From assembly GCA_029547025.1 (NCBI GenBank), contig JAKPQA010000175.1, positions 1 to 63,346 on the forward strand: a stretch of DNA of 63,346 bases. Reading direction: 5' to 3'. Below, piece by piece: positions 1-63,346 of the stretch. Numbering within the stretch: position 1 is the stretch's first letter; each line of letters opens with the position of its first letter. The position numbers and the translations under genes are program-made. The DNA is from Armatimonadota bacterium (GTDB lineage: Bacteria; Armatimonadota; Zipacnadia; UBA1398; JAKPQA01). Below the pieces are notes generated by a model. That model made no database searches and was not told the DNA's origin. It saw nothing but the letters and a program-made list of their open reading frames with translations.

Positions 1-66
1 GCATCCACCCGCTGCCGCGACCAGCAAGGCCACCAGGGCTCGCCAGAACGCTCTCGCGTCGCGCAT
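1..66 (-). CDS. N-terminus of an exported protein (partial)
   Basis: The minus strand opens a reading frame with ATG at 66 that runs off the window after 22 codons. The visible residues are a short charged start (MRDARAFWR) followed by a hydrophobic run ending in AAAGGC, which looks like a secretion signal, possibly a lipoprotein signal with the final Cys as acceptor. A strong ribosome site (GGGGAGG) lies 9 bases before the ATG. It begins 15 bases after the stop of the ceramidase-like gene at 82, so the two are probably co-transcribed. The mature protein is outside the window and its function cannot be told. Confidence 0.6.
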   Translation of the reverse strand, partial: MRDARAFWRALVALLVAAAGGC

Positions 67-81
67 CGCCTGTTGCCTCCC

Positions 82-1416
82 CTACGATCGCAGCGCGCTC
101 TCGAGATCCAGGAGTTCGCGCACCAGGTGGGTGTGGATGTCGTCGAATGGCAGGACACCCAGCATCAGTGGGACCATGTCCTGGGCGTAACCGCCCCGGG
201 CCGCCGTGGTCCGATCGGCGGCGTAGCCGTTGGCGTCGTTTGTCAGGCCCATAACGAGCGTGACGGGTGCCGATGACTGCTCGACGACCTCACACTTGAT
301 GGCGCGGAACATCTCGAAGGGAGTACCCAGTAGCGTGATGGGGCCGATGCGGAACCCCTGGAGCTCCGTCGGTGGCCGGCTCGGCTGTCCGGACTCGATG
401 ACCGGGATGATGCCGCGCAGGCTCTCGGCGTACACGGCGGCCATGCGCACCTCGCGGTCCGCGTCCGACGCCCCCGGTGCGGCCGCCACGGCCTCCTGCT
501 CCGCCAGCCACTCGCGCAGCCGCTCCAGGCCAATCGGCCGTTCGGGGAACCGGGCCTCGCGCAAGGCGAACCGAAGGCCACTGACCTCGACGGGGTGCGC
601 CGCCGCCACTCCGGCGCGAACCGCGTTCGCGTAGCGCGCGGCGATGACGTCCAGCGCCAGCAGGGCCTCGGGCTCGGGCTTGTGGACCACGCACGAGTTG
701 ATGTCGCCTTGCGCGCCCTGCAGAAACAGCCCGACGGCGCCGGGATTCTCGCGCTCGAGCAGGTTCGTGGCGACGCCGGCGTAGTCTCCGTGGATGTAAC
801 GCGTCGTCTCGCAGCACACCACCGGATGGCAGCCGTAGTAGCTAGCGAACCCGCGGAGGCGCTGGCCTGCCCGGAACGTCAGTACGTGGCATGTGGCGTC
901 AACCAGCTCGGGTTTGGCGGGGCGCCAGTCGTCTCGCAGGACCTCTTCGAGGGGGGGAGCGTCCTGATCGTACTCGCGGTTCAGCGCCACGCCCTGGCAG
1001 GGCACCTCGGCATGAGCGAGGGTGGCGTCGCTGAGGTCGCCCACGGCCTCGATACACGCCCGCGCGATACGGTGCGGCAGGATGCTCAGGTAGGGTGGGT
1101 CCGGCGTCCCCCAGCCATGGATCGGGTGCGTGGCGGGGCCGCTGTGAGTGTGGGTGCAGTGCACCATGATTGCAGCAGGGGGGAGCCCCGTCGCCTCGCC
1201 GACGAGGGCGCGCACGTGGCGAGTGATTGACCGTGTCACGCCGATGATGTCACAGCTCACCAGAACGAGTGTGGTCTCTCCCTCGCGGATTGCCACAGCT
1301 CGCGCCCAGAGCCGGTCGCGCACCCCGATGGATCTGCGGTTCAAGAACGGACCGAACCCGCAGAGCTCAACACCCACGCGAGGCGTGATGTCCACCTTAC
1401 CGAAGCCTGCCTGCAT
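82..1416 (-). CDS. Neutral/alkaline ceramidase-like protein
   Basis: A 444-residue protein of the neutral/alkaline non-lysosomal ceramidase N-terminal family (zinc amidases; the best known cleave ceramide to sphingosine and fatty acid). Seen: the family opening GFGKVDITP near residues 5-12, the zinc-binding CTHTHSGP at 87-94 and YGCHPVV at 194-200. The segment at 231-242 reads FLQGAQGDINSC, where true ceramidases have their nucleophilic serine in a G-D/N-x-S-P-N context. Here the serine is shifted, so real ceramidase activity is doubtful. No signal peptide is visible, unlike secreted ceramidases. ATG at 1416 follows GGGAGGACGCCCC, a good ribosome site. A second exported-protein gene follows at 66. 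The natural substrate is unknown. Confidence 0.82.
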   Translation of the reverse strand: MQAGFGKVDITPRVGVELCGFGPFLNRRSIGVRDRLWARAVAIREGETTLVLVSCDIIGVTRSITRHVRALVGEATGLPPAAIMVHCTHTHSGPATHPIHGWGTPDPPYLSILPHRIARACIEAVGDLSDATLAHAEVPCQGVALNREYDQDAPPLEEVLRDDWRPAKPELVDATCHVLTFRAGQRLRGFASYYGCHPVVCCETTRYIHGDYAGVATNLLERENPGAVGLFLQGAQGDINSCVVHKPEPEALLALDVIAARYANAVRAGVAAAHPVEVSGLRFALREARFPERPIGLERLREWLAEQEAVAAAPGASDADREVRMAAVYAESLRGIIPVIESGQPSRPPTELQGFRIGPITLLGTPFEMFRAIKCEVVEQSSAPVTLVMGLTNDANGYAADRTTAARGGYAQDMVPLMLGVLPFDDIHTHLVRELLDLESALRS

Positions 1417-1500
1417 GGGGCGTCCTCCCGCCGGCTAGTGCTGGCCCTGTGGTTCGCGCAGAGGGGAGCACAGTCCTGTGGCGCGGGGCGAGACGATTGG

Positions 1501-1728
1501 ATGGGACACCCGTTCGTCATCCCAGGTGGCGCGTCTGCAATCCAGGGCGATGGAACACTCGTCGAGACGGCCGACGAGAGGGAGTACGACACCGAGGACT
1601 CGCTGCAGAAGCAGCTGGCCGACTACCCCAACCTGCTGGCCGGGAACCAGATTGCGCCATAGGACCCAAGGCGCTGGCTGCCGTTCTCGCGAGAGAAGGC
1701 TGTGCCAGGCGAGGAGGACGGCGGCTGA
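1501..1728 (+). pseudogene. Decayed nuclease-like gene remnant
   Basis: Translation from ATG 1501 gives MGHPFVIPGG, then EREYDTEDSLQKQLADYPN and LLAGNQIAP, an in-frame TAG at 1660-1662, and in the same frame DPRRWLPFSREKAVPGEEDGG before TGA at 1726. The order LQ..LL..P.LL.G.QI.P, (A)PRRWL, SRE.GVP.E.GG is the conserved N-terminal pattern of a restriction-endonuclease-like family recalled from memory. Its downstream catalytic half (WSLDHLF, VEVKRS) is not readable in any frame from 1729 to 1980. One nonsense codon plus loss of the 3' part marks a pseudogene. It has no clear ribosome site, and no mobile element is visible nearby. Confidence 0.55.
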
Positions 1729-1986
1729 ACCAGGTTCAGTGCACTGCGCTGCCTGAGGGCACGCGGCGACGGCGCCCCGGCTTCTCCATGGATGCCCTCC
1801 ACGACGCCGCCCTCGAGGGGCTCATTGCCATGCTCGGATGGGTCGTCGACGAGATCGAGGGCTGGGAGGCGGAGAAGTGGAGCAGCGGGTCCAGGGAGCC
1901 CAGGACCTTGGGCGGCAGCGCCGAAGTATAGTGGTGTGCGCCGTTCTGGCGTCCCAGCCAGCCACGAACTCGGAAGGGGCACCATC

Positions 1987-3657
1987 ATGCGTTTTGGCCT
2001 GCCGACGACTCTCTCGCTCCTCTGCCTCGCCACCGGCATCTTCGCGCAACCCCAGGGCCCCCCCATGCACATGCTCTCGGTGCGAGACTACCGCGACAAG
2101 ATGATGGGGGGCTGGATCGGCCAGATCGCCGGCGTTTCTTTCGGGGCTCCCACTGAGTTCCGCTGGCAGGGACAGATCATTCCCGAGGCCGATACGCCCA
2201 AGTGGTCGGACGACATGATCAACAATGCCTTCGGGCAGGATGATATCTATGTGGAGATGACGTTTCTCCGGACCCTGGAGGAGTACGGTCTGGATGTTTC
2301 GGCCCGGCAGGCAGGCATCGACTTCGCGAACAGCGAGTACGCTTTGTGGTGCGCGAATAACGCTGGGCGCGAGAACCTGCGGAAGGGCATCGCCCCGCCC
2401 GACTCTGGCCACCCCCAGTTCAGCCGGAACTCCGATGACATCGACTACCAGATCGAAGCTGACTACTCGGGGCTGATCGCGCCAGGCCTACCGAACACGG
2501 TCATTGCCCTGGGCGACAAGTTCGGGCGGATGATGAACTATGGTGACGGGCTCTACGCGGGGCAGTTCATCGGGGGCATGTATGCCGAGGCCTTCTTCGA
2601 GACCGATATCGAGAAGATCATCCGCGCGGGTCTGAAGTGCATTCCCGCCGAGAGCCAGTATGCCGGCATGGTGCGCGACCTGCTTCAGTGGCATGCCGAG
2701 AACCCGGACGCCTGGGAGAGGACCTGGGAACTCGTGAACGAGCGGTATGCGAAGGACCCCGCATACCACCGCTATGCGTCTGGCGGCATCGATGCCAAGC
2801 TTAACGGCGCGTGTGTGCTGCTCGGCCTGCTGTATGGCGATGGCGACCCCGACCGGACGATGATCATCTCATGCCGGGCCGGCTGGGACTCGGACTGCAA
2901 CCCGTCCAGTGCGGCCGGCGTGCTGTTCACAACCATCGGCTACGAGGCCCTGCCCGAGCGCTTCAAGGCCAAACTGAACAACGAGAGCGTGTTCAGCTTC
3001 ACCGCGTACGCCTTCCCGAAGCTGGTGGATGTGTGCGTGGAGCTCGCCAAGCAGACAGTCAAGCAGGCGGGCGGGCGGATCGAGAAGGACGCCGAAGGCC
3101 ACGAGGTGCTTGCCATTCCCGTTCTTGAGCCCATCGTCGGGCCGGTGGAGCGCTCGTGGGAGCCCGGGCCGATCGCCGGAAGCCGGTTCACTGATGCGGA
3201 GAGGAAGCAGATCCGCGTGCTCGATCGGCTGGCCCGGACGCTGGAGGCGGCCGCGCCCGGGTGGGAGATCGCGGCTTGCGGGCCGGACATGGACGCGCCA
3301 GGTGGGCTCGACGAGTTCGCGGGCAAGCGGAATGTGCTCGTCACGCACCCCGTCGACCGCGAGACCCCCAGCGTGCTCGCCCGCACACTCGAGGTGCCGA
3401 AGCGAAAGAAGACCGAGCTTCGGCTCACGGTCGGGCACCATCCCGAGGGAGACTGGCTGCTGCAGGTGAAGGTCGACGGCCAAGTGGTTCTCGAGCAGCC
3501 CGTGACTCAGGAGACGGCGCCCGAGACGTGGACCGAAGTCGAGGTCGATCTCTCGCGCTACGCCGGCAAGACCGTGAGGCTGGAGCTCGTGAACCAACCG
3601 ACGGGCTGGATGTGCGAGGCCGCTTACTGGGCACGAGTGGCTATCGAGAGCCGGTAG
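1987..3657 (+). CDS. Secreted ADP-ribosylglycohydrolase-family protein
   Basis: A 556-residue protein of the ADP-ribosylglycohydrolase fold, whose members remove ADP-ribose using a binuclear Mg centre. A cleavable signal peptide is seen at 1-20 (MRFGLPTTLSLLCLATGIFA). The fold starts at 31 with YRDKMMGGWIGQIAGVSFG. The first metal motif is WSDDMINN at 73-80, followed by GQDDIYVEMTF, and the second is GWDSDCNPSSAAG at 299-311. About 115 C-terminal residues beyond the enzyme look like a beta-sandwich. Export makes protein ADP-ribose an unlikely substrate; such secreted forms more probably act on a sugar or nucleoside, which is inference. ATG 1987 is chosen because GAAGGGG precedes it and the signal peptide begins there, although the frame stays open upstream. 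Confidence 0.85.
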   Translation: MRFGLPTTLSLLCLATGIFAQPQGPPMHMLSVRDYRDKMMGGWIGQIAGVSFGAPTEFRWQGQIIPEADTPKWSDDMINNAFGQDDIYVEMTFLRTLEEYGLDVSARQAGIDFANSEYALWCANNAGRENLRKGIAPPDSGHPQFSRNSDDIDYQIEADYSGLIAPGLPNTVIALGDKFGRMMNYGDGLYAGQFIGGMYAEAFFETDIEKIIRAGLKCIPAESQYAGMVRDLLQWHAENPDAWERTWELVNERYAKDPAYHRYASGGIDAKLNGACVLLGLLYGDGDPDRTMIISCRAGWDSDCNPSSAAGVLFTTIGYEALPERFKAKLNNESVFSFTAYAFPKLVDVCVELAKQTVKQAGGRIEKDAEGHEVLAIPVLEPIVGPVERSWEPGPIAGSRFTDAERKQIRVLDRLARTLEAAAPGWEIAACGPDMDAPGGLDEFAGKRNVLVTHPVDRETPSVLARTLEVPKRKKTELRLTVGHHPEGDWLLQVKVDGQVVLEQPVTQETAPETWTEVEVDLSRYAGKTVRLELVNQPTGWMCEAAYWARVAIESR

Positions 3658-3730
3658 AGGACAAGGGTCCGTCGGGCCGCTCCACCTGGGCGGTGGCTAC
3701 CCACGGCGCGCCGTAGCTGGAGGCAGGCAG

Positions 3731-3763
3731 ACGGCCGCCCCGGCGATCGGCCAGGGCGGCCGT
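3731..3763. terminator. GC-rich hairpin between convergent genes
   Basis: A perfect 10-bp inverted repeat, ACGGCCGCCC at 3731-3740 and GGGCGGCCGT at 3754-3763, with a 13-base loop. It sits between the convergent ends of the ADP-ribosylglycohydrolase (3657) and a pseudopilin gene (3855). On the plus strand it is followed by TTCTC. It probably terminates both transcripts, though the T-tract is poor. Confidence 0.55.
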
Positions 3764-3854
3764 TCTCATCGAAACGCTGTTCTTCCCCGAGGCATCGCAG
3801 CGCGCCGGGGTGGCTCAGCCCGAGGTGCCCGGCGGGGTCAGGGGGGCCCGTTCG

Positions 3855-4562
3855 CTAGTCGTCGTTGACGGTCCACTTGTAGACCGACTCCGTGGATACG
3901 AGGTTCCCAGCGGCGTCGGTCTGGACCTTGACCCACTTCACGTGCCCATCGCAATAGAGCTGGTTGATCCCGTCGTTGTGCGGGGGGATGCCTCGGCACT
4001 TTGCGTTGCCCGGCCAGCCGAACGTGGAGTGCGATGCCACGATACACATGCTCTCGCTGATGAGTATCGTGTCGCCCGGAGCTCGTACGGCGTCATCGGT
4101 CCTGCCGGCGGGGCCCTGCCAGTCCGAGCCCCGGTTGATGCCATACCCGCCGACGAACCGTGCCCGTGGGGGTTGGTCGCACGTCGAGGTCCCGCCGGCC
4201 GTGTCGCCGCAGTAGCCCGCACCCGTCCAGGTCCCGATGCCACCGAAGTTGCACCCATAGCTCGGGCAGAGCAGGAGCTGGATGTTCTTCATGTAGGGTT
4301 CGATCAGAGACGACCACCAGTAGCCATTGTAGCCCGGGTAGTTGGAGTTCCAGACGTTGGTGGGCACGTAGATGCCGTCGTAGTCCTGCTGGTACATGCC
4401 GCAAGCCAAGCCGATCTGCTTCATGTTCGACTGGCAGGTGGCCTGACGGGCCTTCGCGCGCGCCTTAGCGAAGACCGGGAAGAGGATCGCCGCGAGAATC
4501 GCGATGATCGCGATGACCACGAGTAGCTCAATCAGAGTGAAACCTCGCGACCGCTTCATCAT
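3855..4562 (-). CDS. Pseudopilin-like (DUF1559-type) protein, copy 1
   Basis: A 235-residue protein with a type IV prepilin leader: MMKRSRG followed by [19 protein letters not shown]. Prepilin peptidase should cut after the Gly, leaving an N-terminal Phe and the conserved Glu5. The [19 protein letters not shown] stretch and the C-terminal [10 protein letters not shown] and [11 protein letters not shown] blocks are typical of the DUF1559/H-X9-DG family abundant in Planctomycetota and Armatimonadota. Several Cys suggest disulfides outside the membrane. ATG 4562 is preferred over an in-frame ATG six codons upstream because that upstream ATG overlaps the ribosome site GGGAGG. It follows its small lipoprotein gene by 33 bases and is a paralogue of the gene at 5124. 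Confidence 0.88.
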
Positions 4563-4595
4563 TACGCCGACCTCCCGCATTCCGGACGCTTCCTG

Positions 4596-4778
4596 CTACT
4601 CACCGGTCCCACTCTTGGAGGGCATGAGACCCTTGCCGCCTGTTGCCTTGAGCATCATCTCTCTGGCTTTCTCAGGAGTCTTCCCACCGCCTGAGGAGCT
4701 GCCGGACTTGCAGCCGCAAGCCAGAACTAAGCTCAGCACCACCCACGCGCACACGACAAGCGCGACGGCTCGACGCAC
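4596..4778 (-). CDS. Small lipoprotein, copy 1
   Basis: A 60-residue predicted lipoprotein: positively charged start (VRRAV), hydrophobic segment, and VLACGCKSG as lipobox, so Cys20 or so would be lipidated. The mature part is only about 40 residues: a Ser/Gly linker, then KTPEKAREMMLKATGGKG, probably a short helix, and a polar end. GTG 4778 is chosen because AGGAGG lies 8 bases before it; the frame continues upstream to 4898 without further support. It is immediately upstream of a pseudopilin gene, and the pair recurs at 5124-6059. The function is unknown; partnership with the pseudopilin is inferred from the repeated arrangement. Confidence 0.72.
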   Translation of the reverse strand: MRRAVALVVCAWVVLSLVLACGCKSGSSSGGGKTPEKAREMMLKATGGKGLMPSKSGTGE

Positions 4779-4872
4779 GTGCGTCACCTCCTCTCGAGGT
4801 ACAGTTCGCCGCTCGCGCTGGATCTCCCTGTCGGCAACACGTAGAACGCTTTGCTTTTCATCTGCATTCCGT

Positions 4873-4889
4873 CTCATAAAATCTATGAG
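4873..4889. promoter_or_regulatory. Inverted repeat upstream of lipoprotein-pseudopilin pair 1
   Basis: CTCATA at 4873-4878 and TATGAG at 4884-4889 form a 6-bp inverted repeat with a 5-base AAATC centre. A further ACTCAT follows at 4893. It lies in an A+T-rich patch about 95 bases upstream of the lipoprotein start, where a promoter or operator would be expected. The second copy of the pair has no obvious equivalent. Confidence 0.3.
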
Positions 4890-4995
4890 GATACTCATGG
4901 TTCGGGGTCATTGGGGCACAACCGGCAGGCCCTCGCGGCGGTACGCTGTCGTCCCTTGTGCCGACCTCGATAGACCTCCCGGCCTGGAAGCGACT

Positions 4996-5028
4996 GCGGC
5001 CGCTCCGAAAGGTCATCGGAGCGGCCGC
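4996..5028 (-). terminator. Hairpin after pseudopilin copy 2
   Basis: A perfect 13-bp stem, GCGGCCGCTCCGA at 4996-5008 and TCGGAGCGGCCGC at 5016-5028, with a 7-base loop. It lies about 95 bases downstream of the pseudopilin gene that ends at 5124 and upstream of the next pair, so it should separate the two transcription units. No clear T-tract follows, so termination may be Rho-assisted. Confidence 0.6.
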
Positions 5029-5123
5029 CTGTAGCGGGGCTGGCGTCACGAGTACGCCAGACTGGCTGTTCTGTCGTCAGAAGTGCGGATAGGTCGGACG
5101 GCCCGGATGGGCCGGTATGCTAC

Positions 5124-5843
5124 CTAGTCATCGGTGATGATCCACTTTCCTACCGGCTCGGTTGACACGAGGTTGCCGGCAGCATCGGTCTGTATCTTGA
5201 CCCACTTCACATGGCCGTCGCAGTAGAGCTGGTTGATCCCCTCGTTGTGCGGCGGGATGCCTCGGCACCGGCTCTGTCCTGGCCAGCCCATGGTCGAGTG
5301 CACGGCCACGATGCAGTGGCTCTCACTGACCAGGATGGTGTCGCCGGGAGCTCGGACCAGGTCGTCCTTGCGTCCCGCCGGGCCTTGCCAGGCTGCGTTG
5401 AGGTCATTGCGGCCCCAGTTGATGCCGTAGCCGCCGACAAACCGCGAGCGGGGCGGCTGGTCGCAGGTCGACGTCCCGCCCGGCGTGTCGCCGCAGAACC
5501 CCGCACCCGTCCACGAGCCAATGCCCCCATAGTTGCAGCCGTAGCTGGGGCAGAGCAGGAGCTGTAGGTTCTTCATGTAGGGCTCGACGAGCATCATCCA
5601 CCACACGCCGTTCCCGGCGTAGTTGGAGTTCCACACGGCCACCGGAACGTAGATGCCGTCGTAGTCCTGCTGGTACATACCGCACGCCAGCCCGATTTGC
5701 TTCAGGTTGGACTGGCAGGTGGCCTGGCGCGCCTTCGCCCGCGCTTTGGCGAAGACCGGGAAGAGGATCGCTGCTAGGATCGCGATAATCGCAATCACGA
5801 CGAGCAGTTCGATCAGGGTAAACCCACGCGACCGCTTCTTCAC
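5124..5843 (-). CDS. Pseudopilin-like (DUF1559-type) protein, copy 2
   Basis: A 239-residue paralogue of the protein at 3855-4562, with the same leader (KKRSRG then [12 protein letters not shown]), the same [19 protein letters not shown] block, the same Cys pattern ([22 protein letters not shown]) and the same C-terminal [10 protein letters not shown]. Differences concentrate in the middle, including a short NDLNAA insertion, so this is an older tandem duplication that has diverged. GTG 5843 is preferred because GGGAGG lies just before it, exactly as in copy 1. It follows its own small lipoprotein gene by 33 bases. Confidence 0.87.
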
Positions 5844-5876
5844 TCCACTTACCTCCCGCACTCCAGATGATCTTCA

Positions 5877-6059
5877 CTACTCCGTTGTCCCGGCCTTAGG
5901 GGGCGTGAGACCTTTGCCGCCGGTCGCCTTGAGCATCATCTCTTTGGCCTTCTCGGGCGTGTTGCCGCCACCTGACGAGCCGCCGGACTTACAGCCGCAT
6001 GCCAGCACCAGGCTCAGGATCACCCCGGCGCACAGGACTAGAGCGATAGCGCGACGCAC
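5877..6059 (-). CDS. Small lipoprotein, copy 2
   Basis: A 60-residue paralogue of the lipoprotein at 4596-4778. It has the same length, the same VLACGCKSG lipobox region and a nearly identical NTPEKAKEMMLKATGGKG core; only the end differs (TPPKAGTTE). GTG 6059 has a strong ribosome site (GGAGGT, 7 bases away). Conservation of the short mature core between copies argues that it is a real protein under selection and not a chance frame. It leads the transcript of copy 2. Confidence 0.72.
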   Translation of the reverse strand: MRRAIALVLCAGVILSLVLACGCKSGGSSGGGNTPEKAKEMMLKATGGKGLTPPKAGTTE

Positions 6060-6148
6060 ATACCTCACCTCCATCCTGCTGTACGGTTCATCGGCCGGGG
6101 CAGATCCCCTCCTCATTCCTACCACCATTATCGGACTTCTGACCCTTT

Positions 6149-6182
6149 GGCCGAACTGCCCATTGGCACGGCGAGTTCGGCC
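6149..6182 (-). terminator. Possible terminator hairpin
   Basis: GGCCGAACT at 6149-6157 and AGTTCGGCC at 6174-6182 form a perfect 9-bp stem with a 16-base loop. It lies between the GH42-like gene ending at 6336 and the lipoprotein gene starting at 6059. Read on the minus strand it could end the GH42-like transcript. No long T-tract follows. Confidence 0.4.
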
Positions 6183-6335
6183 GGCGCCGCGTGCGCCAGC
6201 GGTGGATCCGCTGGCGCGCGGGGAGGAGGCCCGACGTGGGCTCATGAACCGGTGACGGTAACCAACCGCGGGAGTCACTTGGCCGCGGGTCCCGCGGACC
6301 AGGGGCGCTGGATGAGGCGAGTGTCCACTTCGGCG

Positions 6336-8405
6336 CTACGGCCGGCCCTCGCACACCCTCGGCACCTCAACCCACCGGCGCGTGCCCGAGGGCGTCAGTC
6401 GCGGGAAGCGCTCCACGGGTCGCGGCTCGAGTGAGGCCCCAAGCCGCGGCGCCAGTATCGCCGCCAGCCCGTCGACGAGGTCGTCGTTCCCCGCCAGCTT
6501 GAACAGCGGCGGCGTGTTGCCCCCGTGCTCCGTCGAGCGACGGGTAGTCGGCGTCATGTGGGCGGGGACGTCGTCGACCGTGAGCATGGGCACGCCCCGC
6601 GGCGCCGAGGCCACGTCGGTCACAATGACGACCCCGAGGCCCAGCCGGCGGCAGGCCTTGTAGAGGAGCGCGAAGCGCCCGGGGTTGGGCTCTCCTCGGC
6701 CGGGTAGCGGAACGACCTTCGGGTGGAGGAGGGCCACATCGACCGCGGGCCGGGTGTCGGTCTGCCGTACGAGCACCCGACGTGTCTCGCCGATCATGCT
6801 TTCGAGGTTCCCCGGCGGCCAAGCGCCGTGGAAGTCGTAGTCGGGCGTGCCATACCAGCAGTAGTAGAGCACGCCGCGTGCCCCGGCGCCCACGCCGGCC
6901 ACAGTGGTGCGTGTCATTGCCTCGGGGCCGACGAACACGCCGCCGGTGAAGTCCTGCAGATCGATGAGCCACGGATCGCCCATCTGCCGCACCATATCGA
7001 CGGCCGCGGTGACGTGGTGGTAGTCGCCGTCGGCGGCGGCCGTCTGCATCCCGAGCCCCTCGTAGTGCCGTGCCGCAAAGACCTTCTCGGGATGGATGTT
7101 GTAGGCGTAGGAGTAGTCCCAGTTGAAAGGCGCGGCGAATGAGAACGTGAGGTAGGTGATGACGGGGTGGGTGGGGGCCACCTCACGGATGACATCCGCC
7201 ACATGGCCGATGAACTCGGCGGCAGCGTCACCCGACCACTCGAACCAGCTGTCGACCCACGCCTCGTTGACCCGTGGGGCCCGGCTCGGCCGGTACCGCG
7301 CGGTCAGGACTCCGGGCGTCCACTCGTGGGCCAGTTCCCCATCGTCGGGCGTAGTCCACGGGATGAAGGTCCACCCACCAGCGGCGGGGTCGAGGGCCGC
7401 GTTCGCCAGCAGGTTGGCATCGTGCCCGAGCTCGTGGAAGCTCACGTTGCGGAAGCTCACATCAGCGGCGGCGGCTGACTTCAGGTGGACCCAGGCCCAG
7501 GTGAAGCCCGTCTGTGCCGTGGCTTCGGCGCGGATGTGCTGCCAGCCGTCGGTGTTGCCCCGCACGTGCGACGAGTCGTCGATGCGAACGGGCTTGGCCC
7601 CGGCGGCGTCGAACCACGCGATCTGCAGGTGAGCGCTGCCGCTGGTGTGATGCTCGATACGCACGTCGGCCTCGAGCACGTAGGCGCGCCCTTCGGTGAC
7701 GGGCGTGCGCGTCTCCATGGGCGGGCACCACGAGGCGTCCACGCGCGCGCCCAGCGGCACGAGGACGCCGAAGCACTGTGGGTCCCCCACCCCGTCAAAG
7801 ACCACGGGCGGACGCTCGATGCGGCCATCGGGTGGGAGCCCCCACGATTGGCGGGCGTGCCGGGAGGAGCCGTACTTCACGAGCATGGCTTTCTCGAACG
7901 CCGCACGCTCAAGCTCGCCGAACATCTGATCGCTGGGGAACCACCACTCACATCCGTTCGAGAAGCCGAGGACCGTGGCGTCTTGGTCGCGGTCGAGAAT
8001 CTCGCGAACGCAGCGGCGGATGAAGGCATCCATCCGTTCGACATATGTCGGGCAGAACATGGAGGGATCGCCCGTGTTGCCAGCGGCGTCCTTCATTAGC
8101 CCGTCCGCGGCCCGGGCTTCCTCGCGCACCCAGTTCACACAGTGCGCGGGCCCGCACTCGATCACATAGATGAGTCGGACATGCTGGTCGCGGGCCCAGG
8201 CGAGCTGCGAGTCGATGATGCTCGCGTCCCACTTCCCGGCATCGGGCTCCATAAGCGCCCACGGTGCCCGCACGAGGGCCACCGTGGCACCCGAGGCACC
8301 ATACTCGGCCTGGCCGGTGGGGACCATGGGGAAGTGGCTGACGAAGCCCACCGATGGAGGCAGGGCCGGGGTCTGGCCAACGAGACAACAGAGCAAACAG
8401 AGCAT
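6336..8405 (-). CDS. Secreted GH42-like beta-galactosidase-type protein
   Basis: A 689-residue protein with a short signal peptide (MLCLLCCLVGQTPA) and a TIM-barrel opening typical of GH42 and related enzymes (VRAPWALMEPDAGKWD, then LIYVIECGPAHCVNWV). The block VLGFSNGCEWWFPSDQM, with its Glu, could hold the acid/base; the second catalytic Glu is not certain. Residues around 250-330 look like an inserted carbohydrate-binding beta-sandwich, after which barrel-like sequence resumes (NEAWVDSWFEWSG). The last part, with GARGVLYYCWYGTPDYDFHG, matches a GH42 trimerisation-like domain. ATG 8405 follows AGGGGGT, a good ribosome site. It lies downstream of the peptide-type ABC operon and may share its role in polymer use. 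The substrate is unknown. Confidence 0.65.
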   Translation of the reverse strand: MLCLLCCLVGQTPALPPSVGFVSHFPMVPTGQAEYGASGATVALVRAPWALMEPDAGKWDASIIDSQLAWARDQHVRLIYVIECGPAHCVNWVREEARAADGLMKDAAGNTGDPSMFCPTYVERMDAFIRRCVREILDRDQDATVLGFSNGCEWWFPSDQMFGELERAAFEKAMLVKYGSSRHARQSWGLPPDGRIERPPVVFDGVGDPQCFGVLVPLGARVDASWCPPMETRTPVTEGRAYVLEADVRIEHHTSGSAHLQIAWFDAAGAKPVRIDDSSHVRGNTDGWQHIRAEATAQTGFTWAWVHLKSAAAADVSFRNVSFHELGHDANLLANAALDPAAGGWTFIPWTTPDDGELAHEWTPGVLTARYRPSRAPRVNEAWVDSWFEWSGDAAAEFIGHVADVIREVAPTHPVITYLTFSFAAPFNWDYSYAYNIHPEKVFAARHYEGLGMQTAAADGDYHHVTAAVDMVRQMGDPWLIDLQDFTGGVFVGPEAMTRTTVAGVGAGARGVLYYCWYGTPDYDFHGAWPPGNLESMIGETRRVLVRQTDTRPAVDVALLHPKVVPLPGRGEPNPGRFALLYKACRRLGLGVVIVTDVASAPRGVPMLTVDDVPAHMTPTTRRSTEHGGNTPPLFKLAGNDDLVDGLAAILAPRLGASLEPRPVERFPRLTPSGTRRWVEVPRVCEGRP

Positions 8406-8489
8406 GACGGGACCCCCTGAACCGTGTTCGATCTGGGCAGTCGTCCCGATTATGCACGATGCGCGTCGGAGCGTGGCGTTCTGGCCGAC

Positions 8490-8584
8490 AAGCGGGTGCC
8501 GCACGGCCGAGAGCTGGTGACGATCACCAGTGGTGCCCTCTGAGGCGGTCAGGTCTCAAGCGGGTGCCATTCGTGACCGTCACC
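8490..8584. repeat. Duplicated AAGCGGGTGCC plus palindrome
   Basis: AAGCGGGTGCC occurs at 8490-8500 and again at 8558-8568. Each copy is followed by a related palindrome: CTGGTGA-CGA-TCACCAG at 8514-8530 and GTGACCGTCAC at 8573-8583. The two composite sites lie in the 226-base gap upstream of the GH42-like gene and downstream of the ABC ATPase gene. The arrangement suggests paired operator sites, or an mRNA hairpin ending the ABC transcript. Confidence 0.4.
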
Positions 8585-8631
8585 GGTTTCCCAGCCGCAG
8601 GGCGAGCCAGAGCCCGCGGGCGCATTCCGCC

Positions 8632-9660
8632 CTACTCCGGTATCCCCCGCAACCGGAGGTCTGCCGCCCGATGGCACGCGACGCTGTGCCCCGGCGCGAG
8701 CTCCCCGAGATCCGGCCGGAGCTCCCTGCACCGCCCCTCGGCGTAGGGGCACCGCGGGTGGAAAGGGCATCCGGGTGGAGGGTTGGCCGGATCGGGCGGT
8801 TCGCCGACCGGCCGCACCGCTTGCCGCGCATCCTCGACGGCCGGGTCGGGGACCGGGATGGCGGAGAGCAGGGCCTCTGTGTATGGGTGAAGGGGTGTGC
8901 GGTACACGGCCTCTGAGGCCGCGAGTTCCACGATGCTGCCGAGATACATGACGGCGACACGGTCGCTCAGATAGGCCACGGCGCTGAGGTCGTGAGCGAC
9001 GAACAGATAGGAGAGTCCGAACTCATTCCGCAGATCGGCAAGCAGGTTGAGAATCTGCGCGCGGATGGACACGTCGAGCGCGCTCACAGGCTCGTCGGCC
9101 ACGATGAGCTTGGGCTGCACGGCCAAGGCCCGAGCGATGCCGATCCGTTGCCTTTGCCCGCCGCTGAAGGCGTGCGGGTACCGCCGCATGTGGTAGGGCT
9201 GCAGGCCGACGCGCACAAGGAGCTCGGCCACACGCTCCTCCAGCGCTCGCCCGCGGCAGATGCGGTTGACGACCAACGGTTCACTCACGATCTCGCCGAT
9301 GGTCATTCGCGGATCCAGCGATGATTGGGGGTCCTGGAACACCATTTGCATGGCCCAGCGGATGCTGCGGAGCTCACGCTTGTTCAGGGACAACAGGTCG
9401 ATCCGGCGGCCGTCGAGATGGAGGGTCACGGTGCCCTCTGTGGGCTCGACCAGGCGGACCAGGCATCGGCCTAAGGTCGTCTTGCCGCAGCCGCTCTCGC
9501 CCACGAGACCCACGGTCTCGCCCCGGTGCAACACCAGGCTCACGTTGTCGACCGCGCGCACGCAGCCCCGCATCCGGCGCATCACGCCGCGGCGGATGGC
9601 GTAGTGGCGGCTCAGGCCGGCCGCCTCGATCAGCACATCGGGCGAGACAGGTGCCACCAT
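8632..9660 (-). CDS. Peptide-type ABC transporter ATPase (DppF/OppF-like)
   Basis: A 342-residue cytoplasmic ATPase of the oligopeptide/dipeptide family. Seen: Walker [13 protein letters not shown]-loop region [13 protein letters not shown], signature [15 protein letters not shown], Walker [13 protein letters not shown], and the switch His in FVAHDLSAV. The C-terminus carries the family's [16 protein letters not shown] block and a four-Cys [14 protein letters not shown] segment that in relatives binds an Fe-S cluster or metal. It is the last gene of a five-gene operon (SBP, two permeases, two ATPases) and follows its sister ATPase by 6 bases. The substrate could be a peptide or an oligosaccharide, since this family imports both. 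Confidence 0.93.
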
Positions 9661-9666
9661 TTCCTC

Positions 9667-10680
9667 CTACCCGTGCAGCCAGCAGGCCACCTGGTGGCCG
9701 GGCTCCGCCTCCTGCAGGCTCGGCCGCACGCAGCAGACCTCCATCTGCTCAGGGCACCGCGGCGCGAAAGGACACCCGGCCGGAACGGCCAGCGGGTCGG
9801 GCACCGTGCCGCGCACCGGAGACAGCCGCTCCTTGGCCCGGCGGCCCAGCACGGGCACCGAGCGCAACAAGGCTTGCGTGTATGGATGAAGCGGGCTGCT
9901 GAAGATGGCGTTCCTTGGACCACACTCGACAACGGTGCCGAGATACATCACCGCGATCGCGGCCGCCATGTGGGCGACGACGCCCAGATCGTGGGTGATG
10001 AGCAGCAAGGCCATGTGGCGCTCGGCCTGGGCGCGGGCGATGAGGTCAAGGATCTGGGCCTGCACCGTCACATCCAGCGCCGTCGTCGGCTCGTCGGCGA
10101 TCAGCAGGCACGGGTCGCACGAGAGCGCCATCGCGATCATCGCTCGCTGCCTCATGCCGCCCGAGAGCTGGTGCGGGTACTCCCCGGCGATTCGATGCGG
10201 CTGTGGGAGACCCACGCGCTGCAGCATCTCCACGGCCTGGTCGCGCGCATCGCGCCGCGTGACCCGCCGGTGCACCAACACGGCCTCGGCGATCTGGTCG
10301 CCGACGGTGTACACCGGGTTCAGCGATGTCATGGGCTCCTGGAACACGATGGCAATCTCGGCCCCGCGGATCGCCCGGATCTGGTCGCCCCGCGGGTCCA
10401 ACCCGGCCAGGTCTACCGTTTGGCTGTCCGTTCGGCCCCGGAACAGGATCCGGCCTCCCTCGATCCGCCCCGGCGGCTGGAGCAGGCCGAGCACCGACAT
10501 CCCCGTGATGGTCTTCCCGCAGCCGCTCTCACCGACCAGGCCCACGGCCTGCCCACGCTGGACGCTCAGGGTGACGCCATCAACGGCCCGCACCGTACCG
10601 GCCTCGATGTGGAAGAACACTCGAAGGTCCTCCACCGAGAGCAGCGACGGCCCGGCTTCGACTGGCACGCTAGCGCCCAT
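9667..10680 (-). CDS. Peptide-type ABC transporter ATPase (DppD/OppD-like)
   Basis: A 337-residue partner ATPase. Seen: Walker [13 protein letters not shown]-loop VFQEPMTSLNPV, signature LSGGMRQRAMIAMAL, Walker B LLIADEPTTALD, switch LITHDLGVV, and the C-terminal HPYTQALLRSVPVLG and CPFAPRCPEQMEVCC blocks. ATG 10680 (MGASVPVEAG) is preferred to one nine codons upstream; it overlaps the end of the permease gene by 11 bases, as expected in a coupled operon. With the ATPase at 8632 it should form the heterodimeric motor under the two permeases. Confidence 0.92.
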   Translation of the reverse strand: MGASVPVEAGPSLLSVEDLRVFFHIEAGTVRAVDGVTLSVQRGQAVGLVGESGCGKTITGMSVLGLLQPPGRIEGGRILFRGRTDSQTVDLAGLDPRGDQIRAIRGAEIAIVFQEPMTSLNPVYTVGDQIAEAVLVHRRVTRRDARDQAVEMLQRVGLPQPHRIAGEYPHQLSGGMRQRAMIAMALSCDPCLLIADEPTTALDVTVQAQILDLIARAQAERHMALLLITHDLGVVAHMAAAIAVMYLGTVVECGPRNAIFSSPLHPYTQALLRSVPVLGRRAKERLSPVRGTVPDPLAVPAGCPFAPRCPEQMEVCCVRPSLQEAEPGHQVACWLHG

Positions 10681-11845
10681 GCGGATCGGCCGCGTCACGC
10701 AGCGCATCTCCCACGAAGTTGAACCCGAGCACGGCCAGCAGGACCGGCACGGCCGGCAGTACGAGCCAGGGATACTGGGTGAGCACCCGGATGTGCTGGG
10801 CCTCCTCGAGCAGCACGCCCCAGCTGGTCATGGGGGCGCGGATGCCGAGGCCGAGGAAGCTCAGCGCTGTCTCGCCGAGGATCATCCCCGGCACCGAGAG
10901 CGTCGCAATGACCAGGATGTGGCTGGTGCAGCCGGGCACCAGATGCCGGGAGATGATGTGCCAGTCGCTGGCTCCGGCGCAGCGGGCGGCCATCACGAAG
11001 TCTTGCTCGCGATAGGCGAGCACAATACCGCGCAGCTGCCGTGCCAGCCCACCCCAACCCAGCACGGAGAGGATCACCGTGATGCCAAAGTAGACCTTGA
11101 CCGAACTCCATTCAGGTGGCAAGGCTGCCGCCAGCGCCATCCACAGCGGGATGGACGGGAACGAGGCCAGTAGCTCGATGAACCGCTGGATCAGATGGTC
11201 GATCGTACCCCCATAGTAGCCCGAGACGGTGCCCAGCACTGCACCGAGAACAATGCTGAGCACCACGCCCACGAGGCCGATGGTCATTGAAATGCGTGCG
11301 CCGTAGATGGTTCTCGATAGCAGATCGCGCCCCATGCGGTCGAACCCGAGCAGAGCCACGGGGCCATCGGGTGACCCAAACAGGTGGCGCCGGGCCGGGA
11401 TCAGCCCCCATAGCCGGTATGGCTCACCGGGCACCAGGAAGTGGATGGCGATCGGTTTGGCCGTGTCCGGCGAGTAGACACGCAACAGGCCCTGGGCCGC
11501 ATAGCCGCGAGTGAGGTCGTAGACATACGGCCGGAGTCCAAGCCCCGCGCCTCCCAAGTGGAGGCGCTGGGGTGGCGCGTGCACGTATTCGGTGAAGCTC
11601 GTGGTGTAGTGGTAGGGGGCGAGGAACTCGGCGAACACGACGGCGCCGTAGAGCACGACCAGGATGGCGAGGCCGGTCATCCCCAGCCGGCTGCGACGAA
11701 ACCGGCGCCAGACCTGCCGCCACTGGCCGATCCGTGCCTCCTCGGCGGCGAGCAGGCGTTCCTCGTCCGACGGTCCATCGGTCTGGGCGACGCGGGCACG
11801 CGACAGCGTCGCGGGATCCAGTCTCGGGGCTTGTGCGGCACTCAC
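10670..11845 (-). CDS. Peptide-type ABC permease (DppC/OppC-like)
   Basis: A 391-residue inner-membrane permease. It has the OppC-type N-terminal segment (FRRSRLGMTGLAILVVLYG as first membrane helix) and a roughly 100-residue extracytoplasmic insert that includes FLVPGEPYRLWGL and LLGFDRMGRDLLSR. The five-helix core carries the EAA-like loop MAARCAGASDWHIISRHLVP. It is longer than the usual 300 residues because of the insert, which also occurs in other members of the family. GTG 11845 overlaps the stop of the preceding permease as GTGA, a sign of translational coupling. Confidence 0.92.
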   Translation of the reverse strand: MSAAQAPRLDPATLSRARVAQTDGPSDEERLLAAEEARIGQWRQVWRRFRRSRLGMTGLAILVVLYGAVVFAEFLAPYHYTTSFTEYVHAPPQRLHLGGAGLGLRPYVYDLTRGYAAQGLLRVYSPDTAKPIAIHFLVPGEPYRLWGLIPARRHLFGSPDGPVALLGFDRMGRDLLSRTIYGARISMTIGLVGVVLSIVLGAVLGTVSGYYGGTIDHLIQRFIELLASFPSIPLWMALAAALPPEWSSVKVYFGITVILSVLGWGGLARQLRGIVLAYREQDFVMAARCAGASDWHIISRHLVPGCTSHILVIATLSVPGMILGETALSFLGLGIRAPMTSWGVLLEEAQHIRVLTQYPWLVLPAVPVLLAVLGFNFVGDALRDAADPHGR

Positions 11846-12843
11846 TGGGCATCTGCCTGCCCATAGCGGATCCGCGGATCCACCCAGGCCAACGCGACGT
11901 CGGCCAGCAGATTCCCCACGATGAGCAGCAGGCTGAACATCATGATCTGCGACCCGGCCAGGTACATGTCCTGGTCCTTGAGGCTCTGAAACAGCAGCGG
12001 GCCCATGGTCGGCAGGTTGAGGACGATGGAGATGATCGTCGAGCCTGACAGAATGCCCGGCAGGCTCATGCCCAGAATGCTGATGAGGGGGTTGATGGCG
12101 ATCCGCACGGCGTGGCGGGTGACGACGACGCGTTCGCGGAGCCCCTTGGCCCGCGCCGTCTGCACGAACTGCTGGCCCAGCACGTCGAGTAGATTGCTGC
12201 GCATGATGCGCATGAGCCCGGCAGTGCCGTTGACACCGACGATGAGCGTCGGGATCCACAGATGGTTCAGGAGGTCGATGAACTTGCCAAAGCTCCACGG
12301 CGCGTCGGCATAGCGCGGGGAGAACAGGCCCACCAGCGCCACATCGAAGTAGACCAAGCCGACTACCAGGAGGAGGAGCGCTAGCAGGAAGCCGGGAAGC
12401 GACATGCCGATGAAGGCCAGCGAGCTGATGACGTAGTCGCCCCACGTGTTCCGGTGGGTTGCCGAGAAGATGCCGGCGGGAATGGCGATGGCGTAGGACA
12501 CGATGAGGGCCGCGAGTGAGAGCACGATGGTGAACAGCACCCGGTCGCCGATGAGCTTGTTCACTGGCTGCTCATAGCGGAACGACTGCCCCAAGTCGCC
12601 GTGGAGCGCTCCGCCGACCCACATGACGTAGCGGCGCCACAGGGGCCGATCCAACCCATAGCGCGCCCGGAGCTGGTCCGCCTGGGCCATGGAGCTCGAG
12701 TCGCCGTAGCGCTGCTCGAGCTCTGCGATGCGCTGCTGCAGGTAGTCACCGGGCGGGAGTTCGATGAGCACGAAGGACACGATCGAGATCAGGATCAGCG
12801 TGGGAATGGCGTACAACACCCGTTGCAGCACGTAGGCGATCAT
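11842..12843 (-). CDS. Peptide-type ABC permease (DppB/OppB-like)
   Basis: A 333-residue inner-membrane permease with the family opening MIAYVLQRVLYAIPTLILI, the periplasmic region with RYGLDRPLWRRYVMWVGG and the EAA-like loop VQTARAKGLRERVVVTRHAV. About six membrane helices are visible. ATG 12843 overlaps the substrate-binding-protein stop as ATGA. It forms the membrane channel together with the product of 10670. Confidence 0.93.
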   Translation of the reverse strand: MIAYVLQRVLYAIPTLILISIVSFVLIELPPGDYLQQRIAELEQRYGDSSSMAQADQLRARYGLDRPLWRRYVMWVGGALHGDLGQSFRYEQPVNKLIGDRVLFTIVLSLAALIVSYAIAIPAGIFSATHRNTWGDYVISSLAFIGMSLPGFLLALLLLVVGLVYFDVALVGLFSPRYADAPWSFGKFIDLLNHLWIPTLIVGVNGTAGLMRIMRSNLLDVLGQQFVQTARAKGLRERVVVTRHAVRIAINPLISILGMSLPGILSGSTIISIVLNLPTMGPLLFQSLKDQDMYLAGSQIMMFSLLLIVGNLLADVALAWVDPRIRYGQADAQ

Positions 12844-14840
12844 CGGGCCGCTGCCACCGCCCAGGGCCACCGACTGCTCCACCGCGTCGAGGTCGCGCTT
12901 TCGTCGAGCATACAGAACTGCTCGGGAAACAGCGAACCCGGCTGGCCGACGGCCCACGGTCCGAGGATGCCCGTGGCAGGCACGTTGCGGAATCCATGCC
13001 TGACGACGACGAGTGCAGGCAGATCGGCGCAGGTGCCCAGGTAGAAGGGCCCCTCGTCGATGTGCACCTGGATGGCTTGTAGCACGATGTCGTGTCGCTT
13101 CTGCAGGTCAGGCTCGGCTTTGCAGGTGTCGAACAGGTCGACGAGGGTCCGCAGCGGCCCGGTGGGCGCTTCACCATCCTTGCCTCCGGTCTCGTACCAG
13201 CGCCCCTCTTTGGGATGCCAATAGAGGGCCCGCGTCGGGAAGACCCAGTCGGGATACGTGAACAGGTCCATCTCAGAAGTGCCGCGCATCGACAGGTCGA
13301 AGGTGCCTTGCTGGTGCCGGTTGGTTCGTTCGGCCAGCGGCGGCGTGTAGATGATGGTGCGGATTCCGACCGCCCTCCAATCCTCAGCGATGAGCACGGC
13401 TACATCGTTCTCACGGCCCGTGTCGGCGCTGTCGAGAATGAGCCGGAACTCGGTGCCATCGGGCCACGTCCGTAGGCCCTGGCTATCGCGGCGCGAAAGC
13501 CCCACATCATCGAGGTACGCACTCGCCTTCCCCGGGTCGTAGTCGGCATGAGCCTTGGCCCAGGCGTCGTAGACCTGCCGGCCCTTCGTGCTCGCGAAAT
13601 GCCATGCTTGGCGTGAGACCGTGCCGCCCTGGGGCACGCCGAGCCCGGACCAGGCGACCTGGTTGATCCGCTGCCGGTTGATGGCGTGCGAGAGTGCGCG
13701 GCGGAAGCGCTTGTCCCTGAACAGGTCGCGCATCTTCGGGTCAGGGGGCGTCCAGTTGATCAGCACACCGGGATCGGTCCCAGCCGCCGACTCCCAACGC
13801 CGGAGCTCGTACCCGCCCTTGCCGGCGAACTGGTGCAGCAATGCGGCATCCTCGAGATCGATGTTGCGGAACTGGCAGTCGAGCTCGCCTGCCATCGCTT
13901 TGAGCAGCAGTGTCTCCGCGGTCTGGGCGTAGGTCGTCTCGATGCGGTCAATGTAGGGCAGCTGCCGCCCCGACGTGTCGACCGCCCAGTAGTAAGGGTT
14001 CCGCTCATAGATGACACGCGTGGCGGCCTTGTCGAGTGTCGCCAAGCGCCACGGCGCCAATGTCGGGCGGTCGGGATTGCTGTGCACAATGTTCTTCTCG
14101 TTGAAGACCACGAAGTCGGTGTACGCGGGGTTGTGGTCCGGATGGAACTGCCTCATGTAGTGCTTGGGGATGTTGTACTGCTCGTTCCACCAGTAGCCCG
14201 AAGCCAAGTCAAGTGGGAGGAAGTAGTTCGGGCGGGCGAAAGTGAGCCGGAGCGTAAACGGGTCGGGGGCCCCAACCCTCATGACCTGGCCAGCGGAGTA
14301 CGTGAAATAGGGCGGCTCGAAGAAGTGCCGCTTGTCGAGGCAGAGCTCCCACCAGAACATGAAGTCCTCTGAGGTGTACGGGGCGCCGTCAGACCAGCGC
14401 ACGCCGCGCCTCAGATGGAGTGTGTAGACCGTTGAGTCTGTGTTGGCGTCCCACGAGGCCGCTAGGCCCGGCACGACGCCCTGGCAATCCGCGCGCCAGC
14501 GCACCAGAGGGTTGTACAGGACTTCCATCTTCAGATCGGGCATGTCGGGGCTCATGTGGCAGCGTCTCCACGTCCCGCCGTAGATGCCGGGCTCGTCCAG
14601 CGGCTCGACCACCATGGGGTCCTCGGGCAGGCGCTGGTCGAGCGGCGGGAGCTTCCCCTGGCGAACCAGTTCGGCGAGCATGGGGGCCTCGCGGCCGTCC
14701 GCGCCGGTGGCCCGCAGGGCGAGTGCGTCGCGGCCGGTCTGTCGTGTGCAGCCCGCGGCGAGCATGGCCAACGTGGCTGCCAGCAAGGCGAGCGAGAGGC
14801 GAGCGGCTACTGCGCCCGGCGCCATGTTCGGTCGGCCCAT
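12840..14840 (-). CDS. ABC substrate-binding lipoprotein (SBP family 5)
   Basis: A 666-residue extracytoplasmic solute-binding protein of the peptide/nickel family 5. It has a lipoprotein signal peptide ending LAMLAAGCTRQ, so Cys would be the lipid anchor. Family landmarks: WRRCHMSPDMPDL near the start, YTLHLRRGVRWSDGAPYTSEDFMFW, and FRRALSHAINRQRINQ. ATG 14840 is preceded by GGAGGGACG. It is the first gene of the operon and ligand capture is its expected role. The gap to the next gene (14841-15023) holds the divergent start region and no other gene. Confidence 0.92.
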   Translation of the reverse strand: MGRPNMAPGAVAARLSLALLAATLAMLAAGCTRQTGRDALALRATGADGREAPMLAELVRQGKLPPLDQRLPEDPMVVEPLDEPGIYGGTWRRCHMSPDMPDLKMEVLYNPLVRWRADCQGVVPGLAASWDANTDSTVYTLHLRRGVRWSDGAPYTSEDFMFWWELCLDKRHFFEPPYFTYSAGQVMRVGAPDPFTLRLTFARPNYFLPLDLASGYWWNEQYNIPKHYMRQFHPDHNPAYTDFVVFNEKNIVHSNPDRPTLAPWRLATLDKAATRVIYERNPYYWAVDTSGRQLPYIDRIETTYAQTAETLLLKAMAGELDCQFRNIDLEDAALLHQFAGKGGYELRRWESAAGTDPGVLINWTPPDPKMRDLFRDKRFRRALSHAINRQRINQVAWSGLGVPQGGTVSRQAWHFASTKGRQVYDAWAKAHADYDPGKASAYLDDVGLSRRDSQGLRTWPDGTEFRLILDSADTGRENDVAVLIAEDWRAVGIRTIIYTPPLAERTNRHQQGTFDLSMRGTSEMDLFTYPDWVFPTRALYWHPKEGRWYETGGKDGEAPTGPLRTLVDLFDTCKAEPDLQKRHDIVLQAIQVHIDEGPFYLGTCADLPALVVVRHGFRNVPATGILGPWAVGQPGSLFPEQFCMLDESATSTRWSSRWPWAVAAAR

Positions 14841-14970
14841 CGTCCCTCCGGCGCCGCGACCCGCAGCGCGGGTCTCATAGTCCCTTCTTCCGTTCTGGGG
14901 TGGCGTACCGAGCACCTTCGGCCAGTGCAGCTCCCGAGTGACGCCCCCCCCGGGCCGCGCTACAATGGCC

Positions 14971-15003
14971 GGTGAACCTAGCGCTCCGGACCGCATGGTC
15001 CGG
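14971..15003 (+). promoter_or_regulatory. -10-like box and hairpin before the DUF1080 gene
   Basis: TACAAT at 14971-14976 resembles a -10 box, without a good -35. It is followed by a perfect hairpin, CCGGACC at 14986-14992 and GGTCCGG at 14997-15003 with a GCAT loop. If transcription starts near 14983, the mRNA would begin with this hairpin, 8 bases before the ribosome site (GAGGTG at 15011). It could stabilise the 5' end or be an operator. Confidence 0.35.
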
Positions 15004-15023
15004 TTCTTCCGAGGTGTTTGGTG

Positions 15024-15776
15024 ATGGCCGACAGGTCGCGTGCTCCCTACTCGTTCGTGTGGTGGATCCTGGCTGTGTGTGTCGCCTCATGGGTGGTGCC
15101 AGTCCTTGCCGCTGACCAGGAGAGTCCCGTGGTACCGGTCATCGGCTCGAGCACTGAGCCGCCGCCTGGCGCCGTAGTGCTTTTCGACGGAACCAGCCTG
15201 GACAACTGGATCACCCGCGACGGCCGGCCGGCTCCATGGCCCATCGAGGACGGCGCCATGTGCAGTCGCGGTGGAGACATCGGCTGCGTCGAGACCTACA
15301 CCGATGCACTCATCCACATTGAGTTCCGAGTGCCCGACATGCCGAACGCGTCGGGACAGGGCAAGGGCAACAGCGGTATCTTCATCAACGGGCGCTACGA
15401 GCTCCAGGTGCTCGATAGCTTTGGCTTTGAGTCTCCGGGCAAGGGCGACTGCGGCGCTCTATACAGCGCGCACGCGCCCCTGGTCAACGCCTGCACGCCG
15501 CCGGGCCAGTGGCAGACCTTCGACATCGTGTTCCGCGCGGCCCGCCGGGACGATGCGGGGAACAAGGTCGAGAACGCGCGGTTCACCGTGTTCCAGAATG
15601 GCGTTCTCATCCACAACAACGTCGAGCTCTCCGGCGTCCTGCCTGGTGCCATCGACGACCGCGAGGGAGAGCCTGGCCCCCTGTTCCTGCAGGACCATGG
15701 CTGTGACGTCCGGTACCGCAACATCTGGCTGGTCCACCTGCCGGCAAAGGGTTCGGACACCTACGAGCCACATTAG
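15024..15776 (+). CDS. Secreted DUF1080 (3-keto-glycoside hydrolase-type) protein
   Basis: A 250-residue exported protein: signal peptide at 1-31 (hydrophobic run WWILAVCVASWVVPVLAA), then one DUF1080 beta-jelly-roll domain. The signatures VVLFDGTSLDNWI, NSGIFINGRYELQVLDSFG and the late NIWLVHL are typical. Members of this family hydrolyse 3-keto-disaccharides or act as concanavalin-like binding modules, often in glycan degraders. ATG 15024 is favoured by GAGGTG at 15011-15016; a GTG at 15021 is the alternative. It is transcribed convergently with the vWA gene ending at 15832. Confidence 0.85.
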   Translation: MADRSRAPYSFVWWILAVCVASWVVPVLAADQESPVVPVIGSSTEPPPGAVVLFDGTSLDNWITRDGRPAPWPIEDGAMCSRGGDIGCVETYTDALIHIEFRVPDMPNASGQGKGNSGIFINGRYELQVLDSFGFESPGKGDCGALYSAHAPLVNACTPPGQWQTFDIVFRAARRDDAGNKVENARFTVFQNGVLIHNNVELSGVLPGAIDDREGEPGPLFLQDHGCDVRYRNIWLVHLPAKGSDTYEPH

Positions 15777-15831
15777 AGGACTCGTGGTCGCGCTCGAGGG
15801 CGACCGCCGGCCAGCCGTGCCTCTGACGGGC

Positions 15832-16869
15832 CTAGCCTAGTGGCTGGTAGACCGTGCCCTCGAGCCCGCTCACGCCAATGCGCAGCCCTCGGGTTGACTT
15901 GGGTGCGCTCAGGGTCACTCGGCGCGGTACCGCATTATCGAGGCGCCACAGCTCCTGGCCGCGATCGTCGCACACGACGGCGCCGTCGAGCACCACGTCG
16001 TCGGCGCCCAGCAGGTCTTTCACGGTCAGCGCAGGGTTCAGCGCGTCCGGACTGCCGCGCACCTGCCACTCCACCGGTGGCATGCTGGCCTGACTGAGCT
16101 GTGACGTCAGCCCCGCATCGACGCCGTTGAGCGCGACGAGGAGAAACACGACCCGGGAGCGCCGCCCCACCGTCTCCCGCAGCCTCGCCGTCTGCTCGGC
16201 CACCTGCGGCACATCGTCGATGCTCGGGCCGTCGGTCAGGAACACGAACAGGTTGCCGCGTGTGGGGCGGCGGCGGTCCTTGAGTCCCGCGGCCGCCTGG
16301 GCGATGACCGGCGCCAGACAGGTGCGGGGCCCAGGCTGCCGCGGTCCGGACACCGCGGGTGGGGGTTCTTGGCTGGCGGAGGAGTAGCTTCCGAGGCTTT
16401 CCACCGCCTTCCCCGAGGGCCCACACGCCCAGTAGTAGGCCGTAGCCGGCTCGCCTCCACGCACGACCTCACTCAGCGTCCAGAGCCACTCCCGGACCAG
16501 TGGCCCCATGCTGTTCTCGGTCTCGCGCACGTACCCGCGCTTGCGCGCGTGGGAATAGGCCTTCGGGCCCAATGTCAAGATCGAGGGCCCGTCGGGTGGC
16601 ACAATCTCGTTGGCCCAGCCCCGGCTGCGGTACCTGGCGCCGACCTGAGGTGGAATTGATACGGCGAGCCCCATCCCATAGGCCGGCTTCATGCTCACGC
16701 TGCCGTCGAGCCCCAGAGACGCCTGCCAGCCCTCGATGTTCAGGTCGCCGGCGAACCACAGGGTCACGCGCCAGGAGTCATGGCCCTCGGCAACCTCCAG
16801 GCCATCGAGACAGACCTGGGCGTCGTGGTGCACCTCGATCCTGCGGGGTGCGGCCACTGTCTGCGACAC
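15832..16869 (-). CDS. vWA-domain protein 1 of the Hsp70-tubulin cassette
   Basis: A 345-residue soluble protein with a von Willebrand A fold. The complete MIDAS metal site can be read: D-x-S-x-S at 55-59 (LGLDGSVSM), the Thr at about 183 (PRTCLAP) and the Asp of FVFLTDGPSIDD at 213. About 50 N-terminal and 70 C-terminal residues flank the fold; the end (VTLSAPKSTRGLRIGVSGL) looks like extra beta strands. No signal peptide or membrane helix, so it is probably cytoplasmic. It follows a related vWA gene by 13 bases and is last in the minus arm of the cassette. GTG 16869 is used as start, but spacing to GAGGAG is short, so a GTG four codons later is possible. The binding partner is unknown. Confidence 0.75.
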   Translation of the reverse strand: MSQTVAAPRRIEVHHDAQVCLDGLEVAEGHDSWRVTLWFAGDLNIEGWQASLGLDGSVSMKPAYGMGLAVSIPPQVGARYRSRGWANEIVPPDGPSILTLGPKAYSHARKRGYVRETENSMGPLVREWLWTLSEVVRGGEPATAYYWACGPSGKAVESLGSYSSASQEPPPAVSGPRQPGPRTCLAPVIAQAAAGLKDRRRPTRGNLFVFLTDGPSIDDVPQVAEQTARLRETVGRRSRVVFLLVALNGVDAGLTSQLSQASMPPVEWQVRGSPDALNPALTVKDLLGADDVVLDGAVVCDDRGQELWRLDNAVPRRVTLSAPKSTRGLRIGVSGLEGTVYQPLG

Positions 16870-16882
16870 GCTCCTCTGCGGC

Positions 16883-17815
16883 CTAAACGACGGCCTGCCG
16901 GATCGGCTCGTTGGCCTCGATCTCGAGCCGGAAGCCTTCCGCTTCGGCCGAGAGCATGAAACTCAGGGCGGGTGGCACCTCCCGGGCATAGGTCCGCACG
17001 ACCCGGCCCGTGGGTTCCTCGACCACACGGCCCGAGACCGGGATGGGCGCCGCCAGGGCCGTGCTGACGAGTGCCGGCACGTCTTCGGGCTGCGGGGCGG
17101 CGTGGGCGGTCCACACTCGCACCGGTTGACCGCGGGGGTCAAGCCGGTCAGGCCGGAACAGGCTGTTCAGTTTTTCGATCTGCGGGAGTCCACCGCGCCC
17201 GGGGTCGAAGAGCCCAATCAGGATGAGACTGACCGGCCCCCGCTGCCCCCGGGCGATCATGTCGGCGAGAGCTTCGGAGTAGGGGGCGACTTGGGCGTGA
17301 TCGTCGATGTCGCCGTCGGTGACGATCACGGCGGCACAGCAGTCGGCGCCGCCCAACGGAGGAGCTGACCCGTCCGGACCCGGCTCGAGCAGCAGTGAGA
17401 GGGCCGGCATGAGGCGCGTACCGTTGCCCCAGGGCAGCTCCTCGGGACCCGCGAACGGCTCGACCGACGCCTCGTCTTCGGTGAGACTGCCGACGATCTC
17501 ACACCCCGCCCCGGTGGGACCCAGGGCGAAGTAGAGGCTGTGGCACCGCCCCTGGCACGAGAGGGACGCCAGATAGGCCGCCGTCACTCGTGCCATCTCA
17601 CCCATGCGATTGCGGAGCCGGATCTGCGGGTTCGGACCGATACCATAGAGGCGCCGGATCGAACGTGAGGCATCGAGGGCCAGCCCAAACTTGCCGCCCT
17701 CGGTGACGACATCCGTCGACCGGATGAACGCCAGAACCGCATGGCCCCCATCGGGCTCCGGGCTCACCAGCACCGACTGAAATGCGCTGTCGGGAGGCAG
17801 TGAGAGGCGTGTCAT
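16883..17815 (-). CDS. vWA-domain protein 2 of the Hsp70-tubulin cassette
   Basis: A 310-residue soluble protein with a vWA fold and complete MIDAS: D-A-S-R-S at 48-52 (FGLALDASRSI), Thr 133 (GNGTRLMPAL) and Asp 167 (AVIVTDGDIDDH). The C-terminal quarter (PTGRVVRTYAREVPPAL) resembles the extra beta-domain seen in stress-associated vWA proteins, which is inference. ATG 17815 has AAGGGA 7 bases upstream. It precedes vWA protein 1 and follows the membrane protein gene at 17886, all in one direction. A divalent metal held by the MIDAS would normally bind an acidic group of a partner protein. Confidence 0.77.
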   Translation of the reverse strand: MTRLSLPPDSAFQSVLVSPEPDGGHAVLAFIRSTDVVTEGGKFGLALDASRSIRRLYGIGPNPQIRLRNRMGEMARVTAAYLASLSCQGRCHSLYFALGPTGAGCEIVGSLTEDEASVEPFAGPEELPWGNGTRLMPALSLLLEPGPDGSAPPLGGADCCAAVIVTDGDIDDHAQVAPYSEALADMIARGQRGPVSLILIGLFDPGRGGLPQIEKLNSLFRPDRLDPRGQPVRVWTAHAAPQPEDVPALVSTALAAPIPVSGRVVEEPTGRVVRTYAREVPPALSFMLSAEAEGFRLEIEANEPIRQAVV

Positions 17816-17885
17816 GGGGCGATCCCTTGCCGATCCCGCGCTGTTCGCGCCCCCTGGTTCCCGGCGCCCCAGGCCCGGACGCCCT

Positions 17886-18665
17886 CTAGAACGTCTCGAG
17901 CTTGACCCCGAGGATCCACTCGACAGTCTCTTGGGGCAGGAAGTCGCGTCCGTTGACCTCTGCCGGGTCGGCGGGCAACTCGTGAACCCATTCGGAGCCT
18001 ACCTCGCCGGTCTTCGGCCCCAGTCTGCCACAGGTGACGGTCTTCGTTCCCCGCTTCCAGACCATGCCCACCCTCGAGGGGCTTCCGCTCTCCCGGTTCG
18101 AGGCGAAGATCGTGTTCGAGGCCTCATCTTTGGCGACCGTCCAGCCGGCGGCCTCGAGGACACCGCGAAGCTCGACCAGCTTCGTCTCGCCCGCCGCCAT
18201 GGTCTCCGCCATGAAGGGCCCGAACTTGCCCGCGACGCCTGACGGTGGGTTGCCCTCGCCCGCGCCCGAAGGTGCAGGCCGGGCTGGCGTCTCGCCGCCG
18301 GGTGCCGCGCCGCCCTCGGGCGGTGCTTCAGGAGTGGCCGGGCTCTGCTCGACAGTTGCCGGACCCGGCGGCGGAGCAACGGGCTGTTTCGATGCACCGG
18401 CCGCCGGCCCACCGGGCGCCTTCGGCATCGCCATCGTCTTCTCGCTTCCCGCGGCCACAGTCGTGCCCGCGGAGCCGTCGTCGCCCTTCCCTCGCAACAT
18501 GGGCAAGACCACGAAGTTCGCGAGCGCGGCAAGCCCGGCGACGACCACAACAATGATGATGATAGGGACCAGCGGGGACCGCTTGCGGGTCGACGCGGCT
18601 GGAAGCTGCTGCTTCCCCGCCTCGCTCTCGACTACGACGCCGGTCTTGTCCTTCTTCTTGCCCAT
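17886..18665 (-). CDS. Single-pass membrane protein with Pro/Ala-rich stalk
   Basis: A 259-residue bitopic protein. Seen: a charged, probably cytoplasmic N-terminus (MGKKKDKTG), a membrane helix at about 32-56 (PLVPIIIIVVVVAGLAALAN), a low-complexity Pro/Ala/Gly linker at 60-145, and a compact C-terminal domain of roughly 110 residues (from KFGPFMAETMAAGETK to the end) that should lie outside the membrane. I do not recognise the C-terminal domain. The gene sits between the exported Pro/Ala-rich protein and the vWA genes and probably supplies a membrane anchor or external sensor for the cassette. Confidence 0.72.
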   Translation of the reverse strand: MGKKKDKTGVVVESEAGKQQLPAASTRKRSPLVPIIIIVVVVAGLAALANFVVLPMLRGKGDDGSAGTTVAAGSEKTMAMPKAPGGPAAGASKQPVAPPPGPATVEQSPATPEAPPEGGAAPGGETPARPAPSGAGEGNPPSGVAGKFGPFMAETMAAGETKLVELRGVLEAAGWTVAKDEASNTIFASNRESGSPSRVGMVWKRGTKTVTCGRLGPKTGEVGSEWVHELPADPAEVNGRDFLPQETVEWILGVKLETF

Positions 18666-18726
18666 GGCGCGGATGCCGCCTCCTCGGGGCTCTCAGGCTT
18701 CCGGTCGCGCCGTGCGCCGGTGTCGT

Positions 18727-19173
18727 TCAGCTCCGCCAACAGGCCGCGCGGAAGCGCGCCTCATTCTGACGCTCCTCGGCCCGCTCGCTGGGCCAGTGCA
18801 GCGGGGGCCGGTTGTCATACATACCGATGCTCGGCACCACGACCGGCACGGGGCGCGGCTTGGCGAGCGGCACAACACGGCGCACCTGACCGGTGAGCGT
18901 CGGGTCCAGCGGCCGGCCAATCATGGGCACGCGCTGGGTTACCGACGGCCCCGCAGCCGCGGCAGCCGGAGGTGCTCCCGGTGGCTTCGCACCGGGAGCC
19001 GGAGCCGCGCCCAGAGCCGGCGGCGCCGCCGGCGGAGCGCCGGCACCCGCGGCCAGGCCCCCTGCCGCAGGGGGCCCGCCCTGGGCCAGCCCACGTGTGG
19101 GGGCCAACAGCGCGGCCGCAACCACGATCGCGCCCAGCGCGACGCAGCACCAGACGCCGAGAGTTGATCTCAC
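18727..19173 (-). CDS. Exported Pro/Ala/Gly-rich protein
   Basis: A 148-residue protein starting with a hydrophobic signal segment (GVWCCVALGAIVVAAALLA) and probable cleavage after LAQ near residue 31. A 45-residue stretch of almost only Pro, Ala and Gly follows, then a basic/proline segment (VPLAKPRPVPVVVPSIG) and a charged helix (SERAEERQNEARFRAACW). GTG 19173 is chosen because GGAGGGG lies 6 bases before it; the frame continues far upstream across the divergent region, which I treat as chance. It is first in the minus arm of the cassette. The function is unknown; the composition suggests an extended periplasmic linker. Confidence 0.6.
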   Translation of the reverse strand: MRSTLGVWCCVALGAIVVAAALLAPTRGLAQGGPPAAGGLAAGAGAPPAAPPALGAAPAPGAKPPGAPPAAAAAGPSVTQRVPMIGRPLDPTLTGQVRRVVPLAKPRPVPVVVPSIGMYDNRPPLHWPSERAEERQNEARFRAACWRS

Positions 19174-19432
19174 AGCAAACCCCTCCGAATCCCGCCCAAT
19201 CAGGATCTGCCACTTCTTCTTCGTCCCGGCCGGCCCCGCTACCTCCCGCCCGCCGGACGACCCGGGGACGCAGGACCCGCCGATGTCCGGCGCGAAGTCA
19301 GTGGTGAACACGGACGGTTCAGCCGCGACTGGCGCGCCCCGAGCACAACCGTCCTCGGCGTGTCGTGTGTTCGGAATCCGTGGGCGCAACCACGACGTGC
19401 CGAGCGCGTCTCGGGTCCCGAGGAGAGCTGAC
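19174..19432. promoter_or_regulatory. Divergent regulatory gap of the Hsp70-tubulin cassette
   Basis: This 259-base gap separates the two arms of the cassette, which diverge from GTG 19173 (minus) and GTG 19433 (plus). Promoters for both arms should lie here. I see no good TTGACA/TATAAT pair on either strand and no convincing palindrome, so the promoters may use another sigma factor. Both strands are open in long frames, but neither has a start signal in this gap. Confidence 0.45.
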
Positions 19433-22400
19433 GTGTCTTCGGATGGCAAGCGGCCGTTGAGAGGACGCCGATCCTTCGTGCACGAAGCGGCGCCCGCGCG
19501 TGACGGCCCGACTCCCTGCGTCGCGGGCACGTTCGACACCACCAATGCCTGGACATCTACGGAGTCCTCCTCGGAGTCGGCGATCATCCCGAGCACACCG
19601 TGTCAGGCCTGCCGGAGGTTCATACCGGCCGAGGCCCGAACGTTGGCGCTCGCCTACTGCCCCCTCTGCGGCTGGCCTGCGGGCCGGCTCCGATGGTCTG
19701 AGCCGCCGCCCACGGTCAGTGGCTCGCGCGGCGGCCGAGTGCCCCTGCGGCTCGACAACACGGGCCCCGTCGCAGTACCGTGCCGGGTCTACCTTGCCCC
19801 TCGCCGCGACGGCGTTCGCCTGCTGGACGCGGTCGGGGCGTCGGCCGGCGAATCCATTGATTGCACGAGCTTCGCGCGCGCCGTGCCTGCCGAAGCGCGT
19901 GGGTTCATAGTCGGTTATGTCCAGATCGATCCCGCCTCGGCCGCGGCGGCCGAGGACTACGTCGTCCGTGTCGAGATCGAGTCGCACGATGATTCGATCG
20001 GCTGTTCCGGCACGGTGGGGGGCGACCGCCTCTGGGACGTGGAAGGCTGGGCGGGCCGGATGGGTGCGCCCGGCCGGGAGCTGCCGCACCATTACCTGCC
20101 GGGCGATCCCCACGAGCTTCAGGCCGCCGCGCCGTACCGCCCGGCCTGGGTCGACCGAACGGAGCGGGTGTTCTGCACCTCGCGCCGGTGGGGGCTCGAC
20201 ATCCGTGTGTGCACTTCGGGACGCCTAGCCGTGGGCCGCCAGGTCCTCATCCTCAGTGTCGAAGGACGGCGCACGTCGCTGCGGCTCGACAACGAGGGTC
20301 ACGCAGACCTGGTGGTGGGCTGGTCAGTCGAGGGCTTCGCCGCCGAGGGGATGTCGGTCGCGTGGCGGCCACAAGATGGCACGGTCTCTGCCGTCGCCGC
20401 AGGACAGACCTTCGTCCTGACGGCCGGTGGCTCGGGCGAACTGGTCGTGGAGGTGGCCCCGAACGTCCTGCCGGCGAGTGGCACTCTGGTGCTCGATGCC
20501 AGGCCGTCTGTCCAACCGGTCACACGAATCCCCTTGGTTGTTCTGGCGCCGCAGCGTCCACCGGCTGTGCCCGACTGCGTGATCGGGATTGATCTGGGCA
20601 CCTCCAAGCTCTCCGCCTACGCCATGGGCCCCACCGATGCCGAGCCGATGCCTATCGCGTGGCCTGGGCAGAGCATCCCCGGCGACCGAAACGACTACGA
20701 TTCGCGCTGGGCGCCCTCTCGGCTCGAGTGGCGCGCCGGCGCGCCCGATCCCCTGGTGGGCTACGACGCGCGCCCGTGGCCCGAGCGCGACGCGGACCGG
20801 AAGTTCGTCACCGCGGTGGTCCGAGACATCAAGACACAGCTCCGCCGGGGGCGCCCCGACGCTCTCCCCGAGGCTCTGGCGCTGGTTGCCGGGGGAGAGC
20901 GAACAACCGAGTCCCTGGCCGCGACCGTGTCCGGATGGACGTGTCGGCGGATCGCGGCCTACCTCTTTCGCCGCCTGCTGGCCCGTGCCGGGCAGGCGCT
21001 GCGAAGCATGGAGCACCGTGCCCCCGGCGTGCAGACTGAGGCGGCCACTCTGTGCGCGAGTGTCCCCACCGCATCGGTGGGTGAGGGCGAACCCTACCAG
21101 GAGTGGATACGGGTGGCGGCTCAGGATGCGAAGCCTCGCGGCCCCATCCAGATGGTGCCGGAGCCCGAGTGTGCGGCCATGGACCTCCTGGCTTCTTGGG
21201 GCACCTACTTCCCCGACCGCCAGCACGAGCTGCAGCGCCCCACCCCGATGACGGTCATGGTCTTCGACTGCGGGGCGGGCACGACCGATGTGGCGCTCCT
21301 CGTGGTGGAGTTCTCAGGCGCCCGCCCTGCCATCGCCTCCCGGGCCTCCGCGGGGTACGAGTTCTCGGGTAACCTGGTGGACTATGCGCTGACGCGCGAG
21401 ATCGTGCAGAACTACTGGGCTCTGGCCGGGCCGGCGGATGCGTCCGGGTCGGCCCTGCGCGTTCCGGCTTTCGACGATCCCGCGCTGGGCAGCTACGAGA
21501 TCGAGAGGCCTGGCCCGAGGGGCGCCGGGGGTCGTGAGGCGCTGGTCTCCTTTCTGGCGCTCCAGGACACGGTCCGGCAGGCGAAGGAGCGGTGGCCCGC
21601 CTTGGGCCCGCGCTCGCTGTCCGTCCGCATCTACGAACGGGAGGTTACCCTCGATGATGAGGCCATCTCGCGGGTGATTCGCGAGCAGCTTCTCGGCGTT
21701 GTAGATGGGGGCTACAGCCCTCGCTCGTACTTCCGGGCGGGCCTTGGGCTGCGTTCGGTGGTCGATCAAGCCCTGGAGGAGCTTGGCCGCGAGGGGGACT
21801 ACCCACTCGAGTACATCATCCTCACCGGCGGAAGCAGTCAGCTCCGGGAGGTGCGCCAGGTGCTCGGCGAACGGTTTCTCGGGGCGGCGGATGATCCTCG
21901 GGTCCTGATGCCCGGCCCCGAGCACCTCCGGGTCAACGTGGCCAAGGGCGCGACGCGCGCGGCCACCTTCTTCGTGCCGGGGACCATGCCGCTCGACATC
22001 CGCGCACGCATGACCCTGCATTCCCCGGGCTTGCCCGACGAGGTCTGGGAGGCGCCCGTGTTCGCGACAGGTTCGCCTCCTCACGCGGTCGAGCTCCGGG
22101 GCAGCCCCGCTGAGGGCTGGACGCGAAACGGCGTCGATGCCCGCACCGGCAGGTTTGTCATCACCCAGGGCACCACGGCTCTGGTGGAGGTCCTGGCCGC
22201 CAATCCCCGGCCCGAGGCAGCCAGCGATGCGGCGTGGCGCCTTCACTCGCCGCCACTGGCGGTGACCTACCGGGCTCCCGATGGGCTACCGGCCGGCGCG
22301 CTTGCAGGCGTCGCTCTGGCTGTTCGGTATACGGCCCACAACGCAGATGATGGGCGGCTCGTACGTCGGATTCTGGCCTCCCTCTCGGTAGTGGCCGGCG

Positions 22401-22462
22401 GGGGCAGCGCCCGATCGAACGCGCTCGACTCCACGGGCGAGAGACTCATCATTGAGTTCTAG
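19433..22462 (+). CDS. Hsp70/actin-like ATPase with N-terminal zinc ribbon
   Basis: A 1009-residue protein unlike housekeeping DnaK. Seen in order: a polar N-terminus; a zinc ribbon with CxxC pairs at 57/60 (CQAC) and 76/79 (CPLC); about 300 residues of beta-rich sequence, possibly two Ig-like domains (VPLRLDNTGPVAVPCRVYL, TSLRLDNEGHADLVVGWSV); then the ATPase core with phosphate-1 IGIDLGTSK at 384-392, phosphate-2 MVFDCGAGTTDVALL from 609 and the adenosine motif YIILTGGSSQL from 794; and a C-terminal beta-rich part without DnaK's helical lid. GTG 19433 is chosen for its excellent ribosome site (GAGGAG, 7 bases). It is followed after 54 bases by a GrpE-like gene, a pairing that supports a true Hsp70-type nucleotide cycle. 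No J-domain gene is visible. Confidence 0.82.
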   Translation: MSSDGKRPLRGRRSFVHEAAPARDGPTPCVAGTFDTTNAWTSTESSSESAIIPSTPCQACRRFIPAEARTLALAYCPLCGWPAGRLRWSEPPPTVSGSRGGRVPLRLDNTGPVAVPCRVYLAPRRDGVRLLDAVGASAGESIDCTSFARAVPAEARGFIVGYVQIDPASAAAAEDYVVRVEIESHDDSIGCSGTVGGDRLWDVEGWAGRMGAPGRELPHHYLPGDPHELQAAAPYRPAWVDRTERVFCTSRRWGLDIRVCTSGRLAVGRQVLILSVEGRRTSLRLDNEGHADLVVGWSVEGFAAEGMSVAWRPQDGTVSAVAAGQTFVLTAGGSGELVVEVAPNVLPASGTLVLDARPSVQPVTRIPLVVLAPQRPPAVPDCVIGIDLGTSKLSAYAMGPTDAEPMPIAWPGQSIPGDRNDYDSRWAPSRLEWRAGAPDPLVGYDARPWPERDADRKFVTAVVRDIKTQLRRGRPDALPEALALVAGGERTTESLAATVSGWTCRRIAAYLFRRLLARAGQALRSMEHRAPGVQTEAATLCASVPTASVGEGEPYQEWIRVAAQDAKPRGPIQMVPEPECAAMDLLASWGTYFPDRQHELQRPTPMTVMVFDCGAGTTDVALLVVEFSGARPAIASRASAGYEFSGNLVDYALTREIVQNYWALAGPADASGSALRVPAFDDPALGSYEIERPGPRGAGGREALVSFLALQDTVRQAKERWPALGPRSLSVRIYEREVTLDDEAISRVIREQLLGVVDGGYSPRSYFRAGLGLRSVVDQALEELGREGDYPLEYIILTGGSSQLREVRQVLGERFLGAADDPRVLMPGPEHLRVNVAKGATRAATFFVPGTMPLDIRARMTLHSPGLPDEVWEAPVFATGSPPHAVELRGSPAEGWTRNGVDARTGRFVITQGTTALVEVLAANPRPEAASDAAWRLHSPPLAVTYRAPDGLPAGALAGVALAVRYTAHNADDGRLVRRILASLSVVAGGGSARSNALDSTGERLIIEF

Positions 22463-22516
22463 TCGAGAGTGCTTCCGCCGACAGGCAGGTGCGCCATCAC
22501 AGGGGGGTGATAGGCA

Positions 22517-23821
22517 GTGCGGCCCAGGCCCAGTCCGGCGGCCACTCTGACCGCCGTGTTGGTTATTCCCTCTCTTGTGGGAGTTCTGGCGATCCGCGCC
22601 CTGGCCCAGGGGGCACCGTCCGGCGCCAAACTTGCTGAGGCTGGGCCCGCCGCCATCGGGCCCAGCCTCTTGGAAATCGTCATAGTGCTCCTGGCCGGCC
22701 TCATCGTCCAGGGAGCGGCGGTGGTCGTCCTCCTGAAGCTGCAGACGACGAAGACGGCTGACCAGATGAGCGACCAGCTCAGGGAGTTGGCGGCTACGGC
22801 CGGGAAGCTGCAGTTGCTCATGAACCGGACCGAAGAGAGTCTGCGATTCCTCAACGCCAAGGTGGCTGAGGCCGTAGGCAAGGGCCTCCACGACGTCTGG
22901 CCCGACCTTGGGGGGCGCCAGCTCACACTGATCGCGGCCGAGCTGAAGGCGCGGGGCGAGGTGGCCGAGGCCACCTCGATGACGCTGCGGTCGGGGCTCG
23001 ATGCGTGCTGCGAGGCGGCCAGTCAAGCGGTGGACCGAGCGGCGGAGGCGACCGCCGCGGTCGCGGGCATCCGGACCGAGCTCGAGCAGGCTGCCGCCCG
23101 CGCGCGGGAGCTTCTCCAGGCCATTGCGGCCACTACCGAATCCGCCGATCATCGGTTGTCCTCCCTGGCCGAGGCGGTGGCTCACGACCCCTGGAGCCCC
23201 GCCAAGCCGGAGCTTCTGCACTCACTCCGGCGCGCGTGCGACGAGCCCGTAGATCCTCGCGAGGCCGCCGAGCTGGCCAGCGATGCCGTGAACGCGATGA
23301 GGGACGAGGGCCTCCTTCTGGCAGCCGACTGGGTGCAGGCCCACGGCCTGTCGCCGCTCTCTCACTTCATGGCGGTCCTGGGCCGTTCGGCCGCGGAGCT
23401 GTCGAGTCTGGCCGCCGAGCCGGAGGCCCCCGCGGCGGCTGCGTTGGCAGGACTGGCCGCGTGGCTTGCCGATGGTGCCGACGACGCGCTGGCTTCGCCC
23501 GGGCGTGCCGCCCCCCATGTTCCCGACCGCTATGGTGGCTTCCGGCTTCTGATCGAGGGCCTCGGCTCCCTGCGGTCCCGCTGCGTCGCGTACGTTCGCG
23601 AGCGTGAGGGATTCGCCGCCATCGGCCGCCAAGGCGAACGCCTGGATCCGTCGCGACATGAAGTCGCCGGCGGCCGTCCCACACCCAGCGTGTCTCTGCA
23701 CGATACCGTGGCCGAAGTCGTTCGTCCCGGACTCATGAAGGGCGAGCAGATCGTCTTCCCGGCCCGAGTGGTGGTCTTCTGCGACCCGAGCATTCCCAAC
23801 CCGTACACGTGGGCAGGATGA
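22517..23821 (+). CDS. Membrane-anchored coiled-coil protein with GrpE-like end
   Basis: A 434-residue protein. Seen: signal-like hydrophobic segment at 8-30, second membrane helix at 50-74 followed by basic residues (KLQTTKT), so the rest should be cytoplasmic; a long heptad-rich helical region from about 80 to 215; a second helical region; and a C-terminal 60 residues that read like GrpE. GrpE's F-D-P-x-x-H-E-A corresponds to LDPSRHEVAGG at 376 on. GrpE's final beta-domain (T-V-x-E-V-x-x-x-G then R-P-A-x-V-x-V) corresponds to DTVAEVVRPGLMKG and VFPARVVVF. GrpE is the Hsp70 nucleotide-exchange factor, and this gene directly follows an Hsp70-like gene. I infer a membrane-bound exchange factor. 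GTG 22517 has AGGGGGG 9 bases upstream. Confidence 0.75.
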   Translation: MRPRPSPAATLTAVLVIPSLVGVLAIRALAQGAPSGAKLAEAGPAAIGPSLLEIVIVLLAGLIVQGAAVVVLLKLQTTKTADQMSDQLRELAATAGKLQLLMNRTEESLRFLNAKVAEAVGKGLHDVWPDLGGRQLTLIAAELKARGEVAEATSMTLRSGLDACCEAASQAVDRAAEATAAVAGIRTELEQAAARARELLQAIAATTESADHRLSSLAEAVAHDPWSPAKPELLHSLRRACDEPVDPREAAELASDAVNAMRDEGLLLAADWVQAHGLSPLSHFMAVLGRSAAELSSLAAEPEAPAAAALAGLAAWLADGADDALASPGRAAPHVPDRYGGFRLLIEGLGSLRSRCVAYVREREGFAAIGRQGERLDPSRHEVAGGRPTPSVSLHDTVAEVVRPGLMKGEQIVFPARVVVFCDPSIPNPYTWAG

Positions 23822-23830
23822 GAGGCGCGG

Positions 23831-25651
23831 ATGGTTGGCGAGTCCTATTGCCCCCAGTGTCAGACGCGGCTCCCGGCCTCGGCCACGGCACCGATCCCGT
23901 GGCGCTACTGCCCGGTCTGTGGGGCACAGATCGCGTACGACTGCCCTCACCGGTGTGGGAAGCTGTTGCCTGTCCGTCTGCGGTACCGTTGCGCTGACGA
24001 CATCGGCGAGGGCTGTGGACTGCGTCTCCGGGCCTGCCTGAACCCGAGCTGCGCACGCTACTTCGCCCCTTCGGCTCCCACGGATGCCGCGGAGCTCGCC
24101 CGGGCGCTGGCCTGCGTGCAGTGCGGATCGCCATTGGGCGACTTCGATCAGACGTTCGATTGGCTCCAGATGGGCGTATCGCGTGACGCCTATCTGAGCG
24201 ATGGCGCGGCCCGGCGCCGTCTGTGGACGTCGGCGCCGGGGCCGCCCGAACTGCCCGTCGATGGCTCCGGGGTCACGCCCCGCGCTGAGTTGGGTGCCTG
24301 CGGGGCGCCTGCCCTCAGGTTGGGGCATCTGTTTGCCGGCTCCGAGAGCGGCCGGATAGTGCGATGGGACGTCACCTCGGTCGGCGTCGATCGGTCCGGA
24401 CTGGGCGACCCGTGGCTTCCGGGTGATCCAGACGACTTTGCCGGGGCGTCCTCCCGCCTCAGTCTCCGGGCTCCCATGCACACGTCCGAGCTCTACCTGC
24501 ACATGCGGGACGCGGGGGGCCGGCGGCTGTTCGTCATCGACCCCGCCACCGGAGCGCGCCTGCTCCGGTGGGATGTGCCAGGGTTCGACGACTACAGCGC
24601 CACAGTTCTCGGGCGCTGGCTCGCGGTTCTGGGGCTCCGGCGTGAGGGAGACTCGGTCACGGAGCACCTGGCCGTGTTCGACCTGCCGGCACTCATGGCC
24701 GAGGTGGGATCGAGCGCTGCGCGGACGGTTTCGGCGTCCCTTCGGTGCGCCAAGGCAGTGCGTGCCTGGACGGCCACAGACCGCCTCCACGAGTTCTACC
24801 GCTCGCGCGTCGAATGCTGGCCGCGCCGGGTATGCCGCGTCGGGGACTGCCTCTATGCCCTCTCGACGGCGAACCAGCTCTGGCGCCTGCGAACTGACGA
24901 CTCCACAGCCGACTGGGAGGACCTGGGCGGCTTCGGTCCCCCACCCGAGCATACCTCAACCACGCAACTGGCCCACTCGATGCACAAGGGTGTCCTGGTC
25001 ACCGCCTGGACCGTCCAACAGAGACTCCAGGTCGCGGTCCATCGGTGCGACGAGTCCAGGACGGGCATCGTCACTTTGCGGACTGGGCTCCCGCCCGAGG
25101 CGGCGCAACTCGCGATGGCTCTGGATGACGAGCGGCTCTACCTGTGCGACACGGCGGGCGTCGATCTGCTCTGGTGGACGCCGCTGGAGGACCTCAGGGA
25201 TCCTCGCTTTCGCGGACCGACATGCGGCGAAGTGCCATTGCTCGAGGGCGCTCAGTACCGCGTCGACTCCCTCTACCGGGCTGACACGCTCGACGAGTCG
25301 GGGCGCTGGCGGCCCCATGTGGTCGTGCACGTGCGCCGCGGCGGGGCGGCGCAGGCCGAGGGCACCATCGAAGCCGCCGCCGGGCTGGTGCTCGTTGATG
25401 CGCTTTTCGGCGGCCGGCGTGGGCGGATGCCGACTGCGCTCGAGGACGCGGGCCCGTGCCTCATTTCGCGCGCGGGCGACACCGAGGTCGGCAGGAGCCA
25501 CTGGCTGCCGGCGGAATCTGATCCTCGATGGCTCCTGCTGCGCGATCGCCGGCTCCTGTACTGCGGGTCCGTTGAGGCCGGGTCGCGGTGCGGGGCCGTC
25601 CTGGCTGCCTGGTCATCTCAGTGGGATGACGTGTGCCGTGCGCTGTGGTGA
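23831..25651 (+). CDS. Multi-zinc-ribbon protein with propeller-like body
   Basis: A 606-residue protein. The first 100 residues are Cys-rich with repeated zinc-ribbon elements: CPQC at 7-10, CPVC at 27-30, CPHRC at 38-42, C54/C62, CLNPSC at 69-74 and CVQC at 95-98. The remaining 500 residues have short repeating beta blocks (LFAGSESGRIVRWDV, LFVIDPATGARLLRWDV, LYALSTANQLWRL, LYLCDTAGVDLLWW) that look like blades of a PQQ/WD-type beta-propeller. No membrane segment. It follows the GrpE-like gene by 9 bases, and a GAGAGG ribosome site precedes the ATG. Zinc ribbon plus propeller suggests a protein-binding scaffold or client adaptor of the Hsp70-like ATPase, which is inference. Confidence 0.7.
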   Translation: MVGESYCPQCQTRLPASATAPIPWRYCPVCGAQIAYDCPHRCGKLLPVRLRYRCADDIGEGCGLRLRACLNPSCARYFAPSAPTDAAELARALACVQCGSPLGDFDQTFDWLQMGVSRDAYLSDGAARRRLWTSAPGPPELPVDGSGVTPRAELGACGAPALRLGHLFAGSESGRIVRWDVTSVGVDRSGLGDPWLPGDPDDFAGASSRLSLRAPMHTSELYLHMRDAGGRRLFVIDPATGARLLRWDVPGFDDYSATVLGRWLAVLGLRREGDSVTEHLAVFDLPALMAEVGSSAARTVSASLRCAKAVRAWTATDRLHEFYRSRVECWPRRVCRVGDCLYALSTANQLWRLRTDDSTADWEDLGGFGPPPEHTSTTQLAHSMHKGVLVTAWTVQQRLQVAVHRCDESRTGIVTLRTGLPPEAAQLAMALDDERLYLCDTAGVDLLWWTPLEDLRDPRFRGPTCGEVPLLEGAQYRVDSLYRADTLDESGRWRPHVVVHVRRGGAAQAEGTIEAAAGLVLVDALFGGRRGRMPTALEDAGPCLISRAGDTEVGRSHWLPAESDPRWLLLRDRRLLYCGSVEAGSRCGAVLAAWSSQWDDVCRALW

Positions 25652-25773
25652 GACGCGCACTCACCCGTCACATCGAGGGGGTCCGCCCGCTGGGGCGGGT
25701 GGGGGCGGTGTCCTCTTGTCCCCGTTGCATCGCTGGCTGTGGCTGTAGCCCTGCACTTGGGAGGATGAACCAC

Positions 25774-26145
25774 ATGGCTCAGGCGCTGACACGACTGCTG
25801 GCCTCGACCACGGTCCTCACATGGCTGGTCGGCTCATTGGCCGTCGCGTGGCTCCTGGCGCTCGTGTTCTTCTGGTTCGCCCTCAACGTATGGCCGCGCG
25901 GCACTCCCGGCGGCGCCGCGCGGACGGGCATCTTCCTCAGTACCCTGGCGTGGATGGTGTTCATCATCTTCTTCTGCCCGGCCGTCTCGGTGGAGGTCCA
26001 GTTCTGGAGCAAGGAAGGGGGCGAGCGTGCTCAGGCCATCGTATCCATGTCGTTCTTCAGCGCCGTTGGCGTCATCGTGCTGCTCCTGGCGGCCCTGACT
26101 CAGGTCCCCAGGGCGCCGCGCTACCGACATGAGGCGTTGCCCTGA
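25774..26145 (+). CDS. Small three-TM membrane protein
   Basis: A 123-residue integral membrane protein with hydrophobic helices at about 15-40 (VLTWLVGSLAVAWLLALVFF), 52-72 (GIFLSTLAWMVFIIFFCPAV) and 90-110 (FFSAVGVIVLLLAALT). A charged loop (EVQFWSKEGGERAQ) lies between the second and third. ATG 25774 is preferred because GGGAGG lies 9 bases before it; the ATG at 25765 abuts that site. It lies between the zinc-ribbon/propeller and the tubulin-like genes. I do not recognise the family; it may be a membrane dock. Confidence 0.65.
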   Translation: MAQALTRLLASTTVLTWLVGSLAVAWLLALVFFWFALNVWPRGTPGGAARTGIFLSTLAWMVFIIFFCPAVSVEVQFWSKEGGERAQAIVSMSFFSAVGVIVLLLAALTQVPRAPRYRHEALP

Positions 26146-26196
26146 GCCCGCGGTGCCGGCTCGAACGTGTAGGCTCGTGTGTGGGAGGAGACTCCT

Positions 26197-29100
26197 GTGG
26201 CTCAGTCAGCCAGTGACTCCCGGAACGTGATCCCACTCTACTTCAAGCCCACCCTGGTGGTCGGCCTGGGGGGCACCGGGGCGCAGGTCGTTCGCGAGCT
26301 GGCCGAGCGGCTCATCTGGCGCTATGGCTCCCTGACCGAAGCACCACACATCCAGTTCATGGTGATTGATACCGCGGAGAAGGACATCAAGTCGTTTGTC
26401 GAGGCTCTGTCGGAACTGCGGAACCAGTGCTACACGCTGAGCCCGGACGCTCAGGAGTTCGCCCGTGCCTCTGAGAACTTGCGGTATTGCGAGGTGATCG
26501 GCCTGCCCGAGTGGGGCGACGCCCGCATGTTCCGCCATGTGCAGGGCGTGGCCGAAGGCGCCGGCGGGATCCGCATGCTCGGTCGCTGGGCCTTTCTCTG
26601 GAGCCCGCAGTTCACGAACATCCTTGCCTCCGCCAAAGACGCCATTGTGGCGCTACGTGGCTTGAGCCGGGACCGGTTCGAGGAGCTGGACCGCGTTCGG
26701 ACTCTCCGAAGCCGCGGCCTCGTTCCGGCCCCGCAACTGGCAGGCCCGCCGCGCGTGTGGGTCATCGCCTCTGCCGGAGGCGGCACGGGGGCCGGCGCCT
26801 TCATCGATTTCGGCTACCTTCTGCGCCGTATTGCCCGTGAGATCGGCGGCGGGTTCAGCACTCAGGGGATGCTCGCCGTTGCCGCCCAGCAGGTGGTTGA
26901 CGACCAGAAGGTGCTCGCCAACACGGCCGCCATCCTCGATGAGCTCGACTATGCCCAGTCGGTGAAGTTTGCGCGCGTGCGCCACCGGGACCAGAAGTCC
27001 TTCGAGATCCTCCAGCCGCCCTACGACCGGGTCTTCGCCGTGTCCCCGGCCACCATGGACGGCCAACGGCTCGGCGAGAGCGGCAAAGATTCGTTTGAAC
27101 TGCTCTGCCGTCGGGTGGCCGCCTACGTCTATGTGAGCATCGACTCCATGGAGACCACCGAGGCCGAGGCACGCATCACCGACTTTGGCCCCGCCATGTC
27201 GGCCCCTGACGGCGATGGGCGCATGCCATTCCTGTACACCGTGGGCCTCAAGACGATCGAGTACCCGGCCGATGGTGTCCATCGCGCCGTCACGTCCCGT
27301 GTCATGCACCGACTGCTTGGCGAGTGGACCAAGCCATGGGCGCGCTCGGACCTATACCACGAGGATCAGAACGTGCTGATGCAACACCTCGGTCTTGGTG
27401 GCGGGATGTCCTACTTCCTCGGGGAGGAGGGTCGGCTCACGCGGATCGAGCCGGACGATCAGTTCGAGCCGCAGTTCTCCTCGGTCAATGACATGGCCCA
27501 CCGCGCCGCCTCCCTCGAGGAGGCCATTCGCATCGAGGTCGCTTCCGGGATTGACAGCTTCCGCGCCGACGAGCGCGGTGCCGTGATCCAGCGGTTGCTC
27601 GAGGCCGAGGGCAATGTCATGGCGTGGCTCGATGCGGCCTCGAGCGACCGCCTCCCCGGCCAGAAGCCGGCCATCGATCGTACCTCGGGCTGGATCCGCG
27701 ACTTCCTGGTACGCAAGCAGAAACGTTGCCAGGCCGCCTGTGAGGCGCAACTGCTTCGGTTCCTCGAGGAGGTCTTCTGGGACTTCCGCCGTGGGCCGGG
27801 CTATGTGCTCTCGCTGCTCGAGTGGGCGAAGGACGAGGCTCAGGCATACACGCAGGCACGCCTGCGCCGCGCCATCGAGGCCCCCCTGCCCCCCCCCAAC
27901 GACGAAATGCACATCCGTCGCGCATTCGAGGCCCGCGAGGATAGTATCACCCGCGCCCTGTTGTGCTTCACGGGTAGCGCCGAGCGCATTGTGAGTGGTG
28001 AGGCCCGCCGGGCTCAGGCCGAGCTCGAACGCTACTTCCTGGGCCGGCTGAGCCAGATGGCCGCGCAGACGAAGCTCAGCCTGATCGAGACGCTGGTCAC
28101 GGGCAGCCCGGGGATTGGTGGGCAGCCGTTTCTGGATCGACTCGGACGGAGGCTCGCCAACTTCCGCGAGTTCATGACTGGCTTCCTCAAGGGACACGAC
28201 GAGCGTGCCGCATCCATCACCGGCTCGGCCTACCAGCGCCTCACCCGCGACCTCGGCATCCAGGTCGCCGATGGGGACATCGCCGAGCTCGCCGACCGGT
28301 GCCTCGGGCACAAGGAGGGGCTGTCCCGCGAGGATGAGCTTCGCTACCGCGAGTCGCTCTTTGCGAACCTGGCCCGCGCCCACCTGGGAGCCGGCTCCAA
28401 TGATCCTCAGCCGTCACTGCGCCATCAGCTCTTCATCCAGGACCTCGCACGAGAGGGCGAGAGCGTATTTGACCCCTCGGTGTACCAGGGCAGCCTGCTG
28501 GATCTGCCGCGGTATTTCAGCGGTTTCGAGCAAGGTGTGCGGATTCTATTCGTGGGTCACCATGAGCCCCCCATCGCCGAGGACCTTCGCGGCCGCATTC
28601 CCATGGCACAGCTGGTCGAGAGGCTGAACGTCTACAACGTGAGCGCGCTCGACAAGTTCGAGGCGCAGGCCCGGCGGCTGCAGCGCGACTGGCAGCAGTA
28701 CCTGCGTGACGAGATCATGCGGAGCACGCCCATGCTGCCGCTGGACCTCAACCGCGAGTCGTACCGGTGCGTCGGCCGCCGGCCTCGTCGGGCCGGGTTC
28801 TGGGGGATCTGCCCGAACCCCGACCGCCTCGATCAGATTCGTGACCTCATGCGCCAGGTCATGTCCGATCCGGCCTTCTCGGGCATCGCCACGGCTTGCG
28901 ACCAGCAGTACTTCCCGGTCGTCTCTCCCACGTCCGAGTTCGATCGCTACCGGATGTCGTTCATCCTCGTCCATGGGGCGGTGACCACCGACATCATCTA
29001 CGGCTACTCGGTCGGCGATGGCGAGCGGCGCAAGAAGGTGCAGGTCGAGCCGTCCCCATACGCCCACGTCCTGCCTGAGCGCTTGCCGCCCCGCGACCTG

Positions 29101-29706
29101 ATGCGCCGCGCCGAGGAGGCCTATCTACTGGGCCGGATTCTGGGCATCCTGCGCGGGGAAGGCGCCCGCAACGAGGGCGTGTTTCCGGGGACGCAGACCC
29201 GGCCGCCCACGCGGGTGGATCTCCACCGTGACTTGATGATCGGCAGTGTGGACCTGATCCGCCGGGCCGAGGGACGGGGCCTGGAGTGCTTGGAGGAGGC
29301 CGTCCTCGCCCGCATCGAGGAGCTCGGGCCCGACTCCGACGCCCTCGCAGAGGTGCTCTTCCGGTCATTCGGCCAGTGGGAAGGCGTGGATTCGCCCCCC
29401 GAGGAACTCATCCGTAACCTGGGCATTGTGCGCGTGCGGGCCGCACTCGATGCTGAGGTGCCCGGTGAGGACGACGCCGATCTCGAGATCCAAGCCGTGC
29501 GCCATGTGGTGCTGCGATTCCTCGAACGCCGGAACCTGCTCCGCGATCGCATCGAGGCCATGTCTCGGCCCGCCATCTCCAATGTGCGGGAGGAGTACAT
29601 CGACGGCGCCACCCAGTGGGTGTGCACGACCTGCGGCGCCCCATACCACCGGCGCCGACCGCTCTACGGCGACGTGTGTGAGAACTGCAACACCATGTTT
29701 CACTAG
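26197..29706 (+). CDS. Tubulin-like GTPase with C-terminal zinc ribbon
   Basis: A 1169-residue protein whose first 350 or so residues match the bacterial tubulin-like (Tubulin_2) family. The glycine-rich T1 loop is LVVGLGGTGAQVV at about 20-32, and the tubulin/FtsZ signature GGGTGAG stands at 194-200 in ASAGGGTGAGAFIDFG. About 750 mostly helical residues follow (LRRAIEAPLPPPNDEMHIRR, FLRDRIEAMS-like segments), and a zinc ribbon closes the protein: C1143, C1146, C1161, C1164 (CTTC and CENC). It is three times longer than FtsZ and lacks its cell-division context. GTG 26197 is chosen because GGAGGA precedes it at good spacing. It is the core of the plus arm; whether it polymerises is unknown. 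Confidence 0.82.
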   Translation: MAQSASDSRNVIPLYFKPTLVVGLGGTGAQVVRELAERLIWRYGSLTEAPHIQFMVIDTAEKDIKSFVEALSELRNQCYTLSPDAQEFARASENLRYCEVIGLPEWGDARMFRHVQGVAEGAGGIRMLGRWAFLWSPQFTNILASAKDAIVALRGLSRDRFEELDRVRTLRSRGLVPAPQLAGPPRVWVIASAGGGTGAGAFIDFGYLLRRIAREIGGGFSTQGMLAVAAQQVVDDQKVLANTAAILDELDYAQSVKFARVRHRDQKSFEILQPPYDRVFAVSPATMDGQRLGESGKDSFELLCRRVAAYVYVSIDSMETTEAEARITDFGPAMSAPDGDGRMPFLYTVGLKTIEYPADGVHRAVTSRVMHRLLGEWTKPWARSDLYHEDQNVLMQHLGLGGGMSYFLGEEGRLTRIEPDDQFEPQFSSVNDMAHRAASLEEAIRIEVASGIDSFRADERGAVIQRLLEAEGNVMAWLDAASSDRLPGQKPAIDRTSGWIRDFLVRKQKRCQAACEAQLLRFLEEVFWDFRRGPGYVLSLLEWAKDEAQAYTQARLRRAIEAPLPPPNDEMHIRRAFEAREDSITRALLCFTGSAERIVSGEARRAQAELERYFLGRLSQMAAQTKLSLIETLVTGSPGIGGQPFLDRLGRRLANFREFMTGFLKGHDERAASITGSAYQRLTRDLGIQVADGDIAELADRCLGHKEGLSREDELRYRESLFANLARAHLGAGSNDPQPSLRHQLFIQDLAREGESVFDPSVYQGSLLDLPRYFSGFEQGVRILFVGHHEPPIAEDLRGRIPMAQLVERLNVYNVSALDKFEAQARRLQRDWQQYLRDEIMRSTPMLPLDLNRESYRCVGRRPRRAGFWGICPNPDRLDQIRDLMRQVMSDPAFSGIATACDQQYFPVVSPTSEFDRYRMSFILVHGAVTTDIIYGYSVGDGERRKKVQVEPSPYAHVLPERLPPRDLMRRAEEAYLLGRILGILRGEGARNEGVFPGTQTRPPTRVDLHRDLMIGSVDLIRRAEGRGLECLEEAVLARIEELGPDSDALAEVLFRSFGQWEGVDSPPEELIRNLGIVRVRAALDAEVPGEDDADLEIQAVRHVVLRFLERRNLLRDRIEAMSRPAISNVREEYIDGATQWVCTTCGAPYHRRRPLYGDVCENCNTMFH

Positions 29707-29729
29707 TGGTCCAGCACCGAGGAGGCAAC

Positions 29730-31427
29730 GTGCAGGGCGTGGACAGGAGCCGGAAGGCGGTCACGAGCACGGCCAGGCCTGTGGCCGCGGTGCTGCTCCT
29801 CACCGTGGCAGGCGTCTGCCTGGCCGCGCTCGTCGACGCACCCAACACCGATGGCAGAGCGGCCGGCTCTCCCACGCTGTGGAACATCTACACCCACGAG
29901 GTGGCCGAGCCCATTCTGGGTGCCGTCAGCGGCCTGCGCGACCACCCGGCTCACTTCTTCATCGCATTCGACTGCTCCACCAGCTTCGCCGTCGACTACC
30001 GCGAGGAGCTCCACGAGTTCGTCTACGCCATGTCGGCCTGGATGGTCGCTCCCGCGCAGGTCGCCGGCCAGTCGCCGCGCTCGCCCTTTTTCGCCGAGGG
30101 CGACCGGCTCACGGCCGCCATCATGGGGGCCGCCAGGCGTGAGCTGACCGGTGCCCACTCCGCGGCGATGCCGTTCTCGCTCGACCCCGAGGTCCGCAGC
30201 AGCTGGTTGGCCATTCTTAACCGTCGACCTAACGACGCCTCGGGGAAGATGGCACCACTCCCCCGCACCTGGCTCACGGGCACCCAAATGGGTCTCCTAC
30301 GCATGGCCAAGCGCGCCGCCGATCAGGGCGAGTTTGCCGTCGCCATCATTTTCACTGATCTCACCGAAGACGACCCCCGTGTGCCGGTCAACGAGAAGGC
30401 CATGGGCGAGTTGCTCGGCGCGCTGAACCCTGGCCTGCGCGAGTGGGTTCGCATCCCGGCCCCGAGTCTCCGGGCCACGAAGGCTCAGTCGGTGACACTC
30501 AACACCTTCGTGGCGTACTCGCCCCTTCCGGCGGATGCGCCTGAGCTGGCTCAACCCCGGTTCGCCGAACCCGACCCACTTGAGTGGGCAGCTAGCCCGC
30601 CCGAGCCTTGCCGGCTCGAGGGGCATGAGGGGGCGTCGAGGGAGCTCGTCCTCCGCCTCAAGCCCCACTGCTTCGCTGGCCAGGAGACCACGAGGTTCCG
30701 GCTCATCTGCGACCAGACCCACTCCCTGCCGCTGAAGCGCTCCGATGCCAACCTGGTCGATGGCATCCTCGAGTTCCGGCTGCCATGGGAGTCAGTCATC
30801 GCCCACCACGAGCCGTCGGCGGCGCCAGGGGGCGAAGCGGCACCGCCGAAGGTCACCGAGACCATGTCCTTTCGGGTGGAGCCGGTTCTCGACGGATATG
30901 ACCTCTCGCAGATGGCGCCGCTCTCAACTCCCGTCCGCAAGGTGATCGTTCCGGTGCCTCCCGTGCCCTTCCCGTTCGGGCTGCTTGCCATCGTCGGCCT
31001 GGCTGTCGTCACTGTCTCGTTGCTGACGCTGCGCCGCCGGGTGGAGTACGGGTGCGTGCGCGTGGGGGAAGTGACCACGGCCCCGGCAGCCGCATTGGCC
31101 TCGCTCGTGCTGGGGCCCAAGGAAGCGGGGCGCGCTGTGGGGCCGGCCGTGGCCGTGCACAATCAGTTCCACTTCGCCACACGGGTCCAGCCCCAGCAGG
31201 GCTTCGTGCTCGACCTGCGCGGCGCCCCGCAGGAGGAGGGCTGCTATCTGCTGTCCACCGGTACCGACTACACCTTCGTCGCCCGAATGAACAGCGACCC
31301 GCGCGTGGCCTATGACTATACGCTCCGAATCGTCCCGCTCCACGTGAACAACAAGGCCAAGTTCATCCTGACAGCCATCGGCATCGCACTCATCGCCCTC
31401 GGCCTCGCCCTCGCCGGCCGGGGCTAA
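29730..31427 (+). CDS. Membrane-anchored vWA-like protein 3
   Basis: A 565-residue protein. Seen: an N-terminal membrane segment (PVAAVLLLTVAGVCLAALV) that is either an anchor or signal; a vWA-like domain with D81-C-S83-T-S85 (FFIAFDCSTSF), Thr 185 (LTGTQMGL) and Asp 210 (IIFTDLTEDD), so the MIDAS is intact; a beta-rich region; a membrane helix near 422-443 (FGLLAIVGLAVVTVSLLTL); a domain of about 100 residues; and a last membrane helix at the C-terminus (ILTAIGIALIALGLALAG). The vWA domain therefore probably faces outward. GTG 29730 follows GAGGAGG; another GTG at 29706 overlaps the tubulin-like stop. It is last in the plus arm of the cassette. Confidence 0.7.
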   Translation: MQGVDRSRKAVTSTARPVAAVLLLTVAGVCLAALVDAPNTDGRAAGSPTLWNIYTHEVAEPILGAVSGLRDHPAHFFIAFDCSTSFAVDYREELHEFVYAMSAWMVAPAQVAGQSPRSPFFAEGDRLTAAIMGAARRELTGAHSAAMPFSLDPEVRSSWLAILNRRPNDASGKMAPLPRTWLTGTQMGLLRMAKRAADQGEFAVAIIFTDLTEDDPRVPVNEKAMGELLGALNPGLREWVRIPAPSLRATKAQSVTLNTFVAYSPLPADAPELAQPRFAEPDPLEWAASPPEPCRLEGHEGASRELVLRLKPHCFAGQETTRFRLICDQTHSLPLKRSDANLVDGILEFRLPWESVIAHHEPSAAPGGEAAPPKVTETMSFRVEPVLDGYDLSQMAPLSTPVRKVIVPVPPVPFPFGLLAIVGLAVVTVSLLTLRRRVEYGCVRVGEVTTAPAAALASLVLGPKEAGRAVGPAVAVHNQFHFATRVQPQQGFVLDLRGAPQEEGCYLLSTGTDYTFVARMNSDPRVAYDYTLRIVPLHVNNKAKFILTAIGIALIALGLALAGRG

Positions 31428-31512
31428 TGCAGCCCGGCGGCGCGCCAGTGGGGCCGAGGTCTCGTCTCCCTCGTGCCACGCCGGACCCCCAGATCCCAGG
31501 GAGGATTGCGCC

Positions 31513-33510
31513 ATGCGGACGCTACTGCTCACCATCGCCGTAGGGGGGCTTGCCGTGAGTGTCACCGACCCAGTTGCCGGTGTCGTGTCGGTCACCCGTG
31601 AGGAGCTCGCCGCCCGCGATCGATGGGCCGAGGCCCATCTCGGAAGTGGCCGACAGCTCCCCTTCTCCTTCACCTACGGAGGGCGTTCGTCGACGGCCCT
31701 ACTCGCCAAATGGCCGGTCCAGCAGCGGGCGGAACCCCTCGACGGTCAACGCACCCGGCACACGACGACGTGGACGGATCCCGATACGGGCCTCGTGGTG
31801 CGCCGCGTCTCGGTGGAGTACCGCGACTTCCCCACCGTCGAGTGGACCGTCTACTTCCGGAATGACGGGGCGGCCCACACGCCGATCATTGAGGACATTC
31901 AGGCCCTGGATGTCAGCCTCGATCGCGGCGAAGCGGGCGAGTACCTTCTCCACCACGCTGTTGGCAGCCCGTGCGCGCCCCAGGACTACCAGCCGCTGGA
32001 GACGGTGCTCGGGCCGGGTGCCGTGAAACGCGTTGCCGGGGCCGACGGTCGTCCGACGAGCTCCGATCTGTGCCACTTCAACCTGGAGCTTCCCGGCCGC
32101 CGGGGCATGATTGTGGCCGTCGGCTGGCCCGGTCAGTGGGCGTCGGAGTGGGTGCGAGACGCCCACCGAGGGCTCAGGGTCCGCGTGGGGCAGGAGCTCA
32201 CGCACTTCAGGCTCCTGCCGGGCGAGGAGGTGCGGACGCCGCTGATGGCCCTGCAGTTCTGGCAGGGCGGCGACTGGCTGCGAGCCCAGAACATCTGGCG
32301 GCGCTGGTTCATCGCCCATAACCTGCATCGCCCCGGCGGGAAGCTCCCACCGGCGCAGTGGTGCGGCGCGAGCCTCACAACAAACATGATGGTCGATGCC
32401 ACCGAGGAGAACCAGAAGGAGTACATCGATGCCTATCTCGCGCGGGGATTCAGGCCGGACTTCTGGTGGATGGATGCCGGATGGTACCCGTGCCACGGCG
32501 ATTGGACCCACACCGGGACGTGGGAGCCTGACCCTGCCCGATTCCCCAAGGGGCTGCGGCCGGTCACCGACTACCTCCACGAGCGCGGCATTCGTAGCAT
32601 CCTCTGGTTCGAGCCCGAGCGGGTGCGCCGAGGCACGTGGCTCGCTGACAAGCACCCGGAGTGGGTGCTGTGGGGGGACGGCCAGGGCCTACTCGACCTC
32701 GGGAACCCGGCCGCCTGGGAGTGGTTGGTCGATCACGTCGACCGCCTCATCGTGGACGCCAACGTCGACATCTATCGGCAGGACCTCAACATCGACACCC
32801 TGTGGTACTGGCGCTCGAACGACGCGCCCGACCGCCAAGGCATCACGGAGATCCGGCATGTCACGGGCCTGCTCGCCTACTGGGATGAGCTGTTGCGGCG
32901 CCACCCGAGCCTCCTGTACGACAACTGCGCCGGTGGTGGCCGCCGCAATGACCTCGAGAGCATGCGCCGTGGCGTGCCGTACACCAAGAGCGACTACGCC
33001 GACGACCCGGTGGCCGTGCAGGGGCAGACCTACGGCATCTCCATGCGGATCCCCTACTTCGCCGCCACATGGGGATCGAGTGACGACCCCTACCTCTGTC
33101 GGAGCCGGATGGCTCATGTCTTTGGCGAGTGCCTCGACCCTCGGGTAGAGGGCCACCTGAGTGCCTTCCCGGAACGGCTCCAGGAGTGGCGCAGGACCGT
33201 TCGATGCTACTGGGGCGACTTCTGGCCGCTCACGCCCTACAGCCTCGACAACGGCGAGTGGATCGCCTGGCAGTTCGACCTGCCCGAGGAAGGCGAAGGC
33301 GTGATCCAGGCCTTTCGCCGGGCCGAGTGCCCGAGCGACTCGCTGACCCTCAGACTGCGCGGTCTGGATCCGTACCGGCGCTACGTGCTCGACGATGCCG
33401 ACATTCCGGGCGAGCGGGAGGTTCTGGGCCGCGACCTCATGGAGCCAGGCCTCACCGTCACCCTCCCCAAGCCCTCCTCAGCGGCACTGGTCTTCTACCG
33501 GCGGAAGTAG
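31513..33510 (+). CDS. GH36-type alpha-galactosidase-like glycosidase
   Basis: A 665-residue exported glycosidase of clan GH-D. An N-terminal signal segment (LLLTIAVGGLAVSVTDPVAG) leads into a beta-supersandwich, followed by the TIM barrel. Catalytic features: FWWMDAGWYP, the nucleophile Asp424 in IYRQDLNID, DNCAGGGRRND, and the acid/base Asp494 in YTKSDYADD. A short C-terminal beta-domain ends the protein. GH36 enzymes release terminal alpha-galactose, and related members use alpha-N-acetylgalactosamine or other sugars. ATG 31513 has GGGAGGATT just before it. The 85-base gap after the cassette makes read-through possible, but its role fits the glycan-degrading genes better than the cassette. 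Confidence 0.85.
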   Translation: MRTLLLTIAVGGLAVSVTDPVAGVVSVTREELAARDRWAEAHLGSGRQLPFSFTYGGRSSTALLAKWPVQQRAEPLDGQRTRHTTTWTDPDTGLVVRRVSVEYRDFPTVEWTVYFRNDGAAHTPIIEDIQALDVSLDRGEAGEYLLHHAVGSPCAPQDYQPLETVLGPGAVKRVAGADGRPTSSDLCHFNLELPGRRGMIVAVGWPGQWASEWVRDAHRGLRVRVGQELTHFRLLPGEEVRTPLMALQFWQGGDWLRAQNIWRRWFIAHNLHRPGGKLPPAQWCGASLTTNMMVDATEENQKEYIDAYLARGFRPDFWWMDAGWYPCHGDWTHTGTWEPDPARFPKGLRPVTDYLHERGIRSILWFEPERVRRGTWLADKHPEWVLWGDGQGLLDLGNPAAWEWLVDHVDRLIVDANVDIYRQDLNIDTLWYWRSNDAPDRQGITEIRHVTGLLAYWDELLRRHPSLLYDNCAGGGRRNDLESMRRGVPYTKSDYADDPVAVQGQTYGISMRIPYFAATWGSSDDPYLCRSRMAHVFGECLDPRVEGHLSAFPERLQEWRRTVRCYWGDFWPLTPYSLDNGEWIAWQFDLPEEGEGVIQAFRRAECPSDSLTLRLRGLDPYRRYVLDDADIPGEREVLGRDLMEPGLTVTLPKPSSAALVFYRRK

Positions 33511-33549
33511 GCCCAGAGTGAGCCGACGGGGCGATGTACGGCGACTGCC

Positions 33550-34197
33550 TCAGACCACCCGGATCGTCGGCCACGCGCTCACATCGATGCGGTGACCCAG
33601 CTTCTCGGCGAGTTCGCGGAGCCCGACGTGCGCTTGCTCGCCCACCATCACGTACTCGATCGGCTCGATACCGGGCCACTTGACCACGGCACGCCCGTTG
33701 GCCTCCGCCAGCGTGCGCCCTCGGTTGCGGATCGAACCCAGGAGGGCGTAGAGGTTGTCGCCAGGACACGCCGTCGGGTTGTAGTCGCGGTGGCCGGTGA
33801 GCGATCGATCATGGAGCCCCCATCCGTAGCACTCCGACAGCCACGCCCACAGGTGCGCGGTGGTCTCCAACTGGGCTTCAGTGGGCCTACGCGGGCCGCT
33901 GAACTCCCCGGGCAGGCACACGGCCAGGTGTGTCGCGTTCGCCCCCGGGGCGTGGGCGCCGATCCATGCCTCGGGCCGTCCTCGCTCGAGTGTGCCGTCG
34001 GGGAGGGCGACGAAGTGGTAGCCGATCCCCGCCCAGCCGTTGCTGTCGCGATGGTGCCGGTGGATTCGGGCCGCATCCCAACTGCCCGCGGCCTCTGCCG
34101 TGTGGTGCACCACCAGGCCTACCGTCGCATGCCGCACACCGGGCTTCCCGCGCCAGTCGAACGTGTGCTCTTGAATCGTGGGTGCCGAGACTGCCAT
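33550..34197 (-). CDS. N-acetylmuramoyl-L-alanine amidase (Amidase_2)
   Basis: A 215-residue zinc amidase of the Amidase_2/PGRP fold, which cuts the amide bond between muramic acid and the stem peptide in peptidoglycan. Seen: the first zinc ligand in LVVHHTAEA at 29-36, GIGYHFVALPDG, and the later GHRDYNPTACPGDNLY supplying the second His and the Cys ligand. The last 45 residues (IEPIEYVMVGEQAHVGLRELAE) form a short extra domain. No signal peptide is evident, so export is by another route or the enzyme works on internal muropeptides. ATG 34197 follows AAAGGAG. A phage-type endolysin origin is possible, but no phage genes are near. Confidence 0.85.
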   Translation of the reverse strand: MAVSAPTIQEHTFDWRGKPGVRHATVGLVVHHTAEAAGSWDAARIHRHHRDSNGWAGIGYHFVALPDGTLERGRPEAWIGAHAPGANATHLAVCLPGEFSGPRRPTEAQLETTAHLWAWLSECYGWGLHDRSLTGHRDYNPTACPGDNLYALLGSIRNRGRTLAEANGRAVVKWPGIEPIEYVMVGEQAHVGLRELAEKLGHRIDVSAWPTIRVV

Positions 34198-34321
34198 TGC
34201 GAACTCCTTTCCAGTACGGACGTGCCGGGGCGCGCCTCAAGTGGGGATGATGCATCAACCAATACCTTACGCGCGTCAGGTTGATGGACGAGGAGATGAC
34301 GTGAACCGCTGCCCGTATGCC

Positions 34322-34615
34322 CTACTCCTCGGCCGGGAGCTCCTTCAGCTTCCTCTGCATCTCCGGGGTGAGATGCTGCAGCTTCGGGTCGGTGCCTTCG
34401 AATGTGGGGAGAGGGGTGTAGAGCGGAGGCGGAGGCTCCAGCTTCCGGGAGTACGGGTCGGGAGCGTCCCACCACAGCAGGCCGGTGCACCGGAACACCA
34501 GATACCACAATGCCGCCACGGCCAGCACGAACACCGCGGGCAAGTACCGAGTCAGGGCGCGACGGTGGGGTGGCACGGGCTCTTGGGCTGGCGCAGTCTC
34601 GGCAGGCATGGGCAT
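34322..34615 (-). CDS. Small single-TM protein after the transporter
   Basis: A 97-residue protein with a Pro-rich N-terminus, one membrane helix at about 23-43 (YLPAVFVLAVAALWYLVF) and a polar tail (EMQRKLKELPAEE). Its ATG is the codon directly after the TAG of the OPT-like transporter gene, so the two are translationally coupled. A small accessory subunit of that transporter is a reasonable guess. It is the last gene of the long minus-strand run from rimP. The 124 bases between it and the amidase gene hold nothing I recognise. Confidence 0.65.
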   Translation of the reverse strand: MPMPAETAPAQEPVPPHRRALTRYLPAVFVLAVAALWYLVFRCTGLLWWDAPDPYSRKLEPPPPLYTPLPTFEGTDPKLQHLTPEMQRKLKELPAEE

Positions 34616-36589
34616 CTAGAACGGCGTCTGACTGATCGATTTCGAGATCAGGGCCACCGCGATGGAGATCATGCTCACGAGCCCCATCCCGCATGCGTAG
34701 CCAGCCAGCAACACCGGGGCGTACTCCCTCCAGCGCCTCAGTCCGAAACGCTTCGCGAAGTAGTACCGCCCCAGGCACGCGCCGAAGAGCTCGGGGATGA
34801 CCGAACTCGGGGCCTGGCCCAAGCCGCGCGTCAGGCCGTAGATCAGCAAGGTCGGCATCCCCAGGAATTGCAGTGCATAGTAGGCTACCAGTCCAAGCCC
34901 CAGGCCGGCCCCGATGTACGTCGCGTTGATGGCCTGCATGAACAGCTCCGGGCTCTCCGTCGTGCCCGTGATGAACAGCGCACGCTGCCGGGCGATCAGG
35001 GGCCAGAACTCATTGCAGTATTGGAACTGCGCCGACGGGATGGCAGCCATGCGCCAGACGAACTCCCAGAAGATGAAACTGCACACCATGAGAATCGGGA
35101 AGCTGAGCAGCTCCGCCTTCAGCAGGCCGCGGAAGTTGCCGCCCAACAGCTCGAACTCGCGGAAGCGCGTCACCGAAGTCCCATAGTTGTTGTACGGGAT
35201 CGGTGCGAACCAGATGGCCACCCCCTTGTAGCCGCTCAGAACGTACGTGGCCTCCAGGACCATGGGAAAACCGATGAACTGCCCGCTCAGCCCTACCATG
35301 CGGGCCGTGACGTACGAGATCAGCGGGGTCCAGAAGAACCCAAACATGATGAAGAATGCGATGTTGAAGTCGGGTACCAACACGGCGCACAGCACGATGT
35401 AGCCGATGGTCGACAGGACGAACAGCACCACCGTCCAGCCCATGTGGAAGTCTCCACGGGTGGCGGGTAGCTTCCGCCAGTCGTGGCCCCTCTCGGCCAC
35501 CCGCTGGCGATGGAGGTGCGTCTGGATGATGCCGACCACTCCCACGATGGCGATGGCGAACCCCATACCGATCGAGAAGCTCAGCCAGAAGTCAAGGGAG
35601 TTGGCCGTGAGCGTGTCGATAATGCCCATGCCGGGCTTCCACTGATGCAGCACGTTGGTCTTCACGAGGATGGGATTCGTGATGAGCGTGATGACAAACC
35701 CGGCCACGCCGCCAATGACCACCCAGAAGGGCAGCACAAAGCCCACGAGGATGGCGCTCAGGTCCGTGGCCAACGCCATGGGCACGCCCGGGAGGATACT
35801 CTCGGTGCCTGTGGTGAAGTCGATCCAGGGGATGGGCAGGATGTTGATGGGCTTCACCAAGGCCACGCCAGTCAGGGTGGGCACCGCCACATAGATCAGG
35901 CCGAACGAGAGGCCGATCATGGTCCCGATGGAGAACACCCGCCAGCGCCAGCCTTCCTCCTTGGCCGATGACTCCGCCAGGGCCGTGGCCCCCTGGGCAG
36001 CCACGGGCGCCATGGGGAAGGGCAGGCGCTCCATGTCCGAGGTGATGCGGAATAGCGCGTAGGCTCCCGTGAACCCGTTCACGCGCGCCAGGACGTTGCC
36101 CACCATGAGGATGACAATGGGCGCGACCCACTCGGGCTGCATGAAGGTGCGGTGGTTGAGCGCCTCCGAGCCGGCGCGTGGCACCACCCAGTCGGGGATC
36201 TGCTGCGCGAAACTCGCCGCCGCCGGCGATTGCGCGAAGTACTGGTTCCAGATCAGCGCCGCGAACGGGCCCCCGGCCAGCGCCAGGCCGCCCCAGAATG
36301 CCGTCAGTGTGCCCGCCAGGTAGTAGAGGAGGTAGATCTCCTGGCGGCTCACGGTCTGGAATGACCGCCGCGCCGCCTCCGTGAACAGGATGATGGTAAC
36401 CCACTCGGCCGCCGGGCCCAGGTTACCGCCCACCAGGAGGCCCAGGTAGATGGCCCCCGGCATCATGATGAACCCAATGAAGAACGCGCCGACGACGGTC
36501 CGGAGGGAGATGCCCTGCTCGAACTTGTCCGGAACCGACATCAGGTCCCGGTACTCGAGGATCTCCCGGTCAGACTCGCGGATCCCCAC
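34616..36589 (-). CDS. OPT-like polytopic transporter
   Basis: A 657-residue membrane protein with about 14-16 hydrophobic helices. Pattern and length resemble the oligopeptide-transporter (OPT)-like proteins common in Armatimonadota and Planctomycetota (GAFFIGFIMMPGAIYLG, TSDMERLPFPMAPVAAQG, GLSGQFIGFPMVLEATY). The substrate could be peptides or metal-siderophore complexes; nothing in the sequence decides this. GTG 36589 is chosen because AAAGAGGAGAACC precedes it, giving a start VGIRESDREILEY. It lies 84 bases after ribF, so it may be read through from the translation operon although its function is unrelated. Confidence 0.68.
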   Translation of the reverse strand: MGIRESDREILEYRDLMSVPDKFEQGISLRTVVGAFFIGFIMMPGAIYLGLLVGGNLGPAAEWVTIILFTEAARRSFQTVSRQEIYLLYYLAGTLTAFWGGLALAGGPFAALIWNQYFAQSPAAASFAQQIPDWVVPRAGSEALNHRTFMQPEWVAPIVILMVGNVLARVNGFTGAYALFRITSDMERLPFPMAPVAAQGATALAESSAKEEGWRWRVFSIGTMIGLSFGLIYVAVPTLTGVALVKPINILPIPWIDFTTGTESILPGVPMALATDLSAILVGFVLPFWVVIGGVAGFVITLITNPILVKTNVLHQWKPGMGIIDTLTANSLDFWLSFSIGMGFAIAIVGVVGIIQTHLHRQRVAERGHDWRKLPATRGDFHMGWTVVLFVLSTIGYIVLCAVLVPDFNIAFFIMFGFFWTPLISYVTARMVGLSGQFIGFPMVLEATYVLSGYKGVAIWFAPIPYNNYGTSVTRFREFELLGGNFRGLLKAELLSFPILMVCSFIFWEFVWRMAAIPSAQFQYCNEFWPLIARQRALFITGTTESPELFMQAINATYIGAGLGLGLVAYYALQFLGMPTLLIYGLTRGLGQAPSSVIPELFGACLGRYYFAKRFGLRRWREYAPVLLAGYACGMGLVSMISIAVALISKSISQTPF

Positions 36590-36673
36590 GGTTCTCCTCT
36601 TTCCGCCACTCCCGTCTCCCCAGGGGAGAGGGCTTGGAGACGGAAGGTGCACGTCCCCGCGCCGAGCGGCCCA

Positions 36674-37603
36674 CTAACCTCCCAGAACTTCGCGTGCTCG
36701 CGCCACGTCCCTGCCAATCTGCTCGATCAGTTCCGCTGGCGCGCCGAAGGTCTGGTCGCCCCGAAGGTGCTGCACGAACTCGACGCGTAGCGTCTGCCCG
36801 TATAGGTCTCGATCGAAGTCCAGGAGATGGCATTCGACCCGGGTTGCCTCGACACCTTGAAAGGTGGGGGCCTGGCCGACATATACCACGCCCGGGTGCG
36901 CGGTGCCGCTCTCAAGGCGGGCCCGGCACGCGTAGATGCCGGCCGCCGGTATCAGCTTGCCCGGGGGCGGACTCACGTTGGCGGTGGGGAAGCCCAGGCC
37001 ACGGCCTCGTGCGAAGCCGCGCACCACCGTGCCGGTTACTGCGTAGGGCCGACCCAGCATGCGCGCCGCGGCGTCGACACGGCCCAGCGACACCGCCTGG
37101 CGGACTCGCGTGCTGCTGACGGGCTCGCCATCCACGCCCACGGGCTCGACGCAGACCGCCTCGAACCCCAACCGGTTGGCGATGCGCCGAGTGGCCTCGG
37201 GCGTCCCCGCCCCATCGCGCCCAAAGCGATGTGTGGGACCGTGCACCAGGCACCGGAGACCCAGACAGCCCACCAGGACTCGCTCGACGAACTGGGCTGC
37301 CGTCAGGCTCGCCAGCTCCCGGGTGAAGGCCAGGATGGCGAGGACCTCGACGCCGCATTCATCGATCAGGCCTGCCTTCTCCGTGGTCGTTGTCAGGCAC
37401 GCCACATTGCTGGAACCCGAGAGCACGGCGGCCGGATGGGGATCGAATGTGACGGCCAAGCTCACCAGGCCCGCACGCTTCCCCCGCTCGACGGCCTCGC
37501 GCAGCAGTGCCTGGTGTCCGACATGGACACCATCGAAGGACCCCACCGTCACCGCGGTGCCACTCAGACGTTCGGTGGCACCCAACCCTCGCAGAATGCG
37601 CAT
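36674..37603 (-). CDS. ribF: Bifunctional riboflavin kinase/FAD synthetase RibF
   Basis: A 309-residue cytoplasmic enzyme converting riboflavin to FMN and then FAD with ATP. The N-terminal FAD-synthetase half has the nucleotidyltransferase motif VGSFDGVHVGHQALL with HxGH-like V-H-V-G-H, then TFDPHPAAVL and VHGPTHRFGRDG. The C-terminal kinase half has GRPYAVTGTVVRGFARGRGLGFPTAN and LDFDRDLYGQTLRVEF. Full length. It follows truB by 17 bases at the end of the nusA-infB operon, a common arrangement. Confidence 0.95.
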   Translation of the reverse strand: MRILRGLGATERLSGTAVTVGSFDGVHVGHQALLREAVERGKRAGLVSLAVTFDPHPAAVLSGSSNVACLTTTTEKAGLIDECGVEVLAILAFTRELASLTAAQFVERVLVGCLGLRCLVHGPTHRFGRDGAGTPEATRRIANRLGFEAVCVEPVGVDGEPVSSTRVRQAVSLGRVDAAARMLGRPYAVTGTVVRGFARGRGLGFPTANVSPPPGKLIPAAGIYACRARLESGTAHPGVVYVGQAPTFQGVEATRVECHLLDFDRDLYGQTLRVEFVQHLRGDQTFGAPAELIEQIGRDVARAREVLGG

Positions 37604-37620
37604 GGACCCGGCGAACCCCG

Positions 37621-38577
37621 CTACTCAGCGCCCAGGCAGCGAGCGCTTGATGGCTGCGTTCGTACATCGTACAGCACGCGGCTGGGCTGAAGCGCCCAGC
37701 CGTTCCCCGCGGCCTCCGCTTCGGCGATCGCCAGGAAGCGCCCTTCCGCATCGTGGACCCGCACGGGCCCCGGCCGGCATATCGCGGTGGCCTCGACGAA
37801 CACCCGGCGGCCCGAACACACCGCCCAGCCATCGTCCGGGCCGGGCAGGTTCACCGCGGGGAGATCCCCGGCGGCCTCGGCTACTGGCAGGAGCACCTCA
37901 TCGGCCCGTCCACTCTGGCAGGCATCGACGAACCGCTCGAGCGAAACCGCCGCGTCCAGCCGGAAGCGTCCCGACCGTGTGCGAACCAACCGGTCCACCG
38001 AGCCCACCGTGCCGCAGGCGTGTGCCAGCTCGCGCGCGATGGCGCGAACGTACGTGCCCTTGCCGCACTCGACCTCGAACCCACCGAGCAACCATCCATT
38101 GGGATGGTCGCGCCAGCCGGTGAACACCAGCCGGTGGATCTCCACTGGCCGCGGGGGCAGATCCACGTGCTCGCCGGCTCGGATCCTGCGGTACATCCGT
38201 TGGCCGTCCACGCGAATGGCCGAGACCGCTGGTGGAACCATGGCACGCATCTGGCGCACGTGTTCGATGGCTCGATCGAGCTGGGTGGAGTCCATGGCGC
38301 GAACCCGCTCGCTCCGGACCACCTGCCCATCCAGGTCGAGCGTGTCGGTCTCGATCCCGAAGGCCACGTCGAACGCATATGCCTTGTCGCCCGCCACGGC
38401 GAACTCAGCCAGTCGAGTTGCCGACCCGATTAGCAGAACCAGGACACCCTCCGCCCGTGGGTCCAGCGTCCCGGCATGGCCCACACGGCGCTGGCCCAGC
38501 GCCCTTCGCACCTGCGCGACCACGTCGTGCGAGGTAGGGCCCCGCGGCTTCCAGATGGGTGCCACGCCGGAGACCAT
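37621..38577 (-). CDS. truB: tRNA pseudouridine(55) synthase TruB
   Basis: A 318-residue enzyme that makes pseudouridine-55 in the T-arm of tRNAs. Seen: the opening GVAPIWKPRGPTSHDVV, the catalytic block RVGHAGTLDPRAEGVLVLL with the nucleophilic Asp, and FDVAFGIETDTLDLDG. A C-terminal PUA-like part follows (VNLPGPDDGWAVCSGRRVFV). ATG 38577 lies 4 bases after the nrnA stop and begins in register with the family; an in-frame ATG at 38592 overlapping nrnA is the alternative. Confidence 0.95.
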   Translation of the reverse strand: MVSGVAPIWKPRGPTSHDVVAQVRRALGQRRVGHAGTLDPRAEGVLVLLIGSATRLAEFAVAGDKAYAFDVAFGIETDTLDLDGQVVRSERVRAMDSTQLDRAIEHVRQMRAMVPPAVSAIRVDGQRMYRRIRAGEHVDLPPRPVEIHRLVFTGWRDHPNGWLLGGFEVECGKGTYVRAIARELAHACGTVGSVDRLVRTRSGRFRLDAAVSLERFVDACQSGRADEVLLPVAEAAGDLPAVNLPGPDDGWAVCSGRRVFVEATAICRPGPVRVHDAEGRFLAIAEAEAAGNGWALQPSRVLYDVRTQPSSARCLGAE

Positions 38578-38581
38578 CGCT

Positions 38582-39577
38582 CTATCCACCATGCCGGCCG
38601 TCGGCCCCCAGAGCGCCGGCCAGAGCCGCCACGAGCGGCGGCTCCGCCTGAGCCACTGTCCCGGGTAGCTCGCACCCCGCCGCCTTCACGTGCCCCCCGC
38701 CGCCGAGCGACCGGGCCACTGCCGCCACATCCAGATCCGAGGACGACCGGAGACTCACCCGGCACTGGCCGTTCTCCGTCTCCACCAGCACGGCGGCGAC
38801 CTGGATGTCCGCTGCCAACCGGAGGTCGTCGATGACGTAGGAGCTATCGGCCCGATCGGCCCCGGTGACCGCGAAGTCTTTATTTGTGAGGTAGGACAGA
38901 ATCACTCGACCGTCCAGCAGCAGCCTGGCCCGGGCCAGCGCGCGGCCCCGCAGTACCAGACGGGCCGGCGGCTGGTTGCCAAACAGGTTCTCGGCGATCC
39001 GGGCAGGGTCCGCCCCGGCCGCGACCAGCCGCGAGGCCAACTCGTGAGCGCGAGCCGTGGTGTTGCTGTGCCGGAACCCTCCGGTATCGTCGGTGAGCCC
39101 CGTCAGGAGGCAGGTGGCCAGCTCGACGGTCAGAGGCGCGCCCAGGGCCTCGCACAGCTCGAACACGAGTTCCGCCGTGGCGGCCGCCTCGGGGTACACG
39201 GCGATCACGCAGCCATCTCCGTGCGCGCCCGGGTGGTGGTCGATCTCGACGATCCGCCCCACGGCCCGGACCAGGCCGGTGACCTCGCCGGCCCGCTGCA
39301 GGCCGTCACAGTCCAGCACCACGGCCACATCGAACCGGCCCGCCTCCGATACGGGGAGCGGCGGCACGATGTCTCTCCAGCCTGGCAGGAAACGGTAGGG
39401 CCGGGGAACTGCGTGCTCGAGCACGATCGTGGCCATCTTCCCGAGCCCCCGCAGTCCGTGGGAAAGCGCCAGGGCTGAGCCGATGGCGTCCCCGTCTGGC
39501 CGGATATGGGTCGTCACGAGGAGCGACTGTCCCTCGGCGAGGACTCGGGCGGCGTCAGCGATCCGTGGACGCGTCAT
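38582..39577 (-). CDS. nrnA: DHH phosphoesterase NrnA (nanoRNase/PAP phosphatase)
   Basis: A 331-residue DHH-family phosphoesterase of the NrnA type, which degrades very short RNA and dephosphorylates 3'-phosphoadenosine 5'-phosphate. Metal motifs: HIRPDGDAIGSALAL at 23-37, VVLDCDG, and the name-giving DHH in VEIDHHPGAHGD. The DHHA1 domain ends in SLGGGGHVKAAGCEL. The gene overlaps the end of rbfA by 23 bases. This position between rbfA and truB is typical of Gram-positive-like gene orders. Confidence 0.93.
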   Translation of the reverse strand: MTRPRIADAARVLAEGQSLLVTTHIRPDGDAIGSALALSHGLRGLGKMATIVLEHAVPRPYRFLPGWRDIVPPLPVSEAGRFDVAVVLDCDGLQRAGEVTGLVRAVGRIVEIDHHPGAHGDGCVIAVYPEAAATAELVFELCEALGAPLTVELATCLLTGLTDDTGGFRHSNTTARAHELASRLVAAGADPARIAENLFGNQPPARLVLRGRALARARLLLDGRVILSYLTNKDFAVTGADRADSSYVIDDLRLAADIQVAAVLVETENGQCRVSLRSSSDLDVAAVARSLGGGGHVKAAGCELPGTVAQAEPPLVAALAGALGADGRHGG

Positions 39578-39959
39578 CGGCCCTCGCGTTCCCCATGGGC
39601 TCCGCTTGCGCGCGAGGAAGGTCCCGAAGGAGCGCCTCGATGTGCTGCGCGGACTCCGCCGTGTGGTCCAGGCGGAAGCTTATCTCTGGAACGTAGCGCA
39701 TGGTCAACCGGGGTCCAAGCAGGGAGCGGATGTACCCCACGGCGCCATTGAGGGCCTCGAGGCTTCGCCTCTGGTCCTCTTCATCACCCAGAACGCTCAC
39801 ATACACTCGCGCATGTCTGAGGTCGCGGGAGGGCTCGGCCCCCACGAGGGTGGCGAACCCCAGACGTGGATCGTTCATCTCGCGGCGGATGATGTCGCTG
39901 ATCTCTGCCACCAGCATTCGCGCGACTTGCTGCTGCCGAACGGTCATGGTCGCGGACAT
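39555..39959 (-). CDS. rbfA: 30S ribosome-binding factor RbfA
   Basis: A 134-residue ribosome maturation factor that binds the 30S subunit near the 5' helix of 16S rRNA. Family signatures: VARMLVAEISDIIRREMNDPRLG, ARVYVSVLGDEEDQRRSLEAL and RYVPEISFRLDHTAE. ATG 39959 is preferred over the longer frame; it follows GGGGGTGA and fits family length. It overlaps nrnA downstream. Confidence 0.93.
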   Translation of the reverse strand: MSATMTVRQQQVARMLVAEISDIIRREMNDPRLGFATLVGAEPSRDLRHARVYVSVLGDEEDQRRSLEALNGAVGYIRSLLGPRLTMRYVPEISFRLDHTAESAQHIEALLRDLPRAQAEPMGNARADDASTDR

Positions 39960-40027
39960 CGCCCACTCACCCCCAGGCTCCCGGGTCACGCGTCCCGGTC
40001 CTGCCCATGAGATCCACACCGCGATGT

Positions 40028-40309
40028 TCAGAGCAGCTCGATGTCCGCCGAGGCAACCTCCGCCGCCGCATGGGCATCCACGAAGTTGCGGATCGAGTCC
40101 AGCATGGCATTGGCGTGACGCCGGTCATTGCTCACCGTGACGACCGCCAGTTCGGCCCGGGTCCGCACGTCGAGGTCGCCCACCTCGGCCACGGCCGCGT
40201 TGAACTGGTTCGCCACCCGATCCAGCAGGCTCTTGACGACGCGACGCTTGTCCTTGAGCGAGTGCGCCTCAGGGATCCGGAGCGTCACTCGGAGCACCCC
40301 GATGGTCAT
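40028..40309 (-). CDS. DUF503 (YlxP-like) protein
   Basis: A 93-residue DUF503 protein, of the small family encoded between infB and rbfA in many bacteria. Typical sequence: IGVLRVTLRIPEAHSLKDKR, then VKSLLDRVANQFNAAVAEVG. The role is not established; the fixed position suggests ribosome assembly or translation. It follows infB by 27 bases. Confidence 0.9.
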   Translation of the reverse strand: MTIGVLRVTLRIPEAHSLKDKRRVVKSLLDRVANQFNAAVAEVGDLDVRTRAELAVVTVSNDRRHANAMLDSIRNFVDAHAAAEVASADIELL

Positions 40310-40336
40310 GGCCCGAGCCCCGCCGCCACCACGCCG

Positions 40337-43216
<2,880 letters not shown>

Positions 43217-43513
43217 TCAGTTCGCCTCCGTCGCGGCATCCCTTTGCCACTGGCGCAGTTCGCCCTCGAGCTCCTGTTCCCGAGTCGGGCTCAAGCTCAC
43301 CGATAGCGACCGGCCCAGCTTCTGCCACTTCCTCGGGTCCGCTGCGCATTCCGTCCTACAGCATAGGTATGCACCTCGCCCTGGTTCCTTGCCCGACGGA
43401 TCGAGTGCCACCGTCCCGTCGGGACGCCGGACAAAGCGGACAAACGAATGCCGATCGCCCGTCTGCCGGCAGGCGACGCACGTCCTTTGCGGGATGTGCC
43501 GCTGCTTCCTCAT
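43217..43513 (-). CDS. ylxR: YlxR (DUF448) RNA-binding protein
   Basis: A 98-residue YlxR/DUF448 protein. It has the family motifs RTCVACRQTGDRHSFVRFVR, GRGAYLC and CADPRKW with conserved Cys. YlxR proteins are nucleoid- or RNA-associated factors encoded between nusA and infB. ATG 43513 begins with the family's MRKQRHIPQRT; a GTG seven codons upstream is possible. Its stop and the infB start are adjacent (TGAATG). Confidence 0.92.
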   Translation of the reverse strand: MRKQRHIPQRTCVACRQTGDRHSFVRFVRRPDGTVALDPSGKEPGRGAYLCCRTECAADPRKWQKLGRSLSVSLSPTREQELEGELRQWQRDAATEAN

Positions 43514-43565
43514 TGTACTCTGTGAGCCCCACACGCCAACCCCATAGGACTATTCAGGGCAGACC

Positions 43566-43608
43566 TGCGGGGACCGCATGTATGGACAGGCGAGGCCAAG
43601 GCCCCGCA
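43566..43608 (-). promoter_or_regulatory. Hairpin between nusA and ylxR
   Basis: TGCGGGG at 43566-43572 pairs with CCCCGCA at 43602-43608, enclosing a GGCCAAGGCC element. It fills the 107-base gap between nusA and ylxR. It could be a processing site or partial terminator that sets the ratio of NusA to IF-2. Confidence 0.35.
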
Positions 43609-43620
43609 CTTCGCCGGGAG

Positions 43621-44955
43621 CTAAGACTCCCCTGCTCCATCAAGCGCCGGGGCCACATCCGTCGGATCATCGGCACCGTCGGGTGCTGCCTCGGGGGCTT
43701 CATCGGGCATCCCCGCGGCTGCGGGGGCCCCGCCCTGGAGCACCTGGCGCAACTGGTCGGCCTGCTCCCCCGAGATGATGCTCGCGTGGGACGTGGCCTC
43801 AATCCCCAGTTCCGCCAGATAGTCGATGGCGTCCTTGGCCGTGATCCCCAGTTCCGCAGCCAGGTCGTACACTCGGACTTCCTCGGGTTCCGCCGGAGCC
43901 GGCTCGGATTGCCGCCGCGCTTGCCACTCGGTCATACCGACGATATCGATCCGCCAGCCCGTCAGCCGCGCCGCCAAGCGCACGTTCTGACCCTTCTTGC
44001 CGATCGCCAGCGAGAGCTGGTCATCCGGGACGATCACCAGAGCCGATCGCGCTTCGTCGTCGATCAGTATCTGTGAGACCACCGCGGGATTCAGGGCATT
44101 CGAGATGTACGTCTTCGCGTCGTCGCTGTAGCGAACGATGTCGATCTTCTCGCCCGCCAGCTCATCGACCACGGCCTGCACTCGCGCGCCCCGGTGGCCC
44201 ACACAGGCTCCCACGGGATCCACCCGCTCATCGTGCGACACCACGGCGATCTTCGCCCGCAATCCCGGTTCGCGTTCGACCGCCTTGATCTCGACAATGC
44301 CCTCCTGCACCTCGGGTACCTCGAGCTCGAACAGGCGCCGGACCAGGCCTGGATGGGTCCGAGAGACCACCACCTGTGCGTTCCGAGCGCTCCGCCGGAC
44401 ATCCAGAATGTAGAGCTTGAGCCGGCGATGGATCGCATAGGGGCGTTCCGACGCGATCTGTTCGCGAGCCGGCAGCAGCGCCTCGACGCGCCCCAGGGCC
44501 ACAAACACGTTCCCGTCGTCCCGCCGCTGGATCTCACCGGTGACCGTCTCATCGCGCCGGGCCGCGAACTCGGAGAACACCGCCTCGCGCTCCGCCTCGC
44601 GGATCCTCTGAACCACAACCTGCTTCGCCGTCTGCGCGGCGATACGGCCGAAGTCCTTGGGCGTGACCTCGACGTCGATCTGGTCGCCGATGACCGCGTC
44701 GGGCTTGAGCCGGATCGCGTGAGCGTGCGCGATCTCCAGGTGCGGGTCCCGGACATGCTCCACCACTTCGCGTGTGGCAATCACACGAATGGCCTGTCGC
44801 GCCTCGTCGAGCTCGACACGCACCGCGCCCTGAGCGCCATGTCGCTTGCGATAGGCGGACTCCAGCGCGGCAATCACGGTATCGCGCAGTACGTCGTACG
44901 CGAGCCCGCGCTCCTCGGCCAGGTCCTTCATCGCATCGAGAAAACCGGCGTTCAT
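43621..44955 (-). CDS. nusA: NusA with an added IF2_N-like domain
   Basis: A 444-residue transcription elongation/antitermination factor. Seen: N-terminal RNA-polymerase-binding domain (FLDAMKDLAEERGLAYDVL), S1 domain (VTGEIQRRDDGNVFVALGR), KH1 (CVGHRGARVQAVVDELAGEK) and KH2 (LAIGKKGQNVRLAARLTGW). At about 360-408 a further domain, VRVYDLAAELGITAKDAIDY onward to SHASIIS, closely resembles the IF2_N domain at the start of the IF-2 encoded 3.4 kb downstream. An acidic Ala/Pro/Asp tail ends the protein. The usual acidic-repeat C-terminus of proteobacterial NusA is absent. ATG 44955 follows GAGGGTGA; a GTG three codons earlier is less likely. Confidence 0.95.
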   Translation of the reverse strand: MNAGFLDAMKDLAEERGLAYDVLRDTVIAALESAYRKRHGAQGAVRVELDEARQAIRVIATREVVEHVRDPHLEIAHAHAIRLKPDAVIGDQIDVEVTPKDFGRIAAQTAKQVVVQRIREAEREAVFSEFAARRDETVTGEIQRRDDGNVFVALGRVEALLPAREQIASERPYAIHRRLKLYILDVRRSARNAQVVVSRTHPGLVRRLFELEVPEVQEGIVEIKAVEREPGLRAKIAVVSHDERVDPVGACVGHRGARVQAVVDELAGEKIDIVRYSDDAKTYISNALNPAVVSQILIDDEARSALVIVPDDQLSLAIGKKGQNVRLAARLTGWRIDIVGMTEWQARRQSEPAPAEPEEVRVYDLAAELGITAKDAIDYLAELGIEATSHASIISGEQADQLRQVLQGGAPAAAGMPDEAPEAAPDGADDPTDVAPALDGAGES

Positions 44956-44990
44956 CGATTTCACCCTCGGGCTCTCCCGGGCGGGGCCCA

Positions 44991-45059
44991 GTGGAGCCCA
45001 CGCGCGCTAGACCCTCGTCGCGGCACCGCTAGGCTTGCCCAGACCACGTCGGGCTCCAC
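44991..45059 (-). promoter_or_regulatory. Long-range inverted repeat between rimP and nusA
   Basis: GTGGAGCCC at 44991-44999 and GGGCTCCAC at 45051-45059 are perfect 9-bp complements enclosing 51 bases. They occupy most of the 123-base gap between rimP and nusA. The stem could fold in the mRNA just upstream of the nusA ribosome site and affect its translation or mRNA cutting. Confidence 0.4.
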
Positions 45060-45078
45060 ACCAGCCTAAGGCCACGCG

Positions 45079-45618
45079 CTAGTCATCCCATTCCGGTTCG
45101 AGGCGTGCCCGATCGATGTCCGTCAGGCTCACCTCGATCTCTCGGCCCGTATCCGGCAACACCATCGCCACCCGGCCGTCGCGCACCCCCGCCAGCCGAA
45201 CCTTGACCCGCCGGCCGTGCTGGGAGCATTCAGCCTCCGATGCGAACTTGACCACGGCCAAGTGGCCGGCGAACCGTTCGAAGTGCTCCACCGTCTTCAG
45301 AGGCCGGTCAACCCCTGGCGACGACACTTGGAGCATGTACTGCTCCTCGACCGGGTCCATCTTGTCCATCAGCACGCCCACGTGCTTGGCGAGCCGCTGA
45401 CAGTCGTACGCCCCTACACCGTCCGGATGATCGACCAACAACTCGATCAGCCGCCGCCCCTCGGCCCGGCCCTCGCGCAGCTCGATCAGCTCATAGCCGA
45501 GGGCGGCCAGCCGCGGGGCCAGGAACGCAAAGAGCTCCTGCGTGCGGATGGGCGACCGCGACCGCGCCGGCGTGGACCGGCCACGCGAACGCCAAGGGCC
45601 GCGGGTATGCCCGCTCAT
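45079..45618 (-). CDS. rimP: Ribosome maturation factor RimP
   Basis: A 179-residue protein required for 30S subunit maturation. Seen: LAALGYELIELREGRAEGRR, LIELLVDHPDGVGAYDCQRL and the conserved YMLQVSSPGVDRPLKTVEHF, then an Sm-like C-terminal domain. About 20 extra basic residues precede the fold. ATG 45618 is chosen for family fit and the G-rich stretch before it; the frame continues to 45648 through part of a hairpin. It is the first gene of the nusA-infB operon. Confidence 0.93.
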   Translation of the reverse strand: MSGHTRGPWRSRGRSTPARSRSPIRTQELFAFLAPRLAALGYELIELREGRAEGRRLIELLVDHPDGVGAYDCQRLAKHVGVLMDKMDPVEEQYMLQVSSPGVDRPLKTVEHFERFAGHLAVVKFASEAECSQHGRRVKVRLAGVRDGRVAMVLPDTGREIEVSLTDIDRARLEPEWDD

Positions 45619-45646
45619 CGCCCGGCCACCCGCCCCTCCGAACAAC

Positions 45647-45672
45647 AAAGAGTGGGTCCAGGCCCACTCTTT
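45647..45672 (-). promoter_or_regulatory. Perfect leader hairpin of the rimP operon
   Basis: AAAGAGTGGG at 45647-45656 and CCCACTCTTT at 45663-45672 form a perfect 10-bp stem with a 6-base loop, about 30 bases upstream of the rimP start. Read on the minus strand, the stem ends in CTTT followed by GTTGTT, giving it the look of an intrinsic terminator or attenuator. Hairpins of the form AAAGAGTGGG/CCCACTCTTT are often seen before rimP in other phyla, to my recollection. NusA itself acts on such hairpins, so autoregulation is plausible. Confidence 0.65.
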
Positions 45673-45699
45673 GACCGGCGAACCCCAACAACTCCGGGC

Positions 45700-45729
45700 A
45701 CTATATCACAAGTGGCCTTCGCGCCGCAA
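45700..45729 (-). promoter_or_regulatory. Possible proximal promoter of the rimP operon
   Basis: On the minus strand TTGCGG (45729-45724) and TATAGT (45705-45700) are separated by 18 bases. Transcription would start near 45693, about 20 bases before the perfect hairpin at 45672-45647. It is weaker than the distal promoter at 46098-46070. Confidence 0.45.
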
Positions 45730-46062
45730 GAACGCCTTCGCGGAGCCGCGGAGACCTCCCGCAGCAAGGGTCCTCCAGCCGCTTCCCAGCGCAGCCCTCA
45801 GTGAAGGGGCAAGCCCCGACGATCGCCACAACCTTGTGGCCTCTCGTGTGACGCCCGTGACGCTTGCTCTCGCGAGTTACCCATGGCGTGTGTCTGAGAC
45901 GACGGTGCGATTCCCCGAAAAGCTGTGGAATCCGGCGTCACATGCGTGACACTTCGCGGCCGAATCCCCGTCCCGGGTTTGGCGCGGTCCGCGTGCCCGT
46001 GGGTCTGGTTCGCGCGTCATCGCCCGGCAGCCCAGCGGCCGTCTCGTCCAGAAACGCGCGCG
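45730..46062 (-). other. Long leader region of the rimP operon
   Basis: Between the distal promoter and the proximal one lie about 330 bases with no convincing gene on either strand and no tRNA, although in enterobacteria an initiator tRNA gene occupies this place. It contains short palindromic GTCAC/GTGAC elements (for instance GTCACATGCGTGACA near 45938-45952). It is probably untranslated leader. Confidence 0.45.
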
Positions 46063-46069
46063 CAATACT

Positions 46070-46098
46070 ATTATACCAGTTATGAGCTGTATTGTCAA
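46070..46098 (-). promoter_or_regulatory. Consensus sigma-70 promoter for the rimP-nusA operon
   Basis: On the minus strand TTGACA (46098-46093), 17 bases, then TATAAT (46075-46070): an exact match to the housekeeping consensus with ideal spacing, in an A+T-rich island. The start would be near 46063, giving a leader of about 445 bases before rimP. This is the strongest promoter in the window, as expected for translation genes. It points away from the PilZ gene at 46291. Confidence 0.88.
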
Positions 46099-46290
46099 GC
46101 ACTTTGTGCGAGCAGATGTGTGTACTCTTGGCTGCCGGGGACGGCGGACGGCATCGATCCCGCGAGGGTGTCCGGTCTCATGTGCCCGAGGGGCGCCTGC
46201 GGCGCTGTTGGCCGTGCTGGCATGCCCCGCGGCACGTTATACTGGCCCTGCCGTCCGCTGGTGCCCGCTATGCTGCGAGGAGGTCTGGTT

Positions 46291-46836
46291 GTGAGCTCGC
46301 CTGACGCACCGGAGGCTGCCCGCCGCCGGCGGTACACGCGCATCCCCATCAGTCTGAGAATCGAGTGGCGGGCGCGTCGGCCGGGCGATGCGGCGGTGCG
46401 ACCTCCCGCGATCTCACAGACTCTTGACGTCGCCGAACGCGGCCTCCGCTTCGTCACCGACCGCGCCGATGTCGGGCCGGGGACCTACCTGGACATGACG
46501 CTCTACGGGCCCGACACGCGTGGCACCGCAGTGGTGCTTGAGGGCATCGTCACATGGGTACGGCCGTCGGGCAGCGATTGCGAGATCGGCGTTCGGTTGT
46601 TGTCAGCGCCGGAGGATGGGCTCCACGCGCTGATGATGGCCGCGCACGAGGTCCTGGGCGAGTTCAGCTGCGTCTGCCGCGATGTCCGCTTCTGCGGTGC
46701 GGCCGCTGAAGACTGCCCGGCGGCCGTCGAGGGCCGCAACTGCTGGCAGATCCCCCACCCGCCCTGCTGCTACTGGTCCGGGGGCGACCGCGACTGCACG
46801 CATTGCCCTGTGTCGATGCTGTGCTTCCTCGAATGA
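46291..46836 (+). CDS. PilZ-like protein with Cys-rich tail
   Basis: A 181-residue cytoplasmic protein. The N-terminal 100 residues resemble a PilZ domain, the cyclic-di-GMP receptor: RRRRYTRIPISLRIEW provides the arginine motif, and TLDVAERGLRF corresponds to the D/N-x-S-x-x-G motif with Ala in place of Ser; EGIVTWVRPSGSDCEIGVRL closes the barrel. The last 55 residues hold about ten Cys (CVCRDVRFCG, EDCPAAVEGRNCW, HPPCCYW, CTHCPVSMLC), like metal-binding tails found after signalling domains. GTG 46291 follows GAGGAGGT. A -10-like TATACT stands at 46238. It ends 12 bases from the convergent symporter gene. Confidence 0.72.
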   Translation: MSSPDAPEAARRRRYTRIPISLRIEWRARRPGDAAVRPPAISQTLDVAERGLRFVTDRADVGPGTYLDMTLYGPDTRGTAVVLEGIVTWVRPSGSDCEIGVRLLSAPEDGLHALMMAAHEVLGEFSCVCRDVRFCGAAAEDCPAAVEGRNCWQIPHPPCCYWSGGDRDCTHCPVSMLCFLE

Positions 46837-46848
46837 CCCTGCCGCCGG

Positions 46849-48372
46849 TCACCGAGCCGCAGGTGGCGTCGGAGGCCTCGCCGCCCACGCCCATGCCGCC
46901 CCGAGCGCCAGGACCGTCACCGTGCCGACGGTGGCGGCCGACATCTCGTGCCAGGGGCTGCGCCAAGCCGCCCACGCCTCGGGCCACACGGCCCACTCAC
47001 CCACCCTGACGCGCGACAGCGTCATCCACAGGATCACCAGCACTCCGGTGGCCACCGAGACGGCTGCCGCTCGGCTGGAGACGCGCGGAGCGATAAGGCC
47101 CAGGAGGAACAGCCCGAGGACCCCTCCGCCCAGCAGACCGCCGAGGTTGGCCGAGAACTGGATCGTGGACGTCGCCCCCTTCAGGGTCATGAACAGTGCC
47201 CAGCCCATGCTGGCCACGCCCCAGAAGAGAGTCGATGCCCACAGCACCCGCAGTGCCTGCCGGTCATCGGGTTCCGCGTTCACGTAGCGTTTGTAGCCAT
47301 CGATGAGTGTCAGCGTGGCCATGCTGTTGAGGTTCGAGTCCATGGAGGCGGCGAAGATGGACGCGATCACGAGGCCGCTCAGGCCGGGGACGATGGCGTG
47401 GGTAATGAAGTGCGGGAATACCGAGTCCGGCGCCATACCCAGGGGCAGGCGCCCCGGCCAGGCCTCGTAATACGCCCATAGTGCGGTGCCGATGAACCAG
47501 AACACGGCGGCCACCGGCATGTAGAGCAGCCCGGCAATCCAGATGCTCCGTACGGCCTCCCGGTCCGACCGCGCCGCGATGTACCGCTGGATGTAGCTCT
47601 GGTCGATACCCCAGTTGCGCAGGTGCTCGATCAGCGAGTTGAGCAGCACCAGCCACAATGTGGGGATGCTCCAGTCCCAAGCATAGGGGCCGAAGCTGAA
47701 CTTGCCGGCCTGTCCGGCGACCCGGATCACCCCTCCCAGACCGCCAGGCGTGCCGAGCAGCAGCGTGGTGACGCAGATGATGGGGCCGGCGATCAGGATG
47801 ATGCTCTGGAGCACGCCCGTCCACACCACCGCTTCGATGCCACCAAAGAGCGTGTAGAGCGTGATCAGCAGCCCGATAGCGATGATCAGCGTCCGCTGCA
47901 GACTCAGGTTGCCGGCCTCGCCGCCCAACATCGGCAGTACGGCCTGGGCGAGCAGATAGAGGATGGTGCCCATGCGGGCCATCTGCAAGATGAGGTACGT
48001 GAGTACCGCGTACGTGCGCGCCCAGGGGCCGAAGCGTTCCTCGAGGTGGGTGTAGGCCGACACGTGCCCGGACCGCCGGTAGAACCGGAGGAATGCGGTC
48101 GAGCCGATGGCCAGACCCACTGGTGTGACCAGGGTGAAGCCCGCGAACATCCAGTTGGTTTTGAACGTCTGGCCCGGGTTCGCGAGGAAGCTGATGCTGC
48201 TGATGTAGCTCCCGAACATGGAAAGGCCCACGGCCCAACCCGGCATGGCCTTGTGGGCGACCATGAAGCGGTCAGCGTCCTTCTTTCTGAACGCGAAGTA
48301 GGTTCCCACTCCTACAATGAGCAGGATATACAGCGCCACGATGCTGAGGTTGAGGATCTGGCCGGAGGTCAT
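46849..48372 (-). CDS. Sodium:solute symporter (SSS family)
   Basis: A 507-residue membrane transporter of the SSS family with about 13 helices. Seen: LNLSIVALYILLIVGVGTYF as first helix, the GWAVGLSMFGSYISSISFLA block typical of the Na-binding region, YTHLEERFGPWARTY, and SLIEHLRNWGIDQSYIQRY. Members with this pattern import sugars, sialic acid or similar solutes with Na+. ATG 48372 is chosen from family alignment; no strong ribosome site precedes it, and the frame is open to 48486. The 302 bases upstream, to the end of the McsA-like gene at 48675, hold nothing else I recognise. Confidence 0.88.
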   Translation of the reverse strand: MTSGQILNLSIVALYILLIVGVGTYFAFRKKDADRFMVAHKAMPGWAVGLSMFGSYISSISFLANPGQTFKTNWMFAGFTLVTPVGLAIGSTAFLRFYRRSGHVSAYTHLEERFGPWARTYAVLTYLILQMARMGTILYLLAQAVLPMLGGEAGNLSLQRTLIIAIGLLITLYTLFGGIEAVVWTGVLQSIILIAGPIICVTTLLLGTPGGLGGVIRVAGQAGKFSFGPYAWDWSIPTLWLVLLNSLIEHLRNWGIDQSYIQRYIAARSDREAVRSIWIAGLLYMPVAAVFWFIGTALWAYYEAWPGRLPLGMAPDSVFPHFITHAIVPGLSGLVIASIFAASMDSNLNSMATLTLIDGYKRYVNAEPDDRQALRVLWASTLFWGVASMGWALFMTLKGATSTIQFSANLGGLLGGGVLGLFLLGLIAPRVSSRAAAVSVATGVLVILWMTLSRVRVGEWAVWPEAWAAWRSPWHEMSAATVGTVTVLALGAAWAWAARPPTPPAAR

Positions 48373-48674
48373 TGGTCCGTGGTCTTCGCCCGCCGCAGGC
48401 TCGGACCTGCCGGGGTATGGGAGCGGGGCATTGGCGGTCGCTTGGGGCGCCAGCGGCCCATGGTCCGGGTCGCGGCGGGGCGCCATGGGGGCCGCTGGCC
48501 GCTTGGGCTGACCGTCCCGGCCGGCTATGAGATGCCGAGCGGGCCGCTCGACCCACGCGCGTTTCGGGCGTACCCCTGTGCGGGTCCTCCACCAGACGGG
48601 TCAGGGCGTCAGCGCAGCGTACGGGCCTTTCGCGCACCGCCCCGGCCCAGGCTACCGCCCATGCGGGAGCAGGG

Positions 48675-49217
48675 CTACTCGTCCGCGGTCGGGCGTGCGC
48701 GGCGGGTGCGTCCGCGGGCAGCTGGCTCGCGGAGCGCGCGGATCTCGTCGCGCAGCTGGGCCGCTCGGAGGTACTCCTCGAGCTCAATGGCCCGGTCGAG
48801 CTCCGCCGTCAACTGGCGCATCTTGGCGGCGCGTGTCGAGTGGCCTCGCGAGGCGCGCGCCTCTGTCAGTGGTACGTCAACGCCCTGTACCGTCCGAAGC
48901 ACGGCGCGGAGGATGCCGGCATGGGCCGTGTAGCAGGTGTCGCAGCCGAGCAGCTCACTCTGCGAGAACGCCTCGGCGGTGAGCCCACACACGGGGCACA
49001 CGGACGAGAATGCGGCCGCGTCGACCAGGGGCTCGCGACGTGTGCCGGCTGGTTCGGCGGCGGCCTCGTCGAGAACGAATCCCAGTGTGATGGCGCCCTC
49101 CTCGGCTCGACGGCGCGCACAGGCATCGCACAGGTTCACTTCGAACCGCACATCGTTGATGGTCATGCACACGGAGACCGTCGCCGGACTGGTCCCACAC
49201 TCGTCACACGTGCTCAT
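48675..49217 (-). CDS. McsA-like zinc-finger protein with UVR domain
   Basis: A 180-residue protein resembling McsA/UvrB-UvrC-motif proteins. Seen: two CxxC zinc pairs at C4/C7 and C30/C33, a second set SVCPVCG and LGCDTCY, and a C-terminal UVR helix pair (LDRAIELEEYLRAAQLRDEI). In Firmicutes McsA activates the McsB arginine kinase and sits with clpC; neither mcsB nor clpC is here. It starts 8 bases after the aminotransferase stop, so the two are coupled. Function by analogy would be protein quality control. Confidence 0.78.
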   Translation of the reverse strand: MSTCDECGTSPATVSVCMTINDVRFEVNLCDACARRRAEEGAITLGFVLDEAAAEPAGTRREPLVDAAAFSSVCPVCGLTAEAFSQSELLGCDTCYTAHAGILRAVLRTVQGVDVPLTEARASRGHSTRAAKMRQLTAELDRAIELEEYLRAAQLRDEIRALREPAARGRTRRARPTADE

Positions 49218-49225
49218 ATCGATCT

Positions 49226-50134
49226 CTAGCCGGATGACCCGGCCGCTCCCTCGGGATAGATCGGTACCCCTTCGGTCTCGGTGAGGGCGTGGAACGCGAC
49301 TCGTAGTCTTTTCGTGACTGGCCCCGGCGCTCCATCGCCGATCACGCGGCCATCGATCTTGACCACCGCGATCACCTCGGCGGCCGTGCCAGTGAGGAAG
49401 CACTCGTCGGCGGCATAGAGGTCCACGGGTGTCAGGACCCGCTCCTGGACCTCGATGCCCTCCCGGCGGGCCAACTCCATCACAGCGTCGCGCGTCACGC
49501 CGACCAGGATGCCGCAGTGCGTCGGTGGCGTCAGCAGTTGCCCCTCACTCACTACGAACACATTGTCGCCTGTGGCCTCGGCCACATAGCCCTCGGAGTT
49601 GAGCATGATGCCTTCGAGTAGTCCCGCGCGCTTCACTTCGATCTTGGCAAGGATGTTGTTGAGGTAGTTCAGCGACTTTACGCTCGGGTCCAGCGATGTG
49701 GGCGGCGTCCGCCTTGTGGCACAGGTGATGACCTCGAGACCTCGCTCATACAGCTCGGCGGGGTACAGCGAGATCCCGTCGCAGATGATGATGATCGATG
49801 CCTTCGGGCACTTGCCGGGGTCGAGCCCCAAGTCGCCCACGCCACGTGTGACTATCAGCCGGATGTACCCATCCGTGCACTCGCCCGCTCGCAACGTCGC
49901 GAGGGTCGCATCGATCAGCTCGGAGGGTGTGAGTGGGATATCCAGCATGATGGCGCGGGCCGAGCGGTATAGCCGACGGATGTGTTGCTCCAGGCGGAAC
50001 ACGCGGCCATGGTAGACACGGATGCCCTCGAAAACGCCATCGCCATAGAGCAGGCCGTGATCGTAGACCGAGACCATGGCCTCCCCCGCGGGCACGATCC
50101 GGCCGTCGAGATACACCATCGGTCTCACACGCAT
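49226..50134 (-). CDS. ilvE: Branched-chain-amino-acid aminotransferase
   Basis: A 302-residue PLP enzyme of fold type IV that transfers the amino group for Leu, Ile and Val. Seen: YLDGRIVPAGEAMVSVYDHG, FEGIRVYHGRVFRLEQHI, the PLP lysine K153 in SVKSLNYLNN, and GYVAEATGDNVFVV. Full length for IlvE; D-amino-acid transaminase or aminodeoxychorismate lyase share the fold but fit less well. ATG 50134 or an ATG five codons later could be the start. It is divergent from the radical SAM gene. Confidence 0.9.
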   Translation of the reverse strand: MRVRPMVYLDGRIVPAGEAMVSVYDHGLLYGDGVFEGIRVYHGRVFRLEQHIRRLYRSARAIMLDIPLTPSELIDATLATLRAGECTDGYIRLIVTRGVGDLGLDPGKCPKASIIIICDGISLYPAELYERGLEVITCATRRTPPTSLDPSVKSLNYLNNILAKIEVKRAGLLEGIMLNSEGYVAEATGDNVFVVSEGQLLTPPTHCGILVGVTRDAVMELARREGIEVQERVLTPVDLYAADECFLTGTAAEVIAVVKIDGRVIGDGAPGPVTKRLRVAFHALTETEGVPIYPEGAAGSSG

Positions 50135-50210
50135 CTACCTCGCCGCTCTACAGAGGGAGCTGTATCCGAACGCGCCTGCGCCGGCCTCACCCGGGAGGCA
50201 CCTTCGCGCC

Positions 50211-50239
50211 ACGATAGCACAATGCGGTGTGAGTGGCAA
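50211..50239 (-). promoter_or_regulatory. Probable promoter of ilvE
   Basis: On the minus strand TTGCCA (50239-50234) and TATCGT (50216-50211) with a 17-base spacer lie in the 192-base divergent gap between ilvE and the radical SAM gene. Transcription would start near 50204, leaving a leader of about 70 bases. Confidence 0.5.
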
Positions 50240-50326
50240 CGCGAGTCCCGTGCGCGTTGCAGGACGGCTCGGGGGCGCAGGATTGGCCGGTGTCTGCTCG
50301 AAACCCACTTGGGGGCGCTGCCCGGC

Positions 50327-51115
50327 ATGAGCATCCGCGTCGAAGAGATCCAGTGCAAGTCCGCCCTCACCGGTTCGGGCGGTCGCTTCCGCCTGAACCC
50401 CTACTGCGGGTGCGAGCACTCATGCGCGTACTGCTACGCCACTTACCTGACTCGCTGGCGCGGCCAGTCGGCCCCCTGGGGCTCGTGGGTGCAGGTCAAG
50501 ACGAACATCGCAAGGGTGCTCGAGTGCGAGCTGGCTCGCCGGAGGGTCGCCCATGTCATGCTCTCGACGGCCTGCGATGCCTATCAGCCCGTCGAGGAGC
50601 ACTACCGCCTGACGCGCCGGTGCCTGTCGGTGCTCGCCATCGCCTCACAAAAGCTCGACGGGCCCAGCGTGTTCGTGCTCACGAAGTCCGACCGGGTCCT
50701 GGGCGATCTGGATGTGCTTCGCATGTTCCCCGAGGGCAGCCTCAGGGTCGCTTTCTCAGTGACCACGCATCGCGATGATGTCGCGGCCATTCTCGAACCC
50801 GGCGCGCCCTCCCCATCGGCCCGCATCGCGGCGGCGACGGCTCTGGTCGCCGAGGGAATCTGCGTCGAGCTGTTCATCAACCCCGTGCTCCCCTACATCA
50901 CCGAGCGGGACATGCCGGCGCTCCTCGATGCGGCCCGAGTTGCGGGCTGTGGCGTCGGAGGCTTCGACAGGACGAACTACCTCGACCGCCAGCCCGGCGC
51001 CCGACTGCGTGCCGTCTATCGTCACCTGGGCCCCGAAGCCCAGGAGCGGCTCGAGCAGGCCCGGAATGAACGCCGAAGCGAGGTCCCGACCTCGTGGTCG
51101 CCAGGGGGCTACTGA
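50327..51115 (+). CDS. Radical SAM protein (spore photoproduct lyase-like)
   Basis: A 262-residue radical SAM enzyme. The [4Fe-4S] motif C29-x3-C33-x2-C36 stands in YCGCEHSCAYCYATY. The surrounding pattern (NPYCGCEHSCAYCYA, VQVKTNI, LSTACDAYQPVE, FVLTKSD) is that of the Rv2578c/SPL-like subfamily found in many non-sporulating bacteria. Its reaction is unknown; DNA repair is only one option. ATG 50327 fits the family; GGGGGC lies 10 bases upstream. The next gene starts 1 base after its stop. Confidence 0.82.
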   Translation: MSIRVEEIQCKSALTGSGGRFRLNPYCGCEHSCAYCYATYLTRWRGQSAPWGSWVQVKTNIARVLECELARRRVAHVMLSTACDAYQPVEEHYRLTRRCLSVLAIASQKLDGPSVFVLTKSDRVLGDLDVLRMFPEGSLRVAFSVTTHRDDVAAILEPGAPSPSARIAAATALVAEGICVELFINPVLPYITERDMPALLDAARVAGCGVGGFDRTNYLDRQPGARLRAVYRHLGPEAQERLEQARNERRSEVPTSWSPGGY

Positions 51116-51116
51116 A

Positions 51117-51923
51117 ATGCAGGAGTGCGCCACAGTGCCCGTCTTCCAGATCGAGGACCGCACTTTCACGAGGCTGATCCTCGGCCACAACCCACTTCTC
51201 GGCTACTCCTACCTGAGCCATGCCCGCTGCCGGGAGTACGCGGAGCGCTTCGCGACCTATGAGCCCATCCGTGATGTCATCGTGGCCGCGCTCCGCATGG
51301 GCGTCCGAAGCATCATGATCAGCCCCGGCGGCGAGCAGTCCGACCGTGTGGCCCAGGCCATCGAGGCCGCGCAGGAGCACACGGGCATCACCATGTCGAA
51401 CCTGGTCATCGTCGGCCCGGACATCCCCAGCCAGATGGACTACCTCAAGCGCGTAGGCTGCCAGGTGTGCCTCGTCCACGGTCAGGTGACCGACTCGATG
51501 TTCTGGCGCGCGGAGTGGACGTTTCGGCCCGAGTTCGCCGAGCTCCTGGCCGCCATTCGCGCTGCGGGGTTCGTGCCGGGGATGTCGAGCCACAACGGCG
51601 GCGAGACGGTCCCCGTGGCGGAGCGGTTCGATGTGCAGGTCATCAACACGCCGGTCAACAAGATCGCCTGGCGGATGTGCCCCTGTGTCGAGCAGGTGCT
51701 CGAGGCCGTCCGAAGATCGACGCGCAAGATCATCGCTATGAAACCTCTGGCCATGGGGCGCATCGCTCCGCAGGAGGCCCTGGAGTATGCCCTCCAGGTC
51801 CCCGGTGTGGATGCTCTGTGCATTGGCATTGCCACCCCTGCGGAGGCTGAGGAGACCTTCGCCATCGGCGCCGAGGTGTTGGCCCGCACCGGCTGCACGA
51901 ACGGACGCGGCGCGTCGGCGTGA
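51117..51923 (+). CDS. TIM-barrel protein, distantly aldo/keto reductase-like
   Basis: A 268-residue protein. The opening FTRLILGHNPLLGYSYLSHA and alternating beta/alpha pattern (SIMISPGGEQS, SNLVIVGPDIPSQM, FVPGMSSHNGGE, VQVINTPVNKIAW) indicate a TIM barrel. The end, KIIAMKPLAMGRIAPQEALE then GVDALCIGIATPAEAEETF, matches the last strands of aldo/keto reductases. The usual catalytic Tyr-Lys-His set is not evident, so it may not be a reductase. It is coupled to the radical SAM gene (1-base gap) and may modify the same substrate. Confidence 0.6.
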   Translation: MQECATVPVFQIEDRTFTRLILGHNPLLGYSYLSHARCREYAERFATYEPIRDVIVAALRMGVRSIMISPGGEQSDRVAQAIEAAQEHTGITMSNLVIVGPDIPSQMDYLKRVGCQVCLVHGQVTDSMFWRAEWTFRPEFAELLAAIRAAGFVPGMSSHNGGETVPVAERFDVQVINTPVNKIAWRMCPCVEQVLEAVRRSTRKIIAMKPLAMGRIAPQEALEYALQVPGVDALCIGIATPAEAEETFAIGAEVLARTGCTNGRGASA

Positions 51924-52068
51924 TGGAGCTGTGGCCCGAGGGTTGCGGCGTGCGGCCGGATCGCCACCATGGCGTCCGGCTCCGTTTACGTTCGAAGCGC
52001 GTGCGGGGTACACTCCATCCATGCGCGGCCGGCAGCGAGGTGTGGGGCCGCCACGGGAGGGCTGCTTC

Positions 52069-53082
52069 GTGGGACGCGTACGAGCCGTGGTTGTGGGTGC
52101 GGGCGGTATCGCAGGGGCGTGGTTCCCGCCGCTGCTGAAAGAGGATGTTGAGATCGCCGCGGTGGTGGACCTGAACCGCGAGGCCGCCCGGCGTCGCGTC
52201 GAGGAGTACGCCCCCTCGGCCGAGGCCACTACGGACCTGTCCACCGCACTGGCGAGCCATGCACCGGACTTCGTCGTGGATCTGACCGTGCCCGAAGCAC
52301 ACTGCGAGGTGACCTGCACGGCGCTGGAGGCCGGGTGTCACGTCATTGGCGAGAAGCCGATGGCCTCGCGGATGGACGAAGCGCGCCAGATGGTGCGGGC
52401 TTCGGAGCGCACGGGCAAGCTGTACATGGTGAGTCAGTCGCGCCGGTGGAACCCGGCTCACGAGCAGGTGCGACGGGTCGTGGCCGAGGGTGCCCTGGGA
52501 ACCGTGACGACGGTCAACTGCGACTTCTACATCGGCGCTCACTTTGGCGGGTTCCGCGATGAGATGCCCAGCCCGCTCATCCTCGACATGGCCATCCACC
52601 ATTTCGATCTGGCGCGCTACATGACTGGCGAGGACGCCACACACGTGTATGCGCGCGAGTTTGCCCCCGCCGGCTCGTGGTACCGCGGTGACGCCGCGGC
52701 GAGCTGCGTTTTCGAGATGACGCACGGCGTCGTGTTCACCTACCGCGGCAGCTGGTGCGCCGAGGGCTGCCACACGAGCTGGAATGGCGACTGGCGCATC
52801 GTCGGCGAACGCGGTACGGTGGTCTATGAGCGGGACCAGGAGCCTCGCGGCCAGGTCGTAGCCGGCGACGAAGGGTTCCATCGGCCGCTTCAGGATCTGC
52901 GTGTGCCCGAGCCCCGTCTGCAGTATGACGGCATGCACGGCGCCCTGCGTGAGATGCTCGAGTTCCTGCGCGGCGGCGCGGTTCCGCAGACCGAGTGCCA
53001 CGACAACATCCGCTCTCTGGCCATGGTGTTCGGCGCCATCGAGAGCTCGCGGCGCGCGGAGCGCGTGCCTATCGAAGAGTGA
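52069..53082 (+). CDS. Gfo/Idh/MocA-family oxidoreductase
   Basis: A 337-residue NAD(P)-dependent oxidoreductase. Rossmann start AVVVGAGGIAGAWFPPLL, the conserved E-K-P in HVIGEKPMAS with the catalytic Lys, and DMAIHHFDLARYM carrying the second active-site His/Asp block. Family members oxidise or epimerise sugars, inositols and sugar-phosphates; the substrate is not decidable. GTG 52069 has GGGAGG 8 bases upstream; an ATG at 52021 is in frame. The 145-base gap before it contains no gene. It may work with the nucleotide-sugar genes that follow. Confidence 0.88.
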   Translation: MGRVRAVVVGAGGIAGAWFPPLLKEDVEIAAVVDLNREAARRRVEEYAPSAEATTDLSTALASHAPDFVVDLTVPEAHCEVTCTALEAGCHVIGEKPMASRMDEARQMVRASERTGKLYMVSQSRRWNPAHEQVRRVVAEGALGTVTTVNCDFYIGAHFGGFRDEMPSPLILDMAIHHFDLARYMTGEDATHVYAREFAPAGSWYRGDAAASCVFEMTHGVVFTYRGSWCAEGCHTSWNGDWRIVGERGTVVYERDQEPRGQVVAGDEGFHRPLQDLRVPEPRLQYDGMHGALREMLEFLRGGAVPQTECHDNIRSLAMVFGAIESSRRAERVPIEE

Positions 53083-53096
53083 CCGCAGGCCTGGCG

Positions 53097-53155
53097 GGTA
53101 ACTCGCGGCGGTGCCCAACCAGCTCGCCGGCGAGCTTGACGTGAGTTGGGTTACC
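53097..53155. repeat. Nested inverted repeats before rmlB
   Basis: Three nested pairs share one centre region: GGTAAC 53097-53102 with GTTACC 53150-53155, CCCAAC 53114-53119 with GTTGGG 53145-53150, and a perfect 16-bp palindrome AGCTCGCCGGCGAGCT at 53121-53136. It lies just after the oxidoreductase gene. It may be a terminator for that gene or an operator for rmlBA. Confidence 0.5.
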
Positions 53156-53237
53156 GCGGAGGGTATGACCCTATTGGGTGGCGTGAGGGCCGCGGCCGGG
53201 GCCGGGCAGCGGCCGGGTGGCGCGGGGAGGTGGTCAT

Positions 53238-54326
53238 GTGTCCGGCTGGCGTCGGCGCATCGCCGTGACGGGCGGCTGCGGCTTCATCGGCGGGGCCTAT
53301 CTCCGGCAGATGGTGCCGCGACACCCAGAGGATCTTTACGTGAACATCGACGCGCTGACCTACGCGGCCAGCCCGGAGCGCGTGGCCGCCGTGGCCCACG
53401 AAGGCAACTACGTCTTCGAGCGCGTCGACATCCGTGACACCAAGGCGGTCGTGGAGTGTCTGGGTCGTCATTCGATCACCGACGTGGTCCACTTCGCGGC
53501 GGAGTCGCACAACGACCGGGCGATCCTGACTCCGCTACGATTCGTTGAGACGAACGTGGTCGGAACGGCGAACCTGCTCGAGTCGTGGCGCGTCGTGGCC
53601 AAGGGCAGCGGCGGGCGCTTCCATCACATCTCCACCGACGAGGTCTACGGGTCTCTGCCCATCGAGGGCGGCGAGGGCTTCACCGAGAGCACGCCCTACG
53701 ATCCCAGCTCGCCCTACTCGGCGAGCAAGGCCGCGGCAGACCACCTGGTGCGGGCATGGCACCGGACTTTCGGGCTCGATGTCGTCATCACCAACTGCTC
53801 GAACAACTTTGGGCCGTTCCAGTTCCCCGAGAAACTCCTGCCCGTGATGATCTCGAATGCCCTCTCGGGCCGCCGGCTGCCAGTCTACGGCGACGGGATG
53901 AACGTGCGGGACTGGATCCATGTCGAGGACCACTGCGACGCTCTGGACCTGGTGCTTCGCCAAGGCCGCGCGGGCCGGACCTACAACATCGGCGCGGATT
54001 GCGAGATCCCGAATATCACCTTGGTGACCATGCTGTGCGAGATCATCGACCAGCGCGAGGGTCCCCTTCCCGGCGGCAGGTCCCGTGCGAGCCTGATCGA
54101 GTTCGTCCCGGATCGCCCGGGGCACGACCGCCGCTATGCCATCGATGCGAGCCGGATCCGTGAGGAGCTCGGCTGGTCGCCTCGCCACGAGTTCCGCCAG
54201 GCGCTCGAGGACACGGTGGACTGGTACCGGACCCACCGGGCGTGGGTCGAGAACTGCCAGAAGTCAGACGAGTTCCGCGCCTACGCCGAGCGCAACTACG
54301 GCGAGCGGTCGGGTGATGTGAGTTGA
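53238..54326 (+). CDS. rmlB: dTDP-glucose 4,6-dehydratase RmlB
   Basis: A 362-residue extended short-chain dehydrogenase making dTDP-4-keto-6-deoxyglucose, the branch point to dTDP-rhamnose and other deoxysugars. Seen: NAD motif VTGGCGFIGGAYL, HFAAESHNDRAI, the catalytic T-D-E in HISTDEVYGSL, Y-x3-K in YSASKAAADHL, and NNFGPFQFPEKLLP. GTG 53238 follows GGGGAGGTGG. Its stop overlaps the rmlA start. The rmlC and rmlD genes are not in the window. Confidence 0.94.
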   Translation: MSGWRRRIAVTGGCGFIGGAYLRQMVPRHPEDLYVNIDALTYAASPERVAAVAHEGNYVFERVDIRDTKAVVECLGRHSITDVVHFAAESHNDRAILTPLRFVETNVVGTANLLESWRVVAKGSGGRFHHISTDEVYGSLPIEGGEGFTESTPYDPSSPYSASKAAADHLVRAWHRTFGLDVVITNCSNNFGPFQFPEKLLPVMISNALSGRRLPVYGDGMNVRDWIHVEDHCDALDLVLRQGRAGRTYNIGADCEIPNITLVTMLCEIIDQREGPLPGGRSRASLIEFVPDRPGHDRRYAIDASRIREELGWSPRHEFRQALEDTVDWYRTHRAWVENCQKSDEFRAYAERNYGERSGDVS

Positions 54327-55222
54327 TGGAGCGCTCCGGACGCGTGCGGAAGGGCATCGTGCTGGCCGGTGGAGCGGGAACGCGCCTCTACCCGCTCACG
54401 GAGGTCACCTCGAAGCAGCTCCTTCCCGTCTATGACAAGCCCATGGTCTACTACCCGCTGGCGACGCTCATATCGGGCGGGATCAGTGATATACTGCTGA
54501 TCAGCACTCCACGCGACCTGCCGCGCTTCCGCGAGGTGCTCGGCGACGGCTCGCGCTTTGGCATCGCGCTGTCGTACGTGGAACAGCCCCGGCCCGAGGG
54601 CATCGCGCAATCATTCATCCTCGGCCGGGATTTCATCGCCGACCAGGCGGTGTGCCTCATCCTCGGCGATAACCTCTTCTACGGCGAGATGGACCCGTTC
54701 TTCGAGGCGCTCGCGCACACCGAGGGTGCCACGATCTTTGGCTACCCCGTGCGCGATCCGCAGCGGTACGGCGTCATCGAGCTGGACGGCCACGGCCGGC
54801 CGGTCTCGATCGAGGAGAAGCCGGCGCACCCGCGCAGTAGCCTCGCGGTTCCCGGTTTGTACGTGTACGACGGGCGCGTCTGTGACTTCGCGCTCGAGCT
54901 GAGGCCCTCGGCCCGGGGGGAGCTCGAGATCACCGACCTCAATCGTGCCTACATGGCGGAGGGAACGCTCCGGGTGGGCCGCCTCGGCCGCGGCACGGCC
55001 TGGCTCGACACGGGCACGCCCGAGTCGCTGCACGCCGCGTCGACCTTCGTCGCCACCATCGAGCAGCGCCAGAGCGTGAAGATCGGCTGCCCCGAGGAAG
55101 CCGCGCTCCGGCAGGGGCTCATCAGCCCCGACGACATGCTGACCCGCCTCGCCAACATGCCGGCGACGGATTACCGCGCCTACGTCGAGGGCGTGTGCAG
55201 GGAGCTGGCGGGAGGAAGGTAG
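54326..55222 (+). CDS. rmlA: Glucose-1-phosphate thymidylyltransferase RmlA
   Basis: A 298-residue nucleotidyltransferase producing dTDP-glucose, the substrate of RmlB. The full signature reads GIVLAGGAGTRLYPLTEVTS then KQLLPVYDKPMVYYPL; further blocks are YVEQPRPEGIAQSFILG, LILGDNLFYG, and GTAWLDTGTPESLHAAS. ATG 54326 overlaps the rmlB stop as TGATG, so the pair is coupled. It probably supplies a surface polysaccharide. Confidence 0.95.
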   Translation: MERSGRVRKGIVLAGGAGTRLYPLTEVTSKQLLPVYDKPMVYYPLATLISGGISDILLISTPRDLPRFREVLGDGSRFGIALSYVEQPRPEGIAQSFILGRDFIADQAVCLILGDNLFYGEMDPFFEALAHTEGATIFGYPVRDPQRYGVIELDGHGRPVSIEEKPAHPRSSLAVPGLYVYDGRVCDFALELRPSARGELEITDLNRAYMAEGTLRVGRLGRGTAWLDTGTPESLHAASTFVATIEQRQSVKIGCPEEAALRQGLISPDDMLTRLANMPATDYRAYVEGVCRELAGGR

Positions 55223-55242
55223 GCGGCCCGAGGCACGCAGGG

Positions 55243-55668
55243 TCAGTCCGGCCGCTCGCGGCGGTCCACGCCATCCACCTCCGACAGCTTGCGGTCGAAC
55301 GAATAGAGCCGCCCCTGGCAGTCCTCGAGGGCCGCCGCGCAGGCGCAGGCATCGCCGAAGCTCGCCACTGTGTGCGCGAACAGCCCCAACGCCCGGATGT
55401 AGCGGGCCTTCTCAGGCATGCGCAGTCCCTCGGCTTTGAGGATCGGCTCCAGCGCCCGCGCAATGGCGTCGTTGGGCTGCTTGTAGAAGCTCCCCAGCAC
55501 CCACACGACCTCCGCCAGTGTGACCGGGTCGCAGTGCAACACCTCACCTCCGCGCTCCATGCGCTCGAGAATGGCGGCCGCCTTGCCCGAGAGCTCGGGG
55601 TGGTCGTCCAGCAGGAACCGGAGCAGCACGTTGGCATCGACGATGGACACGGGCACCGGATCACTCAT
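55243..55668 (-). CDS. PIN-domain toxin (VapC-like)
   Basis: A 141-residue PIN-fold nuclease. Acidic residues are placed as in VapC: VSIVDANVLLRFLL (first Asp), LAEVVWVL (Glu), SFGDACACAAA (third acid) and YSFDRKLSEV (fourth). VapC toxins cut tRNA or rRNA with Mg2+. The start overlaps the AbrB-type antitoxin gene by 8 bases, the usual toxin-antitoxin layout. It is convergent with rmlA at a gap of 20 bases. Confidence 0.88.
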   Translation of the reverse strand: MSDPVPVSIVDANVLLRFLLDDHPELSGKAAAILERMERGGEVLHCDPVTLAEVVWVLGSFYKQPNDAIARALEPILKAEGLRMPEKARYIRALGLFAHTVASFGDACACAAALEDCQGRLYSFDRKLSEVDGVDRRERPD

Positions 55669-55912
55669 GGGCCACCTGCTCGGCCACCGTACGCTGCGCC
55701 TGTTCGCGCGCCGCGCTCCAGTCCATCGGGCCGTCGGCGACACAGTGTCGGAATGCGCCCCGGACCTCGGACACTGACCGGAGCGGGCGAATGACGATCT
55801 CGCCTTCGCGCCCCTCCACCTCGACTGTCGACGACGGGCCGATTCCGAACTTCCGACGCAGGGCCGCAGGTAGGGTGATCTGACCTTTGCTGGATACACG
55901 GGCAGATGCCAT
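55661..55912 (-). CDS. AbrB-type antitoxin (VapB-like)
   Basis: An 83-residue protein. The N-terminal half is a swapped-hairpin AbrB/SpoVT DNA-binding domain (ARVSSKGQITLPAALRRKFG, then SSTVEVEGREGEIVIRP). The C-terminal half (VADGPMDWSAAREQAQRTVA) should wrap and neutralise the toxin. ATG 55912 has GGGAGGTGA just upstream. It probably represses its own promoter. Confidence 0.88.
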   Translation of the reverse strand: MASARVSSKGQITLPAALRRKFGIGPSSTVEVEGREGEIVIRPLRSVSEVRGAFRHCVADGPMDWSAAREQAQRTVAEQVAHE

Positions 55913-55933
55913 GCATGTCACCTCCCGCTTGGT

Positions 55934-55992
55934 ATTCTACACCGTGCCAAGCGGCGGTGCCACGGCCCCTCGCGCCCGACTCGAAGTCGGGC
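55934..55992 (-). promoter_or_regulatory. Promoter/operator region of the toxin-antitoxin pair
   Basis: On the minus strand TAGAAT (55939-55934) with a weak TGGCAC 17 bases upstream could drive the pair. CCGTG at 55942 and CACGG at 55961 flank the spacer as an inverted repeat, a possible AbrB operator. Further upstream GCCCGACT (55974-55981) and AGTCGGGC (55985-55992) form a perfect 8-bp stem with a CGA loop, probably a terminator for the gene at 56093. Confidence 0.45.
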
Positions 55993-56092
55993 CTCCGACC
56001 GGGTGTCTGCGTGGCGAAGGAGGGCAAGGGCAGCGTCCCACCGCGCTCCAAGACCCCTCGTCGCTGGCGGCGCTGCCGCGAACGCGGCCCCG

Positions 56093-56287
56093 CTACGATC
56101 CCCCATTCGGTCCCGAGTGCCTCTTGATGTAGCGCAGAGCCATGAGGACGCCGAAGACGGCGCCGAGGCCCATCCCGATGGCGATCCGGTGCATCGCGAC
56201 TCCGACCCCGGCTCCTAACGCGACGCCAGGGCCGGCGCCAAATGCGATTCCCTGCTGCACGACACGACGATCCGGTGAGCCATTCAT
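56093..56287 (-). CDS. Small Gly-rich membrane protein
   Basis: A 64-residue protein: polar start (MNGSPDRRVVQQG), then two short Gly/Ala-rich hydrophobic helices (IAFGAGPGVALGAGVGVAMH and IAIGMGLGAVFGVLMAL) with GxxxG-like spacing, and a basic tail (RYIKRHSGPNGGS). It resembles small glycine-zipper membrane proteins in general form. No ribosome site is evident before ATG 56287, so it may be translated poorly or not be a gene. Confidence 0.4.
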   Translation of the reverse strand: MNGSPDRRVVQQGIAFGAGPGVALGAGVGVAMHRIAIGMGLGAVFGVLMALRYIKRHSGPNGGS

Positions 56288-56601
56288 GGGTTGTCTGTTC
56301 GCCCGTTCCGTACAGCTCCTGCGCAAATCCGCCGGCGGGCGGTCGGGGCCTGGGTGCGTCGTCGCTCCCCACCAGTGCCGGCTGAAGCCTGCGCTCCCGA
56401 AGCCCGCGTCGGCACCTGGTCCGGGGTTCCTCACGCCAACGACGGAGGGTCCCCTCCCCCGCCGCCGCTTGCCACCGCAACTGACGCCGCACTGGGCTCG
56501 CGCATACGGCTCCATGCCCTGTCATCGGTCCACAGGGCATTTCTACTAGGCGACGATCGGACACTGCTACTTCGCGCCGACGGAAATCACGAGTGAGGTA
56601 C
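56288..56601. other. Gap without a recognised gene
   Basis: About 310 bases between the small membrane protein gene and the promoter of the secreted protein at 56682. Frames are open on both strands, but none has a start signal or recognisable motif. I see no tRNA or clear repeat. Confidence 0.4.
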
Positions 56602-56629
56602 TTGACTGCATCTGTAGACTAGATATCAT
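56602..56629 (+). promoter_or_regulatory. Probable promoter of the secreted protein at 56682
   Basis: TTGACT at 56602-56607 and TATCAT at 56624-56629, 16 bases apart, in an A+T-rich patch. An alternative -10, TATAGT, follows a few bases later. Transcription would start near 56636-56640, about 45 bases before the coding region. Confidence 0.6.
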
Positions 56630-56681
56630 ATAGTGGTCATCGTTGGTCGATGGCAGGCCGTGCTGTTCCTGTCGTGCAAGG

Positions 56682-57257
56682 ATGGAGTCGAATGAAGAGA
56701 GAGAGAGAGAGCGTCACTCACTATCGAATCGTCTGAGCTTCATTGCGTTGCCGGTAGCCCTGGCGCTGGCCGGTGGCGCCTGTTCCGCGCAGGTCGTGCC
56801 CCCAACGGTCGTGTCCGTCTCGTCCAAGGTCTTCACCCCAATGAGCGGCAGCTATGTGGCAGGCCAGATGGTCACCGGGGCGACAGAGCATAGGGCTGTG
56901 TTCAATACGCTACAGGCCGATTTCCTGCCCTGCCGTCTGCGGCTCGTCTTCTCCCAGTACCCCTCGTGGGCGCAAAGCGCGGCCTATGGCGACACGCAGG
57001 ATCACTACACGTACGTGCGCCATGCGACCGTGCCGATGTTTGCCCAGCCGAACCCGCGCCTGAAGACTTGGTACATACCCAATGAGCAGGGTCCAAAGTC
57101 GTACGCGTTCGTCGCTACAACTATCGTCATCCCAGCGTCGTGCAGTCAGACGTACGGCCCGCCTCCCCCGCCGGTGCCGGCTGAGAAGGACCGCCCATAC
57201 ACGGAGGGCGTTGCCGTGGAGGGAAGCGCGGACGTGACGCAGATCAACGTGCCTTAG
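56682..57257 (+). CDS. Secreted protein of unknown function 1
   Basis: A 191-residue exported protein. The start is polar and charged (MESNEERERERHSLSNR), the hydrophobic signal core is FIALPVALALAGGACSAQ, and cleavage is probably near the end of it. The mature part looks beta-rich (VVSVSSKVFTPMSGSYVAGQ, TTIVIPASC) with one Cys pair and a Pro-rich stretch (GPPPPPVPAEK). I do not recognise it. An (AG)8 tract lies in codons 5-10. The ribosome-site-like AAGGATGGAG suits an out-of-frame ATG at 56692 better than ATG 56682, so the start is uncertain. Confidence 0.6.
   Translation: MESNEERERERHSLSNRLSFIALPVALALAGGACSAQVVPPTVVSVSSKVFTPMSGSYVAGQMVTGATEHRAVFNTLQADFLPCRLRLVFSQYPSWAQSAAYGDTQDHYTYVRHATVPMFAQPNPRLKTWYIPNEQGPKSYAFVATTIVIPASCSQTYGPPPPPVPAEKDRPYTEGVAVEGSADVTQINVP
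56696..56711 (+). repeat. (AG)8 dinucleotide tract at a signal-peptide start
   Basis: Eight AG units run from 56696 to 56711, just inside the secreted-protein gene. ATG 56692, which has the better ribosome site, is out of frame with the signal peptide at eight units. Losing one unit or gaining two would bring it into frame. Confidence 0.7.
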
Positions 57258-57343
57258 CTGCTGCCGGTGGGCCTGCGGCTACGATCGACGGGCCGTGTGA
57301 GGTGATGTTGCCTTCGCTGCCCCCACCACCCGAAAGGAAGTGC

Positions 57344-58006
57344 GTGAGCATGTCGTCGTCCGGTGCCAGACTCCCATTCGCGTGCAGAGCGGTTCAGTTC
57401 GCCCTTGCTGCTTCATTCCTCGTCATGGTGGCCGGCGCCAGTGCCCAGGGGCAGGCCGATCCTGCTGCCCCGACGGAGTGCCCCGCGGCCTATGTAGTCT
57501 CGTTTCGCATGATCACGGTCGCCCCAGCGGAAGGGAGAGATCCTGGTGAGTTTGGCGATGTACCATCAGGAGCATTCTTCTTTGCCCCCGATGATGGCGA
57601 TGGCTTCTATGACCGCGTGAAGCTGGCCGAGGCTTACGGGCGGGGCGTTCGCGAGGGCCTCGTGGCCACAGTGGGGCCCGTATACAGCATGAGCATGAAG
57701 CCCAACTCGAACCCAGTCGTCGTCTCCGGCGTGACGGGCGACGGCAGTGGAACCTGGTCAGTCAGTGCGTCCGTCGAACCGCTTACGCCCGATGGGAAGC
57801 GGGTCCGGCTCCATTCGGGATGGGATGTCGCCAGCCTGTTCGGCTTCGAGGTGCCGGGTCTGGGCACGAGCGACCACTGGTTGGGCGTCCCGCTCCCGCT
57901 GCACTCGGGGAACCGCGTGGGGTCCCCGGCAGACGGTGAAGCGGTGGGGCAGAAGTTCCGCGGCGGCTACACCATTCTGGTGCTGATCGAGAAGGCGGCC
58001 CCATAG
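57344..58006 (+). CDS. Secreted protein of unknown function 2
   Basis: A 220-residue exported protein with signal peptide (VQFALAASFLVMVAGASAQG) and a mature beta-rich part: AAYVVSFRMITVAPAEG, SGAFFFAPDDGDGFYDRVKL, VVVSGVTGDGSGTWSVSASV. I do not recognise the family. GTG 57344 is preferred from spacing to AAAGGAAG; ATG 57350 is the alternative. It follows secreted protein 1 by 86 bases in the same direction, and the two may be co-expressed. Confidence 0.65.
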   Translation: MSMSSSGARLPFACRAVQFALAASFLVMVAGASAQGQADPAAPTECPAAYVVSFRMITVAPAEGRDPGEFGDVPSGAFFFAPDDGDGFYDRVKLAEAYGRGVREGLVATVGPVYSMSMKPNSNPVVVSGVTGDGSGTWSVSASVEPLTPDGKRVRLHSGWDVASLFGFEVPGLGTSDHWLGVPLPLHSGNRVGSPADGEAVGQKFRGGYTILVLIEKAAP

Positions 58007-58025
58007 CGAGCTGGTCGGGAGGACG

Positions 58026-58067
58026 CGCGGCGGGTCGAGCCAGCCGAGTGCTGCCCGGCCCGCCGCG
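58026..58067. terminator. Hairpin between convergent genes
   Basis: CGCGGCGGG at 58026-58034 and CCCGCCGCG at 58059-58067 form a perfect 9-bp stem with a 24-base loop between the convergent genes ending at 58006 and 58098. It could serve both directions; there is no T-tract. Confidence 0.45.
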
Positions 58068-58097
58068 TGCGGTCTTCGGGCTCGTCTGCCGCAACAC

Positions 58098-58856
58098 TCA
58101 CCCTTCCTCGGCCATCTCAGTCACCATCCGTGCGTGCCAGGCCTCCAGCGATGACTCCACGAAGTAGGCTCGGTTCAGGGCGGTGCCGGTCTCGCCGGGC
58201 CCGAGGCGGCCCATCCAGGGGCTTGCGTGGATGCACGAGTACTCCATGTTCTGGAACAAGCACAGGCATGGCCGGCTGACGGTGGCGACGAGGCGCGAGC
58301 CGTCCCGCGAGACGATGGCCATCCACCCCTCGAGGGCCACATCGGGCGGTGAGCATGCGAATCGCGCGACGAAGGGGATGTCCTCCCACGGCGGAGCGCC
58401 ATCGACGCCATAGAGCTGCACGGCCGGCCTGGGGCCACAGTGCCGCGGGACCTCGATGAGCCGCCGGAGCTCGCCACGCCACCCGACCCAGTGCCGCAGA
58501 CACTCGTGGTCGCCGATCGACAGCGCACCGCCACACTGGAAGCAGTTGAAGGCCATGGCGTGAGCCCAGTCGCGATCGCTGAGGTTTGTGACCTTCATGT
58601 TGAGGTCCACGTGGTCCTCGAAGGGCGTCAGTAGCGCGGAGTATTCGAGCTCTCCCTCCACGCGGCCCGAGGTCTCAAAGGCGCCGCCGTCGCGCTCCTC
58701 CCACTTGGGCTCCACGCCGCCGAACCAGACGGGTCGCGCGGAGTCGCCGATGCACTCGGGGATGCCGAACCCGAATCGTTCGTCAGGGAAAGCCGGGACA
58801 TCGGTGGCGGACGCCGACATCTGCCCGGGAGCAGGCGTCAGAGTGATGCGGGCCAT
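58098..58856 (-). CDS. Uncharacterised beta-rich protein coupled to FGE-fold gene
   Basis: A 252-residue protein without signal peptide. It reads as a beta-sandwich (SALLTPFEDHVDLNMKVTN, FECRD-like blocks HAMAFNCFQCGGALSIGDHE, GWMAIVSRDGSRLVATVSRP) and several Cys/Trp residues. The layout resembles small carbohydrate-recognising or lyase-like domains in Planctomycetota, but I cannot name a family. ATG 58856 is the base after the stop of the FGE-fold gene, so the two are coupled. Confidence 0.6.
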   Translation of the reverse strand: MARITLTPAPGQMSASATDVPAFPDERFGFGIPECIGDSARPVWFGGVEPKWEERDGGAFETSGRVEGELEYSALLTPFEDHVDLNMKVTNLSDRDWAHAMAFNCFQCGGALSIGDHECLRHWVGWRGELRRLIEVPRHCGPRPAVQLYGVDGAPPWEDIPFVARFACSPPDVALEGWMAIVSRDGSRLVATVSRPCLCLFQNMEYSCIHASPWMGRLGPGETGTALNRAYFVESSLEAWHARMVTEMAEEG

Positions 58857-59639
58857 CTAGACCACCTCCTTCGCGCAGCGGAACCCGTAGAAGGCCGACC
58901 GGTTGTTGGCGAAGCCGCTCATGTTCCGCGCGGCCGGGCGGAGATTGATGGGGTCTTCGTTCATCCAGGAGCCGCCCTTGATGAACGCTGCGCCCGGGCC
59001 CGGCCCGTCGGCGCAGTACTCGGCGACGTTGCCGCTCATCTGCATGGCTCCGCACGGGCTGACGCCCCGGGGGTACTCCGTCACGGGGCACGTGTTGCAC
59101 GGACGTCCCACGCCGTCGCGATTCCAGCGGCAGGCGTCGGGATCGAACTCGTTGCCCCAGGGGTATTGCCGCCCATCGGTGCCGCGCGCGGCCTTCTCCC
59201 ACTCGGCCTCGGTGGGGAGCCGCTTCCCTGCCCACTGGGCGTAGGCCATGCAGTCTGAGAGGTCCACGAAGATGACGGGGTGATCCACCAAACCCTCGGG
59301 AACCGTGCTCCGCTGCCAGTGGAGAGGCGGCCGATGGCCCGTCGCTGCCACGAACTCCGCATACTGCGCATTGGTCACCGGGTGCACGTCGATGGCGAAG
59401 GTGGCGACTTCGGCTTCGCGGAGAGGCACTTCCCCCTCGAACCACGACGGGTGGTAGCCTCCCCGCTTGGCAAGCCGGTCCACGTCGCCTTCGGAGGTAC
59501 CCATCAGGAACGGCCCACCGGGGACGATGACCATGCCCTCCGGGGCCTCGGGCTGGGCTCCCGATCGGACGACGGCGGCCCCGGCCACCATCCCGCCGCC
59601 CACAGCCCCCAACCATGCGCGGCGCGTCAACCTCGCCAT
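58857..59639 (-). CDS. Exported formylglycine-generating-enzyme-fold protein
   Basis: A 260-residue protein with a Tat-like signal (RLTRRAWLGAVGGGMVAGAA) and an FGE-sulfatase domain: MVIVPGGPFLMGTSEGD, HPVTNAQYAEFVAATGH, RLPTEAEWEKAARG, MSGNVAEYCADG, GGSWMNEDPINLRPAARN, and FYGFRCA. True sulfatase-activating FGE uses two Cys, one in the R-Y-R-C-A-A-R block; here that block reads NLRPAARN, so the Cys is missing and formylglycine synthesis is unlikely. It may be a binding or other oxidoreductase variant. ATG 59639 follows GAGAGGGG. Confidence 0.85.
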   Translation of the reverse strand: MARLTRRAWLGAVGGGMVAGAAVVRSGAQPEAPEGMVIVPGGPFLMGTSEGDVDRLAKRGGYHPSWFEGEVPLREAEVATFAIDVHPVTNAQYAEFVAATGHRPPLHWQRSTVPEGLVDHPVIFVDLSDCMAYAQWAGKRLPTEAEWEKAARGTDGRQYPWGNEFDPDACRWNRDGVGRPCNTCPVTEYPRGVSPCGAMQMSGNVAEYCADGPGPGAAFIKGGSWMNEDPINLRPAARNMSGFANNRSAFYGFRCAKEVV

Positions 59640-59775
59640 GGCGGTCACCCCTCTCGCGGGTTCACTTGCTGCGGTTCGCCGTCGGCTGCCGACCCCCTAC
59701 GCGCGCGGTCGCCAGAGGCAATGTGGATGGGCTCGCCGAAGAACAAGCTCGATCACGCGGAACGGATGGTGTGGC

Positions 59776-60726
59776 ATGAGGATCAGCTCAGCGCTGTGCA
59801 TGGCTTCCGTCTTGGCTCCCGCGGCGGCTCAGGAGGGTTCCCCCCTGTCACGGGAGATCGTGGCGGGGGTCCGTGAGCCGCTGCCGGTGGTGCTCAGCAC
59901 CGACTGCGGGACCGAGATCGACGACCAGTGGGCCGTGATCTACCTCACCATCAGTCCCGAGGTCCGGATGCTGGGCTACATCGGTAACCACGCGGCCAAC
60001 GGCCTCTCGGGCGCGAAGGCGCGGGACACGGTGCTCGACGCGCTCGAGAACCGGCTCGGCGCCCGGGAACACGCGCCGGTGCTGGCGGGAGCCGATGGGC
60101 CCATCGCCGCGTTCGACGAGCCCAACGACAACGAAGCCGTCCGCTTTCTCGTCGAGCAGTCGAGAGCGTTCACGCCGCAGAACCGGCTCAATGTGCTCGT
60201 GATCGGATCACACACCGATGTGGCGTCGGCGATCCTCATCGATCCATCGATCACGCAGCGCATCCGCGTGGTGATGATGGGCTTCGACGACTGGCCGGGC
60301 GGGGGTGACCCGTGGAACGTGAAGAACGACCCGGCCGCGGCTCGCGTCGTGTTCGCCTCGGGTGTGCCACTCGTCGTTGGCTGCGGCGAGGTGGCGAAGC
60401 GCCACCTGAGCTTCACCACGGAGGAGGCGGAGGCCCTTCTGCGCGACACGGGCCCCACCGGGCGGTGGCTGGCAGAGTGTTTCGCGCAGTTCGGTGGACG
60501 GTTCGAGGTGGCCGGCCGACGCATCTGGCCGATCTGGGACGTGATCACGGTCGCCTACCTGCTGGGGTACACGCGAGACGCGGTCCACCACCGGCCTCGC
60601 ATCGAGGATGGTCTAGGGTTCGACCACTCGGCGCCCCAGGGGCAGCTCACGTGGGTCGAATGGGTCGACGAGGGCCATCTGTGGCCGGACTTCGCGGCCA
60701 AGCTGAGGGCATGGTCGCCGCGGTAG
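59776..60726 (+). CDS. Exported inosine/uridine-preferring nucleoside hydrolase-like protein
   Basis: A 316-residue protein of the nucleoside hydrolase fold, which releases a base from ribose with Ca2+. The metal-binding start reads VVLSTDCGTEIDDQWA at about 38-53 (Asp43, Asp49, Asp50), close to the family's D-x-D-x-G-x-D-D but with Cys-Gly-Thr. Further on are VLVIGSHTDVASAIL, DDWPGGGDPWNVKNDPAAA and RIWPIWDVITVAYLLG. A short signal peptide (MRISSALCMASVLAPAAAQ) suggests export, as in related DUF1593-like glycan enzymes. ATG 59776 is chosen for the signal peptide; the ribosome site is weak. Confidence 0.78.
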   Translation: MRISSALCMASVLAPAAAQEGSPLSREIVAGVREPLPVVLSTDCGTEIDDQWAVIYLTISPEVRMLGYIGNHAANGLSGAKARDTVLDALENRLGAREHAPVLAGADGPIAAFDEPNDNEAVRFLVEQSRAFTPQNRLNVLVIGSHTDVASAILIDPSITQRIRVVMMGFDDWPGGGDPWNVKNDPAAARVVFASGVPLVVGCGEVAKRHLSFTTEEAEALLRDTGPTGRWLAECFAQFGGRFEVAGRRIWPIWDVITVAYLLGYTRDAVHHRPRIEDGLGFDHSAPQGQLTWVEWVDEGHLWPDFAAKLRAWSPR

Positions 60727-60738
60727 ACTTGGGTCCCC

Positions 60739-63096
60739 TCACTCCAGCACCTCGACCTCGAACAGGTCCAGCAGGTTCACCAACCGGATCCGGCCCGCCG
60801 TCACGGGCGCCGACAGCTCGAAGCACGCGAGCGCGTGCGCGGTCGTGTCTGTAGGCGTGCAGGTCGCGATGTCCTCCCAAGCCCCGGCGCCGCTGGGCCG
60901 TTGCAGGTGGATCGTTCGGTTCCACATCGACTCGTGTCGGAGGAAGTAGGCGTCGACGCGGCGGAAGGTCCTGGGTTCGGGCCACGCGATCTCGAACCAC
61001 TCCTCGTTGTCCTGCACCAGCGCGCCCGGCCAGTAGAGGGTGGAGATGTCGCCGTCGATGGCGTGCTCGGGTGGGTACTTGGCGGCGTCGGGCAGTGCGG
61101 ACGCGGAGACCGTGGCCTCCCGCGCCGCGTTGGGCTTGAGCACAACAGCCGAGAGGACGCGGGTGCGCATCGGCTCGATGGCGTTGGCGGTAACGCTCGC
61201 GGCGTCGCGTCCGGCAGAGAGCCCCTCAGCGACCTGGTCGAAGAAGGCGTTCAGGGCGGCGTCGTCGCCAATCACCCACCGCAAGTAAGAGAGTGCCGCG
61301 ACGAAGCGCGGATCGGCCGGCAGGTTGCCAAGCTGCCACGGCCCCGGGCCCCAGAGCTCGTGCCAGCCGTGGGCGTCGTCCCAGGCGAGGTACGCGTCGA
61401 GGAGCGCCTCGACGCGCTGCAAGCACTCGGCCGCTTTGGCCCCGTCCGCCACCGCGTCGTAGAGCCGCTCCGCGGCCAGGCGAACCCGCAACTGCATGAG
61501 CAGCGATCGTGCGACGAAGCCCGGGTCGGGGAACAGCGACTGGCCCAGCACGCCCGGCGGGCCGAGCTCGCCGGCACGGACCAGTCGGTCCAGCCGGTTT
61601 GCCACCGCCTCCAGCTGCTCAGGGCCGCCTGTGCACACCGCGGCAAAGCACCGGGCGATGAGCTCCGCGTGGTCGCCATAGAGCTCGCGAGACACGTCGA
61701 GCAGCCGATCCTCCTCCGACCGTTGGGCAGCCGAAGGGTCCCACGCCAACTGGAGGAATGCGCGTACGCGCGGGAACTGAAGCAGGGGGCACTGCGTGTT
61801 GCCCATCACGCCCAGCAGACCCGGGTACTTGGCTGCGCCCGCGAAGAGGCCGTCGATGCCCCCAAGACCGATGTTCGTCCACGGGTATGAGGGCTCGCCC
61901 TCGATCGCTCCGTAGGGTACGTAGATGGTGTGGTCGAGCACGCCCTCGGCCTGGCAGATCGGCAGGTAGGCCTCCGTGCCGGCGATGAGCCGCCATGGCT
62001 CGGGCATCTCGGCCTTCATGGCGCGCACCGTGTCGGCGATGACGGACAGGTTCCCCGGGATCTCGAGCCGGTGCCCCCAGCCGGTCCACAGCCAGTTGAT
62101 GATCTTCGCGTCGCGGCCGTGGATGTTGTGCTTGTCCAGCAGTGCTCGGCAGCCTCTGAGGATCTTCATGTAGTCGGAGACCGGACTGCCGAGCCAGCCG
62201 CCGGGATCCGAGTCGATGGTGCATACGCCATCCACGTTGTTGACGATGCGGTAGAGCGCCTCACGCGACTCCATGATGGCGGCGAACTCGGCGGGGTCTG
62301 CCGGGTTGCGATCCGCCTGCGAGGGTCGCCAGTAGGGCCGATGCCGCGGATCGGCCACCCCGCACGTGTCTCTGGCCACGCGGTTGGCCGACTGCATGAT
62401 CCAGACTTCCATGCCGTGCTGCTTCTGTGCGTAATCGACCACGCGGCGGAACTCGTGCAGGTACTCCTCGTCCTCGGCGGATAGCGGCACGGGCATGATG
62501 TCCATGAAGGGCCAGAGGTACACCAGGTTGGCCCCCATGTGTGCGAGCATATCAATGTAGCGGCACCAGTCATTCTCGTTCCACGAGCGGAAGCTGTAGG
62601 GCCGGTGCATCGGCCACCCGTTGAGGTGCATGCCTCGTACCGCGTAGGCCGGCTTGGTGGTGCGGTCGAGGTTGGCCGGGATGTACTGGTTCCGGCCCTC
62701 CGTGCGGATCTCGCGTGTGAGCGCGATCACCGCCTGCTGCGTGCCCCTGGGAGTCGCTCCGGCGGCGACAAGGAGCGTGCGGCCTGCCCCCTTGGTGACC
62801 CGGAGCACGTAGCCCTCGGGGCCCAGTTCCTCGCCCGGAGGCAGTTCGATGCCCACATTCCGGGCGGCGTCGGCGCCCACCACGATGGCCGGCCCCTTGC
62901 CCTCGGGCAGGTGCGTCCGAACCGGGACCAGATGCCCCTGCAGCAGTCGATGTCGTAGGTCCTTCACGGCCCGCGCCAGGTGCGTTGGCTCGAACGCGGG
63001 TACCACGATGCTGCACCCTTCGAGCGACACGTCGGGCTCCGACTGCGCCGCCACAGCCGTGAGTACCAGGTATGGAAGGACCATCATCTCTGGCAC
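60739..63096 (-). CDS. Secreted GH20/GH67-like glycosidase with F5/8 C-terminal domain
   Basis: A 785-residue exported protein. Seen: signal segment (MMVLPYLVLTAVAAQ), an N-terminal alpha/beta domain like that preceding GH20/GH67/GH84 barrels (IVVGADAARNVGIELPPGEE, GPEGYVLRVTKGAGR), a TIM barrel from about residue 150 (AVRGMHLNGWPMHRPYSFRS, GANLVYLWPFMDIMPVP, IINWLWTGWGHRLEIPGN), a helical region, and a C-terminal discoidin-like domain (ATVSASALPDAAKYPPEHAI, IDGDISTLYWPG). The catalytic acids cannot be assigned safely. GTG 63096 is chosen because AGAGGA lies 6 bases before it. Probable role: polymer or mucin-type glycan breakdown. Confidence 0.68.
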   Translation of the reverse strand: MPEMMVLPYLVLTAVAAQSEPDVSLEGCSIVVPAFEPTHLARAVKDLRHRLLQGHLVPVRTHLPEGKGPAIVVGADAARNVGIELPPGEELGPEGYVLRVTKGAGRTLLVAAGATPRGTQQAVIALTREIRTEGRNQYIPANLDRTTKPAYAVRGMHLNGWPMHRPYSFRSWNENDWCRYIDMLAHMGANLVYLWPFMDIMPVPLSAEDEEYLHEFRRVVDYAQKQHGMEVWIMQSANRVARDTCGVADPRHRPYWRPSQADRNPADPAEFAAIMESREALYRIVNNVDGVCTIDSDPGGWLGSPVSDYMKILRGCRALLDKHNIHGRDAKIINWLWTGWGHRLEIPGNLSVIADTVRAMKAEMPEPWRLIAGTEAYLPICQAEGVLDHTIYVPYGAIEGEPSYPWTNIGLGGIDGLFAGAAKYPGLLGVMGNTQCPLLQFPRVRAFLQLAWDPSAAQRSEEDRLLDVSRELYGDHAELIARCFAAVCTGGPEQLEAVANRLDRLVRAGELGPPGVLGQSLFPDPGFVARSLLMQLRVRLAAERLYDAVADGAKAAECLQRVEALLDAYLAWDDAHGWHELWGPGPWQLGNLPADPRFVAALSYLRWVIGDDAALNAFFDQVAEGLSAGRDAASVTANAIEPMRTRVLSAVVLKPNAAREATVSASALPDAAKYPPEHAIDGDISTLYWPGALVQDNEEWFEIAWPEPRTFRRVDAYFLRHESMWNRTIHLQRPSGAGAWEDIATCTPTDTTAHALACFELSAPVTAGRIRLVNLLDLFEVEVLE

Positions 63097-63163
63097 AGCA
63101 GATCCTCTTCCCGATAGCGAGCCCCGCGTCAGCTTCGCCCGACGCACGCTCGCGATGCCCACG

Positions 63164-63189
63164 ATCCCCGCGGCACTGCGCGCGGGGAT
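63164..63189 (-). terminator. Hairpin downstream of the truncated gene
   Basis: ATCCCCGCG at 63164-63172 and CGCGGGGAT at 63181-63189 form a perfect 9-bp stem with an 8-base loop. It lies between the gene ending at 63286 and the glycosidase gene starting at 63096, both minus strand, so it probably separates them. Confidence 0.55.
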
Positions 63190-63285
63190 TCCGCGTTCAC
63201 CAGCACTACGCTACCCCATCGGCCGCTTCAGCGCCTGCTCGAGTAGCGCCACGCCCTTGGCACTGGCACCCCGTGCCCCGCTCGC

Positions 63286-63346
63286 CTACCGCCCGCCCCC
63301 GATGCGGTACAGATGCACCGCATGGGGCCCGAAGTCATCCGCGAAG
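63286..63346 (-). CDS. C-terminus of a glycosidase-like protein (partial)
   Basis: The minus strand from the window edge reads FADDFGPHAVHLYRIGGGR then TAG at 63286. An ending of the form F-x-D-x-F-x-P-x-x-V-H-L/V-Y-R is common at the C-terminus of bacterial glycosidase-like proteins, where it closes a beta-sandwich. Only 19 residues are visible, so no further assignment is possible. Confidence 0.5.
   Translation of the reverse strand, partial: FADDFGPHAVHLYRIGGGR

Follow-up and report, generated by a model that had tools for sequence, protein, structure and literature searches.

A recurrent Hsp70, GrpE-like and Tubulin_2 gene cassette in Armatimonadota, a candidate membrane-associated machine

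Whether an Hsp70-type ATPase, a GrpE-like protein, a tubulin-like GTPase and several vWA proteins work together in one machine is the question raised by a divergent ten-gene locus of an Armatimonadota bacterium. An earlier note on this DNA had proposed a single membrane-associated system. We analyzed the whole stretch of 63,346 nucleotides, hereafter the window, and found all ten ORFs in the divergent arrangement that had been described, with a coding-like third-position GC of 0.79-0.85. The six genes of the plus-strand cassette (~19.5-31.4 kb) and the four of the minus-strand arm are separated by a shared divergent intergenic region of ~300 bp, and the locus is flanked by metabolic genes, not by a defence island. 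A promoter and terminator scan and an Rfam search returned no match. The features are as follows.

15832 to 16869, minus strand: vWA1, a vWA-like cytosolic protein in which two MIDAS-like motifs, DGSVS and TDG, were recognized by eye
16883 to 17815, minus strand: vWA2, a vWA-like protein with DASRS and TDG, assigned by motif alone
17886 to 18665, minus strand: single-pass membrane protein (TM at residues 35-53) with a Gly/Pro/Ala linker and a small C-terminal domain
18727 to 19173, minus strand: exported Pro/Ala/Gly-rich protein, called from its sequence and a hydrophobic segment
19478 to 22462, plus strand: Hsp70-type ATPase with an N-terminal zinc ribbon and a beta-rich region (family profile against DnaK, 1.8e-28)
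22517 to 23821, plus strand: membrane-anchored coiled-coil protein with a GrpE-like C-terminal head (NCBIfam GrpE, 4.4e-7)
23831 to 25651, plus strand: zinc-ribbon and beta-propeller-like protein (DZR, 0.005)
25765 to 26145, plus strand: small protein with three hydrophobic segments (three-TM), immediately upstream of Tub2
26179 to 29706, plus strand: Tub2, a Tubulin_2 (FtsZl1-type) GTPase with a long helical region and a C-terminal zinc ribbon (PF13809, 152 bits)
29706 to 31427, plus strand: vWA3, a membrane vWA protein with N-terminal, middle and C-terminal TM segments and a MIDAS DCSTS motif (profile against ITIH1, 1.3e-4)

The Hsp70 assignment in the earlier note was borne out by the family profile, of which the DnaK match spans the ATPase domain. 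As a single sequence, the Hsp70 of the window matched Pfam weakly, and its cassette relatives pass the Pfam HSP70 model at ~50 bits. The phosphate and adenosine motifs and the catalytic Lys, Glu and Asp are all present, and D329, G331, T332, K409, P487, E519, D554, G741 and G742 are invariant in the family. The likely start is GTG 19478, which is uncertain; homology begins near 19600 and no ATG lies close by. The region C-terminal to the ATPase domain (~125-167 aa) appears beta-like by eye, and a full lidded substrate domain is probably missing because just ~167 aa follow the ATPase domain. An AlphaFold model of Hsp70 from four sequences was discarded at a pLDDT of 35 and leaves the C-terminus undefined. 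As an ordinary DnaK is encoded elsewhere in the same genome (C153), the cassette Hsp70 is an extra paralogue. The probably incomplete substrate-binding domain, together with weak matches of the window Hsp70 to MreB and BeeR, might instead suggest an actin-like filament that lies beside a tubulin filament in a two-polymer cytoskeleton, without chaperone regulation. We consider this improbable, given the strong DnaK match of the family profile, the conservation of K409, P487 and E519, which suit Hsp70 catalysis and allostery, and the adjoining gene for a GrpE-like partner.

That partner carries two hydrophobic segments at its N-terminus, in agreement with the membrane-anchored GrpE-like protein described earlier. 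The NCBIfam match is below the curated cut-off, Pfam GrpE gave 2e-4, and a relative (L033:2219-2998) reached 1.4e-5, slightly below the gathering cut-off; against the PDB, the GrpE match was weak (E=0.85). The cassette resembles DnaK/GrpE in its ATPase domain motifs and its predicted GrpE-like exchange-factor head, whereas its Hsp70 has an N-terminal zinc ribbon, a beta-rich region and a short C-terminal region, its GrpE-like protein is anchored in the membrane, and no DnaJ is present. The zinc-ribbon/propeller-like reading of the next protein is likewise consistent with a relative that matches PQQ_2 at 5.7e-6, slightly below the cut-off, and with the match of the family profile to BamB (8e-4). 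Hydropathy confirmed three TM segments in the small protein, for which we corrected the start to 25765 and whose position is kept in relatives.

The tubulin-like GTPase with its zinc ribbon was confirmed by profile and by fold. The AlphaFold model of the GTPase core, with pLDDT mostly ~70-90, matched CetZ, FtsZ, TubZ and tubulin in Foldseek (CetZ2, E=1.1e-6), while the Tub2 profile found no match among PDB sequences. The GGGTGxG loop is GGGTGAG at residues 200-206, core residues are invariant across relatives, and a CxxC...CxxC ribbon is visible at the C-terminus; the helical region is undefined by its low-confidence model. On plasmids, Tub2 was found on three Deinococcus plasmids alone, at <30% identity. 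In vWA3, the DCSTS and TD motifs are both present and the ITIH1 match of the family profile falls on the vWA region. The protein is conserved in relatives and supplies the vWA neighbour typical of Tubulin_2 systems.

The plus-arm genes were then considered across 291 Armatimonadota-group genomes. Cassette-type Hsp70 occurs in 30/291 and Tubulin_2 in 77/291, with Tubulin_2 present in 28/30 genomes with the cassette Hsp70 versus 49/261 others (Fisher p = 2.7e-16), and the association persists inside two families, f18 (p=4e-4) and f25 (p=3e-6). In many genomes the genes lie within 10 kb of one another: two loci (L032, L033) share the order Hsp70-GrpE-ZnProp-vWA-TM-Tub2-trypsin, and two more (L042, L076) hold the complete set, rearranged. 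Among Tub2 loci with Hsp70 (n=19), the propeller and the membrane vWA protein were each found at 14 and GrpE was detected in only 8, compared with a propeller at 3 and a membrane vWA at 5 of the 20 long Tub2 loci without Hsp70. Tree distances are correlated as well (Tub2-Hsp70 r=0.90, Tub2-propeller 0.85, Tub2-vWA 0.76). Hsp70 and Tub2 lie on separate contigs, some of them long, in 11/28 double-positive genomes, and the cassette is absent from the two genomes of the same order. The cassette proteins are strongly divergent, at 20-30% identity, and this low identity is all that speaks for unrelated genes having become adjacent by chance; the co-occurrence and the synteny repeated in many families contradict such an origin for the plus arm, which we regard as extremely improbable. 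The plus-arm Hsp70, GrpE-like, propeller, vWA, small TM and Tubulin_2 genes are inherited together, and the architecture of the cassette is well supported. As the gene set recurs across the phylum, it resembles a real cell-envelope machine.

The single inherited unit claimed earlier was therefore upheld for the plus arm but not for the minus arm, of which the four families (vWA1, vWA2, single-pass and exported) were found at no other Tub2 locus. For that reason a ten-gene machine is supported in part only, and membership of the minus-arm proteins in the Tub2 system is unproven. vWA1 and vWA2 are paralogous to each other (E=1.9e-6). Neither matched any vWA profile, including those of Pfam, so the claim of three vWA proteins with intact MIDAS sites stands by profile and motifs for vWA3 and by motifs alone for these two. 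A TerF-type identity for them was ruled out, as the profile match fell on another contig. The single-pass protein gave a weak match to Cu_amine_oxidN1 (0.0028, below the cut-off). The exported protein matched no family in profile searches and most likely starts at GTG 19173, with GGAGG 8 nt upstream, which would give 148 aa, not 289. The chance seems even that the system consists of the plus arm only, with the minus arm an unrelated neighbour, divergent by accident. Apart from the missing families, vWA1 and vWA2 have no homologue in the 291 phylum genomes and vWA2 has no plasmid match, which fits an unrelated neighbour. On the other hand, two vWA-like proteins adjoin a system that itself contains vWA, both arms share the intergenic region within otherwise metabolic surroundings, and such systems commonly have fast-evolving orphan parts. 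In an empty-site comparison with another genome (G250), only the GH36 flank was in common and the surroundings otherwise differed, so an insertion boundary could not be shown.

The earlier note knew of no named system with this content. We found no paper describing this gene combination, but systems of its kind had already been predicted. Neighbourhoods of Tubulin_2 (FtsZl1) and vWA genes were predicted computationally in 2010 by Makarova and Koonin, who proposed membrane remodelling (PMC2875224); our literature searches turned up no experimentally determined function of Tubulin_2 proteins since that description. The cassette resembles these systems in its Tubulin_2 protein with a helical C-terminal region, its MIDAS-positive vWA proteins, its membrane proteins and the OmpA proteins of certain relatives. 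It differs in having no P-loop GTPase or kinase, in adding a dedicated Hsp70, a GrpE-like partner and a zinc-ribbon propeller, and in the presence of MotA and an HtrA-like protease in relatives. Systems centred on a DO-GTPase, in which either tubulin and vWA or Hsp70 and GrpE form a theme, were predicted in 2020 by Kaur et al., who called the two themes non-overlapping and do not mention Armatimonadota (PMC7159879). Like the GAP1-N2 DO-GTPase systems, the cassette has tubulin with vWA and Hsp70 with GrpE near membranes, but it unites both themes without DO-GTPase or GAP1. DO-GTPase (PF19993, DO-GTPase2) is absent from this genome and from 23/27 other cassette genomes; the matches in 4/28 never lie on the cassette contig. 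A locus where DO-GTPase adjoins Tub2 (L066) served as positive control. The ten proteins gave no GAP1 Pfam match at E up to 1. With both DO-GTPase and GAP1 missing, membership in a DO-GTPase system was ruled out.

Beside Tub2, relatives encode either a trypsin protease of HtrA-like type or a ZorAB-like pair of MotA and OmpA proteins. The trypsin relative matched Trypsin_2 at 88.8 bits with its H, D and S motifs visible, and MotA_ExbB and/or OmpA were found at four loci (L044, L099, L091, L062) and by profile at L114. As in Zorya, some relatives encode an OmpA protein resembling ZorB (ZorB1, 84 bits at L091) and a MotA-like protein whose tail is a long coiled coil, whereas the window has no ZorAB, ZorC and ZorD were not seen, and the neighbours are tubulin, vWA and Hsp70. 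Neither a trypsin-like protease, a MotA/OmpA pair nor any recognizable output gene is in the window. The statement that no effector is encoded thus applies to the window but not to its relatives. PADLOC reported no defence system at the locus and one weak Hsp70-domain match.

We put at about one in two the reading of the plus arm as one conserved membrane-associated machine for envelope sensing and assembly with interchangeable outputs, for which we infer the following mechanism. The membrane vWA domain would lie outside the cytoplasm, behind an N-terminal signal or lipobox and then a TM segment, where its MIDAS metal would bind a ligand. The small TM protein would tether Tub2 to the membrane, and Tub2, once the signal reached it, would assemble in a GTP-dependent manner. 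Hsp70 may set the threshold for making or undoing this assembly, with the membrane-anchored GrpE-like protein providing nucleotide exchange for it and the zinc-ribbon/propeller proteins acting as adaptors. The Tub2 assembly would license an envelope output, either a protease or an ion-driven channel. Because the locus has no recognizable output gene, either an unlinked gene or the minus arm, which is lineage-specific, would supply the output here.

Envelope surveillance or a conflict response, rather than housekeeping control of shape, is our tentative assignment of role, held at somewhat less than even confidence. A housekeeping system for membrane remodelling or the cell envelope, forming vesicles or shape, is a somewhat less likely alternative: Makarova and Koonin reached membrane remodelling from the same core genes (PMC2875224), and the metabolic flanks, the lack of a nuclease or classical toxin and the negative PADLOC result agree with it, yet the patchy spread (30/291, with the two same-order absences), the swappable protease and MotA-OmpA neighbours and the 20-30% identity suit conflict-type systems better. 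More speculatively, and we think doubtfully, the cassette could encode an undescribed, DO-GTPase-free and Hsp70-gated envelope tubulin machine, in which tubulin assembly is governed by the ATPase cycle of the chaperone, HtrA-like proteases and ZorAB-like motor pairs are interchangeable outputs, and a new arm with a vWA pair replaces the output here. The cassette joins in one conserved locus two sets of predictions, tubulin/vWA and Hsp70/GrpE, without their supposed core GTPase, and it connects tubulin-like proteins with HtrA-like proteases and Zorya-type MotA/OmpA pairs. Since this compact, repeated gene set has ATPase, GTPase and protease partners, the role of Tubulin_2 proteins is directly testable.

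All ten ORFs that the earlier note had read as one Hsp70-GrpE-tubulin-vWA membrane machine are present where it had placed them, the window being the whole of contig C298 from a draft genome of 6.3 Mb and 96% completeness, but the one-system claim gained support only for the plus arm (the cassette, 19478-31427 (+)). We searched 291 phylum genomes for Tub2, the Tubulin_2 protein at 26179-29706 (+), found it in 77, and scanned the neighbourhoods fetched for most of these with profiles built from relatives. Named relatives in this Armatimonadota-like group are Armatimonadetes bacterium, Chthonomonas and Abditibacteriales. The gene order was Hsp70-GrpE-propeller-vWA-TM-Tub2-trypsin in genomes G253 and G255, propeller-vWA-TM-Tub2-trypsin-Hsp70-GrpE in G040 and G031, and Hsp70-propeller-vWA-Tub2-MotA-OmpA in G025. 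Cassette-type Hsp70, defined by a match to the N-terminal part missing from ordinary DnaK or a score above ~111 bits, was detected in 30 genomes of 11 families when the best few profile-search candidates per genome were scored. Tub2 accompanies it in 28 of these 30 genomes, compared with 49 of the 261 others (Fisher p=2.7e-16, the genomes being related), and the association has the same direction within families f8, f17, f18 and f25. The two genes are on separate contigs in 11 of the 28 double-positive genomes. Tree distances of Tub2 correlate with those of Hsp70 (r=0.90), propeller (0.85) and vWA (0.76; Mantel p=5e-4 each), to which shared species history contributes. This statistically strong tie of a zinc-ribbon Hsp70 family to Tub2 is new. 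At L115:7395-11322 and L116:6645-10405, cassette-type Hsp70 and GrpE-like genes have no Tub2 nearby, and Tub2 is on another contig.

The minus-arm families were found at no other Tub2 locus scanned. vWA1 and vWA2 are mutual paralogues (E=1.9e-6) with MIDAS-like motifs, match no vWA profile and have no match in any other genome of the 291; vWA2 has no match in plasmids or among PDB sequences. This orphan vWA-pair arm is likewise new. The single-pass and exported proteins are equally confined to this locus among those scanned, the latter probably starting at GTG 19173 with GGAGG 8 nt upstream.

When window proteins were taken singly, only Tub2 gave a strong match (PF13809, 152 bits), and the other plus-arm identities were settled via relatives. 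The cassette Hsp70s from G253 and G040 pass PF00012, and the family profile (12 members) matches DnaK along the ATPase domain (1.8e-28). D329-G331-T332, K409, P487, E519, D554, D561 and G741-G742 are invariant in the alignment and fit what is established for Hsp70: phosphate 1, catalytic Lys, allosteric Pro, catalytic Glu, phosphate 2 and adenosine motif. Considering that only ~167 residues follow the ATPase domain, the protein is unlikely to have a complete lidded substrate domain. Since the window Hsp70 has no in-frame ATG close to the start of homology, GTG 19478 is only a guess for the Hsp70 start; that of the small TM protein was corrected to ATG 25765. The GrpE-like protein matches NCBIfam GrpE at 4.4e-7 and that of a relative matches GrpE at 1.4e-5, each short of the curated cut-off. 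The propeller matches PQQ_2 in a relative (5.7e-6) and, as a family profile, BamB (8e-4), and the membrane vWA profile matches ITIH1 (1.3e-4). AlphaFold pLDDT is ~70-90 for most of the Tub2 GTPase core, whose top PDB match in a fold search was CetZ2 (E=1.1e-6), followed by FtsZ, tubulin and TubZ.

In relatives, the trypsin has a single N-terminal TM, visible His/Asp/Ser motifs and a DegS/HtrA-like layout, and five Tub2 cassettes carry a MotA-like protein with a coiled-coil tail and an OmpA/MotB-like protein. Neither module is present at the window locus.

MotA/OmpA pairs in Tub2 cassettes of relatives
L091:10848-13612, OmpA protein matches ZorB1 (84 bits)
L044:4768-7039
L099:12596-14879
L114:13704-16090
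L062:8597-10618

Such HtrA-like and MotA/OmpA modules beside Tub2 are new, and Zorya-type motors are possibly linked to tubulin systems. Gene content, motifs, TM segments and co-inheritance are established; beyond these, we infer that the membrane vWA protein would act as an extracytoplasmic metal-dependent sensor coupled to Tub2 assembly in the cytoplasm, that Hsp70 and its GrpE-like partner would gate the building or dismantling of that assembly, and that its output in relatives may be the protease or the MotA/OmpA module. We favour this model because relatives of the membrane vWA protein have lipobox-like N-termini, which would make its vWA domain extracytoplasmic, the trypsin is DegS/HtrA-like, and Tub2, Hsp70 and propeller lack export signals. 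The role of the cassette may be surveillance or conflict, which on the sequence is only slightly more likely than membrane remodelling, as proposed for the Tub2 family (FtsZl1) with its vWA, GTPase, kinase and OmpA neighbours (Makarova and Koonin, PMC2875224). The flank at 12840-15776 encodes a peptide-type ABC transporter solute-binding protein and a 3-keto-disaccharide hydrolase, and thus the surroundings of the cassette are metabolic and not those of a defence island. On the opposite side lies a GH36/melibiase gene (31513-33510) with 12 family copies in the genome; a 68%-identical copy in G250 adjoins no cassette. Two near-identical, closely spaced prepilin-like proteins of expanded pseudopilin type lie at 3855-4580 and 5124-5861.

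The earlier note knew of no named system with this content; its kind had been predicted, uncharacterised, by Makarova and Koonin (PMC2875224) and in DO-GTPase/GAP1-N2 conflict systems, where the tubulin/vWA and Hsp70/GrpE themes were kept apart as "non-overlapping" (Kaur et al., PMC7159879). In contrast, the window cassette unites both themes, and it is this combination without DO-GTPase that is new. DO-GTPase2 is absent from the window's genome and 23 of 27 other cassette genomes, and is never on the cassette's contig where present. As the search recovered it at a Clostridiales Tub2 locus (L066), it is able to detect DO-GTPase2. With no GAP1 match for the cassette either, membership of the DO-GTPase systems was set aside.

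Outside the phylum, a Bacteroidota locus (L068) groups genes for Hsp70, a vWA-like protein, a small TM protein, Tub2 and trypsin, and Clostridia L062 reads TM-Tub2-propeller-vWA-vWA-MotA-OmpA with cassette-type Hsp70 on a different contig. Partners differ at L065:9983-16038 (Prevotella; vWA-like gene, Tub2, 1076-aa protein) and L045 (G080; Hsp70 and vWA only), which suggests several Tub2 subsystems. Phylum genomes at L102-L108 have two adjacent Tub2-like genes and zero cassette partners. On Deinococcus radiophilus plasmid pRadio2 (L118:9986-14279), an IS630 transposase apparently splits a Tubulin_2 gene into 836 aa and a remainder of 246 aa, the latter still recognised by the Tub2 profile; a MotA/OmpA-like pair lies downstream of the gene.
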